64,000 nucleotides of DNA from Amycolatopsis lexingtonensis. GTDB taxonomy: Bacteria > Actinomycetota > Actinomycetes > Mycobacteriales > Pseudonocardiaceae. Location of the stretch: the NCBI RefSeq assembly GCF_014873755.1, contig NZ_JADBEG010000001.1:2420501-2484500 (forward strand), in the 5' to 3' direction. This document shows, one piece after another, positions 1 through 64,000 of the stretch (the stretch's first letter is position 1; the number at the start of each line of letters is the position of its first letter). The notes under the pieces were generated by a model that was not told where the DNA came from, did not search any database, and was given only the letters and a program-made list of their open reading frames with translations. The position numbers were made by a program, and so were the translations under genes.

Positions 1-178
1 GCCCCGCTACCTCGCGGCCGCGGCGCTGGAGTCGGGTTCGGTCGAGCTGGTCCACGAGCCCGAGACGCCGCCGCTCAACACCTGGTACCTGGTCACCCGC
101 GCGACCCCGCCCCGCCCGGCGGTCAGCCTGGTGCGCGACCACCTGCTCCAGCGCGCGCACGCCTGGGGCTCGCTCTAG
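1..178 (+). CDS. LysR-family transcriptional regulator, C-terminal fragment
   Basis: The reading frame is open from the window edge to a TAG at 176-178. Its 58 residues look like the end of a LysR substrate-binding domain: a hydrophobic strand around NTWYLVTR followed by a terminal helix (VSLVRDHLL). The start and the DNA-binding domain lie outside the window, so the family call rests on this tail alone. A strong hairpin at 192-242 follows the stop. Target genes and ligand cannot be inferred. Confidence 0.6.
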   Translation, partial: PRYLAAAALESGSVELVHEPETPPLNTWYLVTRATPPRPAVSLVRDHLLQRAHAWGSL

Positions 179-191
179 CCCGGCCGGAAAG

Positions 192-242
192 CCGTGAATG
201 CCACATCGAGAGACGTATAGGCCCTCGATGTGGCATTCACGG
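192..242. terminator. 19-bp hairpin between convergent genes
   Basis: Arms 192-210 and 224-242 are perfect complements around a 13-nt loop, and they contain GTGAATGCCACATCGAG. The hairpin lies between the LysR tail and the convergent gene at 262-510, so it can serve as a bidirectional terminator. The GAATGCCACATCGAG arm looks like a second type of dispersed intergenic palindrome, but only one copy is present here. Confidence 0.7.
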
Positions 243-261
243 ACCGCGGGGCCGGCGCGGC

Positions 262-510
262 TCAGCCCGCGTTGGCCAGGAAGTTTCCGCCCGCCGGCGC
301 GCTCTCCATCAGGCACGCGTGGCAGGGCATGCCGCGCAGCCCGTCGAGCACTTCGGCCTCGCCGGGGAAGATCGCCTCACCGCACAGCGCCGTCAGGTGT
401 TCCGGGACCGGGCCGGTGGGCACGGGGATCAGGTGGCAGACGCGTCTGCTCTCGCCGACGACACCTCGGCGAAGCCGCACCAGCGCGAGCATCCCACCGT
501 TCTCACCCAT
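262..510 (-). CDS. small cysteine-motif hypothetical protein
   Basis: This is an 82-residue protein with a pattern common to small actinomycete hypotheticals: a CHLIPVP segment, a lone Cys in LTALCGE, then GMPCHAC with a CxxC near the C-terminus. The four cysteines and histidines could bind zinc, but no named domain was recognised. The ATG at 510 was chosen because it begins the conserved-looking part; a TTG at 561 would add 17 residues, and neither has a strong ribosome site. It is convergent with the LysR gene and downstream of the PucR gene on the same strand. Confidence 0.55.
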   Translation of the reverse strand: MGENGGMLALVRLRRGVVGESRRVCHLIPVPTGPVPEHLTALCGEAIFPGEAEVLDGLRGMPCHACLMESAPAGGNFLANAG

Positions 511-595
511 ACCGGAAACGTAGGCCGAACGGCCGATCACGGCTTCGTGCTCGCGACCCAACGATCATCGCCACCGGTGGTCCGGGACACCAAAG

Positions 596-1846
596 TCACG
601 CCGGGGACAGCACCGCCGCGCCGAGCCGCTGGCACAGGTTCAGCGCCAGCTCGACGTCCAGCCGTCCCTCGCCCAGCCCGCGCGGCAACAGCTCCTGCGC
701 CTTGCGGACGCGGTACTGGACGGAGTTCTTGTGCATCGTCAGCTCGGCGGCCGCCGCGGTGTAGCTGCCGCCGGAGGCGAGGAACACCCGCAGCGTCTCG
801 CGCAGCCGTCCGCAGTTCTCGTCGTCGGCCGACATCGGCCCGAGCGTGCTCGCGACCCACAGCCGCGCCGCGTTGAGGTCGCTCGTCATCAGCGCCACCG
901 TGCCCACCTCGCGGAAGGTCAGGACGCGGTCGCAGTGCTCACCGGCGGCCAGCGCCAGCGCGTGCACCCGGCGGGCCTGCTGGTGGGTGTCGCGGAAGCC
1001 GTCGACGCCGGTGCCGGGATCACCGACGGTCACCCGCACGCCCGGGTCGGCGTCCGCGAGCGCCGCGTCGAGGTGCTCGCGGTGGACCGACGCGACCGGC
1101 AGCCAGGCCCAGGCCCCGGCTTCGTCGCGGGGCACGAACAGCGGACGGCCTTCCCCGCCGGCCCGCTCCAGCACCGCCCCGGCGACCGACTCCAGGTGCG
1201 ACAGCACGTCGTGGGCCTCGGACGCGTGCCAGATGACGAGCCCGACGTGCGTGCCACGCAGGCGGTAGCCGATCACCGCCTCGGCCGCGTCGACGTCGGT
1301 CGGGCCGCCGTTCTCGCCCAGCAGGTCCAGCACCTTGGCGGCCCGCGCGGCACTCCGGTTGAGCAGCCAGCGGTCGCGTTCGTCCTGGTAGACGCCGACG
1401 AGCTGGCGGACCACCCGGGTGATGAACTCGTAGGCGACCTTCAGCAGCCGCCGCATCATGGCGCCGAGCAGGGCCGCGTCGTCGACCACGCGGATGCATT
1501 CCTGGAACCCGAAGTCGAGCATCGCGGCCTGGCCGAGGTCGTAGGCGCGGATCAGGTCGAACACCGGCGTGCCGCGCTGCGCCAGCCGCCGCGCGTACTC
1601 CATCGCCGCGGCCGGCGGCTCGACGGTCGCCGGGTCGATGCCGTGCCGGAAGATCTGCAGCGCGGTCTCGATGTTCTGGTAGACGCTCGCCGACAGCAGG
1701 CTCACCATGCGCTCGTCGTCGTTGACCAGCTGCGGCAGGTCGGCGGCGTACAGCTGGACCAGTTCCCCGGTGAGCTCGCCCGCGCGGTCCGCGAGGGTGG
1801 CGGCGATCTGCCGGATGCGCTCCGAGACGACTTCTTCGTCCACCAT
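596..1846 (-). CDS. PucR-family transcriptional regulator
   Basis: This 416-residue protein has the three-part layout of actinobacterial PucR/CdaR regulators. An N-terminal helical RsbR-like segment covers about 1-170. A central GGDEF-like region covers about 190-320. The C-terminal PucR helix-turn-helix is around 345-405, with the hallmark LRVFLASGGSYTAAAAELTMHKNSVQYRV (long helix, then the NSVQYR recognition helix). Such proteins usually activate nearby catabolic genes. None is adjacent: a 533-bp spacer separates it from DoxX on the other strand. The ATG at 1846 has a weak ribosome site; GTG at 1843 is an alternative. Confidence 0.85.
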   Translation of the reverse strand: MVDEEVVSERIRQIAATLADRAGELTGELVQLYAADLPQLVNDDERMVSLLSASVYQNIETALQIFRHGIDPATVEPPAAAMEYARRLAQRGTPVFDLIRAYDLGQAAMLDFGFQECIRVVDDAALLGAMMRRLLKVAYEFITRVVRQLVGVYQDERDRWLLNRSAARAAKVLDLLGENGGPTDVDAAEAVIGYRLRGTHVGLVIWHASEAHDVLSHLESVAGAVLERAGGEGRPLFVPRDEAGAWAWLPVASVHREHLDAALADADPGVRVTVGDPGTGVDGFRDTHQQARRVHALALAAGEHCDRVLTFREVGTVALMTSDLNAARLWVASTLGPMSADDENCGRLRETLRVFLASGGSYTAAAAELTMHKNSVQYRVRKAQELLPRGLGEGRLDVELALNLCQRLGAAVLSPA

Positions 1847-2161
1847 GGAGCCACTCTACGGGGTCGTGGATCAAGCTCATCGAGGAACACGTCGATCCTG
1901 TCGAATGTCGCGTCGGCGAACGTCCCGCCCTCACCGGCGAAAGGCGACATCACCTGTGCGATATCGACCGGAAGTGTCACATTCGGGGACCCGGAGTGCG
2001 TGTCGTTCGTCCACATCGGACAGCGTCAAGGCCTCCGCTCAGCCGCGTCGCCGGCGCGACCCGGCAGGGTACGGTGCGCTCCTCAGAATTTTCTCAGAAC
2101 AATGACGGCGAACGCGATTAATTCCGAAACATTCCCGAAACATGCAACGGACCACTCCGCA

Positions 2162-2179
2162 AACTGGTCTGGACCAGTT
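2162..2179. promoter_or_regulatory. GntR/DasR-type operator (dre-like)
   Basis: AACTGGTCTGGACCAGTT is a perfect 8-2-8 dyad. Its core ACTGGTCTGGACCAGT differs by one central base from the dre site ACTGGTCTAGACCAGT bound by DasR, the GlcNAc-responsive GntR regulator of actinomycetes. Related HutC-subfamily GntR proteins bind similar sites. It lies about 200 bp upstream of DoxX and 315 bp from the PucR start, so the controlled gene is unclear. Confidence 0.55.
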
Positions 2180-2273
2180 CGGCAAGATCACCCTGACGGC
2201 GGCTTTGCGTTGCCCACAGCCGGAAAGTCCGGTGAATCACTTTACTTAAATGTGCTTAACCGACCTTAGGACC

Positions 2274-2303
2274 TTGTGACGAGTGACGGACGGACGGTAT
2301 ATC
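2274..2303 (+). promoter_or_regulatory. possible housekeeping promoter for DoxX
   Basis: TTGTGA (2274-2279) and TATATC (2298-2303) are separated by 18 bp. This would give a leader of roughly 70 nt before the DoxX start at 2380. The match to the principal sigma consensus is moderate. Confidence 0.35.
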
Positions 2304-2379
2304 TGAGCGAACCGAATTCGCAGCGGCCGGTCCCTCCCCCGGCCGGTTCGATGCCGCCCGCACCGACACCGGAGGCACC

Positions 2380-2805
2380 ATGCACCGCCTGAACCCGGCC
2401 CGCGAGCACGTCATCGGGCTGTACCGCATCGTCATCGGCTTCTTGTTCGCCTGCCACGGCCTCAAGACCCTGTTCGGCCTGTTCGGCGCCAAGGCCCCCG
2501 CGGCCGTCGGCGCCTGGCCGGGCTGGTGGGCCGCGCTGATCCAGCTCGTCTGCGGCGTGCTCGTCTGCGTCGGCTTCGGCACGCGGGTCGCCGCCGTGCT
2601 CGGCTCCGGCTCGATGGCCTACGCGTACTTCACCTCGCACGCCCCGGACGGCCTGTTCCCGATCCAGAACGGCGGCGAAGCGGCGACGCTGTTCTGCTGG
2701 TCGCTGCTCATCGTCGCGTTCGTCGGCCCCGGCCGCTTCGCGCTCGGCAACCTCACCACCCGGCAGCGGGAAGCGCAGCCGGAACGGGCCGGCGTCACGG
2801 CCTGA
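2380..2805 (+). CDS. DoxX family membrane protein
   Basis: This 141-residue protein has four hydrophobic segments and the DoxX layout: an N-terminal YRIVIGFLFACHGLKT helix, a GWWAALIQLVCGVLVCVGFGTR segment, and a final WSLLIVAFVGPGRFALG helix. DoxX-type proteins are small inner-membrane proteins linked to redox or thiosulfate metabolism, but the exact role here cannot be read. The ATG follows GGAGG by a short spacer. The gene stands alone and ends in a strong terminator at 2811-2851. Confidence 0.85.
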   Translation: MHRLNPAREHVIGLYRIVIGFLFACHGLKTLFGLFGAKAPAAVGAWPGWWAALIQLVCGVLVCVGFGTRVAAVLGSGSMAYAYFTSHAPDGLFPIQNGGEAATLFCWSLLIVAFVGPGRFALGNLTTRQREAQPERAGVTA

Positions 2806-2810
2806 CGCGA

Positions 2811-2851
2811 GAGTAAGGTCCGGCGGCGCCCCGCGCCGCCGGACCTTACTC
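2811..2851 (+). terminator. DoxX terminator
   Basis: The 18-bp perfect stem has arms at 2811-2828 and 2834-2851 with loop CCCCG, 5 bp after the DoxX stop. There is no U tract, as is usual in high-GC actinomycetes. Confidence 0.85.
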
Positions 2852-2897
2852 GTGTCGCGCGTCCGAGGTCCGGAGACAGCGCGGCGCGAGTGCCAAC

Positions 2898-2950
2898 GTC
2901 TTGAATGAGTCATTCAGGTCTTCGGAGGTCCTGAATGACTCATTCAAGAC
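2898..2950. repeat. dispersed intergenic palindrome, copy 1
   Basis: Perfect 21-bp arms at 2898-2918 and 2930-2950 flank the loop TCTTCGGAGGT. Each arm contains the near-palindrome TGAATGAGTCATTCA. Copies occur at 63202-63254 and, split by an insertion sequence, at 12711-14290. Here it lies between convergent DoxX and VOC genes, 20 bp or more from any coding sequence. Confidence 0.85.
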
Positions 2951-2992
2951 CTTTGGTCCGGGCCGGGCGAGAGCACCTTTCGACGCGCGACG

Positions 2993-3505
2993 CTAGCGGG
3001 AGATCCCCACGCCGCTGCGCGCGTCCGGGCCGTACTTCGCCAGCTCCCCCGCGAGGTCGAGCCGGCCGATGCCCGCGCTCTTCGCCCGGTCGTCTTCGGT
3101 CAGCAGCTCGCGCGGGATGATCCAGACCACCTCGAACTCGATGCCACTGGGATCCTTGGCGTACAACGACTTCGTGGTGCCGTGGTCCGACGAGCCGACC
3201 AGCGCGCCGGCCTCGCGGAGCCGGCCGGCGATCCGCTCGAGGTCGCCGAGGGTGTCGACCTCCCACGCGAGGTGGTACAGCCCGACAGACGTCTGACCGG
3301 CGCCGGAGTCCTCGGCGTGAGCGCCGATTTCGAAGAGCCCGAGATCGTGGTCGTTGGTCGAGCCGGGCGCCCGCAGGAAGGCCGCGCCGCGGTGGGCGTC
3401 GCCGCCCTCGATGTAGCCGAAGCCCAGCACGTCCCGGTAGAACGCGACGCTTTCCGCCAGGTCGCGGACGTAGAGCACGGCGTGGTTCAGGCGAAAGATC
3501 GACAT
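2993..3505 (-). CDS. VOC family (glyoxalase/dioxygenase-fold) protein
   Basis: This 170-residue protein contains two vicinal-oxygen-chelate modules. The metal ligands are visible: His8 in LNHAVLYV, His in GLYHLAWEV near residue 78, and Glu in IEFEVVWI near 124. This is the pattern of single-chain catechol-dioxygenase or glyoxalase-like proteins. The substrate cannot be assigned. Start 3505 (ATG) has GGGAG at a good distance; the open frame continues far upstream but only this part is family-like. A 7-2-7 dyad lies 28 bp upstream. Confidence 0.85.
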   Translation of the reverse strand: MSIFRLNHAVLYVRDLAESVAFYRDVLGFGYIEGGDAHRGAAFLRAPGSTNDHDLGLFEIGAHAEDSGAGQTSVGLYHLAWEVDTLGDLERIAGRLREAGALVGSSDHGTTKSLYAKDPSGIEFEVVWIIPRELLTEDDRAKSAGIGRLDLAGELAKYGPDARSGVGISR

Positions 3506-3533
3506 CGGGACTCCCGCGCGGGACGCAATAGAT

Positions 3534-3549
3534 TGAAGTTTCAACTTCA
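3534..3549. promoter_or_regulatory. dyad operator upstream of the VOC gene
   Basis: TGAAGTTTCAACTTCA is a perfect 7-2-7 dyad, 29 bp from the VOC start codon. TTGAA/TTCAA-rich dyads of this size are typical of MarR or related winged-helix regulators. The cognate regulator is not evident next to it. Confidence 0.5.
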
Positions 3550-3750
3550 GGCTACCACGAACACCACTCTCGGTAGGTCCGGTGACCGACCGGGCGACAA
3601 ACCTTCGACACCGCATCGAGGCCCTGTTCAGGCGGCCCGGCGGTTCGTAGGGTGGTTCCACCGCAGGACATCGTGTCAGCTGTCCCGCGGGCGGTGGCGC
3701 CCCCGGATCCGACCTTTCCCCGAAGCCAAGTCCGGGGGCCCACCGCGTCC

Positions 3751-4503
3751 TCAGCTGATCGTGCCGCTCTCCCACCACCAGCTCTGCGAGCCGTAGGCGT
3801 ACTCGACCCGGCTGTCGACGTGCTGGTGCGCGTCCGACAGCGTGTAGCGCTCCAGCCCGGAGAAGCCGCAGGCCTCGGCGAGGACGTAGACCTGCCGGGT
3901 GCTCAACCCGCTGACGTAGATGTCGGCCGCGACCCCGTAGAGGTGCATGCTGTTCGACGCGCCGCCGATGGACTGGTTGTGCGCGATGCTGCGGAAGCCG
4001 GACGAGATCGTGATCGCGCGCCCGCCCGCCTTGAGCCGCAGGGCTTCGAGCTTGTACATCAGCCGCCGGACGTTCTCCTTCACCGTGGCCGCGCCGACTT
4101 TGCCGCCGTCGAAGCTGCTGCCGTCCTTCGAGGTGAATTCGCTGAACTCGAAGTGGGCGGTCGAGCCGTCCGCCGACTCGAGGGCGTTGAGCGCGGCGAA
4201 GTCGTCGGAGTCCGCGATCCCGGTGGCGGGCAGGTGGTTCGCGGTCTGGAACCGCGTCAGCGCGGCCGCCGTCCCGGGCCCGAAGTCGCCGTCGACGGCC
4301 ACGTAGGTCTGCTTCGGACTGTCGGCGGCCCAGCCGGCGACGCGGATCTGCAGCTCCTTCACCGCCGCCCCGGTGGAGCCGGACCGCAGCGACGACGGCC
4401 ACGAGTAAGCCGAGGCGACGCCGGGGAAAGCCGCCATCGCGGCGGCGCCGCCGGCGAGCACGACGCCGGTCTTGAGCAGGGTGCGACGGTCGAAAGTGGT
4501 CAC
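3751..4503 (-). CDS. Tat-exported peptidoglycan-binding M15 peptidase
   Basis: This 250-residue protein starts with a twin-arginine signal (DRRTLLKTG, hydrophobic stretch, AxA cleavage near residue 31). A PG_binding_1 domain follows (about 35-110, VDGDFGPGTAAALTRFQ). The C-terminal half is a Peptidase_M15_3 domain (about 130-245) with zinc ligands in MHLYGVAADI (His, Asp) and DAHQHVD (His). It should act outside the membrane as a D,D- or L,D-type peptidoglycan carboxypeptidase. GTG 4503 is preferred over the longer ATG at 4590 because GGAGG sits 5 nt upstream and the signal peptide then begins properly. Confidence 0.9.
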   Translation of the reverse strand: MTTFDRRTLLKTGVVLAGGAAAMAAFPGVASAYSWPSSLRSGSTGAAVKELQIRVAGWAADSPKQTYVAVDGDFGPGTAAALTRFQTANHLPATGIADSDDFAALNALESADGSTAHFEFSEFTSKDGSSFDGGKVGAATVKENVRRLMYKLEALRLKAGGRAITISSGFRSIAHNQSIGGASNSMHLYGVAADIYVSGLSTRQVYVLAEACGFSGLERYTLSDAHQHVDSRVEYAYGSQSWWWESGTIS

Positions 4504-4639
4504 GAAGGCCTCCGGGTGGACGGCGACGGGGCCCGCAGCAGACACCGGACCACCAAAGATCCGCCAACCACGGGCCCGCCACTCGGCCACGGCCGACGCG
4601 CGCGTGGTGAATTCTCCACCTCCTCTTGCGCAGAGTTAA

Positions 4640-4671
4640 CTTAGCTCTAAGCTAGACTTCTTAGTGCTAAG
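4640..4671. promoter_or_regulatory. paired dyads upstream of the NAD(P)-binding gene
   Basis: CTTAGCTCTAAG (4640-4651) and CTTAGTGCTAAG (4660-4671) begin exactly 20 bp apart, about two helical turns. They end 19 bp before the start codon at 4691. Such side-by-side dyads suit two dimers of an HxlR- or MarR-type regulator repressing the promoter. No such regulator is next door. Confidence 0.6.
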
Positions 4672-4690
4672 CAAACCGAGAGGGAGCACC

Positions 4691-5317
4691 ATGCGCATCA
4701 CCGTGTTCGGCGCCGCCGGCAACGTCGGCCGCCGGGTCGTCGCCGAAGCCGTCACCCGAGGTCACGAAGTCACCGCGGTCGCCCGGGATCCCCGGCGCGC
4801 CGAGGGACTGGCGGTCCCCGTGCGCGCCGGCGACGCCGCGAACCCCGAAGACGTCGCCGCGGTGAGCCGCGGCCAGGACCTCGTGATCACGGCGACCCGC
4901 CCGGCGCCCGGCCGGGAGGACGAACTCATAGAGGCGACCCGCGGCCTGCTGAAAGGCCTGGCCGGGACCGGGGTGCGCCTGCTGGCCGTCGGCGGCGCGG
5001 CCACGCTGACCACGCCGGCCGGGACGACCGTGCTCGACGCCCCGGACCTCCCCGCGGAGCTGCGCCCGATCGCTTCGGCGTGCCGGGCGCAGCACGACGT
5101 GTACCGGGCCGACACCACCGTCGACTGGACCTACGCCAGCCCGCCCGCGCTCCTGGAACCGGGCGAGCGGACCGGCCACTACCGGCTGGGCGGTGACGAA
5201 TTGCTCGTCGGCGCCGACGGCCGGTCGGCCATCTCGATGGAGGACTTCGCGGTCGCGCTGCTGGACGAGGCGGAACGGCCGCGCCACCACCGGACCCGCT
5301 TCACCGTCGCGTACTGA
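4691..5317 (+). CDS. NAD(P)-binding NmrA/SDR-like oxidoreductase
   Basis: This 208-residue Rossmann protein opens with MRITVFGAAGNVGRRVV, the GxxGxxG nucleotide-binding loop, followed by RDPRRAEGL, suggestive of NADPH. It matches the compact NAD(P)H-binding (PF13460-type) family, often annotated as epimerase or quinone reductase relatives. The usual SDR YxxxK motif is not evident. ATG 4691 follows GAGAGGGAG and replaces an upstream ATG at 4664 that lies inside the operator. Two dyads at 4640-4671 suggest inducible control. Confidence 0.8.
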   Translation: MRITVFGAAGNVGRRVVAEAVTRGHEVTAVARDPRRAEGLAVPVRAGDAANPEDVAAVSRGQDLVITATRPAPGREDELIEATRGLLKGLAGTGVRLLAVGGAATLTTPAGTTVLDAPDLPAELRPIASACRAQHDVYRADTTVDWTYASPPALLEPGERTGHYRLGGDELLVGADGRSAISMEDFAVALLDEAERPRHHRTRFTVAY

Positions 5318-5329
5318 GCGTCATCGGAT

Positions 5330-5354
5330 TTACATACATACACCATGTATGTAA
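5330..5354. promoter_or_regulatory. TetR-type operator overlapping a leaderless promoter
   Basis: Arms TTACATACAT and ATGTATGTAA flank ACACC, a perfect 10-bp dyad ending 9 bp before the ATG at 5364. TATGTA at the right arm can serve as a -10, which would put transcription start at or near the ATG (leaderless mRNA). The TetR gene at 6238 is the obvious candidate ligand-responsive repressor of this operon. Confidence 0.75.
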
Positions 5355-5363
5355 CCTGGCCTC

Positions 5364-6233
5364 ATGACGAAGCGGAGCGAAACCCTGGGTCAGGAGCACC
5401 GCGTCCGGTTGCCCGCCGGCGAGGTGCGGTACTTCGAGCGGGGCTCGGGCGCCCCGGTGGTGTTCGTCCACGGGGTGCTGACGAACGCGGAGCTCTGGCG
5501 GAAGGTGGTGCCCGACGTCGCCGCGGCCGGGTTCCGGTGCCTGGCACCGGACCTGCCGCTCGGCTCGCACGACCTGCCGATGCGCGCCGACGCCGACCTC
5601 TCCCCCGCCGGGAACGCCGACGTGATCGCCGATTTCCTCGAGGCGCTCGATCTCCGCGACGTCACGCTCGTCGCGAACGACACCGGCGGAGCGCTGACGC
5701 AGATCATGCTCAGCCGCCGTCCGGAACGGGTCGCGCGGGTGGTGCTCACGCCGTCCGACTGCTTCGAGTACTTCTTCCCGCCGATCTTCAAGGCGCTGCC
5801 GCCGATCGCGCGGGTGCCCGGGTCGATGGCCGTGCTCGGGCAGCTGCTGCGGATCCGCGCGCTGTACCGCCTTCCGCTGCTGTTCGGGTGGGTGACCAAG
5901 CGGCCGCTGCCGGACGCGGTCGCGCAGGCCTACCTCGGGCAGCTGCGGAAGTCGGCCGGCGTGCGCCGCGACCTGCGCAAGCTGCTCAAGGACGTCCACC
6001 CCCGGCACACCCTCGCCGCGGCCGAGCAGCTGCGGACCTTCGCCCGGCCGGTGCTGCTGGCCTGGGCCCCCGAGGACAAGCTGTTCCCGATCCGGCTGGC
6101 CCACCGGCTCGCCGCGCTGCTGCCGGACGCGAAACTCGTGGAGGTGCCGGACTCCTACACCTTCATCTCCGAGGACCAGCCCGCCGCGCTGGCCCGCCAC
6201 GTCGTCGAGTTCGCGGGCGTCATGGCAGATTAG
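5364..6233 (+). CDS. alpha/beta-hydrolase, haloalkane-dehalogenase-like
   Basis: This 289-residue alpha/beta-hydrolase has the oxyanion motif VVFVHGVLTNAELW and a nucleophile elbow reading VANDTGGA. The nucleophile position is therefore Asp, as in haloalkane dehalogenases, and not Ser. An acid position is plausible in WAPEDKLFP. The usual catalytic His near the C-terminus is not obvious: the corresponding stretch reads DSYTFISEDQP. Activity is uncertain. It forms an operon with the TetR gene 4 bp downstream, behind a strong operator at 5330-5354. Confidence 0.8.
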   Translation: MTKRSETLGQEHRVRLPAGEVRYFERGSGAPVVFVHGVLTNAELWRKVVPDVAAAGFRCLAPDLPLGSHDLPMRADADLSPAGNADVIADFLEALDLRDVTLVANDTGGALTQIMLSRRPERVARVVLTPSDCFEYFFPPIFKALPPIARVPGSMAVLGQLLRIRALYRLPLLFGWVTKRPLPDAVAQAYLGQLRKSAGVRRDLRKLLKDVHPRHTLAAAEQLRTFARPVLLAWAPEDKLFPIRLAHRLAALLPDAKLVEVPDSYTFISEDQPAALARHVVEFAGVMAD

Positions 6234-6237
6234 GCGG

Positions 6238-6828
6238 GTGCGACGTACCCAGCAGGACCGTTCCGCCGGCACGAAGGCCGCCTTGGTCGCCGCCGCGCGC
6301 GAACTGTTCGCCGTCCGCGGCTACCAGGCCGTGCCGGCGGACGAGATCACCCGCGCGGCCGGGGTCACCCGGGGCGCGCTGTACCACCACTACGGCGACA
6401 AGCAGGGCCTGTTCCGCGCCGTCGTCGAGGAACTCGAACGCGAGCTGACCGAGGAGGTCGAAGCCGCGTTCGACGGCGCCGCCGACCCGCTGACCGGCAT
6501 GCTCCAAGCGCTGGGCGTCTTCCTCGACGCCTGCCTGCGCGAGGAGGTCCGCCGCATCTCCCTCACCGACGCCCCGGCCGTGCTGGGGTGGGAGGTCTGG
6601 CGCGAGATCGAAGCGGAGTACGGCCTCGGCCTGCTCGTCACCGTGCTGGAGCAGGCCAGGGCCGACGGGCTGATCGTCGACCAGCCCGTCCGCGCCCTGG
6701 CCCAGCTCGTGCTCAGCGCCGTCATGGAAGCGGCGCGGATGATCGCCGCGGCGGACGCCCCGGCGCAGACGCGCGCCGAGGTCCAGCAGGTGCTGGGCGG
6801 CTGGTTCGGGAGCCTGCTGCGGACCTAG
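6238..6828 (+). CDS. TetR/AcrR-family regulator
   Basis: This 196-residue protein has an N-terminal TetR DNA-binding domain (about 12-58): AARELFAVRGYQAVPADEI, then GVTRGALYHHYGDKQGLF, the classic recognition helix. The remainder is a variable helical ligand-binding domain. The GTG start lies 4 bp after the hydrolase stop, so the two are co-transcribed. Autoregulation through the dyad at 5330-5354 is likely. Its 3' end overlaps the convergent DHFR-like gene by 4 bp. Confidence 0.9.
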   Translation: MRRTQQDRSAGTKAALVAAARELFAVRGYQAVPADEITRAAGVTRGALYHHYGDKQGLFRAVVEELERELTEEVEAAFDGAADPLTGMLQALGVFLDACLREEVRRISLTDAPAVLGWEVWREIEAEYGLGLLVTVLEQARADGLIVDQPVRALAQLVLSAVMEAARMIAAADAPAQTRAEVQQVLGGWFGSLLRT

Positions 6829-7373
6829 CGCGTCCGGTAGGTGCTCAGCACCGCGGCGCCGACCGCCGTGCTGGAAGCCAGCCGCAGATCCGCGGGCGCC
6901 ACGCCGTCGAACAGCCGCCGTCCCGCGCCCACCAGGCTCGGGAACACGAGCAGCCGGTACTCGTCGACGAGGTCACGCCGGGCGAGCGCCTGCGCGATCC
7001 CGATCGAGCCGATCACGATCAGGTCCCCGTCGTGGCGCTCGGCCGTTTCGAGGAGATCTCCCTGCAGCAGCGAGGAGTTCTGCCAAGCCGTCACGTCGGT
7101 CAGCGTCCGTGAGACGACCAGCTTCCGGGCCGCGTTGAGCCGGGCGGCGAACTCGTCCGTGCGGCCGGGCCAGAGCTTCGAGAAGAGCTCCCACGTGGTG
7201 CGGCCGAGCAGCAGGGAGCCGGTTTCGAGCAGCGAGCCGAGCCGGAACTTGTCCCCGGCCACCGCCTCCGGCCCGTGCCGGAACGCCCAGCCGCCGGCGG
7301 CCGTGCCACCCGAGCCGTCCGGGTCCTCGGCGACGCCGTCCAGGGTGACGAACTCGGTGACGATCACGCTCAT
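6825..7373 (-). CDS. dihydrofolate reductase-family (RibD C-terminal-like) protein
   Basis: This 182-residue protein of the DHFR/RibD_C family begins MSVIVTEFVTLDGVAEDP. It carries the nucleotide-binding segments LLLGRTTWELF and DLIVIGSIGIAQALARRDLVDEYRLLVFPSLVGAGRRLF. Actinomycetes carry many such paralogues of unknown substrate; it is unlikely to be the essential folate enzyme. ATG 7373 has GGGAG 6 nt upstream, while the longer open frame lacks one. It is convergent with the TetR gene. Confidence 0.88.
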   Translation of the reverse strand: MSVIVTEFVTLDGVAEDPDGSGGTAAGGWAFRHGPEAVAGDKFRLGSLLETGSLLLGRTTWELFSKLWPGRTDEFAARLNAARKLVVSRTLTDVTAWQNSSLLQGDLLETAERHDGDLIVIGSIGIAQALARRDLVDEYRLLVFPSLVGAGRRLFDGVAPADLRLASSTAVGAAVLSTYRTR

Positions 7374-7428
7374 GACTGCTCCCGGTGGTTCCCGCCGCGC
7401 CCCGTTGGCGCGGCTCCACCGGTATCTA

Positions 7429-7464
7429 CCGGCGGCGGCCGCCGGATTCATCGGCCGCCGCCGG
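7429..7464 (-). terminator. terminator of the S1 protease gene
   Basis: CCGGCGGCGGCCG (7429-7441) pairs with CGGCCGCCGCCGG (7452-7464) around a 10-nt loop. It sits just past the stop of the minus-strand protease gene. Confidence 0.7.
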
Positions 7465-7474
7465 AGAAATTTTT

Positions 7475-8596
7475 CTACGCGGTGACGAGCGACAGGCCGT
7501 AGGTCTGCAGGATCTCGTTCACCGGCTGGAACCAGGTCTCGCCACCGGAGCTGCAGTTGCCCCAGCCGCCGGAGGTGACGCCCTGGGCCTGGTCACCGGT
7601 GATGAACGAGCCGCCGGAGTCGCCGGGCTCGGCGCAGACGTTGGTCCGGGTCATCTGGTAGACCGCGCCCTGGGAGTAGTTGACGGTCTCGTTGAGGCCC
7701 AGCACCGTGCCGCAGTGCCAGTGCGTGGTCGAGCCCGAGCGGCACACCGACGTGCCGACCGGCGCGACCCAGGAACCGCGGACGAGCGCGTCGCTGACCG
7801 TGCCCCAGCCGAGCACGACCGGCGCGGTCCACCAGCCGTTGCCGATGCGGATGAACGAATAGTCGTTGCCCGGGAAGGAAGAGCCGGCGAAGCTGCCCAT
7901 CGCCGAGCCGTCCCAGCCGACGACCGAGCTGCCCGCCCCGCCGCAGTGGCCGGCGCTGACGAAGCCGCCCTGCACGGAGAACCCGATGGAGCAGCGGGTG
8001 TTGCCGTTGATGTAGTAGGGATCGCCGCCGACGGTGCCCGCCGAGAACGGCTGCGCGGACGGCGCGCTCGCCACGGTCACCGGGCCCGCTTTCGCGGCGC
8101 GGGCGAGGAAGGCGTCGACGTCGGCACCGCGCGCGCCCGGGCGCAAGGTGACCACGACGCTGCCGGCCCGCGGGTCCACCCGCCAGCCGCTGACGGCCGC
8201 CGGTGCGGGATCCGCCTTGGCCGAGGCGTCGATCGCGGCCTTGGCGGCGTCGAGCTTCGCGGCGCTGACCCGGGCGCTGGTGGGCTCGGCGCCGGTCTTC
8301 CGGACGGCGTCGGCGGCGCCCGGGTCGGTCACGCCGACGACGAGCTTGCCGAGCGCGGGGTCGAACCACGCGCCGCCGAACGCGGCACCGGCGGCCTGCT
8401 GCGCGGCGGGCATGATCCGCGCGGCGGACGTTTCCTGGCCGAGCCGGGTTTCGGCCTGGGTGGCGGTCAGGCCGAAGTCCCGCTGCATGGCGGCGATCAG
8501 CCCGGGCGACGCCACGGCCGGGCTCAGGGAAGCGGAAGCGAGGGAAGCGGTCAGGACGGCGGCACCGCCGAGAGCGAGGGCGATTCTTCGACGCAT
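7475..8596 (-). CDS. secreted S1-family serine protease (streptogrisin/alpha-lytic type)
   Basis: This 373-residue preproprotein has a signal peptide (MRRRIALALGGAAVL, hydrophobic, AVA-type site near 30). An alpha-lytic-type prodomain follows (about 35-185), then a chymotrypsin-fold catalytic domain. The triad is visible: His in SAGHCGGAG, Asp in GNDYSFIRI, Ser in EPGDSGGSF, with cysteine pairs around them. The mature enzyme should be extracellular and self-processed, as in streptogrisins. ATG 8596 has GGAGGAG upstream and starts the signal peptide, so the upstream ATG at 8632 is rejected. Confidence 0.93.
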   Translation of the reverse strand: MRRRIALALGGAAVLTASLASASLSPAVASPGLIAAMQRDFGLTATQAETRLGQETSAARIMPAAQQAAGAAFGGAWFDPALGKLVVGVTDPGAADAVRKTGAEPTSARVSAAKLDAAKAAIDASAKADPAPAAVSGWRVDPRAGSVVVTLRPGARGADVDAFLARAAKAGPVTVASAPSAQPFSAGTVGGDPYYINGNTRCSIGFSVQGGFVSAGHCGGAGSSVVGWDGSAMGSFAGSSFPGNDYSFIRIGNGWWTAPVVLGWGTVSDALVRGSWVAPVGTSVCRSGSTTHWHCGTVLGLNETVNYSQGAVYQMTRTNVCAEPGDSGGSFITGDQAQGVTSGGWGNCSSGGETWFQPVNEILQTYGLSLVTA

Positions 8597-9031
8597 GGGG
8601 ACTCCTCCAGGGACCGGGGGAAAGAAACACACCGTGCGCCGAGTGTGCGGGGCGGTGCGCGGCGGGTCCAGATTTGTCCGGTCTTCTGTCCGGAATTCGC
8701 GGGAGCGAACGTCTGTCCACTGCGGACTGAGGGCGTGTTTTCACTGCGGGGCAACGGATTCCGGGCACACGAAGAAGCGCGAGCCGGGCTCACCCGTCCG
8801 CGCCGACGAAGGTCTGGACCAAGTACAGCACGGCGGGACGGCCGCCGGGCCCAACCGGAGACCGCCGGGCAGCGAACGTGCACGACCGTCCCTCGCCGGT
8901 CGGATCGTGTTTCCTATAGGATCCTGCGCCGGCGGGCATGAAGACCTCGGCCGCCGCACCGCCGGAAAACCGCGCGCACGACACCGTCCGGCCACCCGGG
9001 AAATGGGTGGCCGGACGGTTCCGTGCCCGAA
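8597..9031. other. 435-bp intergenic region
   Basis: It carries the promoter side of the protease gene at its left end and the terminator hairpin 8983-9019 at its right end. A short palindrome TCCTATAGGA lies at 8912-8921. Near 8677-8692, TTGTCCGG and CTGTCCGG form a short direct repeat. No coding sequence was convincing. Confidence 0.5.
8983..9019 (-). terminator. terminator of the secreted small protein gene
   Basis: ACCGTCCGGCCACCC (8983-8997) pairs perfectly with 9005-9019 around GGGAAAT. It lies 12 bp beyond the minus-strand stop at 9032. Confidence 0.8.
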
Positions 9032-9361
9032 TCAGATTTCGTCGACCTGGTAGGTGACCACCCGCGCCGGCACGAGCAGCGCGCCCGAACATTCCGCGAC
9101 CGCCGGGCCGAATCCGTACGGCACGAAATCCCCGGCCACGAACCAGAACGCGTTGCCGTTCGCGCAGTGCGCGATCACGCGGTAGCCGTACCCCTCACCG
9201 GGGTAGCAGCTGACCGAAACGCCCTGTCCGAACAGGGTTCCGTAGCGCTCGCCGAAGCAGCCGGGTGGCGCGAAGTCGCCGCCGGCCGCGGCCGCGGGCA
9301 CGACCGTCAGACCGAACAGCGAAAACAAAGCGACCCCGAGAACCGCCAATTTCCTTCGCAT
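9032..9361 (-). CDS. small secreted protein of unknown function
   Basis: This 109-residue protein has a clear Sec signal peptide (MRRKLAVLGVALFSLFGLTVVPAAAA). The mature part of about 83 residues contains four cysteines (PPGCFGE, VSCYPGE, AHCANGN, AECSGA), probably two disulfides, and many Gly, Tyr and Phe. No family was recognised. ATG 9361 is preferred because GAGGAG lies 5 nt upstream; the GTG at 9367 would overlap that site. It stands alone and ends in a strong terminator. Confidence 0.75.
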   Translation of the reverse strand: MRRKLAVLGVALFSLFGLTVVPAAAAGGDFAPPGCFGERYGTLFGQGVSVSCYPGEGYGYRVIAHCANGNAFWFVAGDFVPYGFGPAVAECSGALLVPARVVTYQVDEI

Positions 9362-9518
9362 GACCACTCCTCAGCGCGGAGAAACCCGACGTGGATTAGC
9401 GTAGAAGTGCGGAAGAATTACCGGCAATTCATCGGGCCAGTGAATCCGCGTGCAGCGGAAAGTCACGACGCTGCTCCATCCGGGCTAGCCCGCGACCCTG
9501 GACGGATGGCGCATTTCC

Positions 9519-10760
9519 TCAATGGCTGACGCAAACCCGGTTCCGGCCCGAGTTCTTCGCCGCGTAAACGGCCTTGTCGGCGGCGCCGAGCACCTCGTCC
9601 ACCCGGTCACCCGCGGCGGGGTGGACCGCCACCCCGATCGACACCGACAGCCCGGCGACCGCGGTCCCGTCGGCCAGCGTGACCGACAGCCCGCCGACCG
9701 CGTCGCGGATCCGCTCGGCGACCGCCACCGAATGGACCGGCCCGATCCCGGGCAGCAGCACGACGAACTCCTCCCCGCCGAACCGGCCGACCGAGTCGTA
9801 GACCCGCACTTCGCCCCGGACGGCTTCGGCGACCGCGCGCAGGACGTCGTCGCCCGCCAGGTGCCCGTAGGTGTCGTTCACGCGCTTGAAGTGGTCGAGG
9901 TCGATCATCAGGATCCCGCAGTCGCCCCCGCCGCGCGCCGCCCGGCCCAGCTCGGCCTCGGCCCGCGCCCGCCATTCCGCGATGGTGAGCAGCCCGGTCT
10001 TCGGGTCGCGGGCCCGCAGTTCCAGCCGCCGCCCGAGCTCACCGCGGTGCAGCAGGACGACCGGCGGCACGAGCAGCGGGACCAGCCACGGCCGGGTGAC
10101 CAGCAGCGCGGCGGCCACCGCGCCGAGGCACAGCGTCGCGGCGTCGAGCAGGTTCTCCGGCACCGACCCGGCGAACGACAGGAACGGGCGCGCCGGCTCG
10201 TGCAGCTTGAACCCGATCATCACCAGCACGGTGTTGACCAGCACGAACGCCGCGGCGGCAGCGATCGTCCCCAGCGGCCCGCCACCGTCCAGCCCGGCGA
10301 CCGCGTGCGCGGCGTAGATCGTGACCACGTGGGTCGCGACCGAGCACGCGGCCCGGTAGCGCCGGGCGCCCGGCACCCCGCCCGCCGTGCGCACCCAGAG
10401 GTGCCCGTAGACGAGGACGGCGAGCACGGAGGCGAGCAACGGCGGCATCGAAAGCGCCGCCGCGAACAGCCACACCGAGATGACGCTGATGTGCGGGTTG
10501 CTGGACAGGAACCGCCGCATCCGCTCGGCCTTCGCCGACAGCTCGGCTTGGCCGATCGCGCAGCCGAGCACGATGGCGAAGAAGAGCCAGTCCCGCGGGG
10601 CGGGCGCCGCGGACGGCACGAACACCGGCAGCCCGACGGCAGTGGCCTCGACCAGCAGGTAGTAGGGCAGGACACCGGGCGGCGCGGCGCGCAGGCGGTC
10701 CGGACGCGCCGGGTTCGCGACGTCCGGCGGCGTGCGCCGGGATTCCCGGTGCTGATCCAC
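9519..10760 (-). CDS. membrane diguanylate cyclase (GGDEF)
   Basis: This 413-residue protein has a hydrophobic N-terminal region of about 240 residues with several membrane helices, then a GGDEF domain (about 250-410). The active-site loop is GGEEF at 328-332, with the upstream metal-binding segment MIDLDHFKRVNDTYGH. An inhibitory site R319-x-x-D322 sits five residues before GGEEF. The enzyme should therefore make cyclic di-GMP and be product-inhibited. No EAL domain is present. The N-terminal part could sense a membrane or ligand signal, but it matches no named sensor I recognise. Confidence 0.9.
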   Translation of the reverse strand: MDQHRESRRTPPDVANPARPDRLRAAPPGVLPYYLLVEATAVGLPVFVPSAAPAPRDWLFFAIVLGCAIGQAELSAKAERMRRFLSSNPHISVISVWLFAAALSMPPLLASVLAVLVYGHLWVRTAGGVPGARRYRAACSVATHVVTIYAAHAVAGLDGGGPLGTIAAAAAFVLVNTVLVMIGFKLHEPARPFLSFAGSVPENLLDAATLCLGAVAAALLVTRPWLVPLLVPPVVLLHRGELGRRLELRARDPKTGLLTIAEWRARAEAELGRAARGGGDCGILMIDLDHFKRVNDTYGHLAGDDVLRAVAEAVRGEVRVYDSVGRFGGEEFVVLLPGIGPVHSVAVAERIRDAVGGLSVTLADGTAVAGLSVSIGVAVHPAAGDRVDEVLGAADKAVYAAKNSGRNRVCVSH

Positions 10761-10869
10761 TTTCCCTCCCGTGGCCGTGGATCGGCCGGGCTCCCCCGCC
10801 CGGCGCCACCCACGATAGGCGCACCGGGCCGCCCGCGGGAACGAACACGCGAAAGTCCGAAAAGGACGG

Positions 10870-12534
10870 TCAGCGCGCGAACGCCGTCAGGAAGCGGTCG
10901 CGGAAGGAGTCCATCTTCCACACCGGGGCCGCCGCGCCCGGGTGCAGGCCGTCCTGCCAGCCCCAGCCCGAGATCCGGTCGAGCACCTTTGGGTCCTTCG
11001 CCACGATGGTGATCGGCACGTCGTGCACCGCGCCCTGCGGGGTCACCACCGGCGGCTGGTGGTCGCCGAGGAAGACCAGGACCAGGTCGTCGCCGCCGTA
11101 GTGCTGGACGAACGAGATCAGCGTCTTCAGCGAGTAGTCGGTGGCGTCGCGGTAGGCGTCGCGGATCTTCGCGGGGTCCTTCCAGACCGACTCCGGGGCC
11201 TCGCCCGCGGCCGGCATCGGGGCGAACACCGAGCCGTCGCCGACCTGGTTCCAGTCGACCAGCCAGGGGCGGGGCGACCACGGGGCGTGGCTGGACACGA
11301 GGTCGACCTCGGCCATCACCGGACCGCCCTTGGCGAGCTCCTTGCGCTGCAGCATGGACATCGTGAACTGGTCGGGCATGGTGGCGTAGGCGAAGCCCGG
11401 GCCGTGGTAGCCGACGCCACGGGCGTCGTAGTAGGCGTCCGGGTGGTAAAACCGCTGCCCCTCGGGCCAGTCCTTGGTGTGCGCGGGCACGTCCCACACG
11501 GTCCGCCAGCCCGCGCGCTGGAACGCGCCGCCGAGGGTGAGCCGGTCGCCGGCGAGGAGGTCGTTGTAGCGCTGCTGGTTGTCGATCCACATGCCCGACT
11601 GCACCGTCGAGTGGGCCAGCCAGCTGCCGCCGCCGAACGTCGAGGACGACAGGAACGCGCTCCTCGCACCGATGCCCGCCGCGCGCAGCTCCGCGGTGCC
11701 CGCGTCGAGCGTCGCGCCGATCTTCGGGCCGAAAGCCGGGTCGTCGAGCGCGACGCGGCCGTAGCTCTCGACGAAGGTGAGCACGACGTTCTTGCCGCGC
11801 AGGCCGTTCAGCAGCTGGTCGCCGGGGGTGGTGCGGAACGCGTCCACCGCGGCCACCTCGCCGAACGGGCGCTGCTCCCGCAGGCCGGCCCCCACCTGCC
11901 GGAGGTCGCCGTAGGCCAGCGCGACGGCGCTCTGGGCGGCCACCGGCTGACCCGGCGCGCTTTCGACGCCGAACACCGAGCAGCCGATCCAGACGACCGC
12001 GAGCACCGCCACGACCCGGGTCGCCGCGGTCCGGCGCCCGGCGGCGACCCGCGACAGGCGCAGCGCGGCCAGGACCATGAACACCACGACGGCCACCGCG
12101 AGCACACCGGCCCCGACGAGCACGGCGACGGTGGCCGCGTCCCCGATCTGGCCGGCCAGGAACTCGACCCCGGCGTGGAAGAAGCTCCAGTCGTAGACGG
12201 GGTCGAACGGCTTCTCGAGAGTGGCGTAGAACCCGGTGTCGAGCGCCTTCATCAGGGTCAGGAGCCCCAGCACCAGACCGAAGAGTGCGGCGACGACGCT
12301 GCGCGCCCGCGGCGGCAGGACCAGCACGAACGCGGCGACGACGACGCCCTCCACCGGCACCCGCACGAGCGCACCGGCCGAAAACGCGGTGAGGTCGTCC
12401 GGCGCGAGGAGCCCGAACAGCACGAGCAGCGCGGCGAGCGCGGTGAGCACCCCGCCCGCGACGCCGTGCCGCCGGCCGAGCCGGGGCAGGCCGAAGTCGG
12501 GCAGGGGCGCGGCCGGGGCGGTTCTTCCAAGCAT
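10870..12534 (-). CDS. membrane-bound sulfatase-family protein (LtaS-like architecture)
   Basis: This 554-residue protein has five or so N-terminal membrane helices (about 25-205) and a large extracytoplasmic alkaline-phosphatase-superfamily domain. Recognisable sites are VVLTFVESYGR (nucleophile region, Ser or Thr nearby), SSTFGGGSW, EVDLVSSHAPW, and LVFLGDHQPPVVTP, the metal-binding DH motif. This layout resembles lipoteichoic-acid-synthase or phosphoglycerol-transferase relatives. The substrate in a mycolate-type actinomycete is unknown. It lies 109 bp upstream of the cyclase on the same strand. Confidence 0.85.
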   Translation of the reverse strand: MLGRTAPAAPLPDFGLPRLGRRHGVAGGVLTALAALLVLFGLLAPDDLTAFSAGALVRVPVEGVVVAAFVLVLPPRARSVVAALFGLVLGLLTLMKALDTGFYATLEKPFDPVYDWSFFHAGVEFLAGQIGDAATVAVLVGAGVLAVAVVVFMVLAALRLSRVAAGRRTAATRVVAVLAVVWIGCSVFGVESAPGQPVAAQSAVALAYGDLRQVGAGLREQRPFGEVAAVDAFRTTPGDQLLNGLRGKNVVLTFVESYGRVALDDPAFGPKIGATLDAGTAELRAAGIGARSAFLSSSTFGGGSWLAHSTVQSGMWIDNQQRYNDLLAGDRLTLGGAFQRAGWRTVWDVPAHTKDWPEGQRFYHPDAYYDARGVGYHGPGFAYATMPDQFTMSMLQRKELAKGGPVMAEVDLVSSHAPWSPRPWLVDWNQVGDGSVFAPMPAAGEAPESVWKDPAKIRDAYRDATDYSLKTLISFVQHYGGDDLVLVFLGDHQPPVVTPQGAVHDVPITIVAKDPKVLDRISGWGWQDGLHPGAAAPVWKMDSFRDRFLTAFAR

Positions 12535-12752
12535 GGCGGAGCCTCACGTCATCGTTCGCGGCGGTGACCACCCGGCCCGTGCGGCGGGACCGGCGATCCT
12601 CACCCGGTATACGAGCCACGGCCACGGGCGGTTCACGCGGGGCCCGCAGGGCGGGGTTTCGGCACAGTCGCGCGGCCAGGCCCGCTGCCGCCGGCGACCG
12701 GCCCGCCCACGTCTTGAATGAGTCATTCAGGTCTTCGGAGGTCCTGAACGAC
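12535..12752. other. sulfatase promoter region up to the IS element
   Basis: It contains the upstream region of the sulfatase gene. From 12711 it holds the left arm and loop of dispersed-palindrome copy 2, ending in the 10-bp target duplication CCTGAACGAC (12743-12752). No gene was found. Confidence 0.6.
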
Positions 12753-14269
12753 CAAGGCCGGGTAGTTAGGGCGTTGGGTGTGGTGTCAACCCCCTGACAC
12801 AGGGCAACGGAGCTTCCGCTAGAACATCGTCGACCAAGATCAACGTTCGGCGGGAGCTCCGTTGTCCGCGCAGTCTGTCATAACCCGGATCACCCGCACC
12901 GCGAGCGGGGTCTTCGCCCCCGGCCACCTCGGTGAACTCACCCAGATCGTGCCCTTCGAGATAGTCGATGCCGTGCTGGCCGAGCCGGTCCCGGCGACCC
13001 AGCGACGAGTGCGGCTGCTGCCGGCCCGGGTCACGGTGTATTTCCTGCTGGCGATGGGACTGTTCCCCGAACGCGGCTACCGCGGGGTGTTCTCGGCACT
13101 GACCGCCGGGCTGGCCGAGCTGAGGCTGGTGACCCCGACAGCCTCGGCGTTGCGCCAGGCCCGCCGCCGGGTCGGCGCCCGGCCGCTGGCGGCGTTGTTC
13201 GAGCTGCTGGCCGGCCCCATCGCCTGGCCACGCAGCCCGGGGGTCTGCTGGCGCGGGCTGCGGCCGGTGGCGATCGACGGGACCGGCATCGCCATCCCCG
13301 ACAGCGAACCCAACCGGGCCTGGACCGGCAAGACCCGCACCGCGTCCCACCCCGACGCCGGGTATCCGCTGCTGCGGCTGGTGGCCCTGGTCGAATGCGG
13401 GACCCGCGCCCTGATCGGGGCGGTGTTCGGCAGCCCCGCCCAGGGGGAACTGGCCTACGCAGGCAGGCTCACCGACCGGCTACGCCCGGGGATGGTGCTG
13501 CTGGGCGACCGCAACTTCGACGACGCCACCTTCATCGCCGGCACCGCCCGCTCCGGCGCGGACCTGCTGATCCGGCTCAAAGCCAACCGGCGCCCACCCC
13601 TGACCGGCCGCCACCGGGACGGATCGATCACCTCGATCATCGGCCGGGTGCCCGTCCGCATCATCGAAGCCCGCATCACCGTCACCGGGGCGGACGGCTC
13701 CCGCCGCACCGAGCACTACCGGCTGGTCACCACCCTGCTCGACCCCGACCGCCATCCCGCTGCGGAACTGCTCGAGCTCTACCACCAGCGCTGGGAAATC
13801 GAATCGGCCTTCCTCGCGCTCAAAGACACCCTCTCCGGCGGCCGGGTCCTGCGCTCCCAGACCCCGGCCGGAGCCGAACAGGAACTCTGGGCACTGCTGG
13901 CCACCTACCAGATTCTGCGGATCGCGATGACCGACGCCACCGGCACCCGGCCCGGCACCGACCCCGACCGGGCCGGATTCAGCGTCGCCCTGCACGCCGC
14001 CCGCGACCAGATCATCACCGCCCGCTCCGTCATCGCCGACACCCACATCGACCTCGTCGGCACCATCGGCCGCCAGATCCTGGCCGGCCTGCTCCCCGCA
14101 CGCCGGGCACGGACCTGCCCACGGAAAGTCAAACGACCCCTGTCCAAATACGCCTACACGAAGCCCCGCCAGCCCCGCGCCTGCCTCAAGATCACCATCA
14201 ACGTCACCGTCACCGACGCTGCAACAAGCCCCTTGACACGACCCACCCCGCCCTAACTACCCGGCCTTG
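12753..14269 (+). mobile_element. IS4-family insertion sequence, complete
   Basis: The element is 1517 bp. Its ends are inverted repeats: 12753-12773 and 14249-14269 match perfectly over 21 bp, and the similarity extends to about 37 bp. Both sides are flanked by the identical 10-bp duplication CCTGAACGAC (12743-12752 and 14270-14279). A single transposase gene fills the element. Intact ends, intact ORF and identical duplications indicate a recent and probably still mobile copy. Confidence 0.95.
12862..14256 (+). CDS. IS4-family DDE transposase
   Basis: This 464-residue transposase has an N-terminal IS4-type helical domain (about 15-110). Its DDE catalytic core reads Asp139 in AIDGTGI, Asp216 in LLGDRNFDD, and Glu314 in YHQRWEIESAFLALK. 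The last motif fits the IS4 YREK signature exactly: Y-x2-R-x3-E-x6-K. The start is TTG at 12862, with GGGAG just upstream. The gene ends 13 bp before the right end of the element. No frameshift or truncation is seen. Confidence 0.95.
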   Translation: MSAQSVITRITRTASGVFAPGHLGELTQIVPFEIVDAVLAEPVPATQRRVRLLPARVTVYFLLAMGLFPERGYRGVFSALTAGLAELRLVTPTASALRQARRRVGARPLAALFELLAGPIAWPRSPGVCWRGLRPVAIDGTGIAIPDSEPNRAWTGKTRTASHPDAGYPLLRLVALVECGTRALIGAVFGSPAQGELAYAGRLTDRLRPGMVLLGDRNFDDATFIAGTARSGADLLIRLKANRRPPLTGRHRDGSITSIIGRVPVRIIEARITVTGADGSRRTEHYRLVTTLLDPDRHPAAELLELYHQRWEIESAFLALKDTLSGGRVLRSQTPAGAEQELWALLATYQILRIAMTDATGTRPGTDPDRAGFSVALHAARDQIITARSVIADTHIDLVGTIGRQILAGLLPARRARTCPRKVKRPLSKYAYTKPRQPRACLKITINVTVTDAATSPLTRPTPP

Positions 14270-14489
14270 CCTGAACGACTCATTCAAGACGTTCGGCCGC
14301 CGCGGCCCGGGCGGTTCACGCGGGGCCCGCGGCCCTACCCCGAACCCCGTGGCCCAAACCCCGCGCACCGCCTTTCACCCGCAGAAACACCGGAAATCCC
14401 CGCGACGGGTGCCTAGTGGTTGCGGGCCTCCGGAGCCGGTGTTCTCCTCGGGACGACCGATGATCGAATTCCGGACGGAGGCAGGACGG

Positions 14490-14684
14490 ATGAACCTGTT
14501 CGACAAGGCCAAGGAAGCGCTCGGGCAGCACCCGGAGCAGGCCGATCAGGGTGTCGACAAGGCCGCCGAAGCCGCCAAGCAGCGGTTCGGCGAGCACTCC
14601 GACAAGATCGACCAGGGCTCCGACAAGGTGAAGGACTTCCTGCACAAGCAGGGCGGCGGGCAGCAGGACGCGCCGCCGCAGTGA
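14490..14684 (+). CDS. MT0933-like small antitoxin-family protein
   Basis: This 64-residue, highly charged helical protein begins MNLFDKAKEALGQHPEQAD and continues with repeats of the type DKAxExAKxRFGEHxDKIDQG. It resembles the MT0933/Rv0909 antitoxin family (also CsbD-like small stress proteins). GGAGG lies 8 nt before the ATG. The toxin partner expected next to Rv0909 (an Rv0910-like SRPBCC protein) is absent: the next gene is a VanZ-type protein. A true antitoxin role is therefore doubtful. Confidence 0.7.
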   Translation: MNLFDKAKEALGQHPEQADQGVDKAAEAAKQRFGEHSDKIDQGSDKVKDFLHKQGGGQQDAPPQ

Positions 14685-14758
14685 CCGGCCGCCGGTGAAA
14701 CCCAGCCGTCCGGGGGAAGCACGCTTCACGTCCCCCGCGGCTGGGTACCACCGGCTCC

Positions 14759-15931
14759 GTGGTCGCCACCTACCTCGTCCCCGTCCGCACCGCCCTCCTC
14801 CTCTTCCCCTTCCTCGCGCTGGCCGTCATGCTGCCGGCCGCGTTCGTCAGCTACCGCCGCCGCGGCCGCGCCGGCGGGTGGCAGACCTTCGTCTTCTACG
14901 CGTTCCTCTTCTACCTGCTGGCGATCGCGACGCAGACGGTGCTCCCGCTGCCCGCCGATCCGGCGTACTGCGCGGGACACACGTATGCGAGTTCTCCGCA
15001 GTTGCGGCCGTTCTACTTCGTCGAAGTGGTCTCGCAGCGCGCCCGCGGGCACTGGAGCCCCGGCGCGCTGCTGCACAACCCGGCGGTCTGGACCACGGCG
15101 CTCAACGTCGTGATGCTCGCGCCGCTCGGCTTCTACGTCCGGTACGCGCAACGGATGCGGCTCGTGCCCGCGACCCTCATCGGCTTCGGCGTTTCCCTGT
15201 TCTTCGAGCTGACGCAGCTGACCGGCCTGTGGTTCGTCTACCCGTGCCCGTACCGGCTGTTCAGCGTCGACGACCTCATCCTCAACACGGCGGGCGTCGT
15301 CGCCGGCTGGCTGCTCGCCGGTCCGCTCGGGCGCCTGCTGCCCGCCCTCGAACCGGAGCACGACCGGCGCCGCTACGCCGCGAAGGTCACCTTCACCCGG
15401 CGGCTCTTCGCGCTGGCCACCGACCTGCTCGGGTTCGCCGCGCTGCTCGGGTTCCTCTTCGGCCTGCTCACGCTGTTCGGCGAGGACCTGCGCCACCGCG
15501 ACACGCCGGTGGTGATCCTCGCCCTCGTCTGGTTCGTGGTGCTGCCCGCGGTGACCGGCTCGACACCCGGGAAGCGCGCCATGCTGCTGCGGGTGACGCG
15601 GCGGGGCGGCCGCCGGGCCGGACCGGTCTCGCTGCTGGTCCGCAACGGCGTCCTGCTCTCCCCGCTGTGGCTCGCGTGGTGGCTGCTGGACCTCGACCGC
15701 TGGGACCTCGGCACGCACCCGGAGCAGCTGCTCCTGCCCGTCGCGCTGGCCGCGTCGGTGTTCGTGGTGGGGGTCTGGACGCCGCTGGCGGTGCTGCTCG
15801 ACGACGAGCACCGCGCCCCCTACGAACGGCTGACCCGCACGGTGAACACCGCCATCGTGCCGCCCGGCGCCGAGCCGCCCGGACCGCCCGCGGAACCGCG
15901 GTCCCGGCAGCCTGTCCTCAAAGGACGGTGA
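14759..15931 (+). CDS. VanZ-like and RDD-like fusion membrane protein
   Basis: This 390-residue polytopic protein has an N-terminal VanZ-like domain (about 5-200) with the typical FFELTQLTG and SVDDLILNTAGVVAGW motifs. It is followed by an RDD-like domain (about 215-360) with FTRRLFALATDLLGFAAL, VLPAVTGSTPGKRAMLLRV and a terminal hydrophobic pair. VanZ proteins are linked to teicoplanin tolerance by an unknown mechanism. The fusion with RDD occurs in several actinomycetes. The start is GTG at 14759. Its tail is Pro/Glu-rich. Confidence 0.85.
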   Translation: MVATYLVPVRTALLLFPFLALAVMLPAAFVSYRRRGRAGGWQTFVFYAFLFYLLAIATQTVLPLPADPAYCAGHTYASSPQLRPFYFVEVVSQRARGHWSPGALLHNPAVWTTALNVVMLAPLGFYVRYAQRMRLVPATLIGFGVSLFFELTQLTGLWFVYPCPYRLFSVDDLILNTAGVVAGWLLAGPLGRLLPALEPEHDRRRYAAKVTFTRRLFALATDLLGFAALLGFLFGLLTLFGEDLRHRDTPVVILALVWFVVLPAVTGSTPGKRAMLLRVTRRGGRRAGPVSLLVRNGVLLSPLWLAWWLLDLDRWDLGTHPEQLLLPVALAASVFVVGVWTPLAVLLDDEHRAPYERLTRTVNTAIVPPGAEPPGPPAEPRSRQPVLKGR

Positions 15932-15978
15932 ACGGGCACCGCGCTGCCCGCGGCGGGCGGCTTTGGTAGATTGCCCCT

Positions 15979-16006
15979 GGAACGGGTTGAGCCGCCAGCC
16001 CGTGTC
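15979..16006 (+). promoter_or_regulatory. possible ECF-sigma promoter of the partner-switch operon
   Basis: GGAAC (15979-15983) and CGTGTC (16001-16006) are 17 bp apart, 24 bp before the first start codon at 16030. The spacing and -35 fit the SigE-type ECF consensus loosely. The assignment is tentative. Confidence 0.3.
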
Positions 16007-16029
16007 CCGATCCCCGATCTGGAGTCTTC

Positions 16030-16413
16030 ATGACCACCGACGCAGCGCGGCCACGGCAGCGGTACTCCGGCGACGGCTGGTCCCTGGACAGCTCCGAAGA
16101 CGGTGACCTGAGCGTTTACACCCTGCGTGGTGAGTTCGACTTCGCGGTCTCCGCCAAGCTCGCGGACCTGGTGCCCGCGGACCCCGGTGCCGCGCGGATC
16201 GTCGTCGACATGGCCGGCGTGGAGTACTGCGACTCCAGCTGCCTGCAGGTCCTGCTGCGCCTCGCCCGGCAGTCGCACCGGGCGGGCGGCCGCTTCGCCG
16301 TCGTGTCGGCCGCGCCAGTCGTGACCCGGCCGATCGAACTGCTCGGGCTCGGCGACGTCATGCCCGTGTACCCGACCCTCGAGGCGGCCCGTTCTTCCTG
16401 GGGCGAAGCATGA
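16030..16413 (+). CDS. STAS-domain anti-sigma-factor antagonist
   Basis: This 127-residue STAS protein has a strand-rich core and the phosphorylation-site motif VEYCDSSCLQVLL, with the DSS serine pair kept. It should bind the RsbW-type kinase encoded next, in the unphosphorylated state, and release its partner. It is the first gene of a five-gene operon in which each stop overlaps the next start; here the stop overlaps the following ATG (ATGA at 16410). Confidence 0.92.
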   Translation: MTTDAARPRQRYSGDGWSLDSSEDGDLSVYTLRGEFDFAVSAKLADLVPADPGAARIVVDMAGVEYCDSSCLQVLLRLARQSHRAGGRFAVVSAAPVVTRPIELLGLGDVMPVYPTLEAARSSWGEA

Positions 16414-16904
16414 CGACCTCCGATATCCGTGTGGGCGGCCCCGGATCCGGGCATGAAGAAGGAGAAGGCCTCTCCGGGGGGTCCGGCACGGCGAAGGAGG
16501 CGGTTGTGAAGCTCCGCGATGTGCGGCACGAGCTAGGCATTTCCGCCGAGCTCACCGAGCTGGCCCGGGTCCGCCACTGGGTGCGCTCGGTGCTGTGCGG
16601 CCTGCCGGCCAACGTCGTCAGCACCGCCGTCATGGTGGTGGACGAGCTGACGTCCAACGCGCTGCGCCACGGCCGCGCGCCCTACCACGTCCGGCTGCTG
16701 CCGGGCGCGGCCAAGCTGCGGATCGAGGTCGACGACGGGGGTGGCGAGGCCGCCCGCCGGCGCGAGCCGTCCGACCACGGCGGCCGCGGGCTCCTGCTGG
16801 TGGAGCGCTGCGCCGCGGCGTGGGGCCAGCTGCGCCGGCCCAGCGGCAAGACCCTCTGGGCCGAGCTGGTCACCGATCCGGGCCCGGCCGGAGCCCGTGG
16901 CTGA
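16410..16904 (+). CDS. RsbW-like ATP-binding serine kinase (HATPase_c_2)
   Basis: This 164-residue protein has a GHKL ATPase core from about 45. The N box is VMVVDELTSNALRHG, the G1 region is IEVDDGGG, and the G2-like segment is HGGRGLLLVERCA. It lacks any sensor or dimerisation histidine, as expected for anti-sigma kinases that phosphorylate STAS proteins. About 35 N-terminal residues are Gly/Glu-rich and disordered-looking. The next gene begins 8 bp inside it with a GTG, so translation is coupled. Confidence 0.92.
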   Translation: MTTSDIRVGGPGSGHEEGEGLSGGSGTAKEAVVKLRDVRHELGISAELTELARVRHWVRSVLCGLPANVVSTAVMVVDELTSNALRHGRAPYHVRLLPGAAKLRIEVDDGGGEAARRREPSDHGGRGLLLVERCAAAWGQLRRPSGKTLWAELVTDPGPAGARG

Positions 16905-18513
16905 CCGCGCGCGCACCGCCGCCCCGGTCGACGACGGACGGGAGTGGGCCACCGCCCCCATCGCGGCACTGGTCGTGGACGGTTCCGGTGTGCTCCGGTC
17001 GCTCAACGAGGCCGCCCGCCTGCTCTTCCCGGCCGCCGAGCCGGGCCGCCCGCTCGACGGCACCGTCGCGGACTGGCTCATCGCCAGCCGCGCTTCCGAC
17101 GGGATCGCCCGCGGCGAGGTCGGCACGAAGTCGTTCGCCGCGTACCCGATCCCGCACGGCGACGCCGTGACGTGGTGGCTCGTCGACGAGACCGACGCCC
17201 GCTCGGCCCGCGAGGCGCTGGCGCGGGAGCAGGAGCGGACCGCCTTCCTGAGCGACGCTTCGGCTGCCCTGCTGGGCTCGCTCAACCTCGAACGCTGCAT
17301 GGAGGTCGCCGCGCGGCTGGCCGCGCAGCACCTCGCCGACGCCGCGCTGATCCTGGCCCCCGGCCACGGCGGCATCTTCCCCGCCGTCTCCTGCGTCCGC
17401 GGCGGCGAGCCGATCCGGTCCCGGCTGGCGATCGACCCGGACGAGCTGCCCGGCCTCGGCGAGGCCCTGCAGGGCTTCCCGCCGGTGCCGTCGCGCTGGC
17501 TCGACCCGGACGCGGCCCCCGGCTGGGTGCTGCCGGACGGCTTCGGCCCGGTCGGCTCGATCGTCGTGACGCCGCTGCCGGGCCACGGCGTCCCCGCCGG
17601 CGCGCTGGTGCTGCTGCGCCGCGGCGACCGGGCGTCGTTCACCGGCCAGGAAGAGCTCTTCGCGCGGCTGTTCGCGGCCCGCGCGGGCGCGGCGATGTCG
17701 GCGGCCCGGGTGTTCGCGCTGCAGGCGTCCATCACCGACACGCTGATGCGCGAGCTGCTGCCGCCCACCCTCGAGCAGCTCGGCGGGGTCGAGTTCGCCG
17801 GCCGCTACCGCCCGGCCCGCGACGGCGAGCGGATCGGCGGCGACTTCTACGACGTCCATTCGGCGATCACCGCCGACGGCGACGAGTCGCTGGCCGTGCT
17901 CGGCGACGTCTGCGGCAAGGGCCTGGACGCCGCGGTGCTGACCGGCAAGATCCGCACGACCCTGCGGGCGCTGCTGCCGATGGCGGGCGACCACCACCGG
18001 CTGCTCGACCTGCTGAACCGCACGCTCGGCGACAACGCCGACGCCCGGTACGTCACGCTGGTGCTGGCGTCCGCGCGTCGCGAGGGCGCCACCGTCAAGC
18101 TGCGCGTCACCGCCGCCGGGCACCCGCCGCCGTTGGTCGTGCGAGCCGACGGCCGGGTCGAGGAGGCCGATACGCGGGGCAGCCTGATCGGCGTCCTGCC
18201 CGAGATCGAGTCGGTGAGCGCCGACGTCACGCTCGACCCCGGCGAGACCTGCCTGCTCTACACCGACGGGATCATCGAGGCCAAGGGCGGGCCGCTCGGG
18301 GACGAGATGTTCGGCGAAGAACGGCTCCACCAGGCCGTCGCCGAATGCGCGAACATGCCCGCCGACGCCGTCGTCGAGCGCGTGCAGATGCTCGCCTCGC
18401 AGTGGATCGGGCGCGGCACCCACGACGACATGGCCGTGCTGGCGATCACCGCGCCGCGCGGGCAGCACCTCGCCGCCGTCGGCGGGCACGGCCGCGGGCG
18501 GTACACCGCATGA
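16897..18513 (+). CDS. PAS/GAF-SpoIIE PP2C-type phosphatase
   Basis: This 538-residue multidomain phosphatase has a PAS-like N-terminus (about 10-110), a GAF-like domain (about 125-285) and a C-terminal SpoIIE domain (about 310-525). The SpoIIE motifs are intact: RIGGDFYDV, VLGDVCGKGLDAA, YVTLVLA, AAGHPPPLV, LLYTDGIIEA and THDDMAVLAI, giving the metal-binding aspartates. It should dephosphorylate one or both neighbouring STAS proteins. GTG 16897 overlaps the kinase stop and keeps the frame; the longer frame upstream only reads through the kinase gene. Confidence 0.92.
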   Translation: MADRARTAAPVDDGREWATAPIAALVVDGSGVLRSLNEAARLLFPAAEPGRPLDGTVADWLIASRASDGIARGEVGTKSFAAYPIPHGDAVTWWLVDETDARSAREALAREQERTAFLSDASAALLGSLNLERCMEVAARLAAQHLADAALILAPGHGGIFPAVSCVRGGEPIRSRLAIDPDELPGLGEALQGFPPVPSRWLDPDAAPGWVLPDGFGPVGSIVVTPLPGHGVPAGALVLLRRGDRASFTGQEELFARLFAARAGAAMSAARVFALQASITDTLMRELLPPTLEQLGGVEFAGRYRPARDGERIGGDFYDVHSAITADGDESLAVLGDVCGKGLDAAVLTGKIRTTLRALLPMAGDHHRLLDLLNRTLGDNADARYVTLVLASARREGATVKLRVTAAGHPPPLVVRADGRVEEADTRGSLIGVLPEIESVSADVTLDPGETCLLYTDGIIEAKGGPLGDEMFGEERLHQAVAECANMPADAVVERVQMLASQWIGRGTHDDMAVLAITAPRGQHLAAVGGHGRGRYTA

Positions 18514-19565
18514 GCACCGCGGTGGCCGAGCACGCCGAGCGGCTCTGGGACGCCGTGACGACCGGCGACGAGTACACCGCCGGCGACGTCGTGGTCCAGG
18601 CGCTGGGCGCGGGGACCGATCCGGAGAGCGTGCTGCTCGACGTGATCGGTGCGGTGCAGCGGCGGGTCGGGCAGGAGTGGGCGGCCAACCGCCTGACCGT
18701 CGCCCAGGAGCACGCGGCGACCGCGATCAACGACCGCGTCATCGCCACGTTCGGCTACCTGCTGAAGCGCCCGGAGCCGCACCTCGGCCGCGTCACGGTC
18801 GCGTGCGTCGACGGCGAATGGCACGCGATGCCGGCCCGCCTGCTCAGCGAAGTGCTGCGCCTGCGCGGTTTCCAGGTCGACTACCTCGGCGCGCAGGTGC
18901 CCGCCCCGCACCTGGTGGCCCACCTGCACCGGACCGGGCCGGACGCGGTGGCGCTGTCCGGCTCGCTGGCGACCCGCCTGCCGACCGCCCACGCCACGAT
19001 CACCGCGTGCCAGGCGGCCGCGACCCCGGTCATTGCCGGCGGCGCCGCCTTCGGCCCCGACGGCCGCTACGCACGCCTGCTGGGCGCCGAAGCGTGGGCG
19101 CCGGACGCGCGGACGGCGGCCGACCGGCTCACCCGGCCGCTCCCCCGCCCGCACGCCGGGCACCAGCCGCTCGACGACCTGCCGCACCTGGCCGACCAGG
19201 AGTACACCCTGGTCACGCGCAGCTCCGGCCGGCTCGTGAAGGCGGTGCTGGCCGGGCTGGAGGAGCGGATACCGGCCATGCGCGACTACACCGACCTGCA
19301 GCGCCAGTACACCGCCGAGGACCTCGCGCACATCGTCGAGTACCTCGCGACGGCGCTCTACGTCGGCGACGAAGAGCTGTTCACCGGGTTCCTGACCTGG
19401 ACCGCCGGGATCCTCACCGCACGAGGAGTTCCGGCCACCTCGCTGGTGCCCGCCATCGACCTGCTCGAAGCGGAGGTGCGCGACTTCCCGCGGGCCACCG
19501 CCCTGCTCCGCGCCGCGCGCGAGCGCCTCACGGAACCGGCGGCCGGATCGGAGCTTTCGGCATGA
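18510..19565 (+). CDS. CarH-like cobalamin-binding sensor protein without DNA-binding domain
   Basis: This 351-residue protein has a helical B12-binding cap domain (about 1-90) with W-x9-EH: the tryptophan in QEWAANRL is followed after nine residues by Glu-His (AQEHAAT), and a Val sits at +7 as in CarH. A Rossmann B12 domain (about 95-215) carries EWHAMP, so the lower-ligand His is kept while the usual Gly of ExHxxG is Pro. The last 125 residues form an unassigned helical domain. Wx9EH is the light-sensor signature of CarH/LitR, but no MerR domain is present. ATGA overlaps join it to both neighbours. Confidence 0.88.
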   Translation: MSTAVAEHAERLWDAVTTGDEYTAGDVVVQALGAGTDPESVLLDVIGAVQRRVGQEWAANRLTVAQEHAATAINDRVIATFGYLLKRPEPHLGRVTVACVDGEWHAMPARLLSEVLRLRGFQVDYLGAQVPAPHLVAHLHRTGPDAVALSGSLATRLPTAHATITACQAAATPVIAGGAAFGPDGRYARLLGAEAWAPDARTAADRLTRPLPRPHAGHQPLDDLPHLADQEYTLVTRSSGRLVKAVLAGLEERIPAMRDYTDLQRQYTAEDLAHIVEYLATALYVGDEELFTGFLTWTAGILTARGVPATSLVPAIDLLEAEVRDFPRATALLRAARERLTEPAAGSELSA

Positions 19566-19915
19566 CCAGCGGGCTGACCTGCACCTGGAGCACCCCGGAC
19601 GAGGGCACGGCCGCGGTGGCGATCGTCGGCGACCTCGAGTTCGCCACGGCCGGCTTGCTCGTGCGCCTGGTCACCGACCGCTTGGCGGACGACCCTGGCG
19701 TGCGAGAGGTGCGCCTCGACTGCGGCGAAATCGGCTTCTGCGACTCCTCGGGGCTGTCGGAGCTGCTGAAGGTGCACCGCGCGGTCGTCGGCACGGGCCG
19801 CCGGCTGCGCCTGGACAACCGGAAGCCCGCCCTCGACCGCCTGCTCACCCTCACCGGCACGGCGCGGTTCCTGACCGGCGAGACGGCGGACTCCCGGGTC
19901 GTCCGCGACTCCTAG
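19562..19915 (+). CDS. second STAS-domain antagonist of the operon
   Basis: This 117-residue STAS protein has IGFCDSSGLSELLKVH, the full DSSG phosphorylation motif, and a C-terminal LLTLTGTARFL helix typical of SpoIIAA-type proteins. It is the last gene of the operon and its start overlaps the B12-sensor stop (ATGA). Two STAS proteins with one kinase and one phosphatase imply two outputs or a cascade. Its 3' end overlaps the convergent MMPL gene by 4 bp, with no terminator between. Confidence 0.92.
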   Translation: MTSGLTCTWSTPDEGTAAVAIVGDLEFATAGLLVRLVTDRLADDPGVREVRLDCGEIGFCDSSGLSELLKVHRAVVGTGRRLRLDNRKPALDRLLTLTGTARFLTGETADSRVVRDS

Positions 19916-21993
19916 CTCCCCGCCGGCCGCGGGTCCTCCACCCGCGCCAGCTTCGACGGCCACCAGATGCGGCGCCCGACGTCCACGGTCAGCGCGGGCA
20001 CCAGCAGCGACCGCACCAGCAGCGTGTCGAGCAGGACGCCGAACGCGACGATGAACGCGATCTGGGCGAGGAACAGGATCGGGATCACCGCGAGCGCGGA
20101 GAAGGTCGCCGCGAGCACGACCCCGGCGGACGTGATCACCCCACCGGTCAGCGAAAGCCCGCGCAACGTGCCGTCCCGCGTCCCTCGATTCAACGCCTCT
20201 TCGCGCACGCGGGTCATCAGGAAGATGTTGTAGTCGATCCCCAGCGCCACCAGGAAGACGAACCCGAACAGCGGCACGACCGGATCCGCGCCCGGGAAGC
20301 CGAAGACGTGGTTGAACACCAGGGCCGACACGCCCATCGTCGCCGCGAACGAGAGCACCACCGTGGCGATGAGCAGCAGGGGCGCGAGCAGCGAGCGCAG
20401 CAGCAGGGCCAGCACGAGGAAGATCACCAGCAGCACGATCGGGATGATCAAGGCGCGGTCGTGCTTCGACGTCTGCTGCGTGTCCAGCTGGATCGCGGTC
20501 GGGCCGCCGACCTTCGCGTTCGCGCCGGGGATCGCGTGGACGGCGTCACGCAGCTTGCCGACGGTCGCGACCGCCGTCTCCGAGTCCGCCGGGTCGTTCA
20601 GCACGGACAGCACCTGCACCCGGCCGTCGACCACCTTGGGCCGCCCGTCGGGGCCGGGCAACGGGAACGACTGCGCGATGCCGTCCATTGTGGACGCCTG
20701 GAGCACCGCGGGCAGCGCGTCGACGTCGGCGATCGTGATCGCGGGCGCGCCGAGCCCGCCCGGGAAGTGGCGGCCGAGGATCTCCTGCCCCGTCCGGGAA
20801 TCGACCTCGGTGAGGAACACGTCGGACTGCGCGGTGCCGGAGGCCTTCAGCTGCGGCAGGAACGCGACGCCGACGCCGAGCACGAGCGCCGTCACCACCC
20901 AGACCGCCCGCGGACGGCGGCCGACCAGCCGGGCCACCCGGCCCCAGATTCCGGACGTCTCCGGGTGCGGCGAGCCGAACGCCGGCTTGAACGGCCAGAA
21001 CGCGCCGCGGCCGCAGAGCGCCAGCACCGCGGGCAGGAACGTCGTCGACGCGAGCAGCGCGGCGCCGATGCCGATCGCCGCGACCGGGCCGAGTCCCTTG
21101 TTGGAGTTGAGGTCGCTGAAGAGCAGGCACAGCACGCCGAGCACGACGGTCCCCGCCGACGCGGCGATCGGTTCGAGGGTCGCGCGCCACGCGAGCTTCA
21201 GCGCATCGAAGCGGTTCTCGGTGTCCCGCAGCTGCTCGCGGAAGCGCGCCACGAGCAGGAGCGCGTAGTCGGTCGCCGCGCCGAAGACGAGGATCGAGAG
21301 GATGCCCTGGCTCTGGCCGTTGAGCGCGAGGACGTCGTTCTTCGCCAGCAGGTACACGACGAGGCTGGCGAGCCCGAGCGCGAACACCGCCGACAGCAGG
21401 ACCAGGAACGGCAGCAACGGGCTGCGGTAGACGGCGATGAGGATCAGCGCGACCACCCCGCCCGCGACGAGCAGGAGGATGCCGTCGATGCCGCCGAACG
21501 CCTTGACCAGGTCGGCAATCTGCCCGGCGGGCCCGGTGACGAGCACGGTGAGCCCGCCGGGGGCGCCGGCGAGCTTCGCGCGGACCTCCTTGACGACGTC
21601 GCCGGGGTTGCCGTCGGCGACGATCGGCACGCTGAGCTGCAGGGCTTGGTCGTCCCGCGGTGCCTTTTGCGGGGCACCGAGCGGGCCGGCGACGCCGGGC
21701 ACGCCACCGAGCTCCCGCGCCTTCGCCTCGAGGAACTGCCGGTCCGCGGCGGTCAGGCCGGCCGGGCGCTCGGCGACGACGGTCGCGGGCAGCACCTGGC
21801 GCGGGGTGAACGCCTTCTGCTCGCCGGAGACCTCGGTGGCCTCGGCCGAGCTCGGCAGGAAGGCGGCGTTGTCGTTCTTCGCGACCTCGCTGAGCTTCCC
21901 GGCGAACGGCCCGCCGAAGCCGCCGAGCCCGAGCCAGACGACCACGAGCAGCGCGGGGAGCAACCAGCGGAGGCGGCGCGGGGAGTCGTTCAT
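19912..21993 (-). CDS. MMPL/RND-family exporter
   Basis: This 693-residue transporter has the duplicated MMPL layout: one N-terminal helix, a periplasmic loop (about 35-170), five to six helices with GAATDYALLLVARFRE, a second loop (about 380-500), and six more helices with FVFLVALGIDYNIFLMTRVREE. Both Asp-Tyr motifs of the proton-relay region are present. Such proteins export lipids or drugs. It is divergent from a MarR regulator with an 18-bp operator between them, so drug- or lipid-inducible expression is likely. ATG 21993 was chosen over an upstream ATG that overlaps the operator region. Confidence 0.92.
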   Translation of the reverse strand: MNDSPRRLRWLLPALLVVVWLGLGGFGGPFAGKLSEVAKNDNAAFLPSSAEATEVSGEQKAFTPRQVLPATVVAERPAGLTAADRQFLEAKARELGGVPGVAGPLGAPQKAPRDDQALQLSVPIVADGNPGDVVKEVRAKLAGAPGGLTVLVTGPAGQIADLVKAFGGIDGILLLVAGGVVALILIAVYRSPLLPFLVLLSAVFALGLASLVVYLLAKNDVLALNGQSQGILSILVFGAATDYALLLVARFREQLRDTENRFDALKLAWRATLEPIAASAGTVVLGVLCLLFSDLNSNKGLGPVAAIGIGAALLASTTFLPAVLALCGRGAFWPFKPAFGSPHPETSGIWGRVARLVGRRPRAVWVVTALVLGVGVAFLPQLKASGTAQSDVFLTEVDSRTGQEILGRHFPGGLGAPAITIADVDALPAVLQASTMDGIAQSFPLPGPDGRPKVVDGRVQVLSVLNDPADSETAVATVGKLRDAVHAIPGANAKVGGPTAIQLDTQQTSKHDRALIIPIVLLVIFLVLALLLRSLLAPLLLIATVVLSFAATMGVSALVFNHVFGFPGADPVVPLFGFVFLVALGIDYNIFLMTRVREEALNRGTRDGTLRGLSLTGGVITSAGVVLAATFSALAVIPILFLAQIAFIVAFGVLLDTLLVRSLLVPALTVDVGRRIWWPSKLARVEDPRPAGS

Positions 21994-22030
21994 GGTCGCT
22001 AAGGTCCTTTCGAGGGCGAACACGCCCTAT

Positions 22031-22048
22031 TGTTCAGCAGGCTGAACA
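22031..22048. promoter_or_regulatory. MarR-type operator between MMPL and MarR genes
   Basis: TGTTCAGCAGGCTGAACA is a perfect 8-2-8 dyad midway between the divergent starts 21993 and 22074. Position and symmetry fit the MarR protein encoded next to it, which would repress both genes. Confidence 0.75.
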
Positions 22049-22073
22049 TTTTGCACGACGACCCGGAGTGACG

Positions 22074-22502
22074 GTGAGCACAGCCCCCGAACCCGACCTG
22101 AGCACCTGGCCCACCGGGCGGTTGCTGGCCGTCGCCGCCCGCCTGGTGGAGCAACGCTGGGTGACCATTCTCGCCGACCTCGGGCTCACCCACGCGGGGC
22201 TGATCGCGCTGCACTCGCTGCGCGACGGGCCGCTCCCCCAGCGGACGCTCGCCCAGCACTGCCAGGTGACCGACCAGACGATGAGCCGCACGCTCGACCG
22301 CCTCGCGAAGGCGGGTTTCGTGACGCGCACGCCGGATCCGGCGGACGCGCGCCGTCACCTGACCCGGTTGACTTCAGCCGGCCGGGCGGTCCACGAACGG
22401 GCGGTGCGCGCCGAACCCGCCCTGCTCGGCGGGCTCGGCGAGGACCCCGCTTTCCGCGGCCGGCTGCTCGAGCTGATCGCGGGGCTTTCCGCGGGCGATT
22501 GA
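22074..22502 (+). CDS. MarR-family regulator
   Basis: This MarR winged-helix protein of 142 residues has the core LTHAGLIALHSLRDGPLPQRTLAQHCQVTDQTMSRTLDRLAKAGFVTRTPDPADARRH, read in pieces: recognition helix TDQTMSRTLDRL and wing DPADARRH. GTG 22074 is preferred because GGAG lies 5 nt upstream; an in-frame GTG at 22068 would overlap that site and add two residues. It probably represses the divergent MMPL exporter and itself through 22031-22048. Confidence 0.9.
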   Translation: MSTAPEPDLSTWPTGRLLAVAARLVEQRWVTILADLGLTHAGLIALHSLRDGPLPQRTLAQHCQVTDQTMSRTLDRLAKAGFVTRTPDPADARRHLTRLTSAGRAVHERAVRAEPALLGGLGEDPAFRGRLLELIAGLSAGD

Positions 22503-22532
22503 GAGTTCGCGGGCCTGGGTAGCTCTTCTGGC

Positions 22533-22655
22533 ATGTGGATCGCGGTGAGCACCCCAGTGGCCGTCCTGATCGCTACCGTCCTGATGGAGCGGTTCGAACG
22601 ACGATGCCGGCTGGTGCCCACCGCGAAGACCGAACGACCTCCCGTCGCACGCTGA
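22533..22655 (+). CDS. small membrane protein, 40 residues
   Basis: A short ORF starts MWIAVSTPVAVLIATVLMER and continues with a basic tail rich in Arg, Lys and Pro. The N-terminal half is one clear membrane helix and the C-terminal half should stay in the cytoplasm. The ATG at 22533 has no strong ribosome site. Genes of this kind (one helix followed by an ERFE-type charged turn) are often missed by gene finders. It may be co-transcribed with the MarR gene 30 bp upstream. Function is unknown. Confidence 0.5.
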   Translation: MWIAVSTPVAVLIATVLMERFERRCRLVPTAKTERPPVAR

Positions 22656-22771
22656 CTCACTCGATGTGATCCACGTCTCACTATCCTCCCTCGAGAACCC
22701 TGGGCCCGTCCCCCGGCGACTGACTGATCGGATCCGGCGGACCGAGACCGGGTTCAAGGGAGGAGAAATCC

Positions 22772-23203
22772 ATGCGCAGCAACCCGAAAACCACCCGCGC
22801 GGTGCTCGGCGTGGCCCTCGCGGCCGGCCTGGTCACGGCGGTGAGCATCGGAATGGCCGGTGGCGCGACCGCGCAGCCGGGCGGCACGGAGGGGACGATG
22901 ACGAACGCGAACCAGCTCCCGAAGGGGGCACGGGCCACCGTGCAGGTGAGCCCCAACCCGACGACCCAACGCGGCCAGGAAGTGACGATCACCGGCAATT
23001 GCGGTGGCGGCACCGGCCTGAAATCCGTGCTCGGCGGCTTCCCCGAGCACCCGGCACTGGAGAACATCCGGATCCTGTCGGCCGGCCCGGACCACTTCGT
23101 GGCCAAGGCGAACCTGGTCCAGACCATCGGCAACGGGGTGGGCCCGGTCTTCGTGGACTGCGGCGGCGAAGCGGGCGTGACCCTGCTCGTCACGCACGTC
23201 TAG
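22772..23203 (+). CDS. secreted protein of unknown function
   Basis: This 143-residue protein has a signal peptide (about 1-34, ending near GGATAQ) and a mature part of about 105 residues. The mature part resembles a single Ig-like or sortase-free beta sandwich: ATVQVSPNPTTQRGQEVTITGNC, then a second Cys in VFVDCGGE. The two cysteines probably form one disulfide. This matches many small actinomycete exported hypotheticals. GGGAGGAG is well placed before the ATG. The next gene starts 9 bp downstream. Confidence 0.75.
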   Translation: MRSNPKTTRAVLGVALAAGLVTAVSIGMAGGATAQPGGTEGTMTNANQLPKGARATVQVSPNPTTQRGQEVTITGNCGGGTGLKSVLGGFPEHPALENIRILSAGPDHFVAKANLVQTIGNGVGPVFVDCGGEAGVTLLVTHV

Positions 23204-23212
23204 CCCGGCGGC

Positions 23213-23749
23213 ATGCCTGACGCCGTCGTGATTCCCGGTGGTGCGTTCGGGCCCGCGGCGGGACTGCTGATGTATGCCGGGGTGGTGGCGGAGCGGCGCG
23301 GCGTGACCGTGCACCGGCATGGGTGGTCGCAGCCGCCGCCGCGACCGTCCGAGCCGCGGATCGAAAGCTGGGTGTGCGACGAGATCAGGCCCCTGCTCGA
23401 CCGCCTCGGCGGGAGCCCGCTGCTGATCGGGAAGTCCCTCGGCACGAACGCCGCCTCGCTGGCCGCCGAGCGGAGCCTGCCTGCGGTGTGGCTGACGCCG
23501 ATTCTCACCGTGCCGTGGGTGGTCGCCGCGTTGGCGCGGGCCACCGCGCCGTCGCTGCTGGTGGGCGGCACGGGCGACGCGATGTGGGACGGCGCCGAGG
23601 CTCGCCGGCTGTCGCCGTACCTGCTGGAGATCCCGGACGCCGACCACGGCATGCAGGTGCCCGGGCCGGTCAGCGAGACGGTGGCCGTGCTCGGGCGCGT
23701 GGTCACCGCGATCGACGAGTTCCTCGACGCGATCGCCTGGCCGGGCTGA
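23213..23749 (+). CDS. small alpha/beta-hydrolase
   Basis: This 178-residue protein has the compact alpha/beta-hydrolase fold. Nucleophile Ser is in LLIGKSLGTNAAS, the acid Asp in VGGTGDAMWD, and the His in DADHGMQV, so the triad is complete. The short length without a lid and the GKSLGT elbow are typical of dienelactone-hydrolase-like hypotheticals. The substrate is unknown. It lies 9 bp after the secreted protein gene and ends before a strong bidirectional terminator. Confidence 0.82.
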   Translation: MPDAVVIPGGAFGPAAGLLMYAGVVAERRGVTVHRHGWSQPPPRPSEPRIESWVCDEIRPLLDRLGGSPLLIGKSLGTNAASLAAERSLPAVWLTPILTVPWVVAALARATAPSLLVGGTGDAMWDGAEARRLSPYLLEIPDADHGMQVPGPVSETVAVLGRVVTAIDEFLDAIAWPG

Positions 23750-23767
23750 GTCCGGGTGAACAGGCGG

Positions 23768-23806
23768 GCGGATCGCTCACCGGCCGGGTGCCGGTGAGCG
23801 GTCCGC
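23768..23806. terminator. bidirectional terminator between convergent genes
   Basis: Arms 23768-23784 and 23790-23806 form a 17-bp stem with one G-T pair and loop CGGGT. The hairpin is 18 bp after the hydrolase stop and 23 bp before the stop of the convergent DUF4360 gene. Confidence 0.8.
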
Positions 23807-23829
23807 ATTTCCGGCGATGACCCCGGAAT

Positions 23830-24456
23830 TCAGCAGGTTTTCCACGCGAAGTGGTAAATGGTGTCCACACTCGCGTGCTCGGAATCCATTTCGATGAAAG
23901 AACCACCGGTGGAGGTACCCGCGTCGGCGCGCAGTTCCGCGTTGATGTTCAGGTTCCGGCTCTCCCCGCACGGGGCGAACACCAGCTCCTCGACCTCGGT
24001 CACGTCCGAGGCCCGCCACACGCCGTGGAACGGGCCGGGGAAGGTGTGGCGCACCCGCGCGGTCGGCGCTGTCCCCGTGAAGTAGTAGTTGGCCTGCTCG
24101 AGCGCGCTCGCGCCGCTCTCGATGTGCGCGTAGCCGCGGTAGTCGGCTTCGGCGATCGCGTACGTGAATCCTTGCGGGACATGGACGAGCACGTTGATCT
24201 GACAGTTCTTCCGGCCCTCCAGCGCCGGTGCGCCACCACCGGCCTTGGCGGTGAAGTTCGTGTAGTGCACCGTGAAGGACGTGTTGTCGGACGCGACGTC
24301 CGCGGATGCCGTGGCGGTGCCGGCCGGGCAGCCGGAGCCGTTGATGGTCTTGATGTCGAGCGTGATCTTTTCGGCCGGAACCGAGGTGGCCGGGGATTCG
24401 ACGGGGGCGGCGAGAGCGGACAGAATCATTCCGGCGACGACCGACACAACGAGCAT
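23830..24456 (-). CDS. DUF4360-family secreted protein
   Basis: This 208-residue exported protein has a short signal peptide (MLVVSVVAGMILSALAAP). The DUF4360 pattern follows: INGSGCPAGTATA at the start, DNTSFTVHYTNF, GRKNCQINVLVHVPQGFTYAIAE, then CGESRNLNINAEL. The conserved cysteines are spaced as in the family, which occurs in actinomycetes and fungi with unknown role. The N-terminus is short for a Sec signal, so a start slightly upstream is possible. It is convergent with the hydrolase gene. Confidence 0.85.
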   Translation of the reverse strand: MLVVSVVAGMILSALAAPVESPATSVPAEKITLDIKTINGSGCPAGTATASADVASDNTSFTVHYTNFTAKAGGGAPALEGRKNCQINVLVHVPQGFTYAIAEADYRGYAHIESGASALEQANYYFTGTAPTARVRHTFPGPFHGVWRASDVTEVEELVFAPCGESRNLNINAELRADAGTSTGGSFIEMDSEHASVDTIYHFAWKTC

Positions 24457-24638
24457 GACGCTCCTCCAAACGGGCCACGGTGCCTGGTGATCATGATGAT
24501 CGCGCGCGGAGCAGATCGTAGCGCGATCACCACCATTTCGACGGCCACTGAACGGAGTAACACGACCGCGAAGAGTACGGGAAATCCATTTCCCGCAATT
24601 TCACGTTCAAAAGCGATGGATATTCGGATAATCGAAGG

Positions 24639-25502
24639 TCAGGACTGGTCCGGACCACTGCCGTGCCGGAGCGAATACGGCGGGGTGGCGCCGCCGAGGA
24701 GGGCTTCGGCGTCCAGGGTCGCCGCCTCGCTCCCCCGCTCCGCGAACCGCCGGGCCACCAGCGCGGCCGGGTCGTCGACGCGGTCCACGCGGCCGGACAG
24801 GAACGCCCACTCGTGCTCGTCGGACCCGAAGTACAGCACCGTGCCGAACACCTCGCGGAACCGGCGCCACGAGGCCCGCAGTGTTTCGTTGCGCCACAAC
24901 GTCGGGCAGCCCGCCTGGCAGGTCACCACCCCGCCCGGCGCCAGCACCCGCACGCAGCGGTCGAGGAAGTCCTTGCCGTACAAGCGGTTGTGCTGCGCGT
25001 CCGGGTCGTCGTTCTCGTCCGGCAGGTCGATCACGACCACGTCGTAGGTGTCGCCCCGGGCTTCGGCCGCGGCCAGGAAGGCCCAGCCGTCCTCGAAGGA
25101 CACCCGGATCGGGCCGTCGCCGCGCGCGAGGTCCGCGGAGGTGTAGCCGTAGGGCAGGTGCTCGGCGCACGCCCGCACCGCCTGCTCGTCGATGTCGACG
25201 TGCTCGACCAGCGAAGCGCCGGCGCCGACCGCCAGCTGCGAGGCGACACCCTCGCTCGACCCGATGATCAGCACGCGCCGCACCTGCTCGGCCAGCAGCA
25301 GCGCGGGCACCATCAGGGCCTCGTGGTAGACGAGCTGGCTCGCCTCGGTGCTCTGGCGCTCGCCGTCGCAAAACAGCGAAACCCCTTGCGCGGTCTTGCC
25401 GATCAGCACGTGCTGGTACGGCGTGCGCGCGTCGAACACGACGTCACCGACCTCCCACACGCGGGTGAGGCCGGGGCCGACCGGTTCGTGGATCTGGGGC
25501 AT
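24639..25502 (-). CDS. spermidine synthase-family protein
   Basis: This 287-residue protein of the SpeE family has a small N-terminal beta domain with TPYQHVLIGKT, then the Rossmann methyltransferase-like fold. That fold has VLIIGSSEGVASQLAV (the usual GGGDG is changed to GSSEG), the acidic HVDIDEQAV, and DVVVIDLPDENDDP (catalytic Asp region). It should transfer aminopropyl groups from decarboxylated AdoMet to putrescine. The altered glycine loop leaves substrate specificity open. The ATG overlaps the stop of the AdoMet decarboxylase gene by one base. Confidence 0.82.
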   Translation of the reverse strand: MPQIHEPVGPGLTRVWEVGDVVFDARTPYQHVLIGKTAQGVSLFCDGERQSTEASQLVYHEALMVPALLLAEQVRRVLIIGSSEGVASQLAVGAGASLVEHVDIDEQAVRACAEHLPYGYTSADLARGDGPIRVSFEDGWAFLAAAEARGDTYDVVVIDLPDENDDPDAQHNRLYGKDFLDRCVRVLAPGGVVTCQAGCPTLWRNETLRASWRRFREVFGTVLYFGSDEHEWAFLSGRVDRVDDPAALVARRFAERGSEAATLDAEALLGGATPPYSLRHGSGPDQS

Positions 25503-25861
25503 CAGCGTTCTCCGCGGCGCAGGACGGACAGGTGGACCGAAGCGGCGTCCAGCGACTTCGCCAGCAACCGCAGCGCGTGCTCGGGGTCGGCGCGCTCGCC
25601 GCAGGTGAACACGTCCGCGAAGAGCGAGCCGTGCTCGGGGTAGGTGTGCACGGACGCGTGCGACTCGGCGAGCAGCGCGATCACCGTGGCACCCTGCGGC
25701 GCGAACCGCTTGGCCACGATGTCGACGACCGTCGCGCCCGCCCCGGTCACCGCCGCCCGCAGCAGCTCCCCCAGCCGCGCGGGGTCGTCGAGCAGGCCCG
25801 GGTCGACGCCGTGCAGCTCGGCCAGGACGTGCCGCCCGGTGAACCGGCCGACCTCAGGCAT
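25502..25861 (-). CDS. S-adenosylmethionine decarboxylase (short prokaryotic type)
   Basis: This 119-residue proenzyme of the SpeD/SpeH class has the self-cleavage motif LLAESHASVHTYPE. Cleavage between Glu66 and Ser67 would create the pyruvoyl group. The conserved His in SHAS and the Cys in VFTCGE needed for catalysis are present. The product, decarboxylated AdoMet, is the substrate of the following synthase. The start codon lies 8 bp inside the upstream decarboxylase gene, so the three genes are translationally coupled. Confidence 0.92.
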   Translation of the reverse strand: MPEVGRFTGRHVLAELHGVDPGLLDDPARLGELLRAAVTGAGATVVDIVAKRFAPQGATVIALLAESHASVHTYPEHGSLFADVFTCGERADPEHALRLLAKSLDAASVHLSVLRRGER

Positions 25862-26996
25862 CCCCCCACCTCCCGATGCAGTACGTGCGCAGCGGCTCGA
25901 TCCCGTTGAAGCCGACCGACGCGTAGCTCGCGGTGTAGGCCCCGGTGCCCGGCAGCTCGAGCCGGTCTCCGGTCCGCAGTCGCAGCGGCAGTTCGTAGGG
26001 CGTCCGCTGGTAGAGCACGTCGTCGCCGTCGCAGGTCGGCCCGGCGAGCACCACCGGGCCGCTCGGGCCGCCGGGCGGGTCCACCGGCTCGAACCGGTAG
26101 GCGATCGCCTCGTTCTCGGCCTCGGCGAGGCCGTTGTAGCGGCCGATGTCGAGGTACACCCAGCGCCGCCCGCCCCGGTGCGCGACGAGCACGACCTCGG
26201 TCCGCAGCAGGCCCGCGTCCGCGACGAGCACCCGGCCCGGCTCCAGCAGCAGCTCGGGCCGCTCCCCGGGGAAGTGCGACTCGAGGGCCGACGCGATCGT
26301 CGCCGCGTACGCGTCCAGCGACGGCACGCCGGCCCGGTGCGCGGTCGCGAACCCGCCGCCGAGGTTCAGCCGCGTCATCGCGACGCCCTGTGCCGTGGCC
26401 TCGGCGAACAGCTTCGCCGCCGTGGCGATGCCGATCTCCCACGCGGCGACGGCCGGCTGCTGCGAACCGACGTGGAACGCGATACCGGGCCGGAGCCCGA
26501 GCGCGGCGGCACGCAGCACCAGGTCCAGGGCCTCGGCCGGCTCGCAGCCGAACTTCCGGCCGAACGGCGTCACCGAGTCGGGCCCGTCGAGCACGACGCG
26601 GATCGACACGGCCGAGCCGGGCGCGTGCCGTCCCAGGTGGTCGACGTCGTCCGCCGCGTCCGAAGTGAACTCCCGGACCCCGCGTTCGAAGGCGAACGCG
26701 ATGTCGCGCGGCTTCTTGATCGGGTTGCCGTAGGCGATGTCCGCCGGGACGGCGCCGCGCTCCAGGCACAGCGCCAGCTCGCCGGGACCGGCCACGTCGA
26801 AGCCGATCCCGGCCGCCACCAGCGCGTCGAGCACCGGCGGCGCCGGGTTGGCCTTGACCGCGTACCGGATCAGCGCGCCGGGGAAGGCCGAGCGGACCTC
26901 CCGCGCCCGGGCGGCGACGACGTCGGTGTCGACGACCAGGCACGGGGTCGGCGGGTCCTGCTCGGCCAGGAACCGGCGGATGGGGTCGGCGCACAC
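25854..26996 (-). CDS. ornithine/diaminopimelate-type PLP decarboxylase (group IV)
   Basis: This 380-residue fold-type III PLP enzyme has the PLP lysine Lys48 in RYAVKANP. Further motifs are DVAGPGEL, HVGSQ, LNLGGGFAT (phosphate loop), EPGRVLVADAG and the C-terminal PTCDGDD (catalytic Cys and substrate Asp), as in ornithine decarboxylase and not diaminopimelate decarboxylase. It is the first gene of a three-gene polyamine operon, so putrescine formation is the likely role. It starts 22 bp after the convergently positioned glutaminase gene ends on the same strand, so read-through is possible. Confidence 0.88.
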   Translation of the reverse strand: MCADPIRRFLAEQDPPTPCLVVDTDVVAARAREVRSAFPGALIRYAVKANPAPPVLDALVAAGIGFDVAGPGELALCLERGAVPADIAYGNPIKKPRDIAFAFERGVREFTSDAADDVDHLGRHAPGSAVSIRVVLDGPDSVTPFGRKFGCEPAEALDLVLRAAALGLRPGIAFHVGSQQPAVAAWEIGIATAAKLFAEATAQGVAMTRLNLGGGFATAHRAGVPSLDAYAATIASALESHFPGERPELLLEPGRVLVADAGLLRTEVVLVAHRGGRRWVYLDIGRYNGLAEAENEAIAYRFEPVDPPGGPSGPVVLAGPTCDGDDVLYQRTPYELPLRLRTGDRLELPGTGAYTASYASVGFNGIEPLRTYCIGRWGDA

Positions 26997-27018
26997 GGCG
27001 CCAGTGTCGCAAACGGCG

Positions 27019-29562
27019 TCAGACGAACCGCCACAGGTGGTCCGGAGTCCCGTTGTCGGCCCACTGGGTCACCTGGGCGCCGTCCGCCGTGGACTGCTGG
27101 TCGACCGCCATGACCTTGCCGCTGCGGACGTTGACGAGCTTCGACCACCCGCCGCCGGCGTCGACGATCCGCCAGTCGTGGTCCGGGGTGCCGTTGTCCT
27201 GGAACTGCTGGACGTGGGCGCCGTCGTCGAGGCTCTGGTCGTGCACCGCGAGCACCTTGCCGCTGTTGCGGTTGACGATCCTGACCGTGCCGTCGCCGTT
27301 GTCGACCACGGCCCAGAGGTGGTCGGCGGTGCCGTTGTCCGTCCACTGCGTGACTTCGGCGGTGTCGGCCAGCGACATGTTCGACACGGCGAGCACCTTG
27401 CCCGACCGCTGGTTCTGCAGCTTCCGCCAGACCGTGGTCGACGCCGCCGGGCGCGTCAGCAGGGCCAGGTAGCCGCCGGCGACCGGGCGGGCCTGGAAGC
27501 CGCGCTGGGTGGCGTCGGCGACGACGTACCAGTCACTGAACGGCACCCGCTGCGGCGTGGTGTTCGCGTAGCTGTAGACGCCTTCGACCAGCGTGTTCCG
27601 GATGTTCGGCTGGTCGGTCAGCCAGGCCGCGGTCCACAGTTCCCAGTCGGCCTTCGTGTAGTTGTTGCGCGGGTCCAGCAGGACGCCGTGGGCGCCCGCG
27701 CGGCCCTGATACCAGGCGGCTTCCTGCGCCGCGACGCCGAGCGGGACGAGGTCGAGGCCGAGCACGCGGTCGGCGAAGCCGTTGTACTTCAAGCTCCACG
27801 TGCCGGGCTGGTCGTAGGCGAGCTTGAGGTGCTGGCCGTCCTCGGCGAGCGTCACCCACTGGCTGATGTAGCTCCGCGACGTCGAGCGGTACCGCTGGAC
27901 ATCGGCGGTGTTGCCGGCCGCGGCCGCGATGACGCCCATCGCGCCGACGCCGATGATGCCCTTGAGCGCGAGGTTGGCGCTGTGCGCGATGAACCCGGTG
28001 AAGTCGTCGGTCTGGTTCTGGAAGCCGGGGTCCAGGGTGTTGCCGATCAGGTACTCGGCCCACTGCCGCAGGATCCGGTAGTGGGTGTTCGCGAAGGCGA
28101 CGGCGTCGGCCGACGGGAGCCGCTGCACGAGCGCGGCCGCCATGATCAGCATGTTGGCCGACTCCTCGACCGGCATGCTCTCCTCGTTGCCGTCGTTGTG
28201 CCCGGTCGCGTCCGGGTAGTGGGTGCCGAGGTCGTGCTCGGCGAACTGCATCGGCCAGCCGCCGCGCTCGGCGTAGTCGAGCAGCGGTTCCAGGATCAGC
28301 CGCAGGTACGCCGGGGAAAGGTAGAGGTAGGCCGGGAAAGCCGGGTACGTGACGTCCACTGTGGACATGTTGCCGTTGGAGGAGATCTCCTTCAGGAAGC
28401 CCCACGGCGCGCCACCGCGGTCGACCAGTTCGGTGCCGCCGAAGGCTTGCCGCAGCGCCAGCGCGCAGATCCCGGCGTAGTGCTCACCGGTGCTCCCGCC
28501 ACCCGCCGCGGCGACGGCGTCGTCGTGCAGCCGCTGGTCGATCGCGGTCGCGGCGGCCAGCGCGCTCGCGTAGTCGTTGCCGAACCAGACGGCCATGTCC
28601 GGCCAGCTGCCCCAGTAGTGCGTCCACCAGGGGTTGAGCGCGGTGCCGAGGTACCGGACGGCGGGCGTGCGGACGTGCCCGATCGAGAGCGTGAATGGGG
28701 TCGAGGAGCCGCCGGCCGGGATCGTGCCGAGGTTCTTGTTGAACGCGAGGACCGGCCAGCGGTCGCTGATCGCGCGAGGCTGGGCGGTGTCGCTGGTGTT
28801 GTCCAGGACGCCCTGCCCCGCCGAGGCGGCGCGCACGACGGTGTCCTGCCCGATCTGCCAGCTGGTCCCCGACGTCGGTGCGGCGAGCACGAGCCGGCCC
28901 CAGCTGGCCTGGTCGCCGTTCTCCTGGAGGACGCCCGGGGTCGCCGGGGTGCAGCTGAGCAGCGTGTAGCCGCCGGACTGCTGCTGCGTCCAGGTGACCG
29001 GGGTCGAGGTGTCGCCGTGCACCCACTCGGCGGAGGTGTCGAAGTGCAGGTCGACGGCGTGCGCCCGCCCGTCGACGGCGGTGGCCTGGATGGTCACGTA
29101 GCCGAAGGGCACGCACTGGCGCTGCAGGTTCGCCGGGTCGACCGGCGAGAAGAAGGTGACGGTGAGGTTCACGCCCCCGCCGGCGAGGACGTACGTCGAG
29201 CGGGTGCCGGTGACCCGCAGGCTGACCTGCGTCATCGGGGTGAGCGCGGGCCCGGACGGCAGGGCGGGCGAGCCGGCGAAGACGTAGGCGGCGCCGTCGA
29301 TGCGGGCGAGGCCGCACAGGGCGGTGATGTGGCCGGTCCAGAAGCTCGACCAGGTGCCGGCGAGGTTGTCGGCGGGCTGCCAGGTGGAGAGGTAGGGCGA
29401 CCGGACGATGAGCGGAGTGGCGGGCGGCCGAATCGGGCTGAAGCTCCCAGCGGCGGCGGCCATCCCAGGCAACCAGAGCGCGGCCGCCACGGCGGCGGCC
29501 GTTCCCCCGGCGAGCCGGATCAGGTCGCGACGGGTGAGGTGAGCACGTGCAGGCGAGGACAT
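27019..29562 (-). CDS. Tat-exported GtaA-type glutaminase-like enzyme with ricin-type repeats
   Basis: This 847-residue protein begins with a twin-arginine signal (LTRRDLIRLAGG). The central 650 residues have the DUF5127/DUF4965/GtaA layout: a beta N-terminal domain, then an alpha/alpha barrel with YNGFADRVLGLDL and NYTKADWELWTAAWL, which is close to fungal glutaminase A. The final 135 residues are three ricin-type (CBM13-like) repeats, each with SGKVLAV-type and NGTxDHxW segments. A role in degrading extracellular polymer or amide substrates is inferred. ATG 29562 follows AAGGGG by 7 nt; upstream is a LacI-like operator. Confidence 0.83.
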   Translation of the reverse strand: MSSPARAHLTRRDLIRLAGGTAAAVAAALWLPGMAAAAGSFSPIRPPATPLIVRSPYLSTWQPADNLAGTWSSFWTGHITALCGLARIDGAAYVFAGSPALPSGPALTPMTQVSLRVTGTRSTYVLAGGGVNLTVTFFSPVDPANLQRQCVPFGYVTIQATAVDGRAHAVDLHFDTSAEWVHGDTSTPVTWTQQQSGGYTLLSCTPATPGVLQENGDQASWGRLVLAAPTSGTSWQIGQDTVVRAASAGQGVLDNTSDTAQPRAISDRWPVLAFNKNLGTIPAGGSSTPFTLSIGHVRTPAVRYLGTALNPWWTHYWGSWPDMAVWFGNDYASALAAATAIDQRLHDDAVAAAGGGSTGEHYAGICALALRQAFGGTELVDRGGAPWGFLKEISSNGNMSTVDVTYPAFPAYLYLSPAYLRLILEPLLDYAERGGWPMQFAEHDLGTHYPDATGHNDGNEESMPVEESANMLIMAAALVQRLPSADAVAFANTHYRILRQWAEYLIGNTLDPGFQNQTDDFTGFIAHSANLALKGIIGVGAMGVIAAAAGNTADVQRYRSTSRSYISQWVTLAEDGQHLKLAYDQPGTWSLKYNGFADRVLGLDLVPLGVAAQEAAWYQGRAGAHGVLLDPRNNYTKADWELWTAAWLTDQPNIRNTLVEGVYSYANTTPQRVPFSDWYVVADATQRGFQARPVAGGYLALLTRPAASTTVWRKLQNQRSGKVLAVSNMSLADTAEVTQWTDNGTADHLWAVVDNGDGTVRIVNRNSGKVLAVHDQSLDDGAHVQQFQDNGTPDHDWRIVDAGGGWSKLVNVRSGKVMAVDQQSTADGAQVTQWADNGTPDHLWRFV

Positions 29563-29603
29563 CGGTGACCCCTTCGACGGCGTGCGAACAGCGCGGACCA
29601 ACT

Positions 29604-29630
29604 TTTACATCGTTGATACAACGTTGTAAA
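29604..29630. promoter_or_regulatory. LacI-type operator upstream of the glutaminase-like gene
   Basis: TTTACATCGTTG and CAACGTTGTAAA are inverted copies with one mismatch around ATA. Inside the right arm TACAACGTTGTA (29617-29628) is itself a perfect 12-bp dyad with a central CG step, typical of LacI-family sites. It is 42 bp upstream of the start codon. The regulator is not in this window. Confidence 0.6.
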
Positions 29631-29773
29631 TCCGCCGAAGGTCGGCCGCAGTGGGGGCGGTGGACCACTGGGGCCGCAGGTCCGGTGCCAATTCGAGCGG
29701 TGCGGGCCCGGATGGGGCCGCAATGACCCCGGGCTGGTCTCCGGAGTTCTGCACTTGGGCCGCGCCAGCGCCC

Positions 29774-30555
29774 GAGAGCACCACTCTCGGGCAACATTGG
29801 CCACGGAGAGCACTGCTCTCGAACAACTTCCACTACGGAGAGCGCTGCTCTCGGCCAGCACTAACCACAGAGAGCACCGCCCTCAGGCGAGATCGACTTC
29901 GAAGGCGCCGCTCTCGGCCAGCTTCGGCCACAAAGAGCACCGCTCTCAGTCACCTTTGCCTGCAGAGAGCACCGCTCTCAGTCGCCGTTACTTGCGGGGA
30001 GCACCGCCCTCGGTCGGCGTCGTTCGCAGAGAACACCGCTCCCAGCGAGCGTTACCTCCGGAGAGCACCGCTCTCGGGCGACGCCAACCGCCGAGAGCAC
30101 TGCTCTCGAGCGAATCCTGCCGCGGAGAGCACTTCCCTCAGACAGCTTTGGTTGTGGAGAGCACCGCTCTCACTCGGCTTTGATAGCGGAGAGCGCTGCT
30201 CTTATTCCGCGCCGGGCCCCGGAGAACACCACTGGCAGGCGAGCGGTTCTCGGTTCAGGCCGGCCACGGGTAGCACTGCTGGCCGAGCACGCCAATCACG
30301 GAGAGCGCCGCTCTCGGACCACACCCCTCGCGAAGAGCACTACTCTCTGCCCTCTGCAAGACCTGAAGAGCACCGCCGTCAGGCGTGCCGATCTCCGGCC
30401 AGGCCGGCCACAGGCAGCACTGCTCGCTGAGCTTGCCGGTCACGGAGAGCACCGCTCTCGAGCCGCGCCAGCCGTGGAGAGCACCGCTCTCGGGTCACGC
30501 CAACCGCCGAGAGCACCGCTCTTGCACGAATCCTGTCGCGGAGAGCACTGCTCTC
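29774..30555. repeat. array of about 24 short dyads at a 32-bp period
   Basis: The unit is a 15-bp dyad, consensus GAGAGCACCGCTCTC (arms GAGAGC/GCTCTC). Copies begin at 29774, 29806, 29838, 29870, 29901, 29933, 29965, 29997, 30029, 30061, 30093, 30125, 30157, 30189, 30222, 30269, 30301, 30333, 30366, 30413, 30445, 30477, 30509 and 30541. Steps are 31-33 bp except two of 47. About ten copies have perfect arms; others carry one to four changes. The 17-bp spacers are semi-conserved. The segments 30222-30300 and 30366-30444 are similar, indicating a 144-bp higher-order duplication. Confidence 0.9.
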
Positions 30556-30646
30556 GAACCGCGTCAGTCGCAGGTTGGCCTCGCTCGCTGGCCGCTCGGC
30601 GCAGGCAGGCTTCGGGCGCTGCCAACCGCAAGCCGGCAGCGTGGTC

Positions 30647-31123
30647 TCAAGCCGTGCGCGAGGGGCGGTCCGACGGCGGCCACACGTACGGCAAGTCCGG
30701 CGCCACGTCCGGGAACCGCGCACGGTAATGATCGGGGTCCTTCCGCACCAGAGCAGACTGGTGACTGCAGTGCACAGCTTCATCACCCAGCCACGGCGGC
30801 AGCTCATCGGCAACCGCCAACTCGGCCTGCGTCCGAACCACCGCACCGCCGAGCGACTGCCGGTACTCGTCGGCCAGCTTCACCGCGCACGTGTCGGCCG
30901 CCCCCAGAGCGCACCACACCGCGCAGACCTCGAAGCCGTAGCGGGTCAGGGCCTCCTCGTAGCCGGTCCACATCTTCGCCGCGGGATGGTGACGCCAGCC
31001 GTAGCCCGGCACGACGAGCGCGCGCAGCACCTGAAGGGCCTCGACGCGCTGTTTGCCGAGCCGGCGCCGGTCGAGTGTGCGGGCGCTGGCCGTGAAGTCG
31101 GCGCAGGGCAGGAAGGTCTGCAT
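30647..31123 (-). CDS. MSMEG_6728-like protein (pyrimidine-dimer DNA glycosylase-type fold)
   Basis: This 158-residue protein matches the actinobacterial MSMEG_6728 family. It begins MQTFLPCADFTASARTLDRRRLGKQRVEALQ (catalytic-like early segment), followed by GYGWRHHPAAKMWTGYEEAL and the late CHQSALVRKDP region, all typical of this family. The family has been compared to T4 endonuclease V-type enzymes, but activity is unproven. ATG 31123 starts the conserved part although no good ribosome site is visible. It lies 76 bp downstream of the DUF1883 gene on the same strand, after a strong terminator. Confidence 0.8.
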   Translation of the reverse strand: MQTFLPCADFTASARTLDRRRLGKQRVEALQVLRALVVPGYGWRHHPAAKMWTGYEEALTRYGFEVCAVWCALGAADTCAVKLADEYRQSLGGAVVRTQAELAVADELPPWLGDEAVHCSHQSALVRKDPDHYRARFPDVAPDLPYVWPPSDRPSRTA

Positions 31124-31161
31124 CGAAGGCGGGTTACCCCGTCGCCGGGCGGCCACACCTG

Positions 31162-31195
31162 TGTCCCTCCGCGGCCCGAAGGCCGCGGAGGGACA
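31162..31195 (-). terminator. terminator after the DUF1883 gene
   Basis: A 15-bp perfect stem (31162-31176 and 31181-31195) carries loop TTCG on the minus strand, a stable tetraloop. It begins 4 bp after the stop codon at 31199. Confidence 0.85.
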
Positions 31196-31198
31196 AGA

Positions 31199-31504
31199 TC
31201 ACCGCCGACCGGTGCGTCCCCTGGCCGCCGCGGCCGGTTCCGGCTCGACGCTCACCCGGGGGCGGAGGGGCAGGTTTTCCAGCCCCTCGACGTCGAGCAC
31301 GAGGAACCAGTGCGCGTTGGCCGGGATGTGGATCTTGAACATCGGTGCGGTGGCCACCCCGCCGTGCATCCGGTAGTACTGCCGGCGCCGGTATGCCTGG
31401 AAGTTGACCTCCGTCAGGAGCCTGACGTTGGCCATCGCGTCCAGGCGGACGGTGACCACCGCGTCTCTTCGCACTTTCCCGAGGTCGAACACGTTCGCTT
31501 CCAT
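31199..31504 (-). CDS. DUF1883-family protein
   Basis: This 101-residue protein shows the DUF1883 pattern ANVRLLTEVNFQAYRRRQYYRMHGG, followed by PMFKIHIPANAHWFLVLDVEG. Members are small beta-rich proteins of unknown function, sometimes attached to TIR or other conflict domains. Here the domain stands alone with a short basic tail. ATG 31504 follows GAGGG by 5 nt, so the longer open frame is rejected. It is followed by a terminator, so it is monocistronic. Confidence 0.85.
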   Translation of the reverse strand: MEANVFDLGKVRRDAVVTVRLDAMANVRLLTEVNFQAYRRRQYYRMHGGVATAPMFKIHIPANAHWFLVLDVEGLENLPLRPRVSVEPEPAAAARGRTGRR

Positions 31505-31606
31505 TACGTCCCTCTTCCACGCGTGGTTGATCGGTTCGAGTTCTGGTCGCGGGCAGCGCGGAACACGCCGCGGGAGCACACGACGGAGCGGAAGATCGGG
31601 ACGGGT

Positions 31607-33550
31607 CTAGCCGGGACCGGTACCCGGTTCGCAAGGACGGAAGAGCGGCACGAAGTCCTCGGAAGGCCACGTGCCGGGCCGCAGGTCGCGAGTCCCGTGC
31701 TCGGCGGCCAGGAACGCGGGCGGAATGGTGTTGCCGGACCCACCGCCGAGATCGGACGGTGCTGGCACCGCGGGCGCGGCCGGCACCGGCGGGGTCTTGG
31801 CGGGCCCACGGCGGGCTTGGGACGTCGGATCCGCTTGGTGCGCCGGACTTGCCTGATGCGCGTTGTGCGCCGCTCGCCGAACGTCCACTTCGGACGGACA
31901 ACCGGCACCCGGCGTGGTTGCGTTCACGGGCACGGAGGGAAGAGCTTTCCGCGACGGCAGCGACGATTTCACCTGCGGCAGCTCGACGATATGACCGGCG
32001 GGCCTGGGGAGGAGTTCGCTGCCATCGGTGGCAGGAGGGAGAACCGGCTCGACCGTCCGTACGACGGGCTCGATCACCCCGGCGGCGGTGCCGACGACCG
32101 GCTTCGCCACCGCACGCACGAGATCGGTCACCGGCGCCAAGACACTTCCGGCCGTCGCGGTGACGGGCGACAGCACCGGCTCGACGGCAGCCACCACCGG
32201 CCGCACCACGCCGGCGACCGCACCGGTCAATGGCGCCAGGACCGGCTCGACCGCCTGGACCACGGGTCCCGCCACCGCGGCAGCCGTGGCGGTGACCGGC
32301 TTCGCCACCGCCTGCACGACATCCGCGACCGGCTCGAGCACGGCCCCCGAAATGGGCGCGACAACGGCGCTGGTCACCGGCTTGGCAGCACGCGAAACCG
32401 AGTCGACCACCGGACCGGCGATCTCGGCGACCGGCGCCACCACGACAGCGACCGTCTTGGCCGCCGGCTCGGCCGAACGCACGACCGTGGCTACCGGCTC
32501 GACCACCGGCGCAAGGGTCTTGGCAGCACGCGCGATCGGGCGCACTACCGGCGAAACCACGGCATCTGCTACCGGCCCGACCAAGTGCGCGGCCTGCGCG
32601 GCCGGCTCGACCTCCGATCCCGCCGAACGCACCACCGGCGCGAGCGTCTTGTCCGCTGAACTCACGCCCGCCGCGACAATTTCGGGCACCTGCGGCACCG
32701 CGGGCTCGGGTGAACGCACGATTCGCGCCATCGGCTCGACCGCCGGCCCCGCCGCCCCTACGCCCGCGGCAACCCGCGACACCACAGCCCCGGCCGAACG
32801 CACACGCGCGGCGGCAACCCCAGTCACCGGCGGCGCAGCCGGCTCGCCCGAACGCACCATCCGCGCAGCCGAGCCAGCCGAACCCGCACCCGCAGCGACC
32901 CCGGTCTCCGGCGGCAGCGCGGACCTGGCCGAACGCATCACCGGCCCAGCAGCAACCCCAGCCACCGACGGCACCGCGGGCCCAACCGATCGCACCGCCG
33001 GTCCAGGCCTCGTGCCCGCAACGGGAACCTCGACCACCGGGCGCCCAGCCGAACCCACGCCCTCAGCAGCAACCGTCGGCACCGCACGCCCGACCGAACC
33101 CACCACTCGCGCAACTGGCGCGACCGCCGGACTCACATCCACAGCAGGAATCTCGGTCCCCGAGCGCCCGGCCGAAGCCACCACTCGCGCCGCTGGGTCA
33201 GCCGAACCCACACCCGCAGCGGCGACCCCCGTCTCCAGCGGCCGCGCAAGCCCGGCCGCACGCACCACCCGCCCAGCAGCAATCCCAGCCACGGGCGGCG
33301 CCGCAGGGCTGACCGAACGCACCGCCGGGCCAGAACTCGTGGCCGCAATGGGAAGCTGGCGCTCGACCGAATCCACCACCCGCGCGATCGCACCCAAGCC
33401 GCCAGAATCGTCCGGCGCCCCAGAAGTCGCCGCGTCGGCGTCGCCGGACGTCAGCCACAGTGCCAGCCACAAGCCCGCTGCTGTGGCGGCCACTACCAGT
33501 AGCCGGCGCGTGGCGGCCCAGCTGGCTGCCACGTCGCTAGCCCGGGTCAC
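31607..33550 (-). CDS. large low-complexity exported protein (Ala/Val/Pro repeats)
   Basis: This 647-residue protein starts with a Sec-like signal or anchor (RRLLVVAATAAGLWLALWL). The next 480 residues are degenerate repeats of about 20-25 residues built from VRSAGPAVPxVAGVAAG and, later, PVVxAVEPVLxPVT. The last 130 residues are Pro/Gln/His-rich with two cysteines. No domain was recognised. It looks like a surface or wall-spanning stalk protein. GTG 33550 has GGAGG 9 nt upstream. The antisense open frames over it come from codon bias. Confidence 0.7.
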   Translation of the reverse strand: MTRASDVAASWAATRRLLVVAATAAGLWLALWLTSGDADAATSGAPDDSGGLGAIARVVDSVERQLPIAATSSGPAVRSVSPAAPPVAGIAAGRVVRAAGLARPLETGVAAAGVGSADPAARVVASAGRSGTEIPAVDVSPAVAPVARVVGSVGRAVPTVAAEGVGSAGRPVVEVPVAGTRPGPAVRSVGPAVPSVAGVAAGPVMRSARSALPPETGVAAGAGSAGSAARMVRSGEPAAPPVTGVAAARVRSAGAVVSRVAAGVGAAGPAVEPMARIVRSPEPAVPQVPEIVAAGVSSADKTLAPVVRSAGSEVEPAAQAAHLVGPVADAVVSPVVRPIARAAKTLAPVVEPVATVVRSAEPAAKTVAVVVAPVAEIAGPVVDSVSRAAKPVTSAVVAPISGAVLEPVADVVQAVAKPVTATAAAVAGPVVQAVEPVLAPLTGAVAGVVRPVVAAVEPVLSPVTATAGSVLAPVTDLVRAVAKPVVGTAAGVIEPVVRTVEPVLPPATDGSELLPRPAGHIVELPQVKSSLPSRKALPSVPVNATTPGAGCPSEVDVRRAAHNAHQASPAHQADPTSQARRGPAKTPPVPAAPAVPAPSDLGGGSGNTIPPAFLAAEHGTRDLRPGTWPSEDFVPLFRPCEPGTGPG

Positions 33551-33747
33551 GTCGGCGAACCTCCAGGTGCGGATGCGCTGGACAAGGGGACGTACCCTCC
33601 AACGCCCGGCCCCACACCCGTGCTACGCGCCACTCGTCGCTTCCACTCGTCCGGACTAACCCCTAAGTGTCAGCAAGCCTGAGTAAAGACTCCACTCGGC
33701 GGACGCGGATCGTCCAGTCGCCCCTAAAAGCCTGCGTCGTCCGGTGA

Positions 33748-34224
33748 TCAGGCTTCCTGAGAACGACGCAGCTCTGACAGCGCTCCCAGTGCGGTCACCC
33801 CGTGCTGGAGGCCCTCGCGGAACGTCGCGCGCTGGCCGGGGCTGAGGTCGGCCAGCAGGGCGTGCTCCACCTTGCCCACGGCGGGTGCGCAGTCGGCCAG
33901 CAACGCTTGGCCGGCGTCGGTCAGGCCCGCCAGCAGCACGCGCTTGTTGCCCGCCTTCGGGGTGCGCGCGATCAGGCCGCGGTTCTCCAGCGCCAGCACC
34001 ATCTCGTGCATCGTCTGCGGCCGGAGGAACGAGCGGCGGGCCAGCTGCGCGGACGACAGGGGGCCGCTCGCCTGCAGCACCGTCAGCGCGGTGTACTGCA
34101 GCGTCGTGAGGCCCAGCGGGCGCAGCGCGTCGTCGAGCAGGGCCCTGATCACCAGCTCGAGCCGTTTGACCAGGTAGAGGGTCAACGGCGCGCCGGCGGG
34201 GTGCTGCTCCGCGGAGGTGCTCAC
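33748..34224 (-). CDS. MarR-family regulator
   Basis: This 158-residue winged-helix protein has the core LGLTTLQYTALTVLQASGPLSSAQLARRSFLRPQTMHEMVLALENRGLIARTPKAGNKR, read in pieces: recognition helix RPQTMHEMVLALE and wing TPKAGNKR. The GTG start at 34224 is 39 bp from the divergent ligase-like pseudogene at 34264, which it may have controlled. No clear dyad is present in that short gap. The effector is unknown. Confidence 0.88.
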   Translation of the reverse strand: MSTSAEQHPAGAPLTLYLVKRLELVIRALLDDALRPLGLTTLQYTALTVLQASGPLSSAQLARRSFLRPQTMHEMVLALENRGLIARTPKAGNKRVLLAGLTDAGQALLADCAPAVGKVEHALLADLSPGQRATFREGLQHGVTALGALSELRRSQEA

Positions 34225-34263
34225 GCGCCCATCATGACACGCGCCGGCCGCTATGCTCCGATC

Positions 34264-35710
34264 ATGGACCTCGGTCGGCAGACCCGCGTGCGGCAGGCGT
34301 TCGACACCTTCTTCGCTCCCCCGGAACCGGCCTCCGAGAGCCACGTCCTCGACCTCTTCCGCCGGACCGCGGAAACTGTGCCCGCGTACCGGAAGTTCCT
34401 CGACGCGCACGGGATCGTTCCCGAGGGTGTCACCACCATCGAAGACTTCCGCAAGCTGCCCCTCGTGGACAAGGCGAGCTACCACCGGAAGTACCCGCTG
34501 CCCGAGTTGTGCCGCGGCGGCACCTTCGACGAGCTCGACATGATCGCCGTCTCCTCCGGCTCCAGCGGCCGCCCGACCATCTGGCCGCGGGCGCTCGAGG
34601 ACGAGCTGCACGTCGCCCGGCGGTTCGAGCAGGTGCTGGTCGGCGGCTTCCACGCCGACCGCAAGAGCACCCTCGCCGTCGTCTGCTTTCCGCTCGGGAC
34701 CTGGGTCGGCGGGCTCTTCACCACCGCGTGCGTGCGGCACCTCGCCGCCAAGGGCTGCCCGATCACCGTCGTGGCGCCGGGCAACAACAAGGCCGAGATC
34801 CTGCGCGTGCTCCCCGAACTCGCGCCGCACTTCGAGCAGGTCGTGCTGCTCGGCTACCCGCCGTTCGTCAAGGACGTCGTCGACACCGGGCTCGCCGAAG
34901 GCATCGACTGGCCCGCGTACGCTATTCAAGCTCGTCCTCGCCGGCGAGGTCTTCAGCGAGCAGTGGCGCGACCTCGTCGCCGGGCGCGCCGGGGTCGCCG
35001 ATCCCGTCACCGACATCGCGTCGCTCTACGGCACGGCGGACGCGGGCGTGCTCGGCACCGAAACCCCGGTGTCCGTGGGCATCCGGCGGTTCTTCGCCGA
35101 CCACCCGGACCTCGCCCGCGAGGTCTTCGGCGACGCCCGGCTCCCGACCCTCGTGCAGTACGACCCGGCGAGCCGCTTCTTCGAGGTGCACGACGGCACG
35201 CTCGTGTTCACCGCAGACGGCGGGATCCCGCTGATCCGCTACCACATCGCCGACGACGGCGGCGTCCTGCCGCACGCCGAGCTGCTCGCCTACTGCGCCC
35301 GGCACGGCTTCACGCCACCGCCCGGGCCGGAGCTGCCGTTCGTGTACGTGTTCGGCCGGTCGCTGTTCACGGTTTCGTTCTTCGGCGCGAACGTCTACCC
35401 GGAGAACGTCACCGTCGGGCTGGAGCAGCCCGGCATCAGCGACACCGTGACCGGGAAGTTCGTCATCGAGTCGGTCGAGGACGCCGACCGCGACCGGCGG
35501 CTGCGGATCACCGTCGAGACCGCGCCGGGCGCGAGCGCCGACGCCGGGCGGATCGCGGAGTCCGTGCGCGCGCAGCTGGTGCGGCTCAACAGCGAGTTCG
35601 CCCACTACGTCCCGGCGGACCGGCAGCTGCCCGACGTCGTCCTGCGCCCGGCCGGCGATCCCGAGTACTTCCCGGCCGGGGTGAAGCACCGCTACACGCG
35701 GCCGTCCTAG
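34264..35710 (+). pseudogene. PaaK-like phenylacetate-CoA ligase family gene with a frameshift
   Basis: The gene reads MDLGRQTRVRQAFDTFF in frame 1 with the adenylation loop VSSGSSGRPTIWPR and continues to GIDWPAYA at 34923. The homologous continuation FKLVLAGEVFSEQW starts at 34925 in another frame and runs to the TAG at 35710 (NVYPENVTV, KFVIESVED, VKHRYTRPS). One extra base near 34924 restores the frame: 220 plus 261 codons, a normal length for the family. It is either a recent inactivation or a sequencing error. TATGCT at 34251 suggests a leaderless promoter. Confidence 0.85.
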
Positions 35711-38274
35711 GGCCGGGCCAGCTTGCGGAACCGTTCGCGCCGCTCGCCGGCGGACGAGCCGTCGGCGATGTCGTCGTCGAACCACGAGCACAGCGCCGCC
35801 CACAGCTGGGTGCGCGCCGCGTGGTCGTCCTCGGCGACCAGCGTGTGCTCGAGTTCCGCGATGTCGGCGACCAGCTGGTCGAGCCGCTGGTCGCACAGCC
35901 GCACGTACTCGCGGACGACGACGTTCGGGTCGAGGCCGGTCTTCCCGCGCCGTCCCGCCGCGCCGCGCAGCTGGGCGTGCAGGCTTTCCTCGCTGTAGAG
36001 CGGGAAACCCGAGATCGACCCGGGATAGCCGGATTCCGCCGACCACTCGCGGAACGCGCAGATCGCCTGGTAGCGCGTGTACCAATCCTGTTTTCCGGTG
36101 GCCAGCGCGGTCAGCTTCCGCCAGGCGTCGCGGTCGGCGGCGCGCCAGCGGTCGACGGTCCGGCTGTCCGGCCCCGGGTCCACGGGCCGGGTGCGCCAGA
36201 AGTGCGCCCGGCAGCCGGCGATCTCGGCGACGAGCTGGCGGACGTAGCTGACCTGCTCCCACACGTGCGCGCGCTGCGGCCGCAGCGGCGCGGCGCGGTC
36301 CGGGGAGAAGGTGACCATCTCGAAGACGCGGAACAGCTCGTGGCCGCGCAGCGCCGCGAGGTCGGGGTCCTCCCCCATCACCCACGAACGGCGCTCGGGC
36401 AGCCGTCCACTGTGGCTGATCGTCGCCGCGTGGTAGAGCTCGCGGACCGCGCGGCGGGCCACTTCGTCGCGCGCTTCGCCTTCCAGGCGCGGATTCCGGG
36501 CGCGGTCGCGCAGGTCGCGTTCGCCGCGGGGGCCGACTTCGAGCATCGCGACGGCGTACACGCTCGCCGCGTTGTAGCACTCTTCCCACGAACTACGCGG
36601 CCCGGCGGCTTCGACGGTGTCGTCGAGCGCCCGCGGGTCCGGCGGCCACCGCCGGTCCGGGCAGACGTCGGCCAGTCGTTCGCGGCTGGCCGGGTAGGCG
36701 GGCAGCGGTTCGGGGACGGCTCCGGTGACCGGCTCGACATCCGCCATCGCGCGCCGCAGCACCGCCCAGACCAGGGACAGGTCGAGCGCGCGGTTGGTCA
36801 GCTGCTGCCAGCTGCGGCGCCAGCGCCTGCCGAACCGGCGGTAGTCCTCGATGAGCCGCTCGATCTCGTACTGCGACAGCGCGGCGAAGTACGAGCGCAT
36901 CTCCGCGGCGCGCTGGTTGTACTCGGCCAGCTGCGCCGGCGTCGCCTCCTGGACGAGGAGTTCCTCGACCGGCACGCGCAGCACGCGCCGGTGCAGCGCC
37001 AGCCGCTTCTCGCGCGGGGTCGGGTACCGCTGCGTCCGCACGTCGAGGTCGACGTACCGGCGGAAGCGCAGCTCGATCGCGGCCCGCAGCTCGGCGCGGC
37101 GCCGCGCCCGCGCGTCGCCCGGGGCGCCCGCGGTGGTGCGCCGGACCCACCAGGACCCGGCCACGGAGTCGCCGTGGCCGAGCACGAGCGCGTGCCGGTA
37201 GCGGGCGATCAGCAGGGCGACGTCGCGCCAGCGCGCGTCGCGGCGGGACTGGCGCGCGAAATCGGGTCCGATCCACCACCGGGCGAGGGTGGGGTGGCCC
37301 CGGCTGCAGACGGTGATCACGTCGTCGTAGGTGGCGAGCGCGTCGAGGTGGAGGTCGAGCTGTTCCTGGAGCGCCGCGATCTCGAGCCGGATGTAGACGT
37401 TGGCCGGGTCGAGGCTGAGCGCCCGGTAGTACTCGGCCAGTGCTTCGTCGTAGCGGCGGTAGGTGATGAAGTGGTTGGCGCGCTGGTAGGCGTCGAACAG
37501 TTCGTACGGGATCTTGGCGTCGCGCCAGGCGGCCCAGTGGATGTTCGTGCGGACGTACGCGCTGCGCGGGATCACCAGCGCGGCCACGGCGTTCGCCGCG
37601 CGGTGCAGCACGCGCGCCCAGTTCTCGTCCTCGATGACGAGCGGGCTGGCGGCGAAGCGCGGGACGCGGACGAGTTCGAGGATGAGCTGGTAGCGGCCGG
37701 TCGTGTTGCCCGGCCGGATGGTGCCGCTGACGGTGAACGCGGCGGGCGGCTGCGCGAGGCGGATCAGCTTGGTCGCGGCTTTCCACCAGCCGTCGGCGGA
37801 ATCGCCGGCGTGCTCGACGATCTGGATGAAGTCGTACGAGCTGCCGACGCCGGGCACCGGGGTCGGCGTGTAGAGGCGGGACTCGTTGAGGAACCGCTTG
37901 AAGGTCGCGGTCAGTTCGACGGCGGAGTCGATCTCGCGGTCGTGGCTGCCTTCCGGCCGTTCGTCGGCGAACAGCCGGATGTCGATCTGGTTGGCCCGGT
38001 AGGCGGCGGCTTCGAGCCGCGCTTTGCCGACGGAGTACAGCGTCAGGACGACGGAGACGAGGACGACGGAGGTCTGCAGGACGGTCCAGGTGATGACGCT
38101 GGCGACCTTCGGGTCCCGGATGAAGGGCAGGTTCTGGAAGAACGGCAGGTACGGGACGACGGCGAACCCGGCGGCGACGAGCCCCGCCACCCCGGCCGCC
38201 AGCCACCACCTGATCCGGTGCGTCTCGGGCAGTTCGGCCTCGTTGAAGCCGCCGTGCCGCCGCGCGGACACCAT
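35707..38274 (-). CDS. large membrane-anchored TPR-containing hypothetical protein
   Basis: This 855-residue protein has two membrane helices near the N-terminus (WWLAAGVAGLVAAGFAVVPYL at about 23-45 and VITWTVLQTSVVLVSVVLTLY at about 60-82). A large cytoplasmic region of Arg/Trp-rich helices follows. A TPR-like pair is visible near 290-340 (RYDEALAEYYRALSLDPANVYIRLEIAALQEQ, then DALATYDDVI). No catalytic domain was recognised. Its stop overlaps the end of the convergent ligase pseudogene by 4 bp. It appears to be a single, unlinked gene. Confidence 0.75.
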   Translation of the reverse strand: MVSARRHGGFNEAELPETHRIRWWLAAGVAGLVAAGFAVVPYLPFFQNLPFIRDPKVASVITWTVLQTSVVLVSVVLTLYSVGKARLEAAAYRANQIDIRLFADERPEGSHDREIDSAVELTATFKRFLNESRLYTPTPVPGVGSSYDFIQIVEHAGDSADGWWKAATKLIRLAQPPAAFTVSGTIRPGNTTGRYQLILELVRVPRFAASPLVIEDENWARVLHRAANAVAALVIPRSAYVRTNIHWAAWRDAKIPYELFDAYQRANHFITYRRYDEALAEYYRALSLDPANVYIRLEIAALQEQLDLHLDALATYDDVITVCSRGHPTLARWWIGPDFARQSRRDARWRDVALLIARYRHALVLGHGDSVAGSWWVRRTTAGAPGDARARRRAELRAAIELRFRRYVDLDVRTQRYPTPREKRLALHRRVLRVPVEELLVQEATPAQLAEYNQRAAEMRSYFAALSQYEIERLIEDYRRFGRRWRRSWQQLTNRALDLSLVWAVLRRAMADVEPVTGAVPEPLPAYPASRERLADVCPDRRWPPDPRALDDTVEAAGPRSSWEECYNAASVYAVAMLEVGPRGERDLRDRARNPRLEGEARDEVARRAVRELYHAATISHSGRLPERRSWVMGEDPDLAALRGHELFRVFEMVTFSPDRAAPLRPQRAHVWEQVSYVRQLVAEIAGCRAHFWRTRPVDPGPDSRTVDRWRAADRDAWRKLTALATGKQDWYTRYQAICAFREWSAESGYPGSISGFPLYSEESLHAQLRGAAGRRGKTGLDPNVVVREYVRLCDQRLDQLVADIAELEHTLVAEDDHAARTQLWAALCSWFDDDIADGSSAGERRERFRKLARP

Positions 38275-38320
38275 GGATCACCCCCTCGTGTCAGGTTACT
38301 CGCGGAGGGGGTGCGTTTCG

Positions 38321-38629
38321 TTACCGCCCGTGATCTGCGAGTTCGGCGATGACCTGGGCGTGACACGGCTCGGGAACGCACCAGCAGCCGAGGCGGCGAC
38401 CGCGGAGGGCGGGCAGCAGGGCGAGCAGATCCGGCCGCGACAGCAGGTGCTCGCGGTACTTGGCGACGACTTCCTCGCGCGAGCCGTCGGGGCCGGGCCG
38501 GAAGGGGCTGGCGAGCTTCGAGCCCTCGAGGTGCCAGCCGCCGCGGTGCATCGCGCGCCCGACGTAGACGACGTCGGCGTAGTCCGGATCGTCCCGGTGT
38601 CCCTTCAGGTTGACGACCGTGGTGGGCAT
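38321..38629 (-). CDS. DUF4326-family protein
   Basis: This 102-residue protein has the DUF4326 hallmarks: MPTTVVNLKG, YVGRAMHRGGW, KLASPF, and the C-terminal LGCWCVPEPCHAQVI with a Cys-x-Cys and a CH motif. These cysteines and the histidine may bind zinc. DUF4326 proteins are frequent in phages and actinomycetes and have no known activity. It is separated by 46 bp from the large TPR gene on the same strand. Confidence 0.88.
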   Translation of the reverse strand: MPTTVVNLKGHRDDPDYADVVYVGRAMHRGGWHLEGSKLASPFRPGPDGSREEVVAKYREHLLSRPDLLALLPALRGRRLGCWCVPEPCHAQVIAELADHGR

Positions 38630-38701
38630 GCGACCTCCTGGTTACTCCGCGTCAGACTACGGCCACACCCTCCCCCACCGGGCCGGGCCCGATGGCTCGT
38701 C

Positions 38702-38717
38702 TAGTGCATCTGCACTA
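38702..38717. promoter_or_regulatory. perfect dyad upstream of the STAS gene
   Basis: TAGTGCATCTGCACTA is a perfect 7-2-7 dyad, 132 bp before the STAS start at 38849 and 73 bp after the DUF4326 start. It lies in the shared promoter region of two divergent genes, a good place for an operator. No protein is assigned to it. Confidence 0.5.
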
Positions 38718-38848
38718 TGCTGAAGGCTCACGGTTGAGCCGTCAGCCGCCACCGGACGCTCCGCGCCGCGCGCCGGCAGGCTGCCTTTCCCTGGCACCCG
38801 TACCGGAAGTCCGGTTCGCCCCGCTGCCCGAGGAAAGGGTGTACCGCG

Positions 38849-39223
38849 ATGGTTCCCCAGCCCCGCTCGGCCGACCACGAGCTCATCGCCGCCGGCGGCC
38901 ACATGTCCCTGCACCTGCGCCACCCCGGCGCCCGCACGGTGCTCGTCGAGGTCTCCGGCGAGGTCGACCTCAGCACCGCGCGCAGACTGGACGAAGTCCT
39001 CCAGTCGCGCATCCACGACCGGGTCGAGGAGGTCGTCATCGACCTCTCCGCCGTCACGTTCTTCTCCGTCGCCGGCCTGAACTCGCTGCTGCGGGCCCAG
39101 CTGCTCGCCGACGCGGCCGGCGCGCACCTGAGCGTCGACGCCGGGGGGTCGCGCGCGGTGCGCCGGCTGTTCACGCTGCTCCCGGCGGACTTCGACAGCG
39201 TCGCGGCGAACGTCCGGCCGTGA
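38849..39223 (+). CDS. STAS-domain protein lacking the phospho-serine
   Basis: This 124-residue STAS protein has the normal fold pattern (VLVEVSGEVDLSTARRLDEVL, VEEVVIDLSAVTFFSVAGLNSLL). The usual DSSG is replaced by SVAG, so the standard phosphorylation site is lost. Such variants act as constitutive binders or bind other ligands. It is convergent, at a 4-bp gap, with a receiver/kinase pair, and an RsbW-like ATPase lies 1.9 kb away, so it may belong to this signalling cluster. Confidence 0.85.
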   Translation: MVPQPRSADHELIAAGGHMSLHLRHPGARTVLVEVSGEVDLSTARRLDEVLQSRIHDRVEEVVIDLSAVTFFSVAGLNSLLRAQLLADAAGAHLSVDAGGSRAVRRLFTLLPADFDSVAANVRP

Positions 39224-39227
39224 CCGC

Positions 39228-39608
39228 TCACGGCCGCGGCTGACCACCCAGCCGCCGGACGGCCTCGACGATCGCCCGGTTGGGCGCGCCCTTCACCAGG
39301 TACTCGGTGACGCCGGCCGCCGCGAGCCCGGCGATCGACGTCCGGTCGGCGTAGGCCGAGAAAGCCAGGATCGCGGTGCCCGGGCTGCAGCGGGCGATCT
39401 CCCGCGCCGCCCGCGCCCCGCCGCCACCGGGCATCCGGACGTCGAGGACGGCGACGGCGGGCCGGTGCCGCTCCGCGAGCCGGATCGCCTCGTCGGCGTC
39501 GCCCGCCACCGCGACCACGGCGATGTCGGGCTCCTCCTCGAGGACCTCTTTCAGGACGTCGCGGATCATCACGTCGTCGTCGGAGATCAGCACCCGCAGC
39601 TCGGTCAT
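39228..39608 (-). CDS. receiver-only response regulator
   Basis: This 126-residue CheY-like protein has LISDDDVMIRDVL (acidic pocket), phospho-acceptor Asp56 in VAVLDVRMPGGGG, a Ser-Ala switch in LAFSAYAD, and Lys in EYLVKGAPN. No DNA-binding or enzyme output domain follows. Its ATG overlaps the stop of the histidine kinase gene (ATGA at 39605-39608), so the two are a translation-coupled pair. Phosphoryl transfer from that kinase is the likely input. Confidence 0.9.
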   Translation of the reverse strand: MTELRVLISDDDVMIRDVLKEVLEEEPDIAVVAVAGDADEAIRLAERHRPAVAVLDVRMPGGGGARAAREIARCSPGTAILAFSAYADRTSIAGLAAAGVTEYLVKGAPNRAIVEAVRRLGGQPRP

Positions 39609-41026
39609 GGTTCGAGTCCCGTCACGTCGGGCAGCGCGGGCAGCCAGAACTCCACGGTCGTGCCCTCGCCGGGGGTGCTGGTCAGCGAGAGCCAGCCGTG
39701 CGCCGCTTCGGCCCGCTCGCGCATTTCGACCAGCCCGAAGTGGCCCGCCCCGGCTTCGTCGCCGGCCGTGCCGATGCCGTCGTCGGTGATCCGCACGTGC
39801 GTCCCGTTGTCCACGGTGGACAGGGTGACGTCGACCCGGGTGGCCCGGGCGTGCTTGTGGACGTTGCTCAGCGCCTCCTGGCAGATCCGGTAGGCGGTGA
39901 TCGCCGCTTCCGGGGACGGCTCGGCGCTGAGCTCGTCGCGCACCGAGTGCGCCAGTTCCCACCGGCGCGCGACGTCGTCGACGTAGGCGGAGACCGCTTC
40001 CACGAGACCGTGGCGGTCCAGCTCGGGCGGCCGCAGCCGGGACACCAGGCCGCGCAGCCGGCCGATGGCGGCCTGCACCGACTCGTCGAGCCCGCCGACC
40101 GCGGTCGCCGCCGGTTCCGGCAGCCGGGAGGCGAGCAGCTGCAGGCGCATGCCGACGGCGACCATGGACTGGATCGACTCGTCGTGGACGTCCCAGGCGA
40201 TCCGGCGCCGCTCCACCTCCTGGGCCTCCACGAGGTGCCCGACCAGCCGGCGGCGGTCCCGCAGGGCCTGCTCGGCGTTGCGGCGCTCGGTCATGTCGCG
40301 GGTGACCTTGCCGAAGCCCTGCAGCCGGCCCCGCTCGTCCAGCAGCGCCGTGATCACCACGTTCGCCCAGAACCGGGTGCCGTCCTTGCGCACCCGCCAC
40401 CCTTCGTCCTCCAGCCGCCCCGCCGCGGCCGCGACTTCCAGTTCGCGGTCCGGTTTTCCCGCGGCCACGTCCTCGGCGGGGTAGAACACCGAGAAGTGCC
40501 GCCCGAGGATCTCGTCCTCGGAATAGCCCTTGATCCGCGCCGCCCCGGTGTTCCAGCTCGAAATCCGCCCCTGGGGGTCGAGCACGAAAATCGCGTAGTC
40601 GACCACGCTCTGCACCAGCAGGCGGAACCGTTCTTCGCTTTCCCGCAGGGCGACTTCGGCCGCGCGGCGGTCCGTCATGTCGCGGGTGACCTTCCCGAAC
40701 CCCTTCAACCGACCCCGATCGTCGTACAGCGCCGTGATCACGACGTTCGCCCAGAACCGGGTGCCGTCCTTGCGGATCCGCCACCCTTCGTCCTCCAGCC
40801 GCCCCGCCGCGGCCGCCACTTCCAGTTCCCGGTCCGGTTTCCCGGCCGCGACGTCTTCCGGCGGGTAGAACACCGAGAAGTGCTGTCCGAGGATCTCGTC
40901 TTCCGAGTAGCCCTTGATCCGCGCCGCCCCGGCGTTCCAGCTCGAAATCCGCCCTCGCGTGTCCAGCATGAAGATCGCGTAGTCGAGCACCCCCTGCACC
41001 AGCATGCGGAACCGGTCGTCGTCCAT
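39605..41026 (-). CDS. double-PAS sensor histidine kinase (HisKA_3/NarX type)
   Basis: This 473-residue kinase has two PAS domains (about 5-125 and 133-253) that are near-identical, each with DYAIFxLDxxGRISSWNxGAARIKGYSEDEIL. A HisKA_3 dimerisation helix follows, with phospho-acceptor His281 in RRRIAWDVHDESIQSM, then a GHKL ATPase (about 370-465) with NVHKHARA and ITDDGIGTAG. It lacks membrane helices, so sensing is cytoplasmic. The two PAS-coding segments start 384 bp apart and are also similar at the DNA level, pointing to a tandem duplication. Confidence 0.92.
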   Translation of the reverse strand: MDDDRFRMLVQGVLDYAIFMLDTRGRISSWNAGAARIKGYSEDEILGQHFSVFYPPEDVAAGKPDRELEVAAAAGRLEDEGWRIRKDGTRFWANVVITALYDDRGRLKGFGKVTRDMTDRRAAEVALRESEERFRLLVQSVVDYAIFVLDPQGRISSWNTGAARIKGYSEDEILGRHFSVFYPAEDVAAGKPDRELEVAAAAGRLEDEGWRVRKDGTRFWANVVITALLDERGRLQGFGKVTRDMTERRNAEQALRDRRRLVGHLVEAQEVERRRIAWDVHDESIQSMVAVGMRLQLLASRLPEPAATAVGGLDESVQAAIGRLRGLVSRLRPPELDRHGLVEAVSAYVDDVARRWELAHSVRDELSAEPSPEAAITAYRICQEALSNVHKHARATRVDVTLSTVDNGTHVRITDDGIGTAGDEAGAGHFGLVEMRERAEAAHGWLSLTSTPGEGTTVEFWLPALPDVTGLEP

Positions 41027-41078
41027 GCGGCAACTCTGCCGGATCGTCGCGTGGTCGGCAGGGCGCGTTCCCGGTCGC

Positions 41079-41477
41079 TCACCCGGCGAGTTCGGCCGAA
41101 GCCGCCGGCAGCGCGCACCAGACGACCTTTCCCCGGCCGTGGCGCGCGGTCCCCCAAGCGGAGGAGAGCCGCGCCACGAGGGTGAGGCCCCAGCCGCCGT
41201 CCGCGCCGGCGGGCCGCCGCACCGGAGGCGCCGGATCGTCGTCGAAGACCTCGATGCGGAGCTGCCCGCCGGCCATCGCCAGCCGCAGCCGCGGGCGGCC
41301 GCCGCCGTGGCACAGCGCGTTGGTCACGAGCTCGGTGACGAGCAGCTGGGCGTCGTCGACGACGGAGCCGCCGGCCCACGCGCGCAGCGTCAGCCGGGTG
41401 AACCGGCGCACGAGCGCCAGTCCGCCCGCCGAGCCGGTCAGGGCACACTCCGCGGTGAGCGGGGCCGGAATGTCCAC
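41079..41477 (-). CDS. RsbW-like ATP-binding protein
   Basis: This 132-residue GHKL ATPase of the anti-sigma kinase type has LLVTELVTNALCHGGG (N box), RIEVFDDDPAPP (G1) and GGWGLTLVARLSSAWG (G2). It has no sensor part, as with stand-alone RsbW relatives in actinomycetes. It is 52 bp upstream of the histidine kinase on the same strand. The STAS protein at 38849 is a possible partner, though that STAS has lost its usual target serine. Confidence 0.88.
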   Translation of the reverse strand: MDIPAPLTAECALTGSAGGLALVRRFTRLTLRAWAGGSVVDDAQLLVTELVTNALCHGGGRPRLRLAMAGGQLRIEVFDDDPAPPVRRPAGADGGWGLTLVARLSSAWGTARHGRGKVVWCALPAASAELAG

Positions 41478-41547
41478 GCGTCAAGCCTCGTCGGCCGCGC
41501 GGCGCCGCACGAGATGCAACCGCTCACCTCGGGCTGGTGCAGCTGCA

Positions 41548-42192
41548 TCAGCTGATGAGGCCCTCCCGGCGGGCCACGGCGACGGCTTCGAGCTTCGAGC
41601 GCGCGCCGAGCTTCTCCAGCACGCGCTGCACGTGGTTGCGGGTGGTGTTGCGCGACACGCCGAGCCGCTCGGCGATCTCGTCGGTGGTCGCGCCTTCGCC
41701 CAGCAGGTCGAGGGTTTCGCGCTCCCGCGCGGTCAGCGCCGTGCCCACCGCGGGAACCCGGCCGGTGAGCCGGTCGAAGACGCCGGGCAGCAGCTCCGGC
41801 TCGAAGACCACGCCGCCGGCGGCCACCTCCCGGACGGCGGACTCCAGCACGCCAAGCTGCGACGACTTGAACAGCAGCCCGGCCCCGCCCGCCTTCGCCA
41901 CCTGCGCGGCGATCGCCGGGGTCGCGTCGCCGGTCAGCACCAGCACCCGGGCGCCGCCTGCCGCGAGTTCCGCGATGGCGCCCAGCGCGTCGCCGTCGGC
42001 GAGCCGCCGGTCCAGCAGCACGACGTCCGGCTGGTGCTCGCGCACGTCGGCGAGGGCCTCGGCCCGGGAGCGGGCACGGCCCACCACGGTGATCCCGTCG
42101 CCGCGGTCGAGGGCGAGCTGCAGTGCCTCCGCCACCATGTCGTGGTCCTCCACGAGCAGGACGCGGACGGGGTGCGGCTCATCGGCGGTCAC
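41548..42192 (-). CDS. NarL/LuxR-type response regulator
   Basis: This 214-residue regulator has a receiver domain (about 8-125) with LLVEDHDMVAEAL, Asp61 in VVLLDRRLADG, and LVLTGDATP, followed by a GerE/LuxR helix-turn-helix (about 150-210) with LTARERETLDLLGEGATTDEIAERLGVSRNTTRNHVQRVLEKLGARS, read in pieces. Start GTG 42192 has AAGGAAG upstream. It lies 70 bp upstream of the RsbW-like gene. The double-PAS kinase could be its sensor, but the receiver at 39228 is the coupled partner. Confidence 0.9.
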   Translation of the reverse strand: MTADEPHPVRVLLVEDHDMVAEALQLALDRGDGITVVGRARSRAEALADVREHQPDVVLLDRRLADGDALGAIAELAAGGARVLVLTGDATPAIAAQVAKAGGAGLLFKSSQLGVLESAVREVAAGGVVFEPELLPGVFDRLTGRVPAVGTALTARERETLDLLGEGATTDEIAERLGVSRNTTRNHVQRVLEKLGARSKLEAVAVARREGLIS

Positions 42193-42260
42193 GGGCTTCC
42201 TTCGGGGGGACGGGGCGCTGCCCGCTCATCCTAGGTGCCCGGCGCGCTCCCGTCCTGCGA

Positions 42261-42725
42261 TCACCAGGCCGTGGAGCCCGGGCGCGGCAAGTCTTCCGGG
42301 CCGGTGACCGGCAGCCGCTCGACGAGGTCCTCGTGGTGCCCCGGCCGCCGGAACACCGGCGGCGGGAACGCGCCGGCGGGTGGCCCGGTGAACCGCAGCG
42401 CGTCGAGGAACCTCGCGACCGCGCGCGGGGGTGGCACGACCTCGGTGCCCCCGAGGTAGCCGAGGACCTTGGCCGCGCCGCCGCTTTCGGGTTCGACCTC
42501 CGCCGACCAGCCGTGCACCTCGTCCCAGATCAGGGCCAGGTCGTGCGCGGGCAGGTCCGGGAGGGTGCGGTCGAGCGCCACGTACCCGGAGCTGGGCACG
42601 TCGAGGTCGAGCGAACACGACTCGAACCCGACGCCGACCGCGCCGGCGACGCGGGCGAGGTAGGCCCGCAGCCCCCGGGCGAAGTGGTATTCGATGTCCT
42701 GGCCGAAGCCGATGACTGCGTTCAT
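42261..42725 (-). CDS. DUF6292-family protein
   Basis: This 154-residue protein shows the DUF6292 pattern common in Pseudonocardiaceae: an N-terminal FARGLRAYLARVAGAVGVG helix, then HDLALIWDEVHGWSAEVEPESG and a basic, Pro-rich tail. The function of the family is not known; members are often near regulators or mobile DNA. ATG 42725 has GGGAGGCGGG upstream, so the longer frame is rejected. It follows the RraA gene by 55 bp on the same strand. Confidence 0.75.
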   Translation of the reverse strand: MNAVIGFGQDIEYHFARGLRAYLARVAGAVGVGFESCSLDLDVPSSGYVALDRTLPDLPAHDLALIWDEVHGWSAEVEPESGGAAKVLGYLGGTEVVPPPRAVARFLDALRFTGPPAGAFPPPVFRRPGHHEDLVERLPVTGPEDLPRPGSTAW

Positions 42726-42780
42726 GGTCCCGCCTCCCGCCGAGGGATACCCGGTCAGGTGAACGACCACACTTTCGTGG

Positions 42781-43488
42781 TCACTCTTCGATGGCACCAC
42801 CGACGGCACGCAGGTGGGCGCGGAACGTCAGGCCGGGGTCCGCTTCCCGCGCGGCGAGGAACTCCGCGAAGCGCACCTGTTCCCGCAGCGGTTCGCCGCC
42901 CCGGATCCGGTCGGCCTGGCGACGTTCGGTGTCGCGGATCGCTTCGGCGAGCGAGAACAGCTCCGGGGCGCGGGCGAGCGGGACGAAGAGCACGCCGTCG
43001 TCGTCGCCCAGCACGAGGTCCGACGGCGCGATCCGCCAGCTGCCGACGACCGCTTCGGCCAGCCCGCCGTCGACGCGCGGGCCGAGGGTGAGCGGGCCGG
43101 TCGGGAGGGAGCCGAGGCTGAACACCGGGAGCCCGATGGCGCGGATGTCCGCGGTGTCGCGGTGCAGGCCCCAGATCAGGACGCCGGAAAGCCCGGCGGC
43201 GCGCGCCTCGAGCACCACGAGGTCCCCGACGCAGGCTTCGTCGAGGCGGCCGCCGTTGTCGACGACCAGCACCCCGCCCTCGGGCGCGGTTTCGAAAGCC
43301 TCCAGGAAGACGTCGACGCTGCCGACGTGCCGGGCCGGGACCGCCGGCCCGAACAGGCGGCCGCCGTGGACCACCGCGCGCGTCGACGCGGGGGCGCAGC
43401 GCACCGGCAGCCCGGCCCGGATGCACGCGTCGGCGAGGTGGGCGGTGGTCAGCGTCGCGAAGCGCCGCCTGAGTCCTTCGAGCTCCAT
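42781..43488 (-). CDS. RraA-like aldolase-family protein
   Basis: This 235-residue protein belongs to the RraA/4-hydroxy-4-methyl-2-oxoglutarate aldolase family. It has TTAHLADACIRAG, VLVVDNGG, VLIWGLHRDTADIRAIGLPVFS (metal-site region) and LVLGDDDGVLFVPL. These enzymes cleave or decarboxylate oxaloacetate-type acids, and some bind RNase E. Activity here is not decided. It lies 13 bp downstream of CutA, with a dyad overlapping the spacer. A role in a small catabolic operon with the MFS transporter is plausible. Confidence 0.85.
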   Translation of the reverse strand: MELEGLRRRFATLTTAHLADACIRAGLPVRCAPASTRAVVHGGRLFGPAVPARHVGSVDVFLEAFETAPEGGVLVVDNGGRLDEACVGDLVVLEARAAGLSGVLIWGLHRDTADIRAIGLPVFSLGSLPTGPLTLGPRVDGGLAEAVVGSWRIAPSDLVLGDDDGVLFVPLARAPELFSLAEAIRDTERRQADRIRGGEPLREQVRFAEFLAAREADPGLTFRAHLRAVGGAIEE

Positions 43489-43490
43489 TC

Positions 43491-43506
43491 CCTGACTTTA
43501 GTCAGG
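43491..43506. promoter_or_regulatory. dyad overlapping the cutA stop and the RraA ribosome site
   Basis: CCTGACTTTAGTCAGG is a perfect 7-2-7 dyad. It covers the CutA stop codon and ends 2 bp before the RraA ATG on the minus strand. In mRNA the hairpin would hide the AGG ribosome site of the RraA gene, so it may couple or tune translation. It could also be an operator. Confidence 0.4.
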
Positions 43507-43840
43507 AACCGGCGTCCGGACCACGGGTTTCGGCGGTCAGCCAGGCGAGGTACTCGGCGCTGCCGCCGACGATCGGCGTGGCGATCACTTCCGGCAGGTC
43601 GTAGCCGTGCAGCTGCCGCAGGCGCTCGGTCAGCGCCGGCACGCGATCGGCGGTCGTCTTGATCTCGACCCGCCATTCCTGGTCGGTCTGCACGGCGCCG
43701 TCCCACCGGTAGACGCTGGTGATCGGCCCGACGACCTGGGCGCAGGCCCCCAGCCGCCCCGCCACCGCCTGCGTCGCGAGTTCTCGCGCCGCCGTCTCCG
43801 AGTCCGTCGTGGACGTCACGATCACGTGTTCCGCCGCCAT
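43502..43840 (-). CDS. cutA: CutA1 divalent-cation tolerance protein
   Basis: This 112-residue CutA protein has the family motifs ELATQAVAGRLGACAQVVGPITSVYRWDG, QTDQEWRVEIKTT, and the late HGYDLPEVIATPIVGGSAEYLAWL, read in pieces. CutA1 forms stable trimers and has been linked to copper tolerance, though its mechanism is unresolved. It lies 9 bp after the start region of the MFS gene and 13 bp before RraA, all on the minus strand, so these are probably one transcript. Confidence 0.93.
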   Translation of the reverse strand: MAAEHVIVTSTTDSETAARELATQAVAGRLGACAQVVGPITSVYRWDGAVQTDQEWRVEIKTTADRVPALTERLRQLHGYDLPEVIATPIVGGSAEYLAWLTAETRGPDAGS

Positions 43841-43849
43841 GGGGCGAGA

Positions 43850-45010
43850 TTACCGGCGCAGGCGGTGCATCGCGGCGGCGCCGAGCACGGGCCCGACCGC
43901 GAGCACGGGCACGGCGGCCCGCCAGCCGACGGCGTCAGCCAGGAGCGGCAGCAGCTGGATCGTGGTGGCGCTGAGCAGGAACCCGAACGCCGTCATCGCG
44001 GTGAGCGCGGTCCCGACGTACCGCGGATCTGCGGTTTCGGCGAGCGCGGCGGAGAACTGCCCCGAGTCGGCGATCACGGCGACGCCCCAGACCAGCAGCA
44101 CGGGCAGCAGGAGAACGGTGCCGGAGACGGCGTAGGACAGCACGGCGCACCCGGCGCTGACGAGCATGGCCACCGCGGCGACGACGGCCCGGCCGCAGCG
44201 GTCGGAGAGCGCGCCGCCCAGCAGGCACCCGGCCGCCCCGCAGATCCCGATGACGGCGAACGCGGTCACCCCGCCCGGCCCGCCGGTCGCGGCGAGGTAG
44301 GCGGGCAGCCAGGCCCACAGCGCGTAGAGCTCCCACATGTGGCCGAAGTAGCCGAGGCACACGAGCCGCTGCCGCCGGTCGGCCACCATCCGCAGCAGGT
44401 AGCGCGGCTGCCACGGTGGCGAGGGTGCCCGGTCCGGGCCTTCGCGGACGAACAGTGCCGACACTCCCGCGCCGATCGTCGCCAAGGTGGCCGCGCCGAA
44501 CAGGACGGCTCGCCAGTCGAGCGGCGCCAGGAGGTGGGGCAGGGCCGAGCCGACGGTCAGCGCGGCGAGGAGGGTGCCCAGGGCGAGCCCGCGGTGGCGG
44601 GGGAACCACGAGACGACGACCTTCATCCCGACCGGGTAGACGGCAGCGAGGGCGAAGCCGGTGGTGAACCGGAGCGGGACGACGAGCCCGCTCGCTCGCG
44701 CGCACCACGGCAATGCGGCGGTGACGAGCGCGGCGAGCAGCGCGCCGGCGGCGATGAGGGTTTGCGGGCGGATGCGGTCGGCGAGGTTGAAGGCGGCGGA
44801 AACGACTGCCCCGCAGGCGAAGCCGACCTGGACGGCGGCGGTGAGGAGGACGGTTTGTTCCCGCGAGAGTTCCCATTCGGCGCGCAAGGCCGGAAGGACG
44901 GCCGAGGCGGAGAACCAGACGCTCATGCCGCACACCTGCACGACCGCGAGCAGTGCGAGCTGACGGGTGGGGGTGCTGGGACGTGCTGGTGCGGGGCGGC
45001 GGGGGATCAC
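43850..45010 (-). CDS. MFS transporter, 12-helix type
   Basis: This 386-residue protein has about twelve membrane helices. It shows the typical loop motif between helices 2 and 3 only weakly (NLADRIRP), then VGMKVVVSWFPRHRGLALG and a second half with GGALSDRCGRAVVA, which is a clear MFS signature. It resembles the CynX/NarK-like subfamilies, but the substrate is unknown. GTG 45010 was chosen as it directly precedes the first helix; the upstream open frame is probably not translated. It likely starts a transcript continuing into cutA. Confidence 0.85.
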   Translation of the reverse strand: MIPRRPAPARPSTPTRQLALLAVVQVCGMSVWFSASAVLPALRAEWELSREQTVLLTAAVQVGFACGAVVSAAFNLADRIRPQTLIAAGALLAALVTAALPWCARASGLVVPLRFTTGFALAAVYPVGMKVVVSWFPRHRGLALGTLLAALTVGSALPHLLAPLDWRAVLFGAATLATIGAGVSALFVREGPDRAPSPPWQPRYLLRMVADRRQRLVCLGYFGHMWELYALWAWLPAYLAATGGPGGVTAFAVIGICGAAGCLLGGALSDRCGRAVVAAVAMLVSAGCAVLSYAVSGTVLLLPVLLVWGVAVIADSGQFSAALAETADPRYVGTALTAMTAFGFLLSATTIQLLPLLADAVGWRAAVPVLAVGPVLGAAAMHRLRR

Positions 45011-45378
45011 CCGATCTACTTGCGGGTGGGGGACGATCGTGGTCAACGGCGGGATGTGGGGCTTCACCCCATGGGCTGGAAAATCTCTCACATACTGGGC
45101 GGGTGGGGGCGGACCGGGTTGGGCTGCGCCTCTCACTCGAGCGCGGGCGGCCGGCCCCGCTGGATCGCCCTGTGACCGCGGCGGGCCGAGAACGCGCCCC
45201 GCCGAACCGGGCAGCCCGGCCAAGTCACCACGGCGAGTCGAGAGGCCGGGCCGCCGGCAGCGGGCCGCCGAGCCGGGACCGGGCCGCAAGGGCTGGGCGG
45301 CCCGGTCCCGGCTGTCGGCGGTGAGCCTCCGCTCAGCCCGTCGAGCGGCATCGCCGACCCAGCCCCGCGGCGCTGCGG
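45011..45378. other. 368-bp intergenic region with operon terminator
   Basis: It holds the MFS promoter side and, at 45271-45313, a strong hairpin that ends the upstream ini-like operon. The rest is GC-rich with scattered short repeats and no convincing gene. Confidence 0.6.
45271..45313 (-). terminator. terminator of the ini-like operon
   Basis: A 17-bp perfect stem (45271-45287 and 45297-45313) with a 9-nt loop sits 66 bp beyond the stop of the Hsp70-type gene. Confidence 0.8.
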
Positions 45379-46956
45379 TCAGGTTGTCGGGGGTGTCGTG
45401 GTCGTGGGGGTGGTGGTCGTCGTCGTGGGCGTGGTCGTCTTGGTGGGGCTCGTCTTCGGCGGCACCTTCCGGCGCGTCGTCACCGGCGCGTTCGTGTGCG
45501 GCGGGGCCACCGTCGCGTGCGTCGTCTCCGGGGTTTCCGGTGGCGGCAGCGTCACCAGGGCCGGGGTCTCGCTCTCCGACGTCGTCGCCGGTGGCGGGGT
45601 GCTCCCCGAGGGACTGCCGCCGGAGTTGCTGACCGCCACCGCCACCCCGCCGATCGCCACGACCGCCACCGCGCACAGGCCCACCACCACGCCGCGGCGG
45701 GAGGCGCGGCGGGCCGGGCTGCCGGACTTCTGGCGGCCCAGCGACGGCGGCGGTGCGCCCGCGCCGAAGCCGGGCGTCGCCATCGCGCGCGTCTCCTCGC
45801 GCGGCGGTGGCACGCGGGTCTCCTCGCGCGGCGAAGGCACCCGCGGCACCGGCGGCGGGAACGCGGGCCGCGCTTCCGTCGCCTGCACCAGGCCGGAGCG
45901 GCCCGAGGCGAGGGCCGCCGCGCCGAGGGCGACGCCGTACTTCGGGTGGATGTCGACCGCCGTCGGGCGGCCGAGCTCGGCCGAAACCAGCTGGGAGACC
46001 AGCGGGATCCGCGACGAGCCGCCGACCAGCAGGACGGCGCCGAGGTCGGCCGGGCGCAGGTTCGCCGAGCGCAGCGCGCGATGCAGCGAACCGATCGTCG
46101 CGGTGATCGACGGGCGGATCATCTCCTCGAACTCGCCGCGGGTCAGCCGCACCTCCGTCTGCACCGACGGCAGCAGCACCGGGACCGCCACCTCGGTGTC
46201 CGCCGACAGAGCTTCCTTCGCCAGCACGCATTCCTGGCGCAGCCGCACGACCGCCGCCACCGCGCCCGGGTCGTCCGGGTCGATCTGCGACAGCTTCCCG
46301 TCCAGCGCCCGGTCGACGTGCCCGAACACGGCTTCGTCGAAGTCGACCCCGCCCAGGCCCTCGATGCCTTCCGGCGTGCCGAGGATCTCGAACCCGCCGT
46401 TGCGCTTCCGCAGCACGGTCGCGTCGAACGTGCCGCCGCCGAGGTCGTACACCGCGACGACGGCACCCTCGTCGAGCCGCTCCTGGGCCGCGTAGTGCGC
46501 CGCCGCGGCTTCGGGCTCGGTGATCAGGCCGACGCGGTCGATCCCGGTCAGCTTCGGCACCTGTTCGAACAGCTCCCGCTTGTACGGTCCCCAGTTCGCC
46601 GGGTGGGTCAGCGTGATCCGGTCCGGACGGCCGCCCTGCTGCCCGGCGACCGTCCGGACCACGTACCCGAGCAGGTGGGCCATCAGCGACGCCACCGAGT
46701 GCGGCGCGCCACCGAGCAGCACCGGCGTCGGATCGCCCAGGCGCCGCTTGAACTCCCGCGTCACGCGGTCCGGTTCGACGGCCGCGCGCCGGCTCGCCGC
46801 GTCCCCGACCAGCACGCTGCCGTCGGGCCGCAGCAGCACCACCGACGGGATGGCCGCCGTCCGGTCGCCGAGCGACACCATTTCGACGTGGCCGGCCCGG
46901 TCGACGGCGGCGGCCGTGAAGGTCGTGCCGAGGTCGATGCCCAGTCCGTAGCCCAT
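45379..46956 (-). CDS. membrane-anchored Hsp70-type ATPase without substrate-binding domain
   Basis: This 525-residue protein has an N-terminal Hsp70/actin-fold ATPase (about 1-350): GIDLGTTFTAAAV, VVAVYDLGGGTFDATV, and VLLVGGSSRIPLVSQLV. The peptide-binding domain is missing. A charged Pro-rich linker (350-415) is followed by one membrane helix (about 420-440, VVVGLCAVAVVAIGGVAVAV) and an external Thr/Pro-rich tail. This layout ties a cytoplasmic ATPase to the envelope. It begins 1 bp after the preceding gene stop, so it is co-translated with the operon. Confidence 0.88.
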   Translation of the reverse strand: MGYGLGIDLGTTFTAAAVDRAGHVEMVSLGDRTAAIPSVVLLRPDGSVLVGDAASRRAAVEPDRVTREFKRRLGDPTPVLLGGAPHSVASLMAHLLGYVVRTVAGQQGGRPDRITLTHPANWGPYKRELFEQVPKLTGIDRVGLITEPEAAAAHYAAQERLDEGAVVAVYDLGGGTFDATVLRKRNGGFEILGTPEGIEGLGGVDFDEAVFGHVDRALDGKLSQIDPDDPGAVAAVVRLRQECVLAKEALSADTEVAVPVLLPSVQTEVRLTRGEFEEMIRPSITATIGSLHRALRSANLRPADLGAVLLVGGSSRIPLVSQLVSAELGRPTAVDIHPKYGVALGAAALASGRSGLVQATEARPAFPPPVPRVPSPREETRVPPPREETRAMATPGFGAGAPPPSLGRQKSGSPARRASRRGVVVGLCAVAVVAIGGVAVAVSNSGGSPSGSTPPPATTSESETPALVTLPPPETPETTHATVAPPHTNAPVTTRRKVPPKTSPTKTTTPTTTTTTPTTTTPPTT

Positions 46957-46957
46957 T

Positions 46958-48172
46958 TCAGCCTCCGCCGGCGGTGTGCGCGTGGTCGAGATTCGGGTGG
47001 TCTTCGGGAACCGGCTCCGGTTCCGCGGGGTGTTCTTCGTGCGAGTGGTCCTCGAGCGGGCCCGGTGGGTCCACCGGCGGCGGGTCGTGCGGTTCCGGCG
47101 GCGGGCTGTCCGGCACCTCGGCCGCGGCCGGCGCGGGGTCCGGCTCGGGGTGCCGCGGCGGCTCGAACGGGTGCTCCTTCTCCACCGGGTGCGGCCGGCT
47201 CCCGGTGACCTCGCCGGCGTCGTGGTGCGCCGGTTCGCGTTCGGTCGCGAAGCTGTGCCGCGGGGCCGGGTGCTCGGCGAGCGACGCCGATGCCGCCAGG
47301 TTCGTCTCGACGGCCGCCGGTGCGGCGTCCACTGTGGACGGCGTCCGGCTGAACGTGACGACCGGCGGTGCCGGTGGCCCTGGCAATGTGGGCGCCGGTG
47401 CGGTGACCTGCGCGGTCACCGTCGCGCCGCGGCCCTTGTCCCCGACCACCTCGGTCTGGTGGATGGTCGGCCCGGCCGGCTCGCCGAACGGGTCGTCGGC
47501 CTTGGCCTGCTCGTCCACGCTCACCCCGACCTCGATGCCGGGCGGCCCCGTCTCGGCCTCGTCGAGGACGACGGTCTCCTCCTGGAACACCTCGATGTCG
47601 CCGTGCCCCGGCGCGTCGGGGGTCAGCTCGTAGGTCAGCGAGCCCTCGTGCTCGACGGTGATCGTGCCGTCCGGGTTCTCGTGGACGACGATGCCGGCGT
47701 CCTGCACGATGTCGATGTCCGTGTCGCCCGGCGTCCCGTCCCCGGGCACGACGAGGTGCTGGTGATCGGTGTACACCTCGTCGTGGCCGTGGTTGTGCAC
47801 GACGAACCGCTCGGTCGCGTCGATGACGAAGTTGCCGAACTCGTCTTCGCGGACCTCGATCTGCTCGAACTCCTCGACGGTCGGCAATTCTTCGAGCGGC
47901 AGGCCGTCGGCGGTCTCCGGGTGCCAGACAGTGCCGGTCTGCGCTTCCACGTGGCCGTCTTCGCCGCGGGTGACCGTGCTGGTCTCCACCTCGGGGACGT
48001 ACTCGTGGGCGGGCACGTCGTGGGCGGTTTCGGCGGCGGCCGGCTCCGGCTGCGGCGGTGGCGCGGCCGGGGAACCGCCCGGCGTGAGCACGTTGCCGGC
48101 CACTTCGGACGCGACCGCGCCGGCGGCGGCCGTGACGGCCTTCCTGATCTTTCCCTTCGGCTGGTCGGTCAC
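46958..48172 (-). CDS. acidic, His-rich protein of the ini-like operon
   Basis: This 404-residue acidic protein has no recognised domain. After a short helical start (KGKIRKAVTAAAGAVASEVAGN), about residues 65-230 form beta-rich repeats with many Asp, Glu and His, such as FVIDATERFVVHNHGHDEVY and TITVEHEGSLTYELTP. The last 150 residues are Pro/Glu/His-rich with DHSHEEHPAEP and DHPNLDHAHTAGGG. The GTG start overlaps the stop of the dynamin-like gene (GTGA at 48169-48172). It may bind metal or act as an adaptor. Confidence 0.75.
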   Translation of the reverse strand: MTDQPKGKIRKAVTAAAGAVASEVAGNVLTPGGSPAAPPPQPEPAAAETAHDVPAHEYVPEVETSTVTRGEDGHVEAQTGTVWHPETADGLPLEELPTVEEFEQIEVREDEFGNFVIDATERFVVHNHGHDEVYTDHQHLVVPGDGTPGDTDIDIVQDAGIVVHENPDGTITVEHEGSLTYELTPDAPGHGDIEVFQEETVVLDEAETGPPGIEVGVSVDEQAKADDPFGEPAGPTIHQTEVVGDKGRGATVTAQVTAPAPTLPGPPAPPVVTFSRTPSTVDAAPAAVETNLAASASLAEHPAPRHSFATEREPAHHDAGEVTGSRPHPVEKEHPFEPPRHPEPDPAPAAAEVPDSPPPEPHDPPPVDPPGPLEDHSHEEHPAEPEPVPEDHPNLDHAHTAGGG

Positions 48173-49644
48173 GACAGGACCTCCGCCCTGGCTTCGCTGA
48201 GCAGGATTCCTTCGCACGTGCGGACCAGCACGCGCGCCGCGTCGCGGACGTCGCGCGGGGACGCGGGGTGCTCGGCGCGCCGCTGCCACCTCAGCAGCTG
48301 CGCGCCGAGCGCCTGCCGGATCGCGGTGCGGCCCGCGTTCCCCGGCAGGCCGAGGCGGCTCGGCACGTCCACCCCGGTCGCGCCGAGCAGTCGTTCCGCG
48401 TCGCGGGCCTCGTCGGTGGTGAACAGCACGACGCCGAGCCGGATCGAGTCGATCAGCTGGATCTCGGCGAACTCGTGCGCCCCGGCGACGATCCGCTCCC
48501 ATTCGTGCAGCAGGCCGCCGGTGCGGTCCGGGTAGGCGCGCAGCACCAGCTCCGCCGCCTGCAGCGCCGACCGCGCCTTGAGCACGTCGGCCCGCGCGGC
48601 GAACTGCGTGGTCAGCAGGGACCGGAGGCGGTGCAGGCCGCTGCGGGCCAGCAGCTCGCCCGACAGCGCCCGCGCGCCCGTCACCAGCTCGCCGCCGACC
48701 AGCTCGACCGCCAGCCGCACGCCGAAGAGGCCGTAGCGGGCCAGCAGTTCGGCGCGTTCGGCCGCCGGGACGTCCACCTCGGACGTGCCGGTGGCGAACC
48801 GGTCGGCCGACGTCAGCAGCCGCGCCACTTCGGCCTCCGGTGCCGCCGAAAGCCGCCGGAACGCGCGGAACTCGGATTCCTTGAGCGACGCCGCCGAGCT
48901 GGCCAGCAGGCCGGCCACCGGGACCACGGTCTGGCAGAGCCCGCGAACCCGCGGGTCACGGGCGTAGCGAGCGGCGATCTTCGCCGCCGAATCCAGCGCG
49001 TCGGGCCGGGCGTGCCCGACCTCGTCGGCCTTTGCCAGCACGCCGATCGTGTTCACCGGGCGGCGCTGCGCCGGGTCGTCGTGGAAGGCGTCCAGGAACC
49101 GGACGTCGTCGCCGTGCACGTGCCGCATCAGGTACACCACGGCGTCCGCGGTGCCCACGCCGTCGCCCTCGGGGACCAGCGCCGCTTCGGTGCGCCCGGA
49201 GACCTCCGCCCGCGCCGACCCCAGCCCGGGCGTGTCGATCAGCGTCATCGCGCGCAGGGCGGGCGACGGCCAGTCGACGACGAGCCGGTCGACGTCGTCG
49301 GGCGCCATGCCGAGTTCGAGGCCGAGGGTGCCGCTGAGCCTGCCGAAGGGCAGCTGGCGCGGCATCCCGCGGACGGGGTGCAGCATGATCCGGTAGGTGG
49401 GGCCGTTGCGGTACCAGGTGACGACCCGGGTGCACTCCCCCGCGTCGGTCGCCGCGAGCTCCTGGCCGACGAGGGCGTTGAGCAGCGTGGACTTCCCGGC
49501 CTTGACGCGGCCGGCGATCGCGACGCGCAGCGGTTCGGCGAGCCGGCCGGCGATCTGCCGCAGCTGCGGCTCGGCGGGCGTGCCCGCGTACCCGGCGCAC
49601 GCGCGGGCGACGAACCCGCGGACCTGGACGTAGAGCGGGGTCAT
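48169..49644 (-). CDS. dynamin-like GTPase, IniC-like
   Basis: This 491-residue protein has a dynamin-type GTPase domain (about 30-230): G1 GRVKAGKSTLLNA, G3 LIDTPGLGS, G4 VLAKADEVG. A helical C-terminal part follows. Length and order match mycobacterial IniC (about 493 residues). Its ATG overlaps the stop of the first GTPase (ATGA at 49641-49644), and its stop overlaps the next start. Dynamin pairs in bacteria remodel membranes at septa or under envelope stress. Confidence 0.88.
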   Translation of the reverse strand: MTPLYVQVRGFVARACAGYAGTPAEPQLRQIAGRLAEPLRVAIAGRVKAGKSTLLNALVGQELAATDAGECTRVVTWYRNGPTYRIMLHPVRGMPRQLPFGRLSGTLGLELGMAPDDVDRLVVDWPSPALRAMTLIDTPGLGSARAEVSGRTEAALVPEGDGVGTADAVVYLMRHVHGDDVRFLDAFHDDPAQRRPVNTIGVLAKADEVGHARPDALDSAAKIAARYARDPRVRGLCQTVVPVAGLLASSAASLKESEFRAFRRLSAAPEAEVARLLTSADRFATGTSEVDVPAAERAELLARYGLFGVRLAVELVGGELVTGARALSGELLARSGLHRLRSLLTTQFAARADVLKARSALQAAELVLRAYPDRTGGLLHEWERIVAGAHEFAEIQLIDSIRLGVVLFTTDEARDAERLLGATGVDVPSRLGLPGNAGRTAIRQALGAQLLRWQRRAEHPASPRDVRDAARVLVRTCEGILLSEARAEVLS

Positions 49645-51479
49645 CTGGCCACCGCCTTCGGTTTGGGGGCGCTGCGGAAGGTGAGCTCGTCGGCGCGGCG
49701 CTCGAGCACCTCGAGCGCGTCGATGTCGGCCTCGAGCCGGGTGAGCTCGGCGGCCTCGGCGTCGTCGGCGACGACCGCCTTCTTCGCGTTGGCCAGTGCT
49801 TCGGTCAGCGACCGCTGGAGTTCGTCGACGCGCGCGCTGTAGGCGTCGCGGAGTTCTCTTTGGACGGTCCGCATCGCGTCGCGCGAGTCCTTGCCGACCT
49901 GGAGGTTGAACTCGTCGACGAACCGGCGTACCGCGGTCTTGGCCAGGGTGCGGCGTTTCTCCAGCTGCCGCTTGCGTTCGTCGAGGAAGCCCGACCGGCC
50001 CATGAGCAGGCCCGCCGCCACCCCGAACGGCGTCGGGATGGCCAGCGCGGCCATCTTCGTGAGCATGGAGAACATCAGGAACCCGCTGTAGGCCTTCTGG
50101 AACGCGGCCATCCCGGTGGCGCCGCGGGTCTTGGCGCCGGTGAAGGACGCGTCGATGTCGATCTCCTCCACGACTTTCACGGGCGCCTGGACCTCCCGCG
50201 GCAGCACGGCCTGGGACTCGGCGAGCTCGAAGTGGTCGGCGACCCGGCCGGCCAGTCCCCTGGCCTGCTTGACGAAGGTCGCGTAGTTCTCGAGCGTCTC
50301 GTTCGCCAGGCGCTGCCGCAGCCACTTCTCGAATTCGGGCCAGTTCTTGGCCGGGTCGCCGTCCTCGATGGCTTCTTCGGCCTCGTGCAGCACGCCGCGG
50401 GAGCGGGCGCGCAGGTCGTAGTCCACATCGGACGAAATGTCGGCGAAGCCGTCGAAGAGGAGCTGCTGCCACTTGGCGGACTGGCTGCGCAGCGCGTCGA
50501 CGCGGTCGTTGACGCGCTGCAGCTCCGCGACGAGCGCGGCGGACTGCTCGGGGTGGGCGAGCGCGGTGCGGCGGGCGCGCAGGGTGGCGTGCAGCTGCCC
50601 GACCGCGGACCCGACGTGCAGGCCGACGGCGTTGAGCGCGGACCGCTCGGCGTCCCCGACCACGCCCTGCAGGCACTTGACCAGCTGCGGGAAGCCGGAC
50701 TCGACGTTCATCTCCTGGTCGGCCGAGCGGGCCGCGATGGTGCGCAGCTCCGAGGACACCGCGACGGTGTCGATGCTGAGGCCGCACGCTTCGAGGTGGC
50801 CGGCGTTGAGTTCGAGGATGCGCCGCCACTGCGGGTAGAGGTCGGTCTTGGTGAGGACGAAGAAGACATTCGGGCAGAGTTCTTTCACCGTCCGGAGGAA
50901 CCGCAGCTCGGCGCCGGTGAGTTCCTGCGACGCGTCCGAGAGGAACAGGACGGCGTGCGCCCGCGGCAGCGAGCTGACGGTGACGGCGTTGTGCAGCGAG
51001 CCGAGCCCGCCGACGCCCGGGGTGTCGACCAGCACCAGCCCACCGGAAAGCAACTGGCGGCTGATCGACGCGGTGACGGACTTGAGTTTCCTCAGATTGC
51101 CGGGATTCCCGGCCTCGCTGACGTGACTCGGCAGGTCTTCGAGGGAGATCCGCTCGGTCCACGGCGGCGACGACGGATCGGCCGGCTCGTAGGTCGCCAG
51201 AGCCCCGGACTCCGACGCGAACCGGACGACCGTCGGCACCGCGGTCGCGATGTCGTCGTCGACCGGGCAGATCTTGGCGGTCAGCAGCGCGTTGATGAGC
51301 GAACTCTTGCCCTGCTTGAATTCCCCGACGACGTAGACGGTGACGTCCGGTTCGGACAGCAGGCGCCGGGCGTCGGTGAGGCGCTGGACGAGATCGTCCC
51401 GCCCGTAGGCCTTCGCCCCCTTGACCGCGAGGTCGAGGGTGTCGAGGGCGACGCGCCCCCCGCCACTCGGCTCCTGCAT
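49641..51479 (-). CDS. dynamin-like GTPase, IniA-like
   Basis: This 612-residue bacterial dynamin-like protein has G1 GEFKQGKSSLINA at about 52-64, G3 VDTPGVGGLGS, G4 VLTKTDLYP, and long helical neck and trunk regions. Near 450-485 lies a hydrophobic hairpin (GFLMFSMLTKMAALAIPTPFGVAAGLLMG), read in pieces, that should insert in the membrane like the IniA paddle. The long coiled C-terminus ends in a Lys/Arg-rich tail. Mycobacterial IniA is about 640 residues. It follows the repeat-protein gene by 26 bp. Confidence 0.9.
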   Translation of the reverse strand: MQEPSGGGRVALDTLDLAVKGAKAYGRDDLVQRLTDARRLLSEPDVTVYVVGEFKQGKSSLINALLTAKICPVDDDIATAVPTVVRFASESGALATYEPADPSSPPWTERISLEDLPSHVSEAGNPGNLRKLKSVTASISRQLLSGGLVLVDTPGVGGLGSLHNAVTVSSLPRAHAVLFLSDASQELTGAELRFLRTVKELCPNVFFVLTKTDLYPQWRRILELNAGHLEACGLSIDTVAVSSELRTIAARSADQEMNVESGFPQLVKCLQGVVGDAERSALNAVGLHVGSAVGQLHATLRARRTALAHPEQSAALVAELQRVNDRVDALRSQSAKWQQLLFDGFADISSDVDYDLRARSRGVLHEAEEAIEDGDPAKNWPEFEKWLRQRLANETLENYATFVKQARGLAGRVADHFELAESQAVLPREVQAPVKVVEEIDIDASFTGAKTRGATGMAAFQKAYSGFLMFSMLTKMAALAIPTPFGVAAGLLMGRSGFLDERKRQLEKRRTLAKTAVRRFVDEFNLQVGKDSRDAMRTVQRELRDAYSARVDELQRSLTEALANAKKAVVADDAEAAELTRLEADIDALEVLERRADELTFRSAPKPKAVAR

Positions 51480-51505
51480 GACCGCTCCTCTGTGCTTACG
51501 CCGGC

Positions 51506-52717
51506 TCAGTAGTGGTCGACGTCGTGGTGGTCGACGTGGTGGGCGTGGTCGACGTGGTGGTCGTGGTGCTCGTGTTCGTGGTGCTCGGTGGCCGCCTGCT
51601 CGTTGAACTGGTTGCCGCCGTGGTGGCCCTGGGCTTGTTCGTTCTGGAAGATGTTGCCGTGGCCGCCCGACGAGGCCTGCTCGTTGAACTGGTTCCCGTG
51701 GTGGCCCTGGGCCTGCTCGTTCTGGAAGATGCTGCCGTGGCCGCCCGTCGAAGCCTGCTCGTTGAACTGGTTCCCGCCGTGACCGCCCGAGCCCTGCTCG
51801 TTCTGGAAGATGTCACCACGACCACCCGACGAAGCCTGCTCGTTGAACTGGTTGCCCCCGTGACCGCCCGAGCCCTGCTCGTTCTGGAAGATGTCACCAC
51901 GACCACCCGTCGAAGCCTGCTCGTTGAACTGGTTGCCCCCGTGACCGCCCGAGCCCTGCTCGTTCTGGAAGATGTCACCACGACCACCCGACGAAGCCTG
52001 CTCGTTGAACTGGTTCCCGCCGTGACCGCCCGAGCCCTGCTCGTTCTGGAAGATGTCACCACGACCACCCGACGAAGCCTGCTCGTTGAACTGGTTCCCG
52101 CCGTGACCGCCCGAGCCCTGCTCGTTCTGGAAGATGTCACCACGACCACCCGACGAAGCCTGCTCGTTGAACTGGTTGCCCCCGTGACCACCGGAACCCT
52201 GCTCGTTCTGGAAGATGTCACCACGACCACCCGTCGAAGCCTGCTCGTTGAACTGGTTGCCGCCGCGGCCGGAGCCTTGCTCGTTCTGGAAGATGTCGCC
52301 GCGGCCGCCGTTCGAGGCCTGCTCGTTGAACTGGTTCCCGCCGGAACCACCCGAGCCCTGCTCGTTCTGGAAGATGTCACCACGACCACCCGACGAAGCC
52401 TGCTCGTTGAACTGGTTGCCCCCGTGACCACCCGAGCCCTGCTCGTTCTGGAACACGTCACCGTGGTGGCCGGCCGACGCCTGCTCGTTGAACTGGTTGC
52501 CGCCGCGGCCGGAGCCTTGCTCGTTCTGGAAGATGTCGCCGCGGCCGCCGTTCGAGGCCTGCTCGTTGAACTGGTTCCCGCCGGAACCACCCGAGCCCTG
52601 CTCGTTCTGGAAGATGTCACCACGACCACCCGACGAAGCCTGCTCGTTGAACTGGTTCCCCCCGGAACCACCGGAACCCTGCTCGTTCTGGAAAACGTCG
52701 CCCGATGAAGTCGTCAT
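51506..52717 (-). CDS. FQNEQ/FNEQ tandem-repeat protein with His-rich tail
   Basis: This 403-residue protein consists of 14 units of 25-27 residues, each of the form GDIFQNEQGSGGHG followed by GNQFNEQASSGGR. The units are near-identical in DNA as well. Two blocks of three units are duplicated about 240 bp apart (around 52300 and 52540). The last 25 residues are almost all His, Asp and Glu. There is no signal peptide or membrane helix. Alternating Asn/Gln/Phe motifs suggest a beta-solenoid or amyloid-like fibre. It holds the IniB position of the locus. ATG 52717 has AGGAG 8 nt upstream. Confidence 0.88.
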   Translation of the reverse strand: MTTSSGDVFQNEQGSGGSGGNQFNEQASSGGRGDIFQNEQGSGGSGGNQFNEQASNGGRGDIFQNEQGSGRGGNQFNEQASAGHHGDVFQNEQGSGGHGGNQFNEQASSGGRGDIFQNEQGSGGSGGNQFNEQASNGGRGDIFQNEQGSGRGGNQFNEQASTGGRGDIFQNEQGSGGHGGNQFNEQASSGGRGDIFQNEQGSGGHGGNQFNEQASSGGRGDIFQNEQGSGGHGGNQFNEQASSGGRGDIFQNEQGSGGHGGNQFNEQASTGGRGDIFQNEQGSGGHGGNQFNEQASSGGRGDIFQNEQGSGGHGGNQFNEQASTGGHGSIFQNEQAQGHHGNQFNEQASSGGHGNIFQNEQAQGHHGGNQFNEQAATEHHEHEHHDHHVDHAHHVDHHDVDHY

Positions 52718-52801
52718 CCTGTGCACTCCTGACATTCGGATCGGTGAAGCCCGTGCCCCTCCGTTGTCACCAAGTCTCAGCCCGGAAACCGCCGCGGTCA
52801 T

Positions 52802-52817
52802 GAGTAGCGGCCTACTC
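52802..52817. promoter_or_regulatory. dyad upstream of the repeat-protein gene
   Basis: GAGTAGCGGCCTACTC has arms GAGTAG and CTACTC around CGGC. It is 85 bp upstream of the repeat-protein ATG and 31 bp past the stop of the LuxR/AAA regulator. It is a candidate site for that regulator. Confidence 0.45.
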
Positions 52818-52847
52818 GGCTTCGCCGGGGCCGGCACCGTCACCTAC

Positions 52848-55412
52848 CTATGGGCCGTCCCCCGCATTACTCCCCGGCTCCGGCTGCCCCACCACCGAAG
52901 CCAGCTCGCGGCGCCCCGAAATACCCAGCTTCGCGTAAACGCCGTGCAGCACGTTGTCCACCGTTCGCACCGACACCACCAGGCGGTCCGCGACGGCTCG
53001 GCTCGTCAGGCCGGTCGCCACCAGGCGGGCGATCTCCAGCTCGCGGACCGTCAGGTCGAGCGGGGTGTCCAGCAGCGCCAGCGCCGGCGTCGCAGCGTCC
53101 TCACAGGACACCAGCCACGACTGCGCCCGCTGCGCCGAACCGACCGCGCTCCCCAGCTTCCCCGCCGCGCGGTGGGCTCGGGCCGCCTCCGCCGCGACCT
53201 CCGCGGCGAGCAAGCGCGCCCCGAGGTCGGCGAACTTCGCCGCGACGGCGTCCAGTGCCACCGCGTCCCCTGAGGACAGCGCCCGCGCGTGCGCCGAGTA
53301 GAGCGACACCAGCGGGTTGTCCAGGTCCGACGAGAACTCGGGGACGCCGAAGCGGACCGCGTCGTGGCGGATCTCGGCCGCGATCGCCGCCCGGCCCGCC
53401 GCCTCCGCCGCCGACGCCGCCTCCGCCGCCAGCGACACCGCGCGGGTCAGCTCGCCCCGGGACGCGCACGCCCAGGCCGTGGCCCAGCGGCCGGGCGAGT
53501 CCGCCGCCTGCCCGGCCATCGCCGTCGCCCGGGCCAGCGCGTTCAGCACCGCCGGGCGGAACTCGTGCGGCTGGTCGTGGCCCTCCACCGCCAAGGCTTC
53601 GCGCAGCCGGCGGATCGCCGCCCGCACGTTCCCGTACGCCAGCGCGACCGTCCCGAGGGACGCCGCCGCGCCCGCCAGTGCCGGGGCCCAGCGGTCGCCG
53701 ACCGCGTCGCGGTAGTCCGCGCCCGCCAGGTCCTCGGCCTCCTCCAGGCGGCCGGCCCGGCACAGCGCCACCACCCGCGCGTGCTCCAAGCGCACGCGAG
53801 ATCCCGGCACGGACGCGTCGGAGGCCGTGATCAGCAGGCCCTCCTCGACGACGCCGAGGCACGCCTCCGTCCGCCCGGTCTCGGCCAGCGCCCCGGCCGC
53901 GACCACCAGTGCCCCGAGCCGCAGGACGTCGCCGCGCCGGTTGCGGTCCAGGATCGGGCCGAGCAGGTCGAGCGCCTCGCGGCACGCGCCCGTCGCCGCG
54001 CGCAACGCCGCACGGGCGACCACCAGCTCGTCGAGCGTCCCGGACACCGCGGTCTCGGCCGTGTCCAGCACGGACTCCGCCTCTTCGAAGCGGTTCAGGC
54101 CGAACGCCAGGTTCCGCGCCCGCGTCCCCGCGACGCGCGCGTGCTGCGCGTCGGACACCGTCTCGCCGGCGAGCTCGGCCAGCAGCGCGTCGGCGTCGGC
54201 GTGCCGCCCGCCCGCGATCCGGACCTGGGCCAGCAGGTACTTCGCGGCGAACCCGCCACCCAGCCGGACGGCTTCCGCGGCCAGCTGCTCGGCCTGGGGG
54301 AAGTCCTTGCGCAGCAACGTCTCCGCCGCGGCACGGACGAGCTGCGGGTCGGTCGGCAGCCCGGCGGCCAGCCGCCAGCGGACCAGCCGCGGTTTGTCCT
54401 CGGCGCGCCGCGCGCCGGTCATGTCCAGCGTCTTGGCGAGGATGCGGTAGGTGTCGCGCTGCCGCAGCGGCGACGTCCGGCGCCGGATGACCTCGGCGTA
54501 GAGCGGGTGCGCGAGGCGGACGTTCAGCCGCCGCCCGGTGCGCTCGGACACCACGAGCCCGGCCCGCTCGGTGGACGCGAGGACGTGGGCGGCGCCCAGC
54601 CGGACGAGCGGTTCGCTGCCCAGTTGCTCGCCGAAGGCCAGCAGTTCCAGCAGCCGCCGCTCGTCGGCGTCGACGCGGTCGGTGCGGGTTTCGATCAGCT
54701 CGACCAGCCGCGGTGTCGCGATGAGGGCGCCGCTCCACCGCCACAGTCCGTCCGTGGCCGACAGCGAGCCGCTGTCGAGCCCGCCCTGGACGAGTTCCCG
54801 CAGGAACAGCGGGTTCCCGAGGGTCAGGTTCCACAGCCGGTGCTCCGCCCCGTCCTCGAGCCGCCCGCCCAGTGCCGCGGTGACCAGCTCGATGGTCTGC
54901 GCCCGGGTCAGTTCGCCGACGTCGAGCCGCTCGGCGACGCGGTCCTTCCACATCGCGAACACCGGGTCGGGCACGCTGACGCCGTGCGGCGCGATCACGA
55001 TGACGAACGCCGACGCCGTCGCGGCCAGCTGGTGCACCAGCGTCGCGGACAGGTCGTCGAGCAGGTGCGCGTCGTCGACGCACAGCACCAGCCGCCGCCC
55101 CTCCGCGCCCCGCGTGAGGTGGCCGGCGACCTGGTTGAGCCGGTGCGCGCGGTCGGCCGTGCCGTCGGCGCTGCCCGGCAGCAGGTGGGCGAAGGCGCCG
55201 AACGGGATCGTCGACGCCGACGACATCGCGCGCACCCAGTGCGTGCGCGCCCCACCGGCGGCCAGCTCGCTCAGCAGCACCTTGGCCAAGCGCGTCTTGC
55301 CGGCCCCGGCCCGCCCGGTCAGCAGCAGCCCGCACACCTCCGTGTCCGCCAGTGCCCGGCGCGCGAACGCCAGTTCCTGTTCACGGCCCACCAGCGGCCA
55401 GTCGTTCGCCAC
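52848..55412 (-). CDS. LAL-type (AAA-LuxR) transcriptional regulator
   Basis: This 854-residue regulator has an N-terminal STAND/AAA module: Walker A TGRAGAGKT (about 33-41), Walker B LVLCVDDAHLLDD. A long helical TPR-like region follows (about 350-780), then a C-terminal LuxR helix-turn-helix with LTVRELEIARLVATGLTSRAVADRL and VRTVDNVLHGVYAKLG. It resembles mycobacterial IniR (Rv0339c), which activates iniBAC in response to trehalose. Gene position supports this. GTG 55412 has GGAGG 8 nt upstream; the first of the two GTG codons is too close. Confidence 0.88.
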   Translation of the reverse strand: MANDWPLVGREQELAFARRALADTEVCGLLLTGRAGAGKTRLAKVLLSELAAGGARTHWVRAMSSASTIPFGAFAHLLPGSADGTADRAHRLNQVAGHLTRGAEGRRLVLCVDDAHLLDDLSATLVHQLAATASAFVIVIAPHGVSVPDPVFAMWKDRVAERLDVGELTRAQTIELVTAALGGRLEDGAEHRLWNLTLGNPLFLRELVQGGLDSGSLSATDGLWRWSGALIATPRLVELIETRTDRVDADERRLLELLAFGEQLGSEPLVRLGAAHVLASTERAGLVVSERTGRRLNVRLAHPLYAEVIRRRTSPLRQRDTYRILAKTLDMTGARRAEDKPRLVRWRLAAGLPTDPQLVRAAAETLLRKDFPQAEQLAAEAVRLGGGFAAKYLLAQVRIAGGRHADADALLAELAGETVSDAQHARVAGTRARNLAFGLNRFEEAESVLDTAETAVSGTLDELVVARAALRAATGACREALDLLGPILDRNRRGDVLRLGALVVAAGALAETGRTEACLGVVEEGLLITASDASVPGSRVRLEHARVVALCRAGRLEEAEDLAGADYRDAVGDRWAPALAGAAASLGTVALAYGNVRAAIRRLREALAVEGHDQPHEFRPAVLNALARATAMAGQAADSPGRWATAWACASRGELTRAVSLAAEAASAAEAAGRAAIAAEIRHDAVRFGVPEFSSDLDNPLVSLYSAHARALSSGDAVALDAVAAKFADLGARLLAAEVAAEAARAHRAAGKLGSAVGSAQRAQSWLVSCEDAATPALALLDTPLDLTVRELEIARLVATGLTSRAVADRLVVSVRTVDNVLHGVYAKLGISGRRELASVVGQPEPGSNAGDGP

Positions 55413-55680
55413 ACCCACTGCCTCCCCGCCTGCGCACAGTCGTACTCCGGATAATGACAACGGAGCGGACCGCGAAGTACCGAATCCGCGCAGCGATTTG
55501 GCATATTTCGCCGGGCGGCCCGACAAATCCGACACAACGGACGGCCGATCCGGTATTCCGTGAGCATTTTCCCGCTATTCTCCCGGCACCGTGATCAACC
55601 GTTTTCGCGGAATTCAAGACAATCACTCGCCGAGGCGCCAGGATGGGGCTCACCCCGTTCCCCGAAGTGAGGACCCGAGG

Positions 55681-57075
55681 ATGATCCGCCTGCCCGCACT
55701 GGCCGTCGCCGCGCTCACCGCCTCCGCGCTGCTGACCGGTACGGCCCACGCCGAGAGCCCGCCGTTCACCGCGTCGGTGTTCCGGGCGACGCACAACAGC
55801 TATTCGGGCAACGTCGACGGCGCCAAGAACTCGATCGCCTACCAGCTCGACCACGGCGTCCGGTTCATCGAGCTCGACGTCCACGACAACGGCTACGCGA
55901 CCACCCACGACTACGGGGTCGGCCACGACTCCCCCGGCAACCTCGTCGACCACAGCGGCGGCAACCCGGCGTCGAACGACCTCCGCGACTGGCTGACCGT
56001 GGTGAACACCTGGTCGGCGCAGCACCCGGCCGCCGCGCCGATCGTCGTCATGCTCGACCTCAAGGACGACCTCACCGACAACCCCTCGTTCGCGGCCGGC
56101 AACCTCACCGCCGTCAACCAGGAGCTGGAGTCGGTGTTCGGCGGCCGGCTGCTGCGCGCGCCGGACTACGCCGGGCAGCCCACGGTCGACGCGCTGCGCG
56201 GGCGCGTGCTGCCGCTGCTGTCGGGCGACGGCACGAGCCGCGCGGAGTACAAGCGGGACGTCGGCTACCACCCCGCGGTCGCGCTCAACGGGCGCGGCCA
56301 GATCGTCGAGGTGCACGACTCCGGCGCCGGCGCACTCTGGTACTGGACCGGGACCTACGGCGCCGACGGCCGCGTCACCTGGCTGCGCCACGGCAAGTAC
56401 GACAGCGGGCAGACCCCGGCCGTCGCACTGAACGACAACGGCGACCTCGTCGAAGTCCACCAGTCGCAGAGCGCGACCACGCTCTGGTACCACGTCGGCA
56501 AGCTCGGCGCGGACGGCGAGATCACCTGGCAGGCGTCCCACCAGTACGACAACGGCGTGCAGCCGACAGTCGCCTTCACCGACGCCACGCACCTGCGGGA
56601 GATCCACCAGAGCCAGAGCAGCAGCCAGAACTGGACGTGGAACGGCGCGCTGTCGGCCACCACCGTGTCCTGGACCGGCAACGCCAAGACGTCCGACGCG
56701 CGCTTCGCCAAGGACACCGCCACCAGCGGCGCCCGGCGCGTGCGGGTGTGGACCGGCGCCGACGGCCCGACGCCGTCGAACACGCTGCGCGCCGACACCG
56801 CGAGCGTCGCCGGCGACCGGATCCGCTACCGGCAGGTCGCGTTCGACGAGTTCCAGAAGGGCGACAGCGCGGAGCTGCAGCAGGGCGCGCTGTTCTACGG
56901 CGCACCCGCGACCGAGTCGGCGTTCATCACCTCGGCCCGGCAGTCGGGCAAGCTGGTCCGCGGCTGGGACTTCGACTCGGCGAGCGAGGCGACGACGCCC
57001 CTGGCGAACTACCCGGCGACCAACCACCCGTACGACGCCTGGTACCAGTCGCTGCTGACCGGCGCCGCCGAGTAG
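55681..57075 (+). CDS. secreted PI-PLC-like phosphodiesterase with beta-repeat insert
   Basis: This 464-residue protein has a signal peptide (1-24). A phosphatidylinositol-specific phospholipase C X-type barrel follows, with the first catalytic His in RATHNSYSG, Glu/Asp in FIELDVHDNG, and the second His in HDYGVGHDS. Between about residues 200 and 345 lie three similar repeats of about 47 residues (VGYHPAVALNGRGQIVEVHDSGAG and the like), resembling a lectin or propeller insertion. The barrel resumes to the C-terminus. It is divergent from the LAL regulator. Confidence 0.85.
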   Translation: MIRLPALAVAALTASALLTGTAHAESPPFTASVFRATHNSYSGNVDGAKNSIAYQLDHGVRFIELDVHDNGYATTHDYGVGHDSPGNLVDHSGGNPASNDLRDWLTVVNTWSAQHPAAAPIVVMLDLKDDLTDNPSFAAGNLTAVNQELESVFGGRLLRAPDYAGQPTVDALRGRVLPLLSGDGTSRAEYKRDVGYHPAVALNGRGQIVEVHDSGAGALWYWTGTYGADGRVTWLRHGKYDSGQTPAVALNDNGDLVEVHQSQSATTLWYHVGKLGADGEITWQASHQYDNGVQPTVAFTDATHLREIHQSQSSSQNWTWNGALSATTVSWTGNAKTSDARFAKDTATSGARRVRVWTGADGPTPSNTLRADTASVAGDRIRYRQVAFDEFQKGDSAELQQGALFYGAPATESAFITSARQSGKLVRGWDFDSASEATTPLANYPATNHPYDAWYQSLLTGAAE

Positions 57076-57084
57076 GCCGTCAGT

Positions 57085-57120
57085 GCTTCGTCAGGGGCCG
57101 GTAAGCGCCCCTGGCGAAGC
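57085..57120 (+). terminator. hairpin between the PLC-like and monooxygenase genes
   Basis: GCTTCGTCAGGGGC (57085-57098) pairs with 57107-57120 with one T-G pair around an 8-nt loop. It ends 8 bp before the next start codon, so it can terminate the PLC-like transcript or attenuate the next gene. Confidence 0.65.
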
Positions 57121-57128
57121 TCGGCGAC

Positions 57129-58261
57129 ATGAAGAACCTCACCATCCTGATCTCCGGCGCGAGCATCGCCGGCCCCGCGCTGGCCCACTGGCTGACCCGC
57201 TACGGCTGCACCGTCACCGTCGTCGAACGCGCGCCGGCGGTGCGGCCCGGCGGGCAGGCCGTCGACTTCAAGGGCCCCACCCACCGGACCGTGCTCGAGC
57301 GCATGGGCATCCTCGACGACGTCCTCGCGCGCCAGACCGGCGGGCAGGACCAGACGATCATCGACGCCGCCGGAAAACCGCGGGCGGTCATCCCCGGCGA
57401 ATTCACCGGCGGCGAGATCGAAATCCGCCGCGGCGACCTGGCGGAAATCCTTTACGCGCACACGGACTGCGAATACCTCTTCGGCGACACGATCAAGTCG
57501 CTGACCGAGACGGCGGACGGCGTCGACGTGACCTTCGCCCACTCCGGCCCGCGCCGGTTCGACCTGGTCGTCGGCGCGGACGGGATCCACTCGACCGTCC
57601 GGCGGCTGGCGTTCGGCCCGGAACGCGACTACGTCCGGTACCTCGGGTACCACTACGCGCTGGCGGAACTCGGCGAAGACGTCGCCGACGGTGACGCGGT
57701 GATGTACAACGAGCCGGGCCGGATGATCGCCGTCGGCGGGCCGAAGGCGTCGGCGTTCTTCGTCTTCGCCTCGCCGGAACTCGACTACGACCGCACGAAC
57801 ACCGCGCAGCAGCGGAAACTGCTGGCCGACGCCTACCGGGGAGCGGGCTGGCGGGTGCCCGAGCTGATCGCGAAGCTCCCCGAGGCCCGCGAGTTCTACC
57901 TCGACACCCTCAGCCGGGTCACGATCGATCGCTACTCCCGCGGCCGCGTCGTGCTCCTCGGCGACGCCGCCTACGGCAACACCCTCGGCGGCTTCGGGAC
58001 CGGCCTGGCGATCGTCGGCGCGTACGTCCTCGCCGGGGAACTCCTCGCCGCCGGCGGCGACCACGAAGCCGCCTTCGCCCGCTACGAAGAGCTGTTTCGC
58101 GGCTACGCGAAGATCTCGCAGCGCGGCAGCGCGGGCCCGTTCCTCGCGCCGCCGTCACCGCTGCGGATCAAGCTCCGGGACTGGACGTTCAGGTCCCGCT
58201 TCCTGCTCGGCCTGATGCTCAAGGCGACCGACAAGTTCGCCACCGGCATCGAGCTGAAGGA

Positions 58262-58280
<19 letters not shown>
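57129..58280 (+). CDS. FAD-dependent aromatic-hydroxylase-type monooxygenase
   Basis: This 383-residue class A flavin monooxygenase has the N-terminal dinucleotide-binding loop [17 protein letters not shown], the second FAD/NADPH motif [15 protein letters not shown], and the third motif [22 protein letters not shown]. It resembles TetX/PgaE-type enzymes that hydroxylate polyketide or antibiotic substrates. No biosynthetic cluster surrounds it, so detoxification or stand-alone catabolism is more likely. The 3' end overlaps the convergent metH gene by 19 bp. Confidence 0.88.
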
Positions 58281-61891
<3,611 letters not shown>

Positions 61892-61896
61892 CGGCA

Positions 61897-61980
61897 GCCT
61901 CCCTTGGTCGGGAGGCGCCCTTGGTTGGTCAATCCCGGCCGAGCGTGGCGGACCCGGTGGTCCGTTGCAGCGCCTCTCGG
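61897..61980 (-). promoter_or_regulatory. S-adenosylhomocysteine (SAH) riboswitch controlling metH
   Basis: On the minus strand the RNA reads CCGAG-AGGCGCTGCAACGG, then a CGGACC/GGTCCG hairpin (P2: 61949-61954 with 61959-61964), then CCACGCTCGG and finally GGGCGCCT. P1 pairs 61970-61976 with 61912-61918. The CTCGG at 61939-61943 pairs with CCGAG at 61976-61980, the family pseudoknot. The conserved GCTGCAACGG and CC-x-x-GCTCGG elements match the SAH class. The 3' strand of P1 can alternatively pair (GCCTCCC, 61910-61916) with the ribosome site GGGAGGC (61897-61903). Ligand binding should therefore free the ribosome site. Confidence 0.85.
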
Positions 61981-62251
61981 CCTGTGGTCCACGGTATCGG
62001 ATCTCCGGCCGCGCACGCCATCCCGCCCCGCCCGGGGGTCCACTGAGTGGGACAGCCTTTGTCCACAAAGGATCGACACGTTGCCTCCCCGTTCGTCACG
62101 GGCCCCTCCACCGTGCCGGTGCCGCGCCCCGCCGCTCTGCTCCCCGTCTGCCTACTCGCGCCGCGTCCAGCGCGGCTCGACCGGCACTGGACAAGGTCAC
62201 CAAGGGTACTCGACCGGCGACCCTCCGCGGCATCCGGCCAACCTTGAAAAC

Positions 62252-62265
62252 TGAAACACGTTCTA
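62252..62265. promoter_or_regulatory. KstR-like box at the LLM promoter
   Basis: TGAAACACGTTCTA fits TNNAACNNGTTNNA, the KstR motif of cholesterol-catabolism genes in mycobacteria and relatives. It overlaps a candidate -10 (TAATAC, 62264-62269). The start codon is only 9 bp past the -10, so the transcript is probably leaderless. Confidence 0.5.
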
Positions 62266-62278
62266 ATACGCTCGCGTC

Positions 62279-63136
62279 GTGGACTACGGAATCGTGCTGT
62301 TCACCAGCGACCGGGGCATCACCCCGGCGGCCGCCGCGCGCGTCGCGGAAGCCGCCGGGTTCGCCACCTTCTACGTACCCGAGCACACGCACATCCCGGT
62401 GAAGCGGGAGTCCCCGCACCCGCGCACCGGCGACGCGTCCCTGCCCGACGACCGCTACAGCCGCACCCTCGACCCGTGGGTCGCGCTGGCGACGGCCGCC
62501 GCGGTGACGTCGCGGATCCGGCTGTCCACCGCGGTCGCCCTCCCGGTGGAGAGCGACCCGATCACCCTGGCCAAGACGATCGCGAGCCTCGACCACCTCT
62601 CCGGCGGACGGGTCACGCTCGGCACGGGCTTCGGCTGGAACGTCGACGAGCTGAACGACCACGGCGTGCCCGGCAACCGCCGCCGCACCGCGCTGCGGGA
62701 GTACCTCGAGGCGATGAGTGCACTGTGGACGGAGGAAGAAGCTTCCTACGACGGGGAGTTCGTGTCGTTCGGGCCGAGCTGGGCGTGGCCGAAGCCGGTC
62801 CAGCCGCACATCCCGGTGCTGCTCGGCGCGGGCCCGACGGAGAAGACGTTCCGCTGGATCGCCCGCCACGCCGACGGCTGGATCACCACGCCGGCGGACA
62901 CCGACCTCGAAGGGCACGTGGCCCTGCTCCACCGGATCTGGGCCGAGGAGGGCCGCGCCGGGCGGCCGCGGATCTGCGCGCTCGGCGAACGGCCGGATCC
63001 GGAGCGCCTGGCGCACCTGGATTCGCTCGGCGTGACCGAGACGATCTTCGGGCTGCCGGACCGGGCGCCGGAAGAAGTCGAAGCGTGGGTCGGCCGCCTC
63101 GCCGGCAAACTGGGCCTGGCCGCCCCGGTGGGCTGA
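62279..63136 (+). CDS. LLM-class F420-dependent oxidoreductase
   Basis: This 285-residue TIM-barrel protein of the luciferase-like family has GRVTLGTGFGWNVDELNDHG, EYLEAMSALWTEEEASYDGEF and HIPVLLGAGPTEKTFRWIARHADGWI, read in pieces; all are typical of F420-dependent members (TIGR03619-like). It would reduce or oxidise a cytoplasmic substrate with F420. The substrate is not known; the KstR-like box upstream hints at steroid or lipid metabolism. GTG 62279 begins a probably leaderless transcript. Confidence 0.88.
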   Translation: MDYGIVLFTSDRGITPAAAARVAEAAGFATFYVPEHTHIPVKRESPHPRTGDASLPDDRYSRTLDPWVALATAAAVTSRIRLSTAVALPVESDPITLAKTIASLDHLSGGRVTLGTGFGWNVDELNDHGVPGNRRRTALREYLEAMSALWTEEEASYDGEFVSFGPSWAWPKPVQPHIPVLLGAGPTEKTFRWIARHADGWITTPADTDLEGHVALLHRIWAEEGRAGRPRICALGERPDPERLAHLDSLGVTETIFGLPDRAPEEVEAWVGRLAGKLGLAAPVG

Positions 63137-63201
63137 GCGCAGCCTTCGCCGCCCAGCGCACTGACACCGCCCACCGCCCCGGGCCGAAGCCGACCGCAAA
63201 G

Positions 63202-63254
63202 GTCTTGAATGAGTCATTCAGGACCCCTCAAGACCTGAATGACTCATTCAAGAC
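63202..63254. repeat. dispersed intergenic palindrome, copy 3
   Basis: Arms 63202-63222 and 63234-63254 have the same sequence as copy 1 at 2898-2950, with a different 11-nt loop (ACCCCTCAAGA). It lies between two convergent genes, where it may also stop transcription. Confidence 0.88.
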
Positions 63255-63288
63255 ACCACCGGGCCTCGCGAGGCGGCCGTCGAGCGCG

Positions 63289-64000
63289 TCAGCTCTTGAC
63301 GCTCATGCCCTGACGAGCGCGCAGGTCGAGCTCGATCTGCTCCAGCGTGCGGCCCTTCGTCTCCGGGACCAGCCACTTCGTGAGCACGAACAGCACCACG
63401 TTGATACCCGCGAACAGGAACATCGAGCCGCCGATGCCGAGGGACTTCGGGTCGGAGATGATCGGGAACACCGCGCTCACGATGCCCGTCGCCGCCCAGA
63501 GGACCACGCTGCTCACGCTCATGCCCGTCGCGCGGACCTTGAGCGGGAAGACCTCGGACATCATCACCCAGACGACCGCGCCCCAGCCGAGTTCGTAGCC
63601 GACCAGGTAGAGCACCATCATCACCAGCATCAGGATGCCGCGCAGGCCGGTGTCGTGGACGTTGAGCACGATCAGCCCCGCCGCGGCGAGCGTCAGCACC
63701 ATGATCACGTTGCCGATGAGCAGCAGCGGCTTGCGGCCCCAGCGGTCCACCACGAACACGACCCACGCGGTGAACAGGAACTTCGTGACGCCGAGCAGCA
63801 CGCCGGACAGCAGCGCGGCCTGCGTGGCGAAGCCGAGCCCGATGAGCATGGTCGGGAAGTAGGCGTTGATCGCGTTGACGCCGCTGAACTGCTGGCCCAC
63901 CGCGAGCAGCAGGGCCACGAACAGCATCGGCCGCACCCAGCCGGTGAACAGGTCGCGGAAGCGCGGCTTCTCTTCGGTGTCCATCCGGATGACGTCGCGG
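63289..64000 (-). CDS. MFS sugar transporter, C-terminal part cut by the window edge
   Basis: The open frame runs past base 64000, so only about 237 C-terminal residues are visible. They include LFVALLLAVGQQFSGVNAINAYFP (helix 7, sugar-porter QQxSGxN motif), DRWGRKPLLLIG, WVMMSEVFPLKVRATG and VPETKGRTLEQIE. These are the PETKG and related signatures of the sugar porter family, as in XylE or GLUT relatives. The internal ATG at 63984 follows helix 6 and is not the true start. Confidence 0.92.
   Translation of the reverse strand, partial: RDVIRMDTEEKPRFRDLFTGWVRPMLFVALLLAVGQQFSGVNAINAYFPTMLIGLGFATQAALLSGVLLGVTKFLFTAWVVFVVDRWGRKPLLLIGNVIMVLTLAAAGLIVLNVHDTGLRGILMLVMMVLYLVGYELGWGAVVWVMMSEVFPLKVRATGMSVSSVVLWAATGIVSAVFPIISDPKSLGIGGSMFLFAGINVVLFVLTKWLVPETKGRTLEQIELDLRARQGMSVKS

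Follow-up and report, generated by a model that had tools for sequence, protein, structure and literature searches.

Organization of the locus

The window analysed here, a 64,000-nucleotide stretch of the Amycolatopsis lexingtonensis genome, contains a cassette of six genes, all on the minus strand and all where a first-pass annotation of this DNA had placed them. The first, luxR (52848..55412), encodes an 854-aa LAL/STAND-type regulator with an AAA ATPase, helical repeats and a LuxR HTH; an alternative GTG start upstream, at 55535, is possible. It is followed by rep (51506..52717), encoding a 403-aa QN-repeat protein in the IniB position, by iniA (49641..51479) and iniC (48169..49644), encoding bacterial dynamins of the IniA type (612 aa, assigned by phmmer and a tree) and the IniC type (491 aa, assigned by comparison with the gene in the mycobacterial IniC position), by acid (46958..48172), encoding a 404-aa acidic protein that matches no known family, and by hsp70 (45379..46956), encoding an Hsp70-fold ATPase with one predicted transmembrane (TM) segment, as judged by Pfam and hydropathy. 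Gene maps were made with a codon-usage caller that clipped some starts, and the acidic gene of one locus (L222), overlooked by the caller, was recovered by tblastn. The same gene set was found in 16/16 relatives from the genus; in one of these rep is broken and the operator described below is absent, and the remaining genes are kept.

The first-pass annotation described overlaps or gaps of 1-26 bp throughout. This was correct for acid, which starts at GTG 48172 and overlaps iniC by 4 bp, but not for luxR and rep. The most likely start of rep is ATG 52717, because the encoded MTTSSGD is present in 16 of the 17 relatives examined, and the luxR-rep gap is therefore 130 bp (52718..52847, minus strand), with a conserved leader ahead of the rep ATG. 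Alignment of this gap from the window and 16 relatives showed conserved blocks alternating with variable stretches. As the gap also holds a conserved palindrome, rep-iniA-iniC-acid-hsp70 probably has a promoter to itself, and luxR may be transcribed separately. A sigma-70 promoter scan found no promoter and is uninformative at 72% GC.

Downstream of hsp70, on the same strand, lies a strong hairpin with a 16-bp stem and no T-run (45272..45312, coordinates assigned by hand), a possible terminator. The terminator scan returned no minus-strand terminator with a T-run; its single match was on the plus strand, and shuffled sequences averaged 4.0. The hairpin makes the single terminator proposed earlier plausible, though not one of the classical kind.

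The dynamin-like GTPases

By sequence comparison, the two GTPases are true relatives of IniA and IniC, as first proposed, and the resemblance extends beyond a generic dynamin fold. IniA scored 326.6 bits in phmmer against the crystallised M. smegmatis IniA (6J72) over residues 15-583 of 612, and the next-best PDB entry reached 45.3 bits over residues 31-213 only. IniC shares 39% identity over 462 aa (291 bits) with the gene that follows iniA in a mycobacterial locus whose own IniA scores 1014 bits against M. smegmatis IniA; in a homologue search with IniC, none of the best 120 of 6091 matches was named IniC. According to passages of PMC6715688, IniA cuts membranes, and the M. smegmatis protein has a lipid-interacting trunk loop containing R488/K489. 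This loop aligns between the window IniA and 6J72 (alignment read by eye), with the Arg retained, the Lys replaced by Ser and a basic cluster nearby.

The regulator and its putative operator

The regulator matches Pfam AAA_16 and GerE. Alignment to an IniR profile covered 730 columns (hhalign, 99.4%), consistent with the same architecture of AAA, MalT-like repeats and LuxR HTH. BLASTP against a mycobacterial IniR, in contrast, aligned only the DNA-binding HTH domain. The regulator is not closest to IniR, and the two are related only distantly.

The luxR-rep gap contains a palindromic putative operator (52798..52821, without strand), GAGTAG-N4-CTACTC, flanked on one side only by an outer CATGA. 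Its consensus across loci is TCATGAGTAG-N3/4-CTACTCATGA. The window type of regulator is present in 15 of the 79 loci taken from genome contigs, and the palindrome accompanies it in 14 of these 15 compared with 0/45 loci with another regulator (Fisher p 9e-13, a value that overstates independence because the 15 loci are related). One locus, L096, has a perfect palindrome alongside a different regulator. The search across loci gave 24 matches versus 1 in a single base-shuffled copy; two of the 24, in L101, fall within repeat genes. Where gene order differs, the palindrome precedes rep, iniA, acid or hsp70. This link between palindrome and regulator type, which is new here, marks rep, iniA, iniC, acid and hsp70, on sequence evidence, as one predicted regulon.

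Within the 10.7-Mb host genome GAGTANNNNGCTACTC has a single exact match; when one mismatch was allowed, the pattern was no commoner than its reversed control (5 versus 12 genome rows). The single exact putative operator offers a direct reporter with which to hunt the inducing signal in harmless actinobacteria.

A putative membrane-spanning Hsp70-fold protein

The window Hsp70 consists of an ATPase domain (approximately residues 1-355), a linker, one TM segment predicted by hydropathy (423-441) and a Thr/Pro tail predicted to lie outside. It lacks a substrate-binding domain, the PF00012 match stopping at model position 377 of 599. The ATP-binding motifs DLGTT, K70, DLGGGTFD and VGGSSRIP are intact in the window protein and kept in 17/17 distinct complete sequences of the window type, and at least 48 of 102 Hsp70 sequences have them intact, a lower bound because the caller cuts some starts. 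The host's second Hsp70 of this kind, from its other ini locus, has degenerate motifs, as do 11/11 rows of the mycobacterial-type loci L188-L196, so ATP use is not essential family-wide. In L205, which shares its family code with the mycobacterial-type loci, the Hsp70 is intact. BLASTP of the window Hsp70 against mycobacterial Hsp70 gave no match; the two were matched by profile comparison.

In three samples ranked by likeness to the window IniA, 20/20, 15/19 and 52/74 loci had an hsp70 gene no more than 8 kb from iniA, as did 45 of the 49 public loci with full flanks in the third of these samples. Among order-wide loci that were chosen by IniB and hold iniA, the count was 17/17. The four samples overlap in part, count weak Hsp70 matches and include a few MAGs labelled outside Actinomycetota. 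These counts omit loci without a called IniA (L060; L105, L112, L114, L142 and L152 of the 79; L191, L197 and L204, three of 20, order-wide), and L116 was scored as lacking Hsp70, its mapped gene sitting just past 8 kb. As the 10.7-Mb host genome has five Hsp70 genes (Pfam; six rows, two of them in the window gene), chance would place one no farther than 8 kb from a given point in approximately 0.75% of cases, and the Hsp70-iniA linkage is above this level. Linkage in other genomes, which the first-pass annotation had made a test of its reading, was therefore found, but its description of hsp70 as an extra protein did not hold: the gene is a common part of ini loci, those of mycobacterial type included. 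In L188, L189 and L192-L196, the Hsp70-fold gene sits between the regulator and a small iniB*-like gene. The portions of the literature that we searched leave this partner of iniBAC nearly unmentioned; the one sentence found, in section 10 of PMC5760070, gives this same arrangement for M. smegmatis.

Sequence comparison thus presents the Hsp70-fold protein as a conserved, widespread partner whose ATP site is intact, whose outer part varies and which is predicted to cross the membrane once. Its recognition as a common ini component supplies a named, testable missing part.

The protein might instead be a transmembrane receptor rather than a chaperone, with an outside ligand causing the ATPase domain to gate the regulator or the dynamins. 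We give this explanation somewhat less than an even chance. The missing substrate-binding domain is in line with it, as are the diversity of the outer parts (beta-propellers lie beyond the TM segment in 2 of the 6 relatives scanned), the loss of the nucleotide site in some lineages that kept the TM segment and tail, and the frequent position of hsp70 next to the regulator gene. However, the outer tails mostly look low in complexity and have no recognised ligand domain, and in the window hsp70 is the gene most distant from the regulator.

The repeat protein in the IniB position

Lying directly before iniA, rep has the position and the acidic, low-complexity composition of an IniB. Its pI is 4.9; the median for 111 proteins in this slot was 4.05 (the floor of the calculation), versus 5.56 for 1000 neighbouring proteins. 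Nevertheless, it is not an IniB by sequence. The locus-map label INIBq may mean low-complexity similarity only, and the proper test is the IniB_NTERM profile (NF038175, cut-off 40 bits), which was unmatched by rep and by 13 slot proteins of related loci; at E 0.01 it was matched by 67 of 99 slot proteins drawn from all lineages. These 99 came from a list of 103, leaving out L103, L110, L130 and L205, which lay at a contig edge or were very short; the slot protein of L087, with unread bases, had been dropped before listing.

Instead, rep carries 14 FQNEQ-type and 14 QFNEQ-type motifs and a His-rich C-terminal tail. Its tandem repeats (TRF: 81 bp, 13.7 copies, score 1507) are far above chance. 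The two motif types occur in equal number, 10-19, in 15/15 called repeat genes of the genus as well as in the window. New here are an IniB slot filled by an unrelated, length-variable protein of 10-19 paired FQNEQ/QFNEQ repeats and the history of this protein, with at least three gains or losses on the IniA tree, where its labels are only mildly clustered (69/500 shuffles need equally few changes). Both it and the acidic protein are genuinely extra parts of the locus.

Rep matched no Pfam or NCBIfam family, its sole match in a PDB sequence search was at E 0.22, and a homologue search found none at E 0.001 among 7990 candidates, although relatives exist; we traced these through their loci, because biased composition probably hides them from sequence search. 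Hydropathy gave no TM segment, and no signal peptide was seen by eye. The structural model has 28 strands for the 28 motifs (pLDDT 69) and suggests, with moderate confidence, a curli-like beta-solenoid, with the caveat that repeat sequences are sometimes wrongly modelled as solenoids. The model had no significant Foldseek match and no match at E 0.001 in a viral fold search. The acidic protein has a conserved beta-rich core (approximately 57-205) flanked by low-confidence ends, with a His/Pro-rich tail; it matched no Pfam or NCBIfam family, its model was poor (pLDDT 47.6, pTM 0.40) with no Foldseek match at E 0.001, and we claim no fold for it.

A different reading of rep, possible although we lean against it, is a disordered sticker-and-spacer protein, in which FQNEQ/QFNEQ stickers and Gly spacers would form condensates or gels at the membrane and Hsp70 would maintain their fluidity. 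The Gly linkers do differ in length among units and among species, confidence in the solenoid is only moderate, and the window protein is Q/N-rich without Lys or Cys. Because both motifs are equal in number, however, a two-strand rung fits better than free stickers, and the modelled strands agree with the motif count.

Proposed function

The iniBAC operon has long been studied as a cell-wall drug marker, and by analogy with mycobacteria the cassette probably has a role in envelope stress. We consider the chances about evenly balanced that the locus is a cassette of the iniBAC type, probably serving in envelope stress, that belongs to a second deep lineage apart from the host's other ini locus. 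Our literature search found neither expression, stress or binding reports for the window lineage nor iniBAC in Amycolatopsis.

We infer envelope stress, filaments and Hsp70 action. Wall or membrane damage would lead the regulator to activate the operon, and the repeat protein, produced abundantly, would build up solenoid rods at the membrane's inner face. IniA and IniC would bind and bend damaged membrane at these solenoids and then cut or seal it. The outer part of the membrane Hsp70 would sense or grip the wall, its ATP-driven shape changes serving to recruit the repeat scaffold and the dynamins, load them or let them go, with the acidic protein as adaptor. In the fullest form of this model the cassette would be a membrane-repair machine with a swappable scaffold: a curli-like filament, amyloid or solenoid, would form inside the cell on the inner membrane, its length set genetically and tunable, and a dedicated Hsp70 ATPase, anchored in the membrane and sensing the wall, would handle it together with the two dynamins. 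This form is speculative and in our estimate unlikely. If true, it would account for the role of mycobacterial IniB, which passages of PMC5760070 suggest is abundant relative to IniA and IniC. That unrelated acidic repeat proteins can fill the IniB slot suggests that IniB is perhaps a scaffold whose bulk properties outweigh its sequence.

Dynamins function in some bacterial defences, and the PADLOC LeoBC profile matches IniA (E 1e-16), so that the cassette could be a dynamin-based phage-defence system; this is improbable, as the similarity to IniA is far stronger and near full length, an IniA-type gene is present in 79/80 genomes of the genus, and the remaining PADLOC matches of the six proteins are weak. 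A chance neighbourhood of unrelated genes, for which we found no supporting point, is negligibly probable given the conserved Hsp70-iniA linkage, the palindrome common to the genes and the gene set shared within the genus.

Comparison with known systems

The Leo bacterial dynamins resemble the window proteins as dynamin GTPases and through the LeoBC match, which is weaker than that to IniA, and we know of no IniB, Hsp70 or LuxR partners for them. The likeness to curli CsgA is one of fold only, in the moderate-confidence rep model; rep has no curlin Pfam match and the cassette no csg genes. Membership of rep in the curli family was considered and is not claimed. With the DnaK/Hsp70 chaperones the window Hsp70 shares the nucleotide-binding domain, aligned over residues 5-351, but it has a linker, TM segment and tail in place of the substrate-binding domain.

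The closest parallel is mycobacterial iniBAC with iniR, where the genes for IniA and IniC likewise come in this order after one for an acidic low-complexity protein, with a LuxR/AAA regulator adjoining. The window differs in having QN-repeat and acidic proteins in place of an IniB_NTERM protein, a regulator of another subfamily with its own palindrome and, relative to the mycobacterial-type loci L188-L196, an intact Hsp70 ATP site. Judged from its genes, the cassette is a second, rebuilt version of the iniBAC locus in this host.

Organization of the cassette and identity of its GTPases

The host genome consists of one contig of 10.74 Mb, in which the window occupies positions 2420501-2484500. 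The six genes of the cassette (minus strand, within 45379..55412 of the window) encode, in transcription order, a LuxR/AAA regulator (854 aa), the repeat protein Rep (403 aa), a first dynamin GTPase of the IniA type (612 aa), a second of the IniC type (491 aa), an acidic protein (404 aa) and an Hsp70-fold protein (525 aa). From rep to hsp70 the genes are packed closely, with successive junctions of a 26-bp gap, two 4-bp overlaps and a 1-bp gap. Because rep most likely begins at the ATG at 52717 (MTTSSGD in 16 of 17 relatives), the regulator gene is 130 bp away from it, so that the first-pass annotation, which described all members as joined by overlaps or 1-26 bp gaps on one strand, was correct for the five genes from rep to hsp70 but not for the regulator. 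The six-gene cassette is real and conserved, and its genes are probably co-regulated. The nearest named relatives at the locus are Amycolatopsis, the IniA of A. vancoresmycina being 96% identical to that of the window. Elsewhere in the window, almost no genes were called at 29600-33750 (GC 0.67-0.75, AT skew up to 0.41).

The first GTPase matched the crystallised M. smegmatis IniA with 326.6 bits over residues 15-583, and the next-best PDB protein with 45.3 bits over residues 31-213. The second shared 39% identity, over 462 residues, with the product of the gene that follows iniA in L188, a locus taken as mycobacterial because its own IniA reaches 1014 bits with M. smegmatis IniA. The kinship with IniA and IniC initially proposed for these GTPases was thereby borne out. 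In two further loci (L082 and L223), iniA and iniC were called as a single 1101-aa open frame, possibly a fusion or a sequencing slip.

Distribution in the host and genus

An IniA-type gene was present in 79 of 80 genomes of the genus (E 1e-60), whereas the window-type IniA (92-100% identity) occurred in only 17, host included, and the window cassette is therefore an accessory second system. The host has another IniA/IniC locus at 5.80 Mb (L059, C1:5797661-5803200), whose IniA is 36% identical and which encodes LuxR, Hsp70-fold, IniB, IniA and IniC proteins; its Hsp70-fold protein has lost the ATP motifs and gave no Pfam match. A third, looser dynamin pair lies at 7.45 Mb (L060, C1:7449681-7454407), with no neighbouring gene labelled IniB- or Hsp70-like. 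In Actinomycetospora cinnamomea (L091, 1-19779), two window-type cassettes lie side by side, the second with a QN-repeat protein and the first running off the end of the stretch examined.

The IniB slot

The IniB N-terminal domain was matched by 67 of 99 proteins encoded directly before iniA (E 0.01), but neither by that of the window nor by the 13 proteins tested from the slots of its clade, a clade of 14 rows with 100/100 support in the IniA tree (54 proteins). Depending on the locus, the slot in this clade holds QN repeats (paired FQNEQ/QFNEQ motifs), QVTGPVQVG repeats, Cys/Trp/Pro-rich repeats or Asp/His-rich sequence. Slot proteins share a make-up and not a sequence, being acidic, polar and Lys-poor (111 proteins versus 1000 neighbours). 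QN repeats were found in Amycolatopsis, a Pseudonocardiaceae MAG, Pseudonocardia KRD291 and A. cinnamomea, a distribution that required 4 gains or losses on the IniA tree, at least 3 of them forced by well-supported branches. Since 69 of 500 shuffled labels did equally well, the QN label shows no tight clustering, which is what swapping would predict. The C-terminal tail of the repeat protein (window 51512-51590) is His/Asp-rich and is retained in those genus relatives for which a repeat gene was called; metal binding is possible. In one genus relative (L220, 9700-11000) the repeat gene is broken and the operator absent, with iniA, iniC, the acidic gene and hsp70 retained.

Hsp70 as an ini component

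An Hsp70 gene lay within 8 kb of iniA in 20/20 of the best family loci, 15/19 further family loci, 52/74 public-genome loci (45/49 of those flanked by 8 kb on either side) and 17/17 order-wide loci, all with iniA; the order-wide loci were picked by IniB domain, and the four samples overlap in part. With five Hsp70 genes in the host genome (Pfam), about 0.75% would be expected within this distance. The linkage anticipated in other genomes was thus found, and a membrane Hsp70 is a common ini component. Of the two proteins that the first-pass annotation regarded as extra, the acidic protein is an addition and the Hsp70 is not. In mycobacterial-type loci (e.g. L188, L194, L195) the Hsp70 gene lies between the regulator and a small iniB*-like gene; its product was related to the window type by profile comparison (99.9%; 32% over 329 columns), and BLASTP found no link between the two types.

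The ATPase domain of the window Hsp70 aligns with DnaK over residues 5-351, and the substrate-binding domain is missing, as the Pfam match ends at position 377 of 599. Beyond it follow a linker, a basic stretch, one transmembrane segment (423-441, hydropathy) and a Thr/Pro-rich tail. As the basic side of such a segment faces the cell interior (positive-inside rule), the ATPase domain was placed inside the cell. Two of six relatives scanned, both Pseudonocardia, have beta-propeller domains after this segment; the propeller that follows it in the Hsp70-fold proteins of L085 (7264-9840) and L087 (15880-18423) is of the YNCE/lactonase type. The ATP motifs were kept in all 17 distinct complete window-type sequences, and were not kept in 11 rows from L188-L196 or in the host's other Hsp70 copy. 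This suggests that the window-lineage Hsp70 is a membrane-spanning link or receptor that has retained ATP use. From the anatomy of the cassette, we propose that the slot protein would act as a scaffold, together with the dynamins, for membrane repair, and that the Hsp70-fold ATPase would serve as the wall sensor within that machinery.

An operator-like palindrome and comparison with iniBAC

The luxR-rep gap of the window and of 16 relatives carries a conserved palindrome (consensus TCATGAGTAG-N3/4-CTACTCATGA), with much of the sequence around it variable. Allowing up to 3 mismatches of 16, and tallied over 79 public-genome loci, it was present in 14/15 loci with the window regulator type, 0/45 with another ini regulator type and 3/19 without any regulator scored >100 bits. 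One of these three (L096, Acidimicrobiia) has a perfect copy at 8439; its slot gene is labelled IniB, and its LuxR-type regulator is of a different kind. Matches numbered 24 in 1.37 Mb versus 1 in a shuffled copy. Where gene order differs, the palindrome stands before iniA (L088-L090), hsp70 (L085, L093-L095) or the acidic gene (L084, L087). In the host genome the only exact match lies at the cassette, and one-mismatch copies across that genome showed no excess over control. We infer that the window regulator binds this palindrome.

The regulator and IniR have a common layout of AAA, helical-repeat and LuxR parts; their profiles aligned over 730 columns at 19% identity, and BLASTP matched them in the DNA-binding domain only. 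Judged by sequence, the regulator is classed as IniR-like, not IniR. One sentence of the IniR paper (PMC5760070) mentions a dnaK-like gene adjoining iniR in M. smegmatis. A search mostly confined to literature outside subscription journals found no other account of Hsp70 with iniBAC, IniR or actinobacterial dynamin operons, and none of iniBAC in Amycolatopsis. Dedicated regulation of the window cassette agrees with that reported for IniR (PMC5760070), and the cassette is a variant of the iniBAC kind, in which the proposed scaffold protein is swapped, an acidic protein added and a membrane Hsp70 present.
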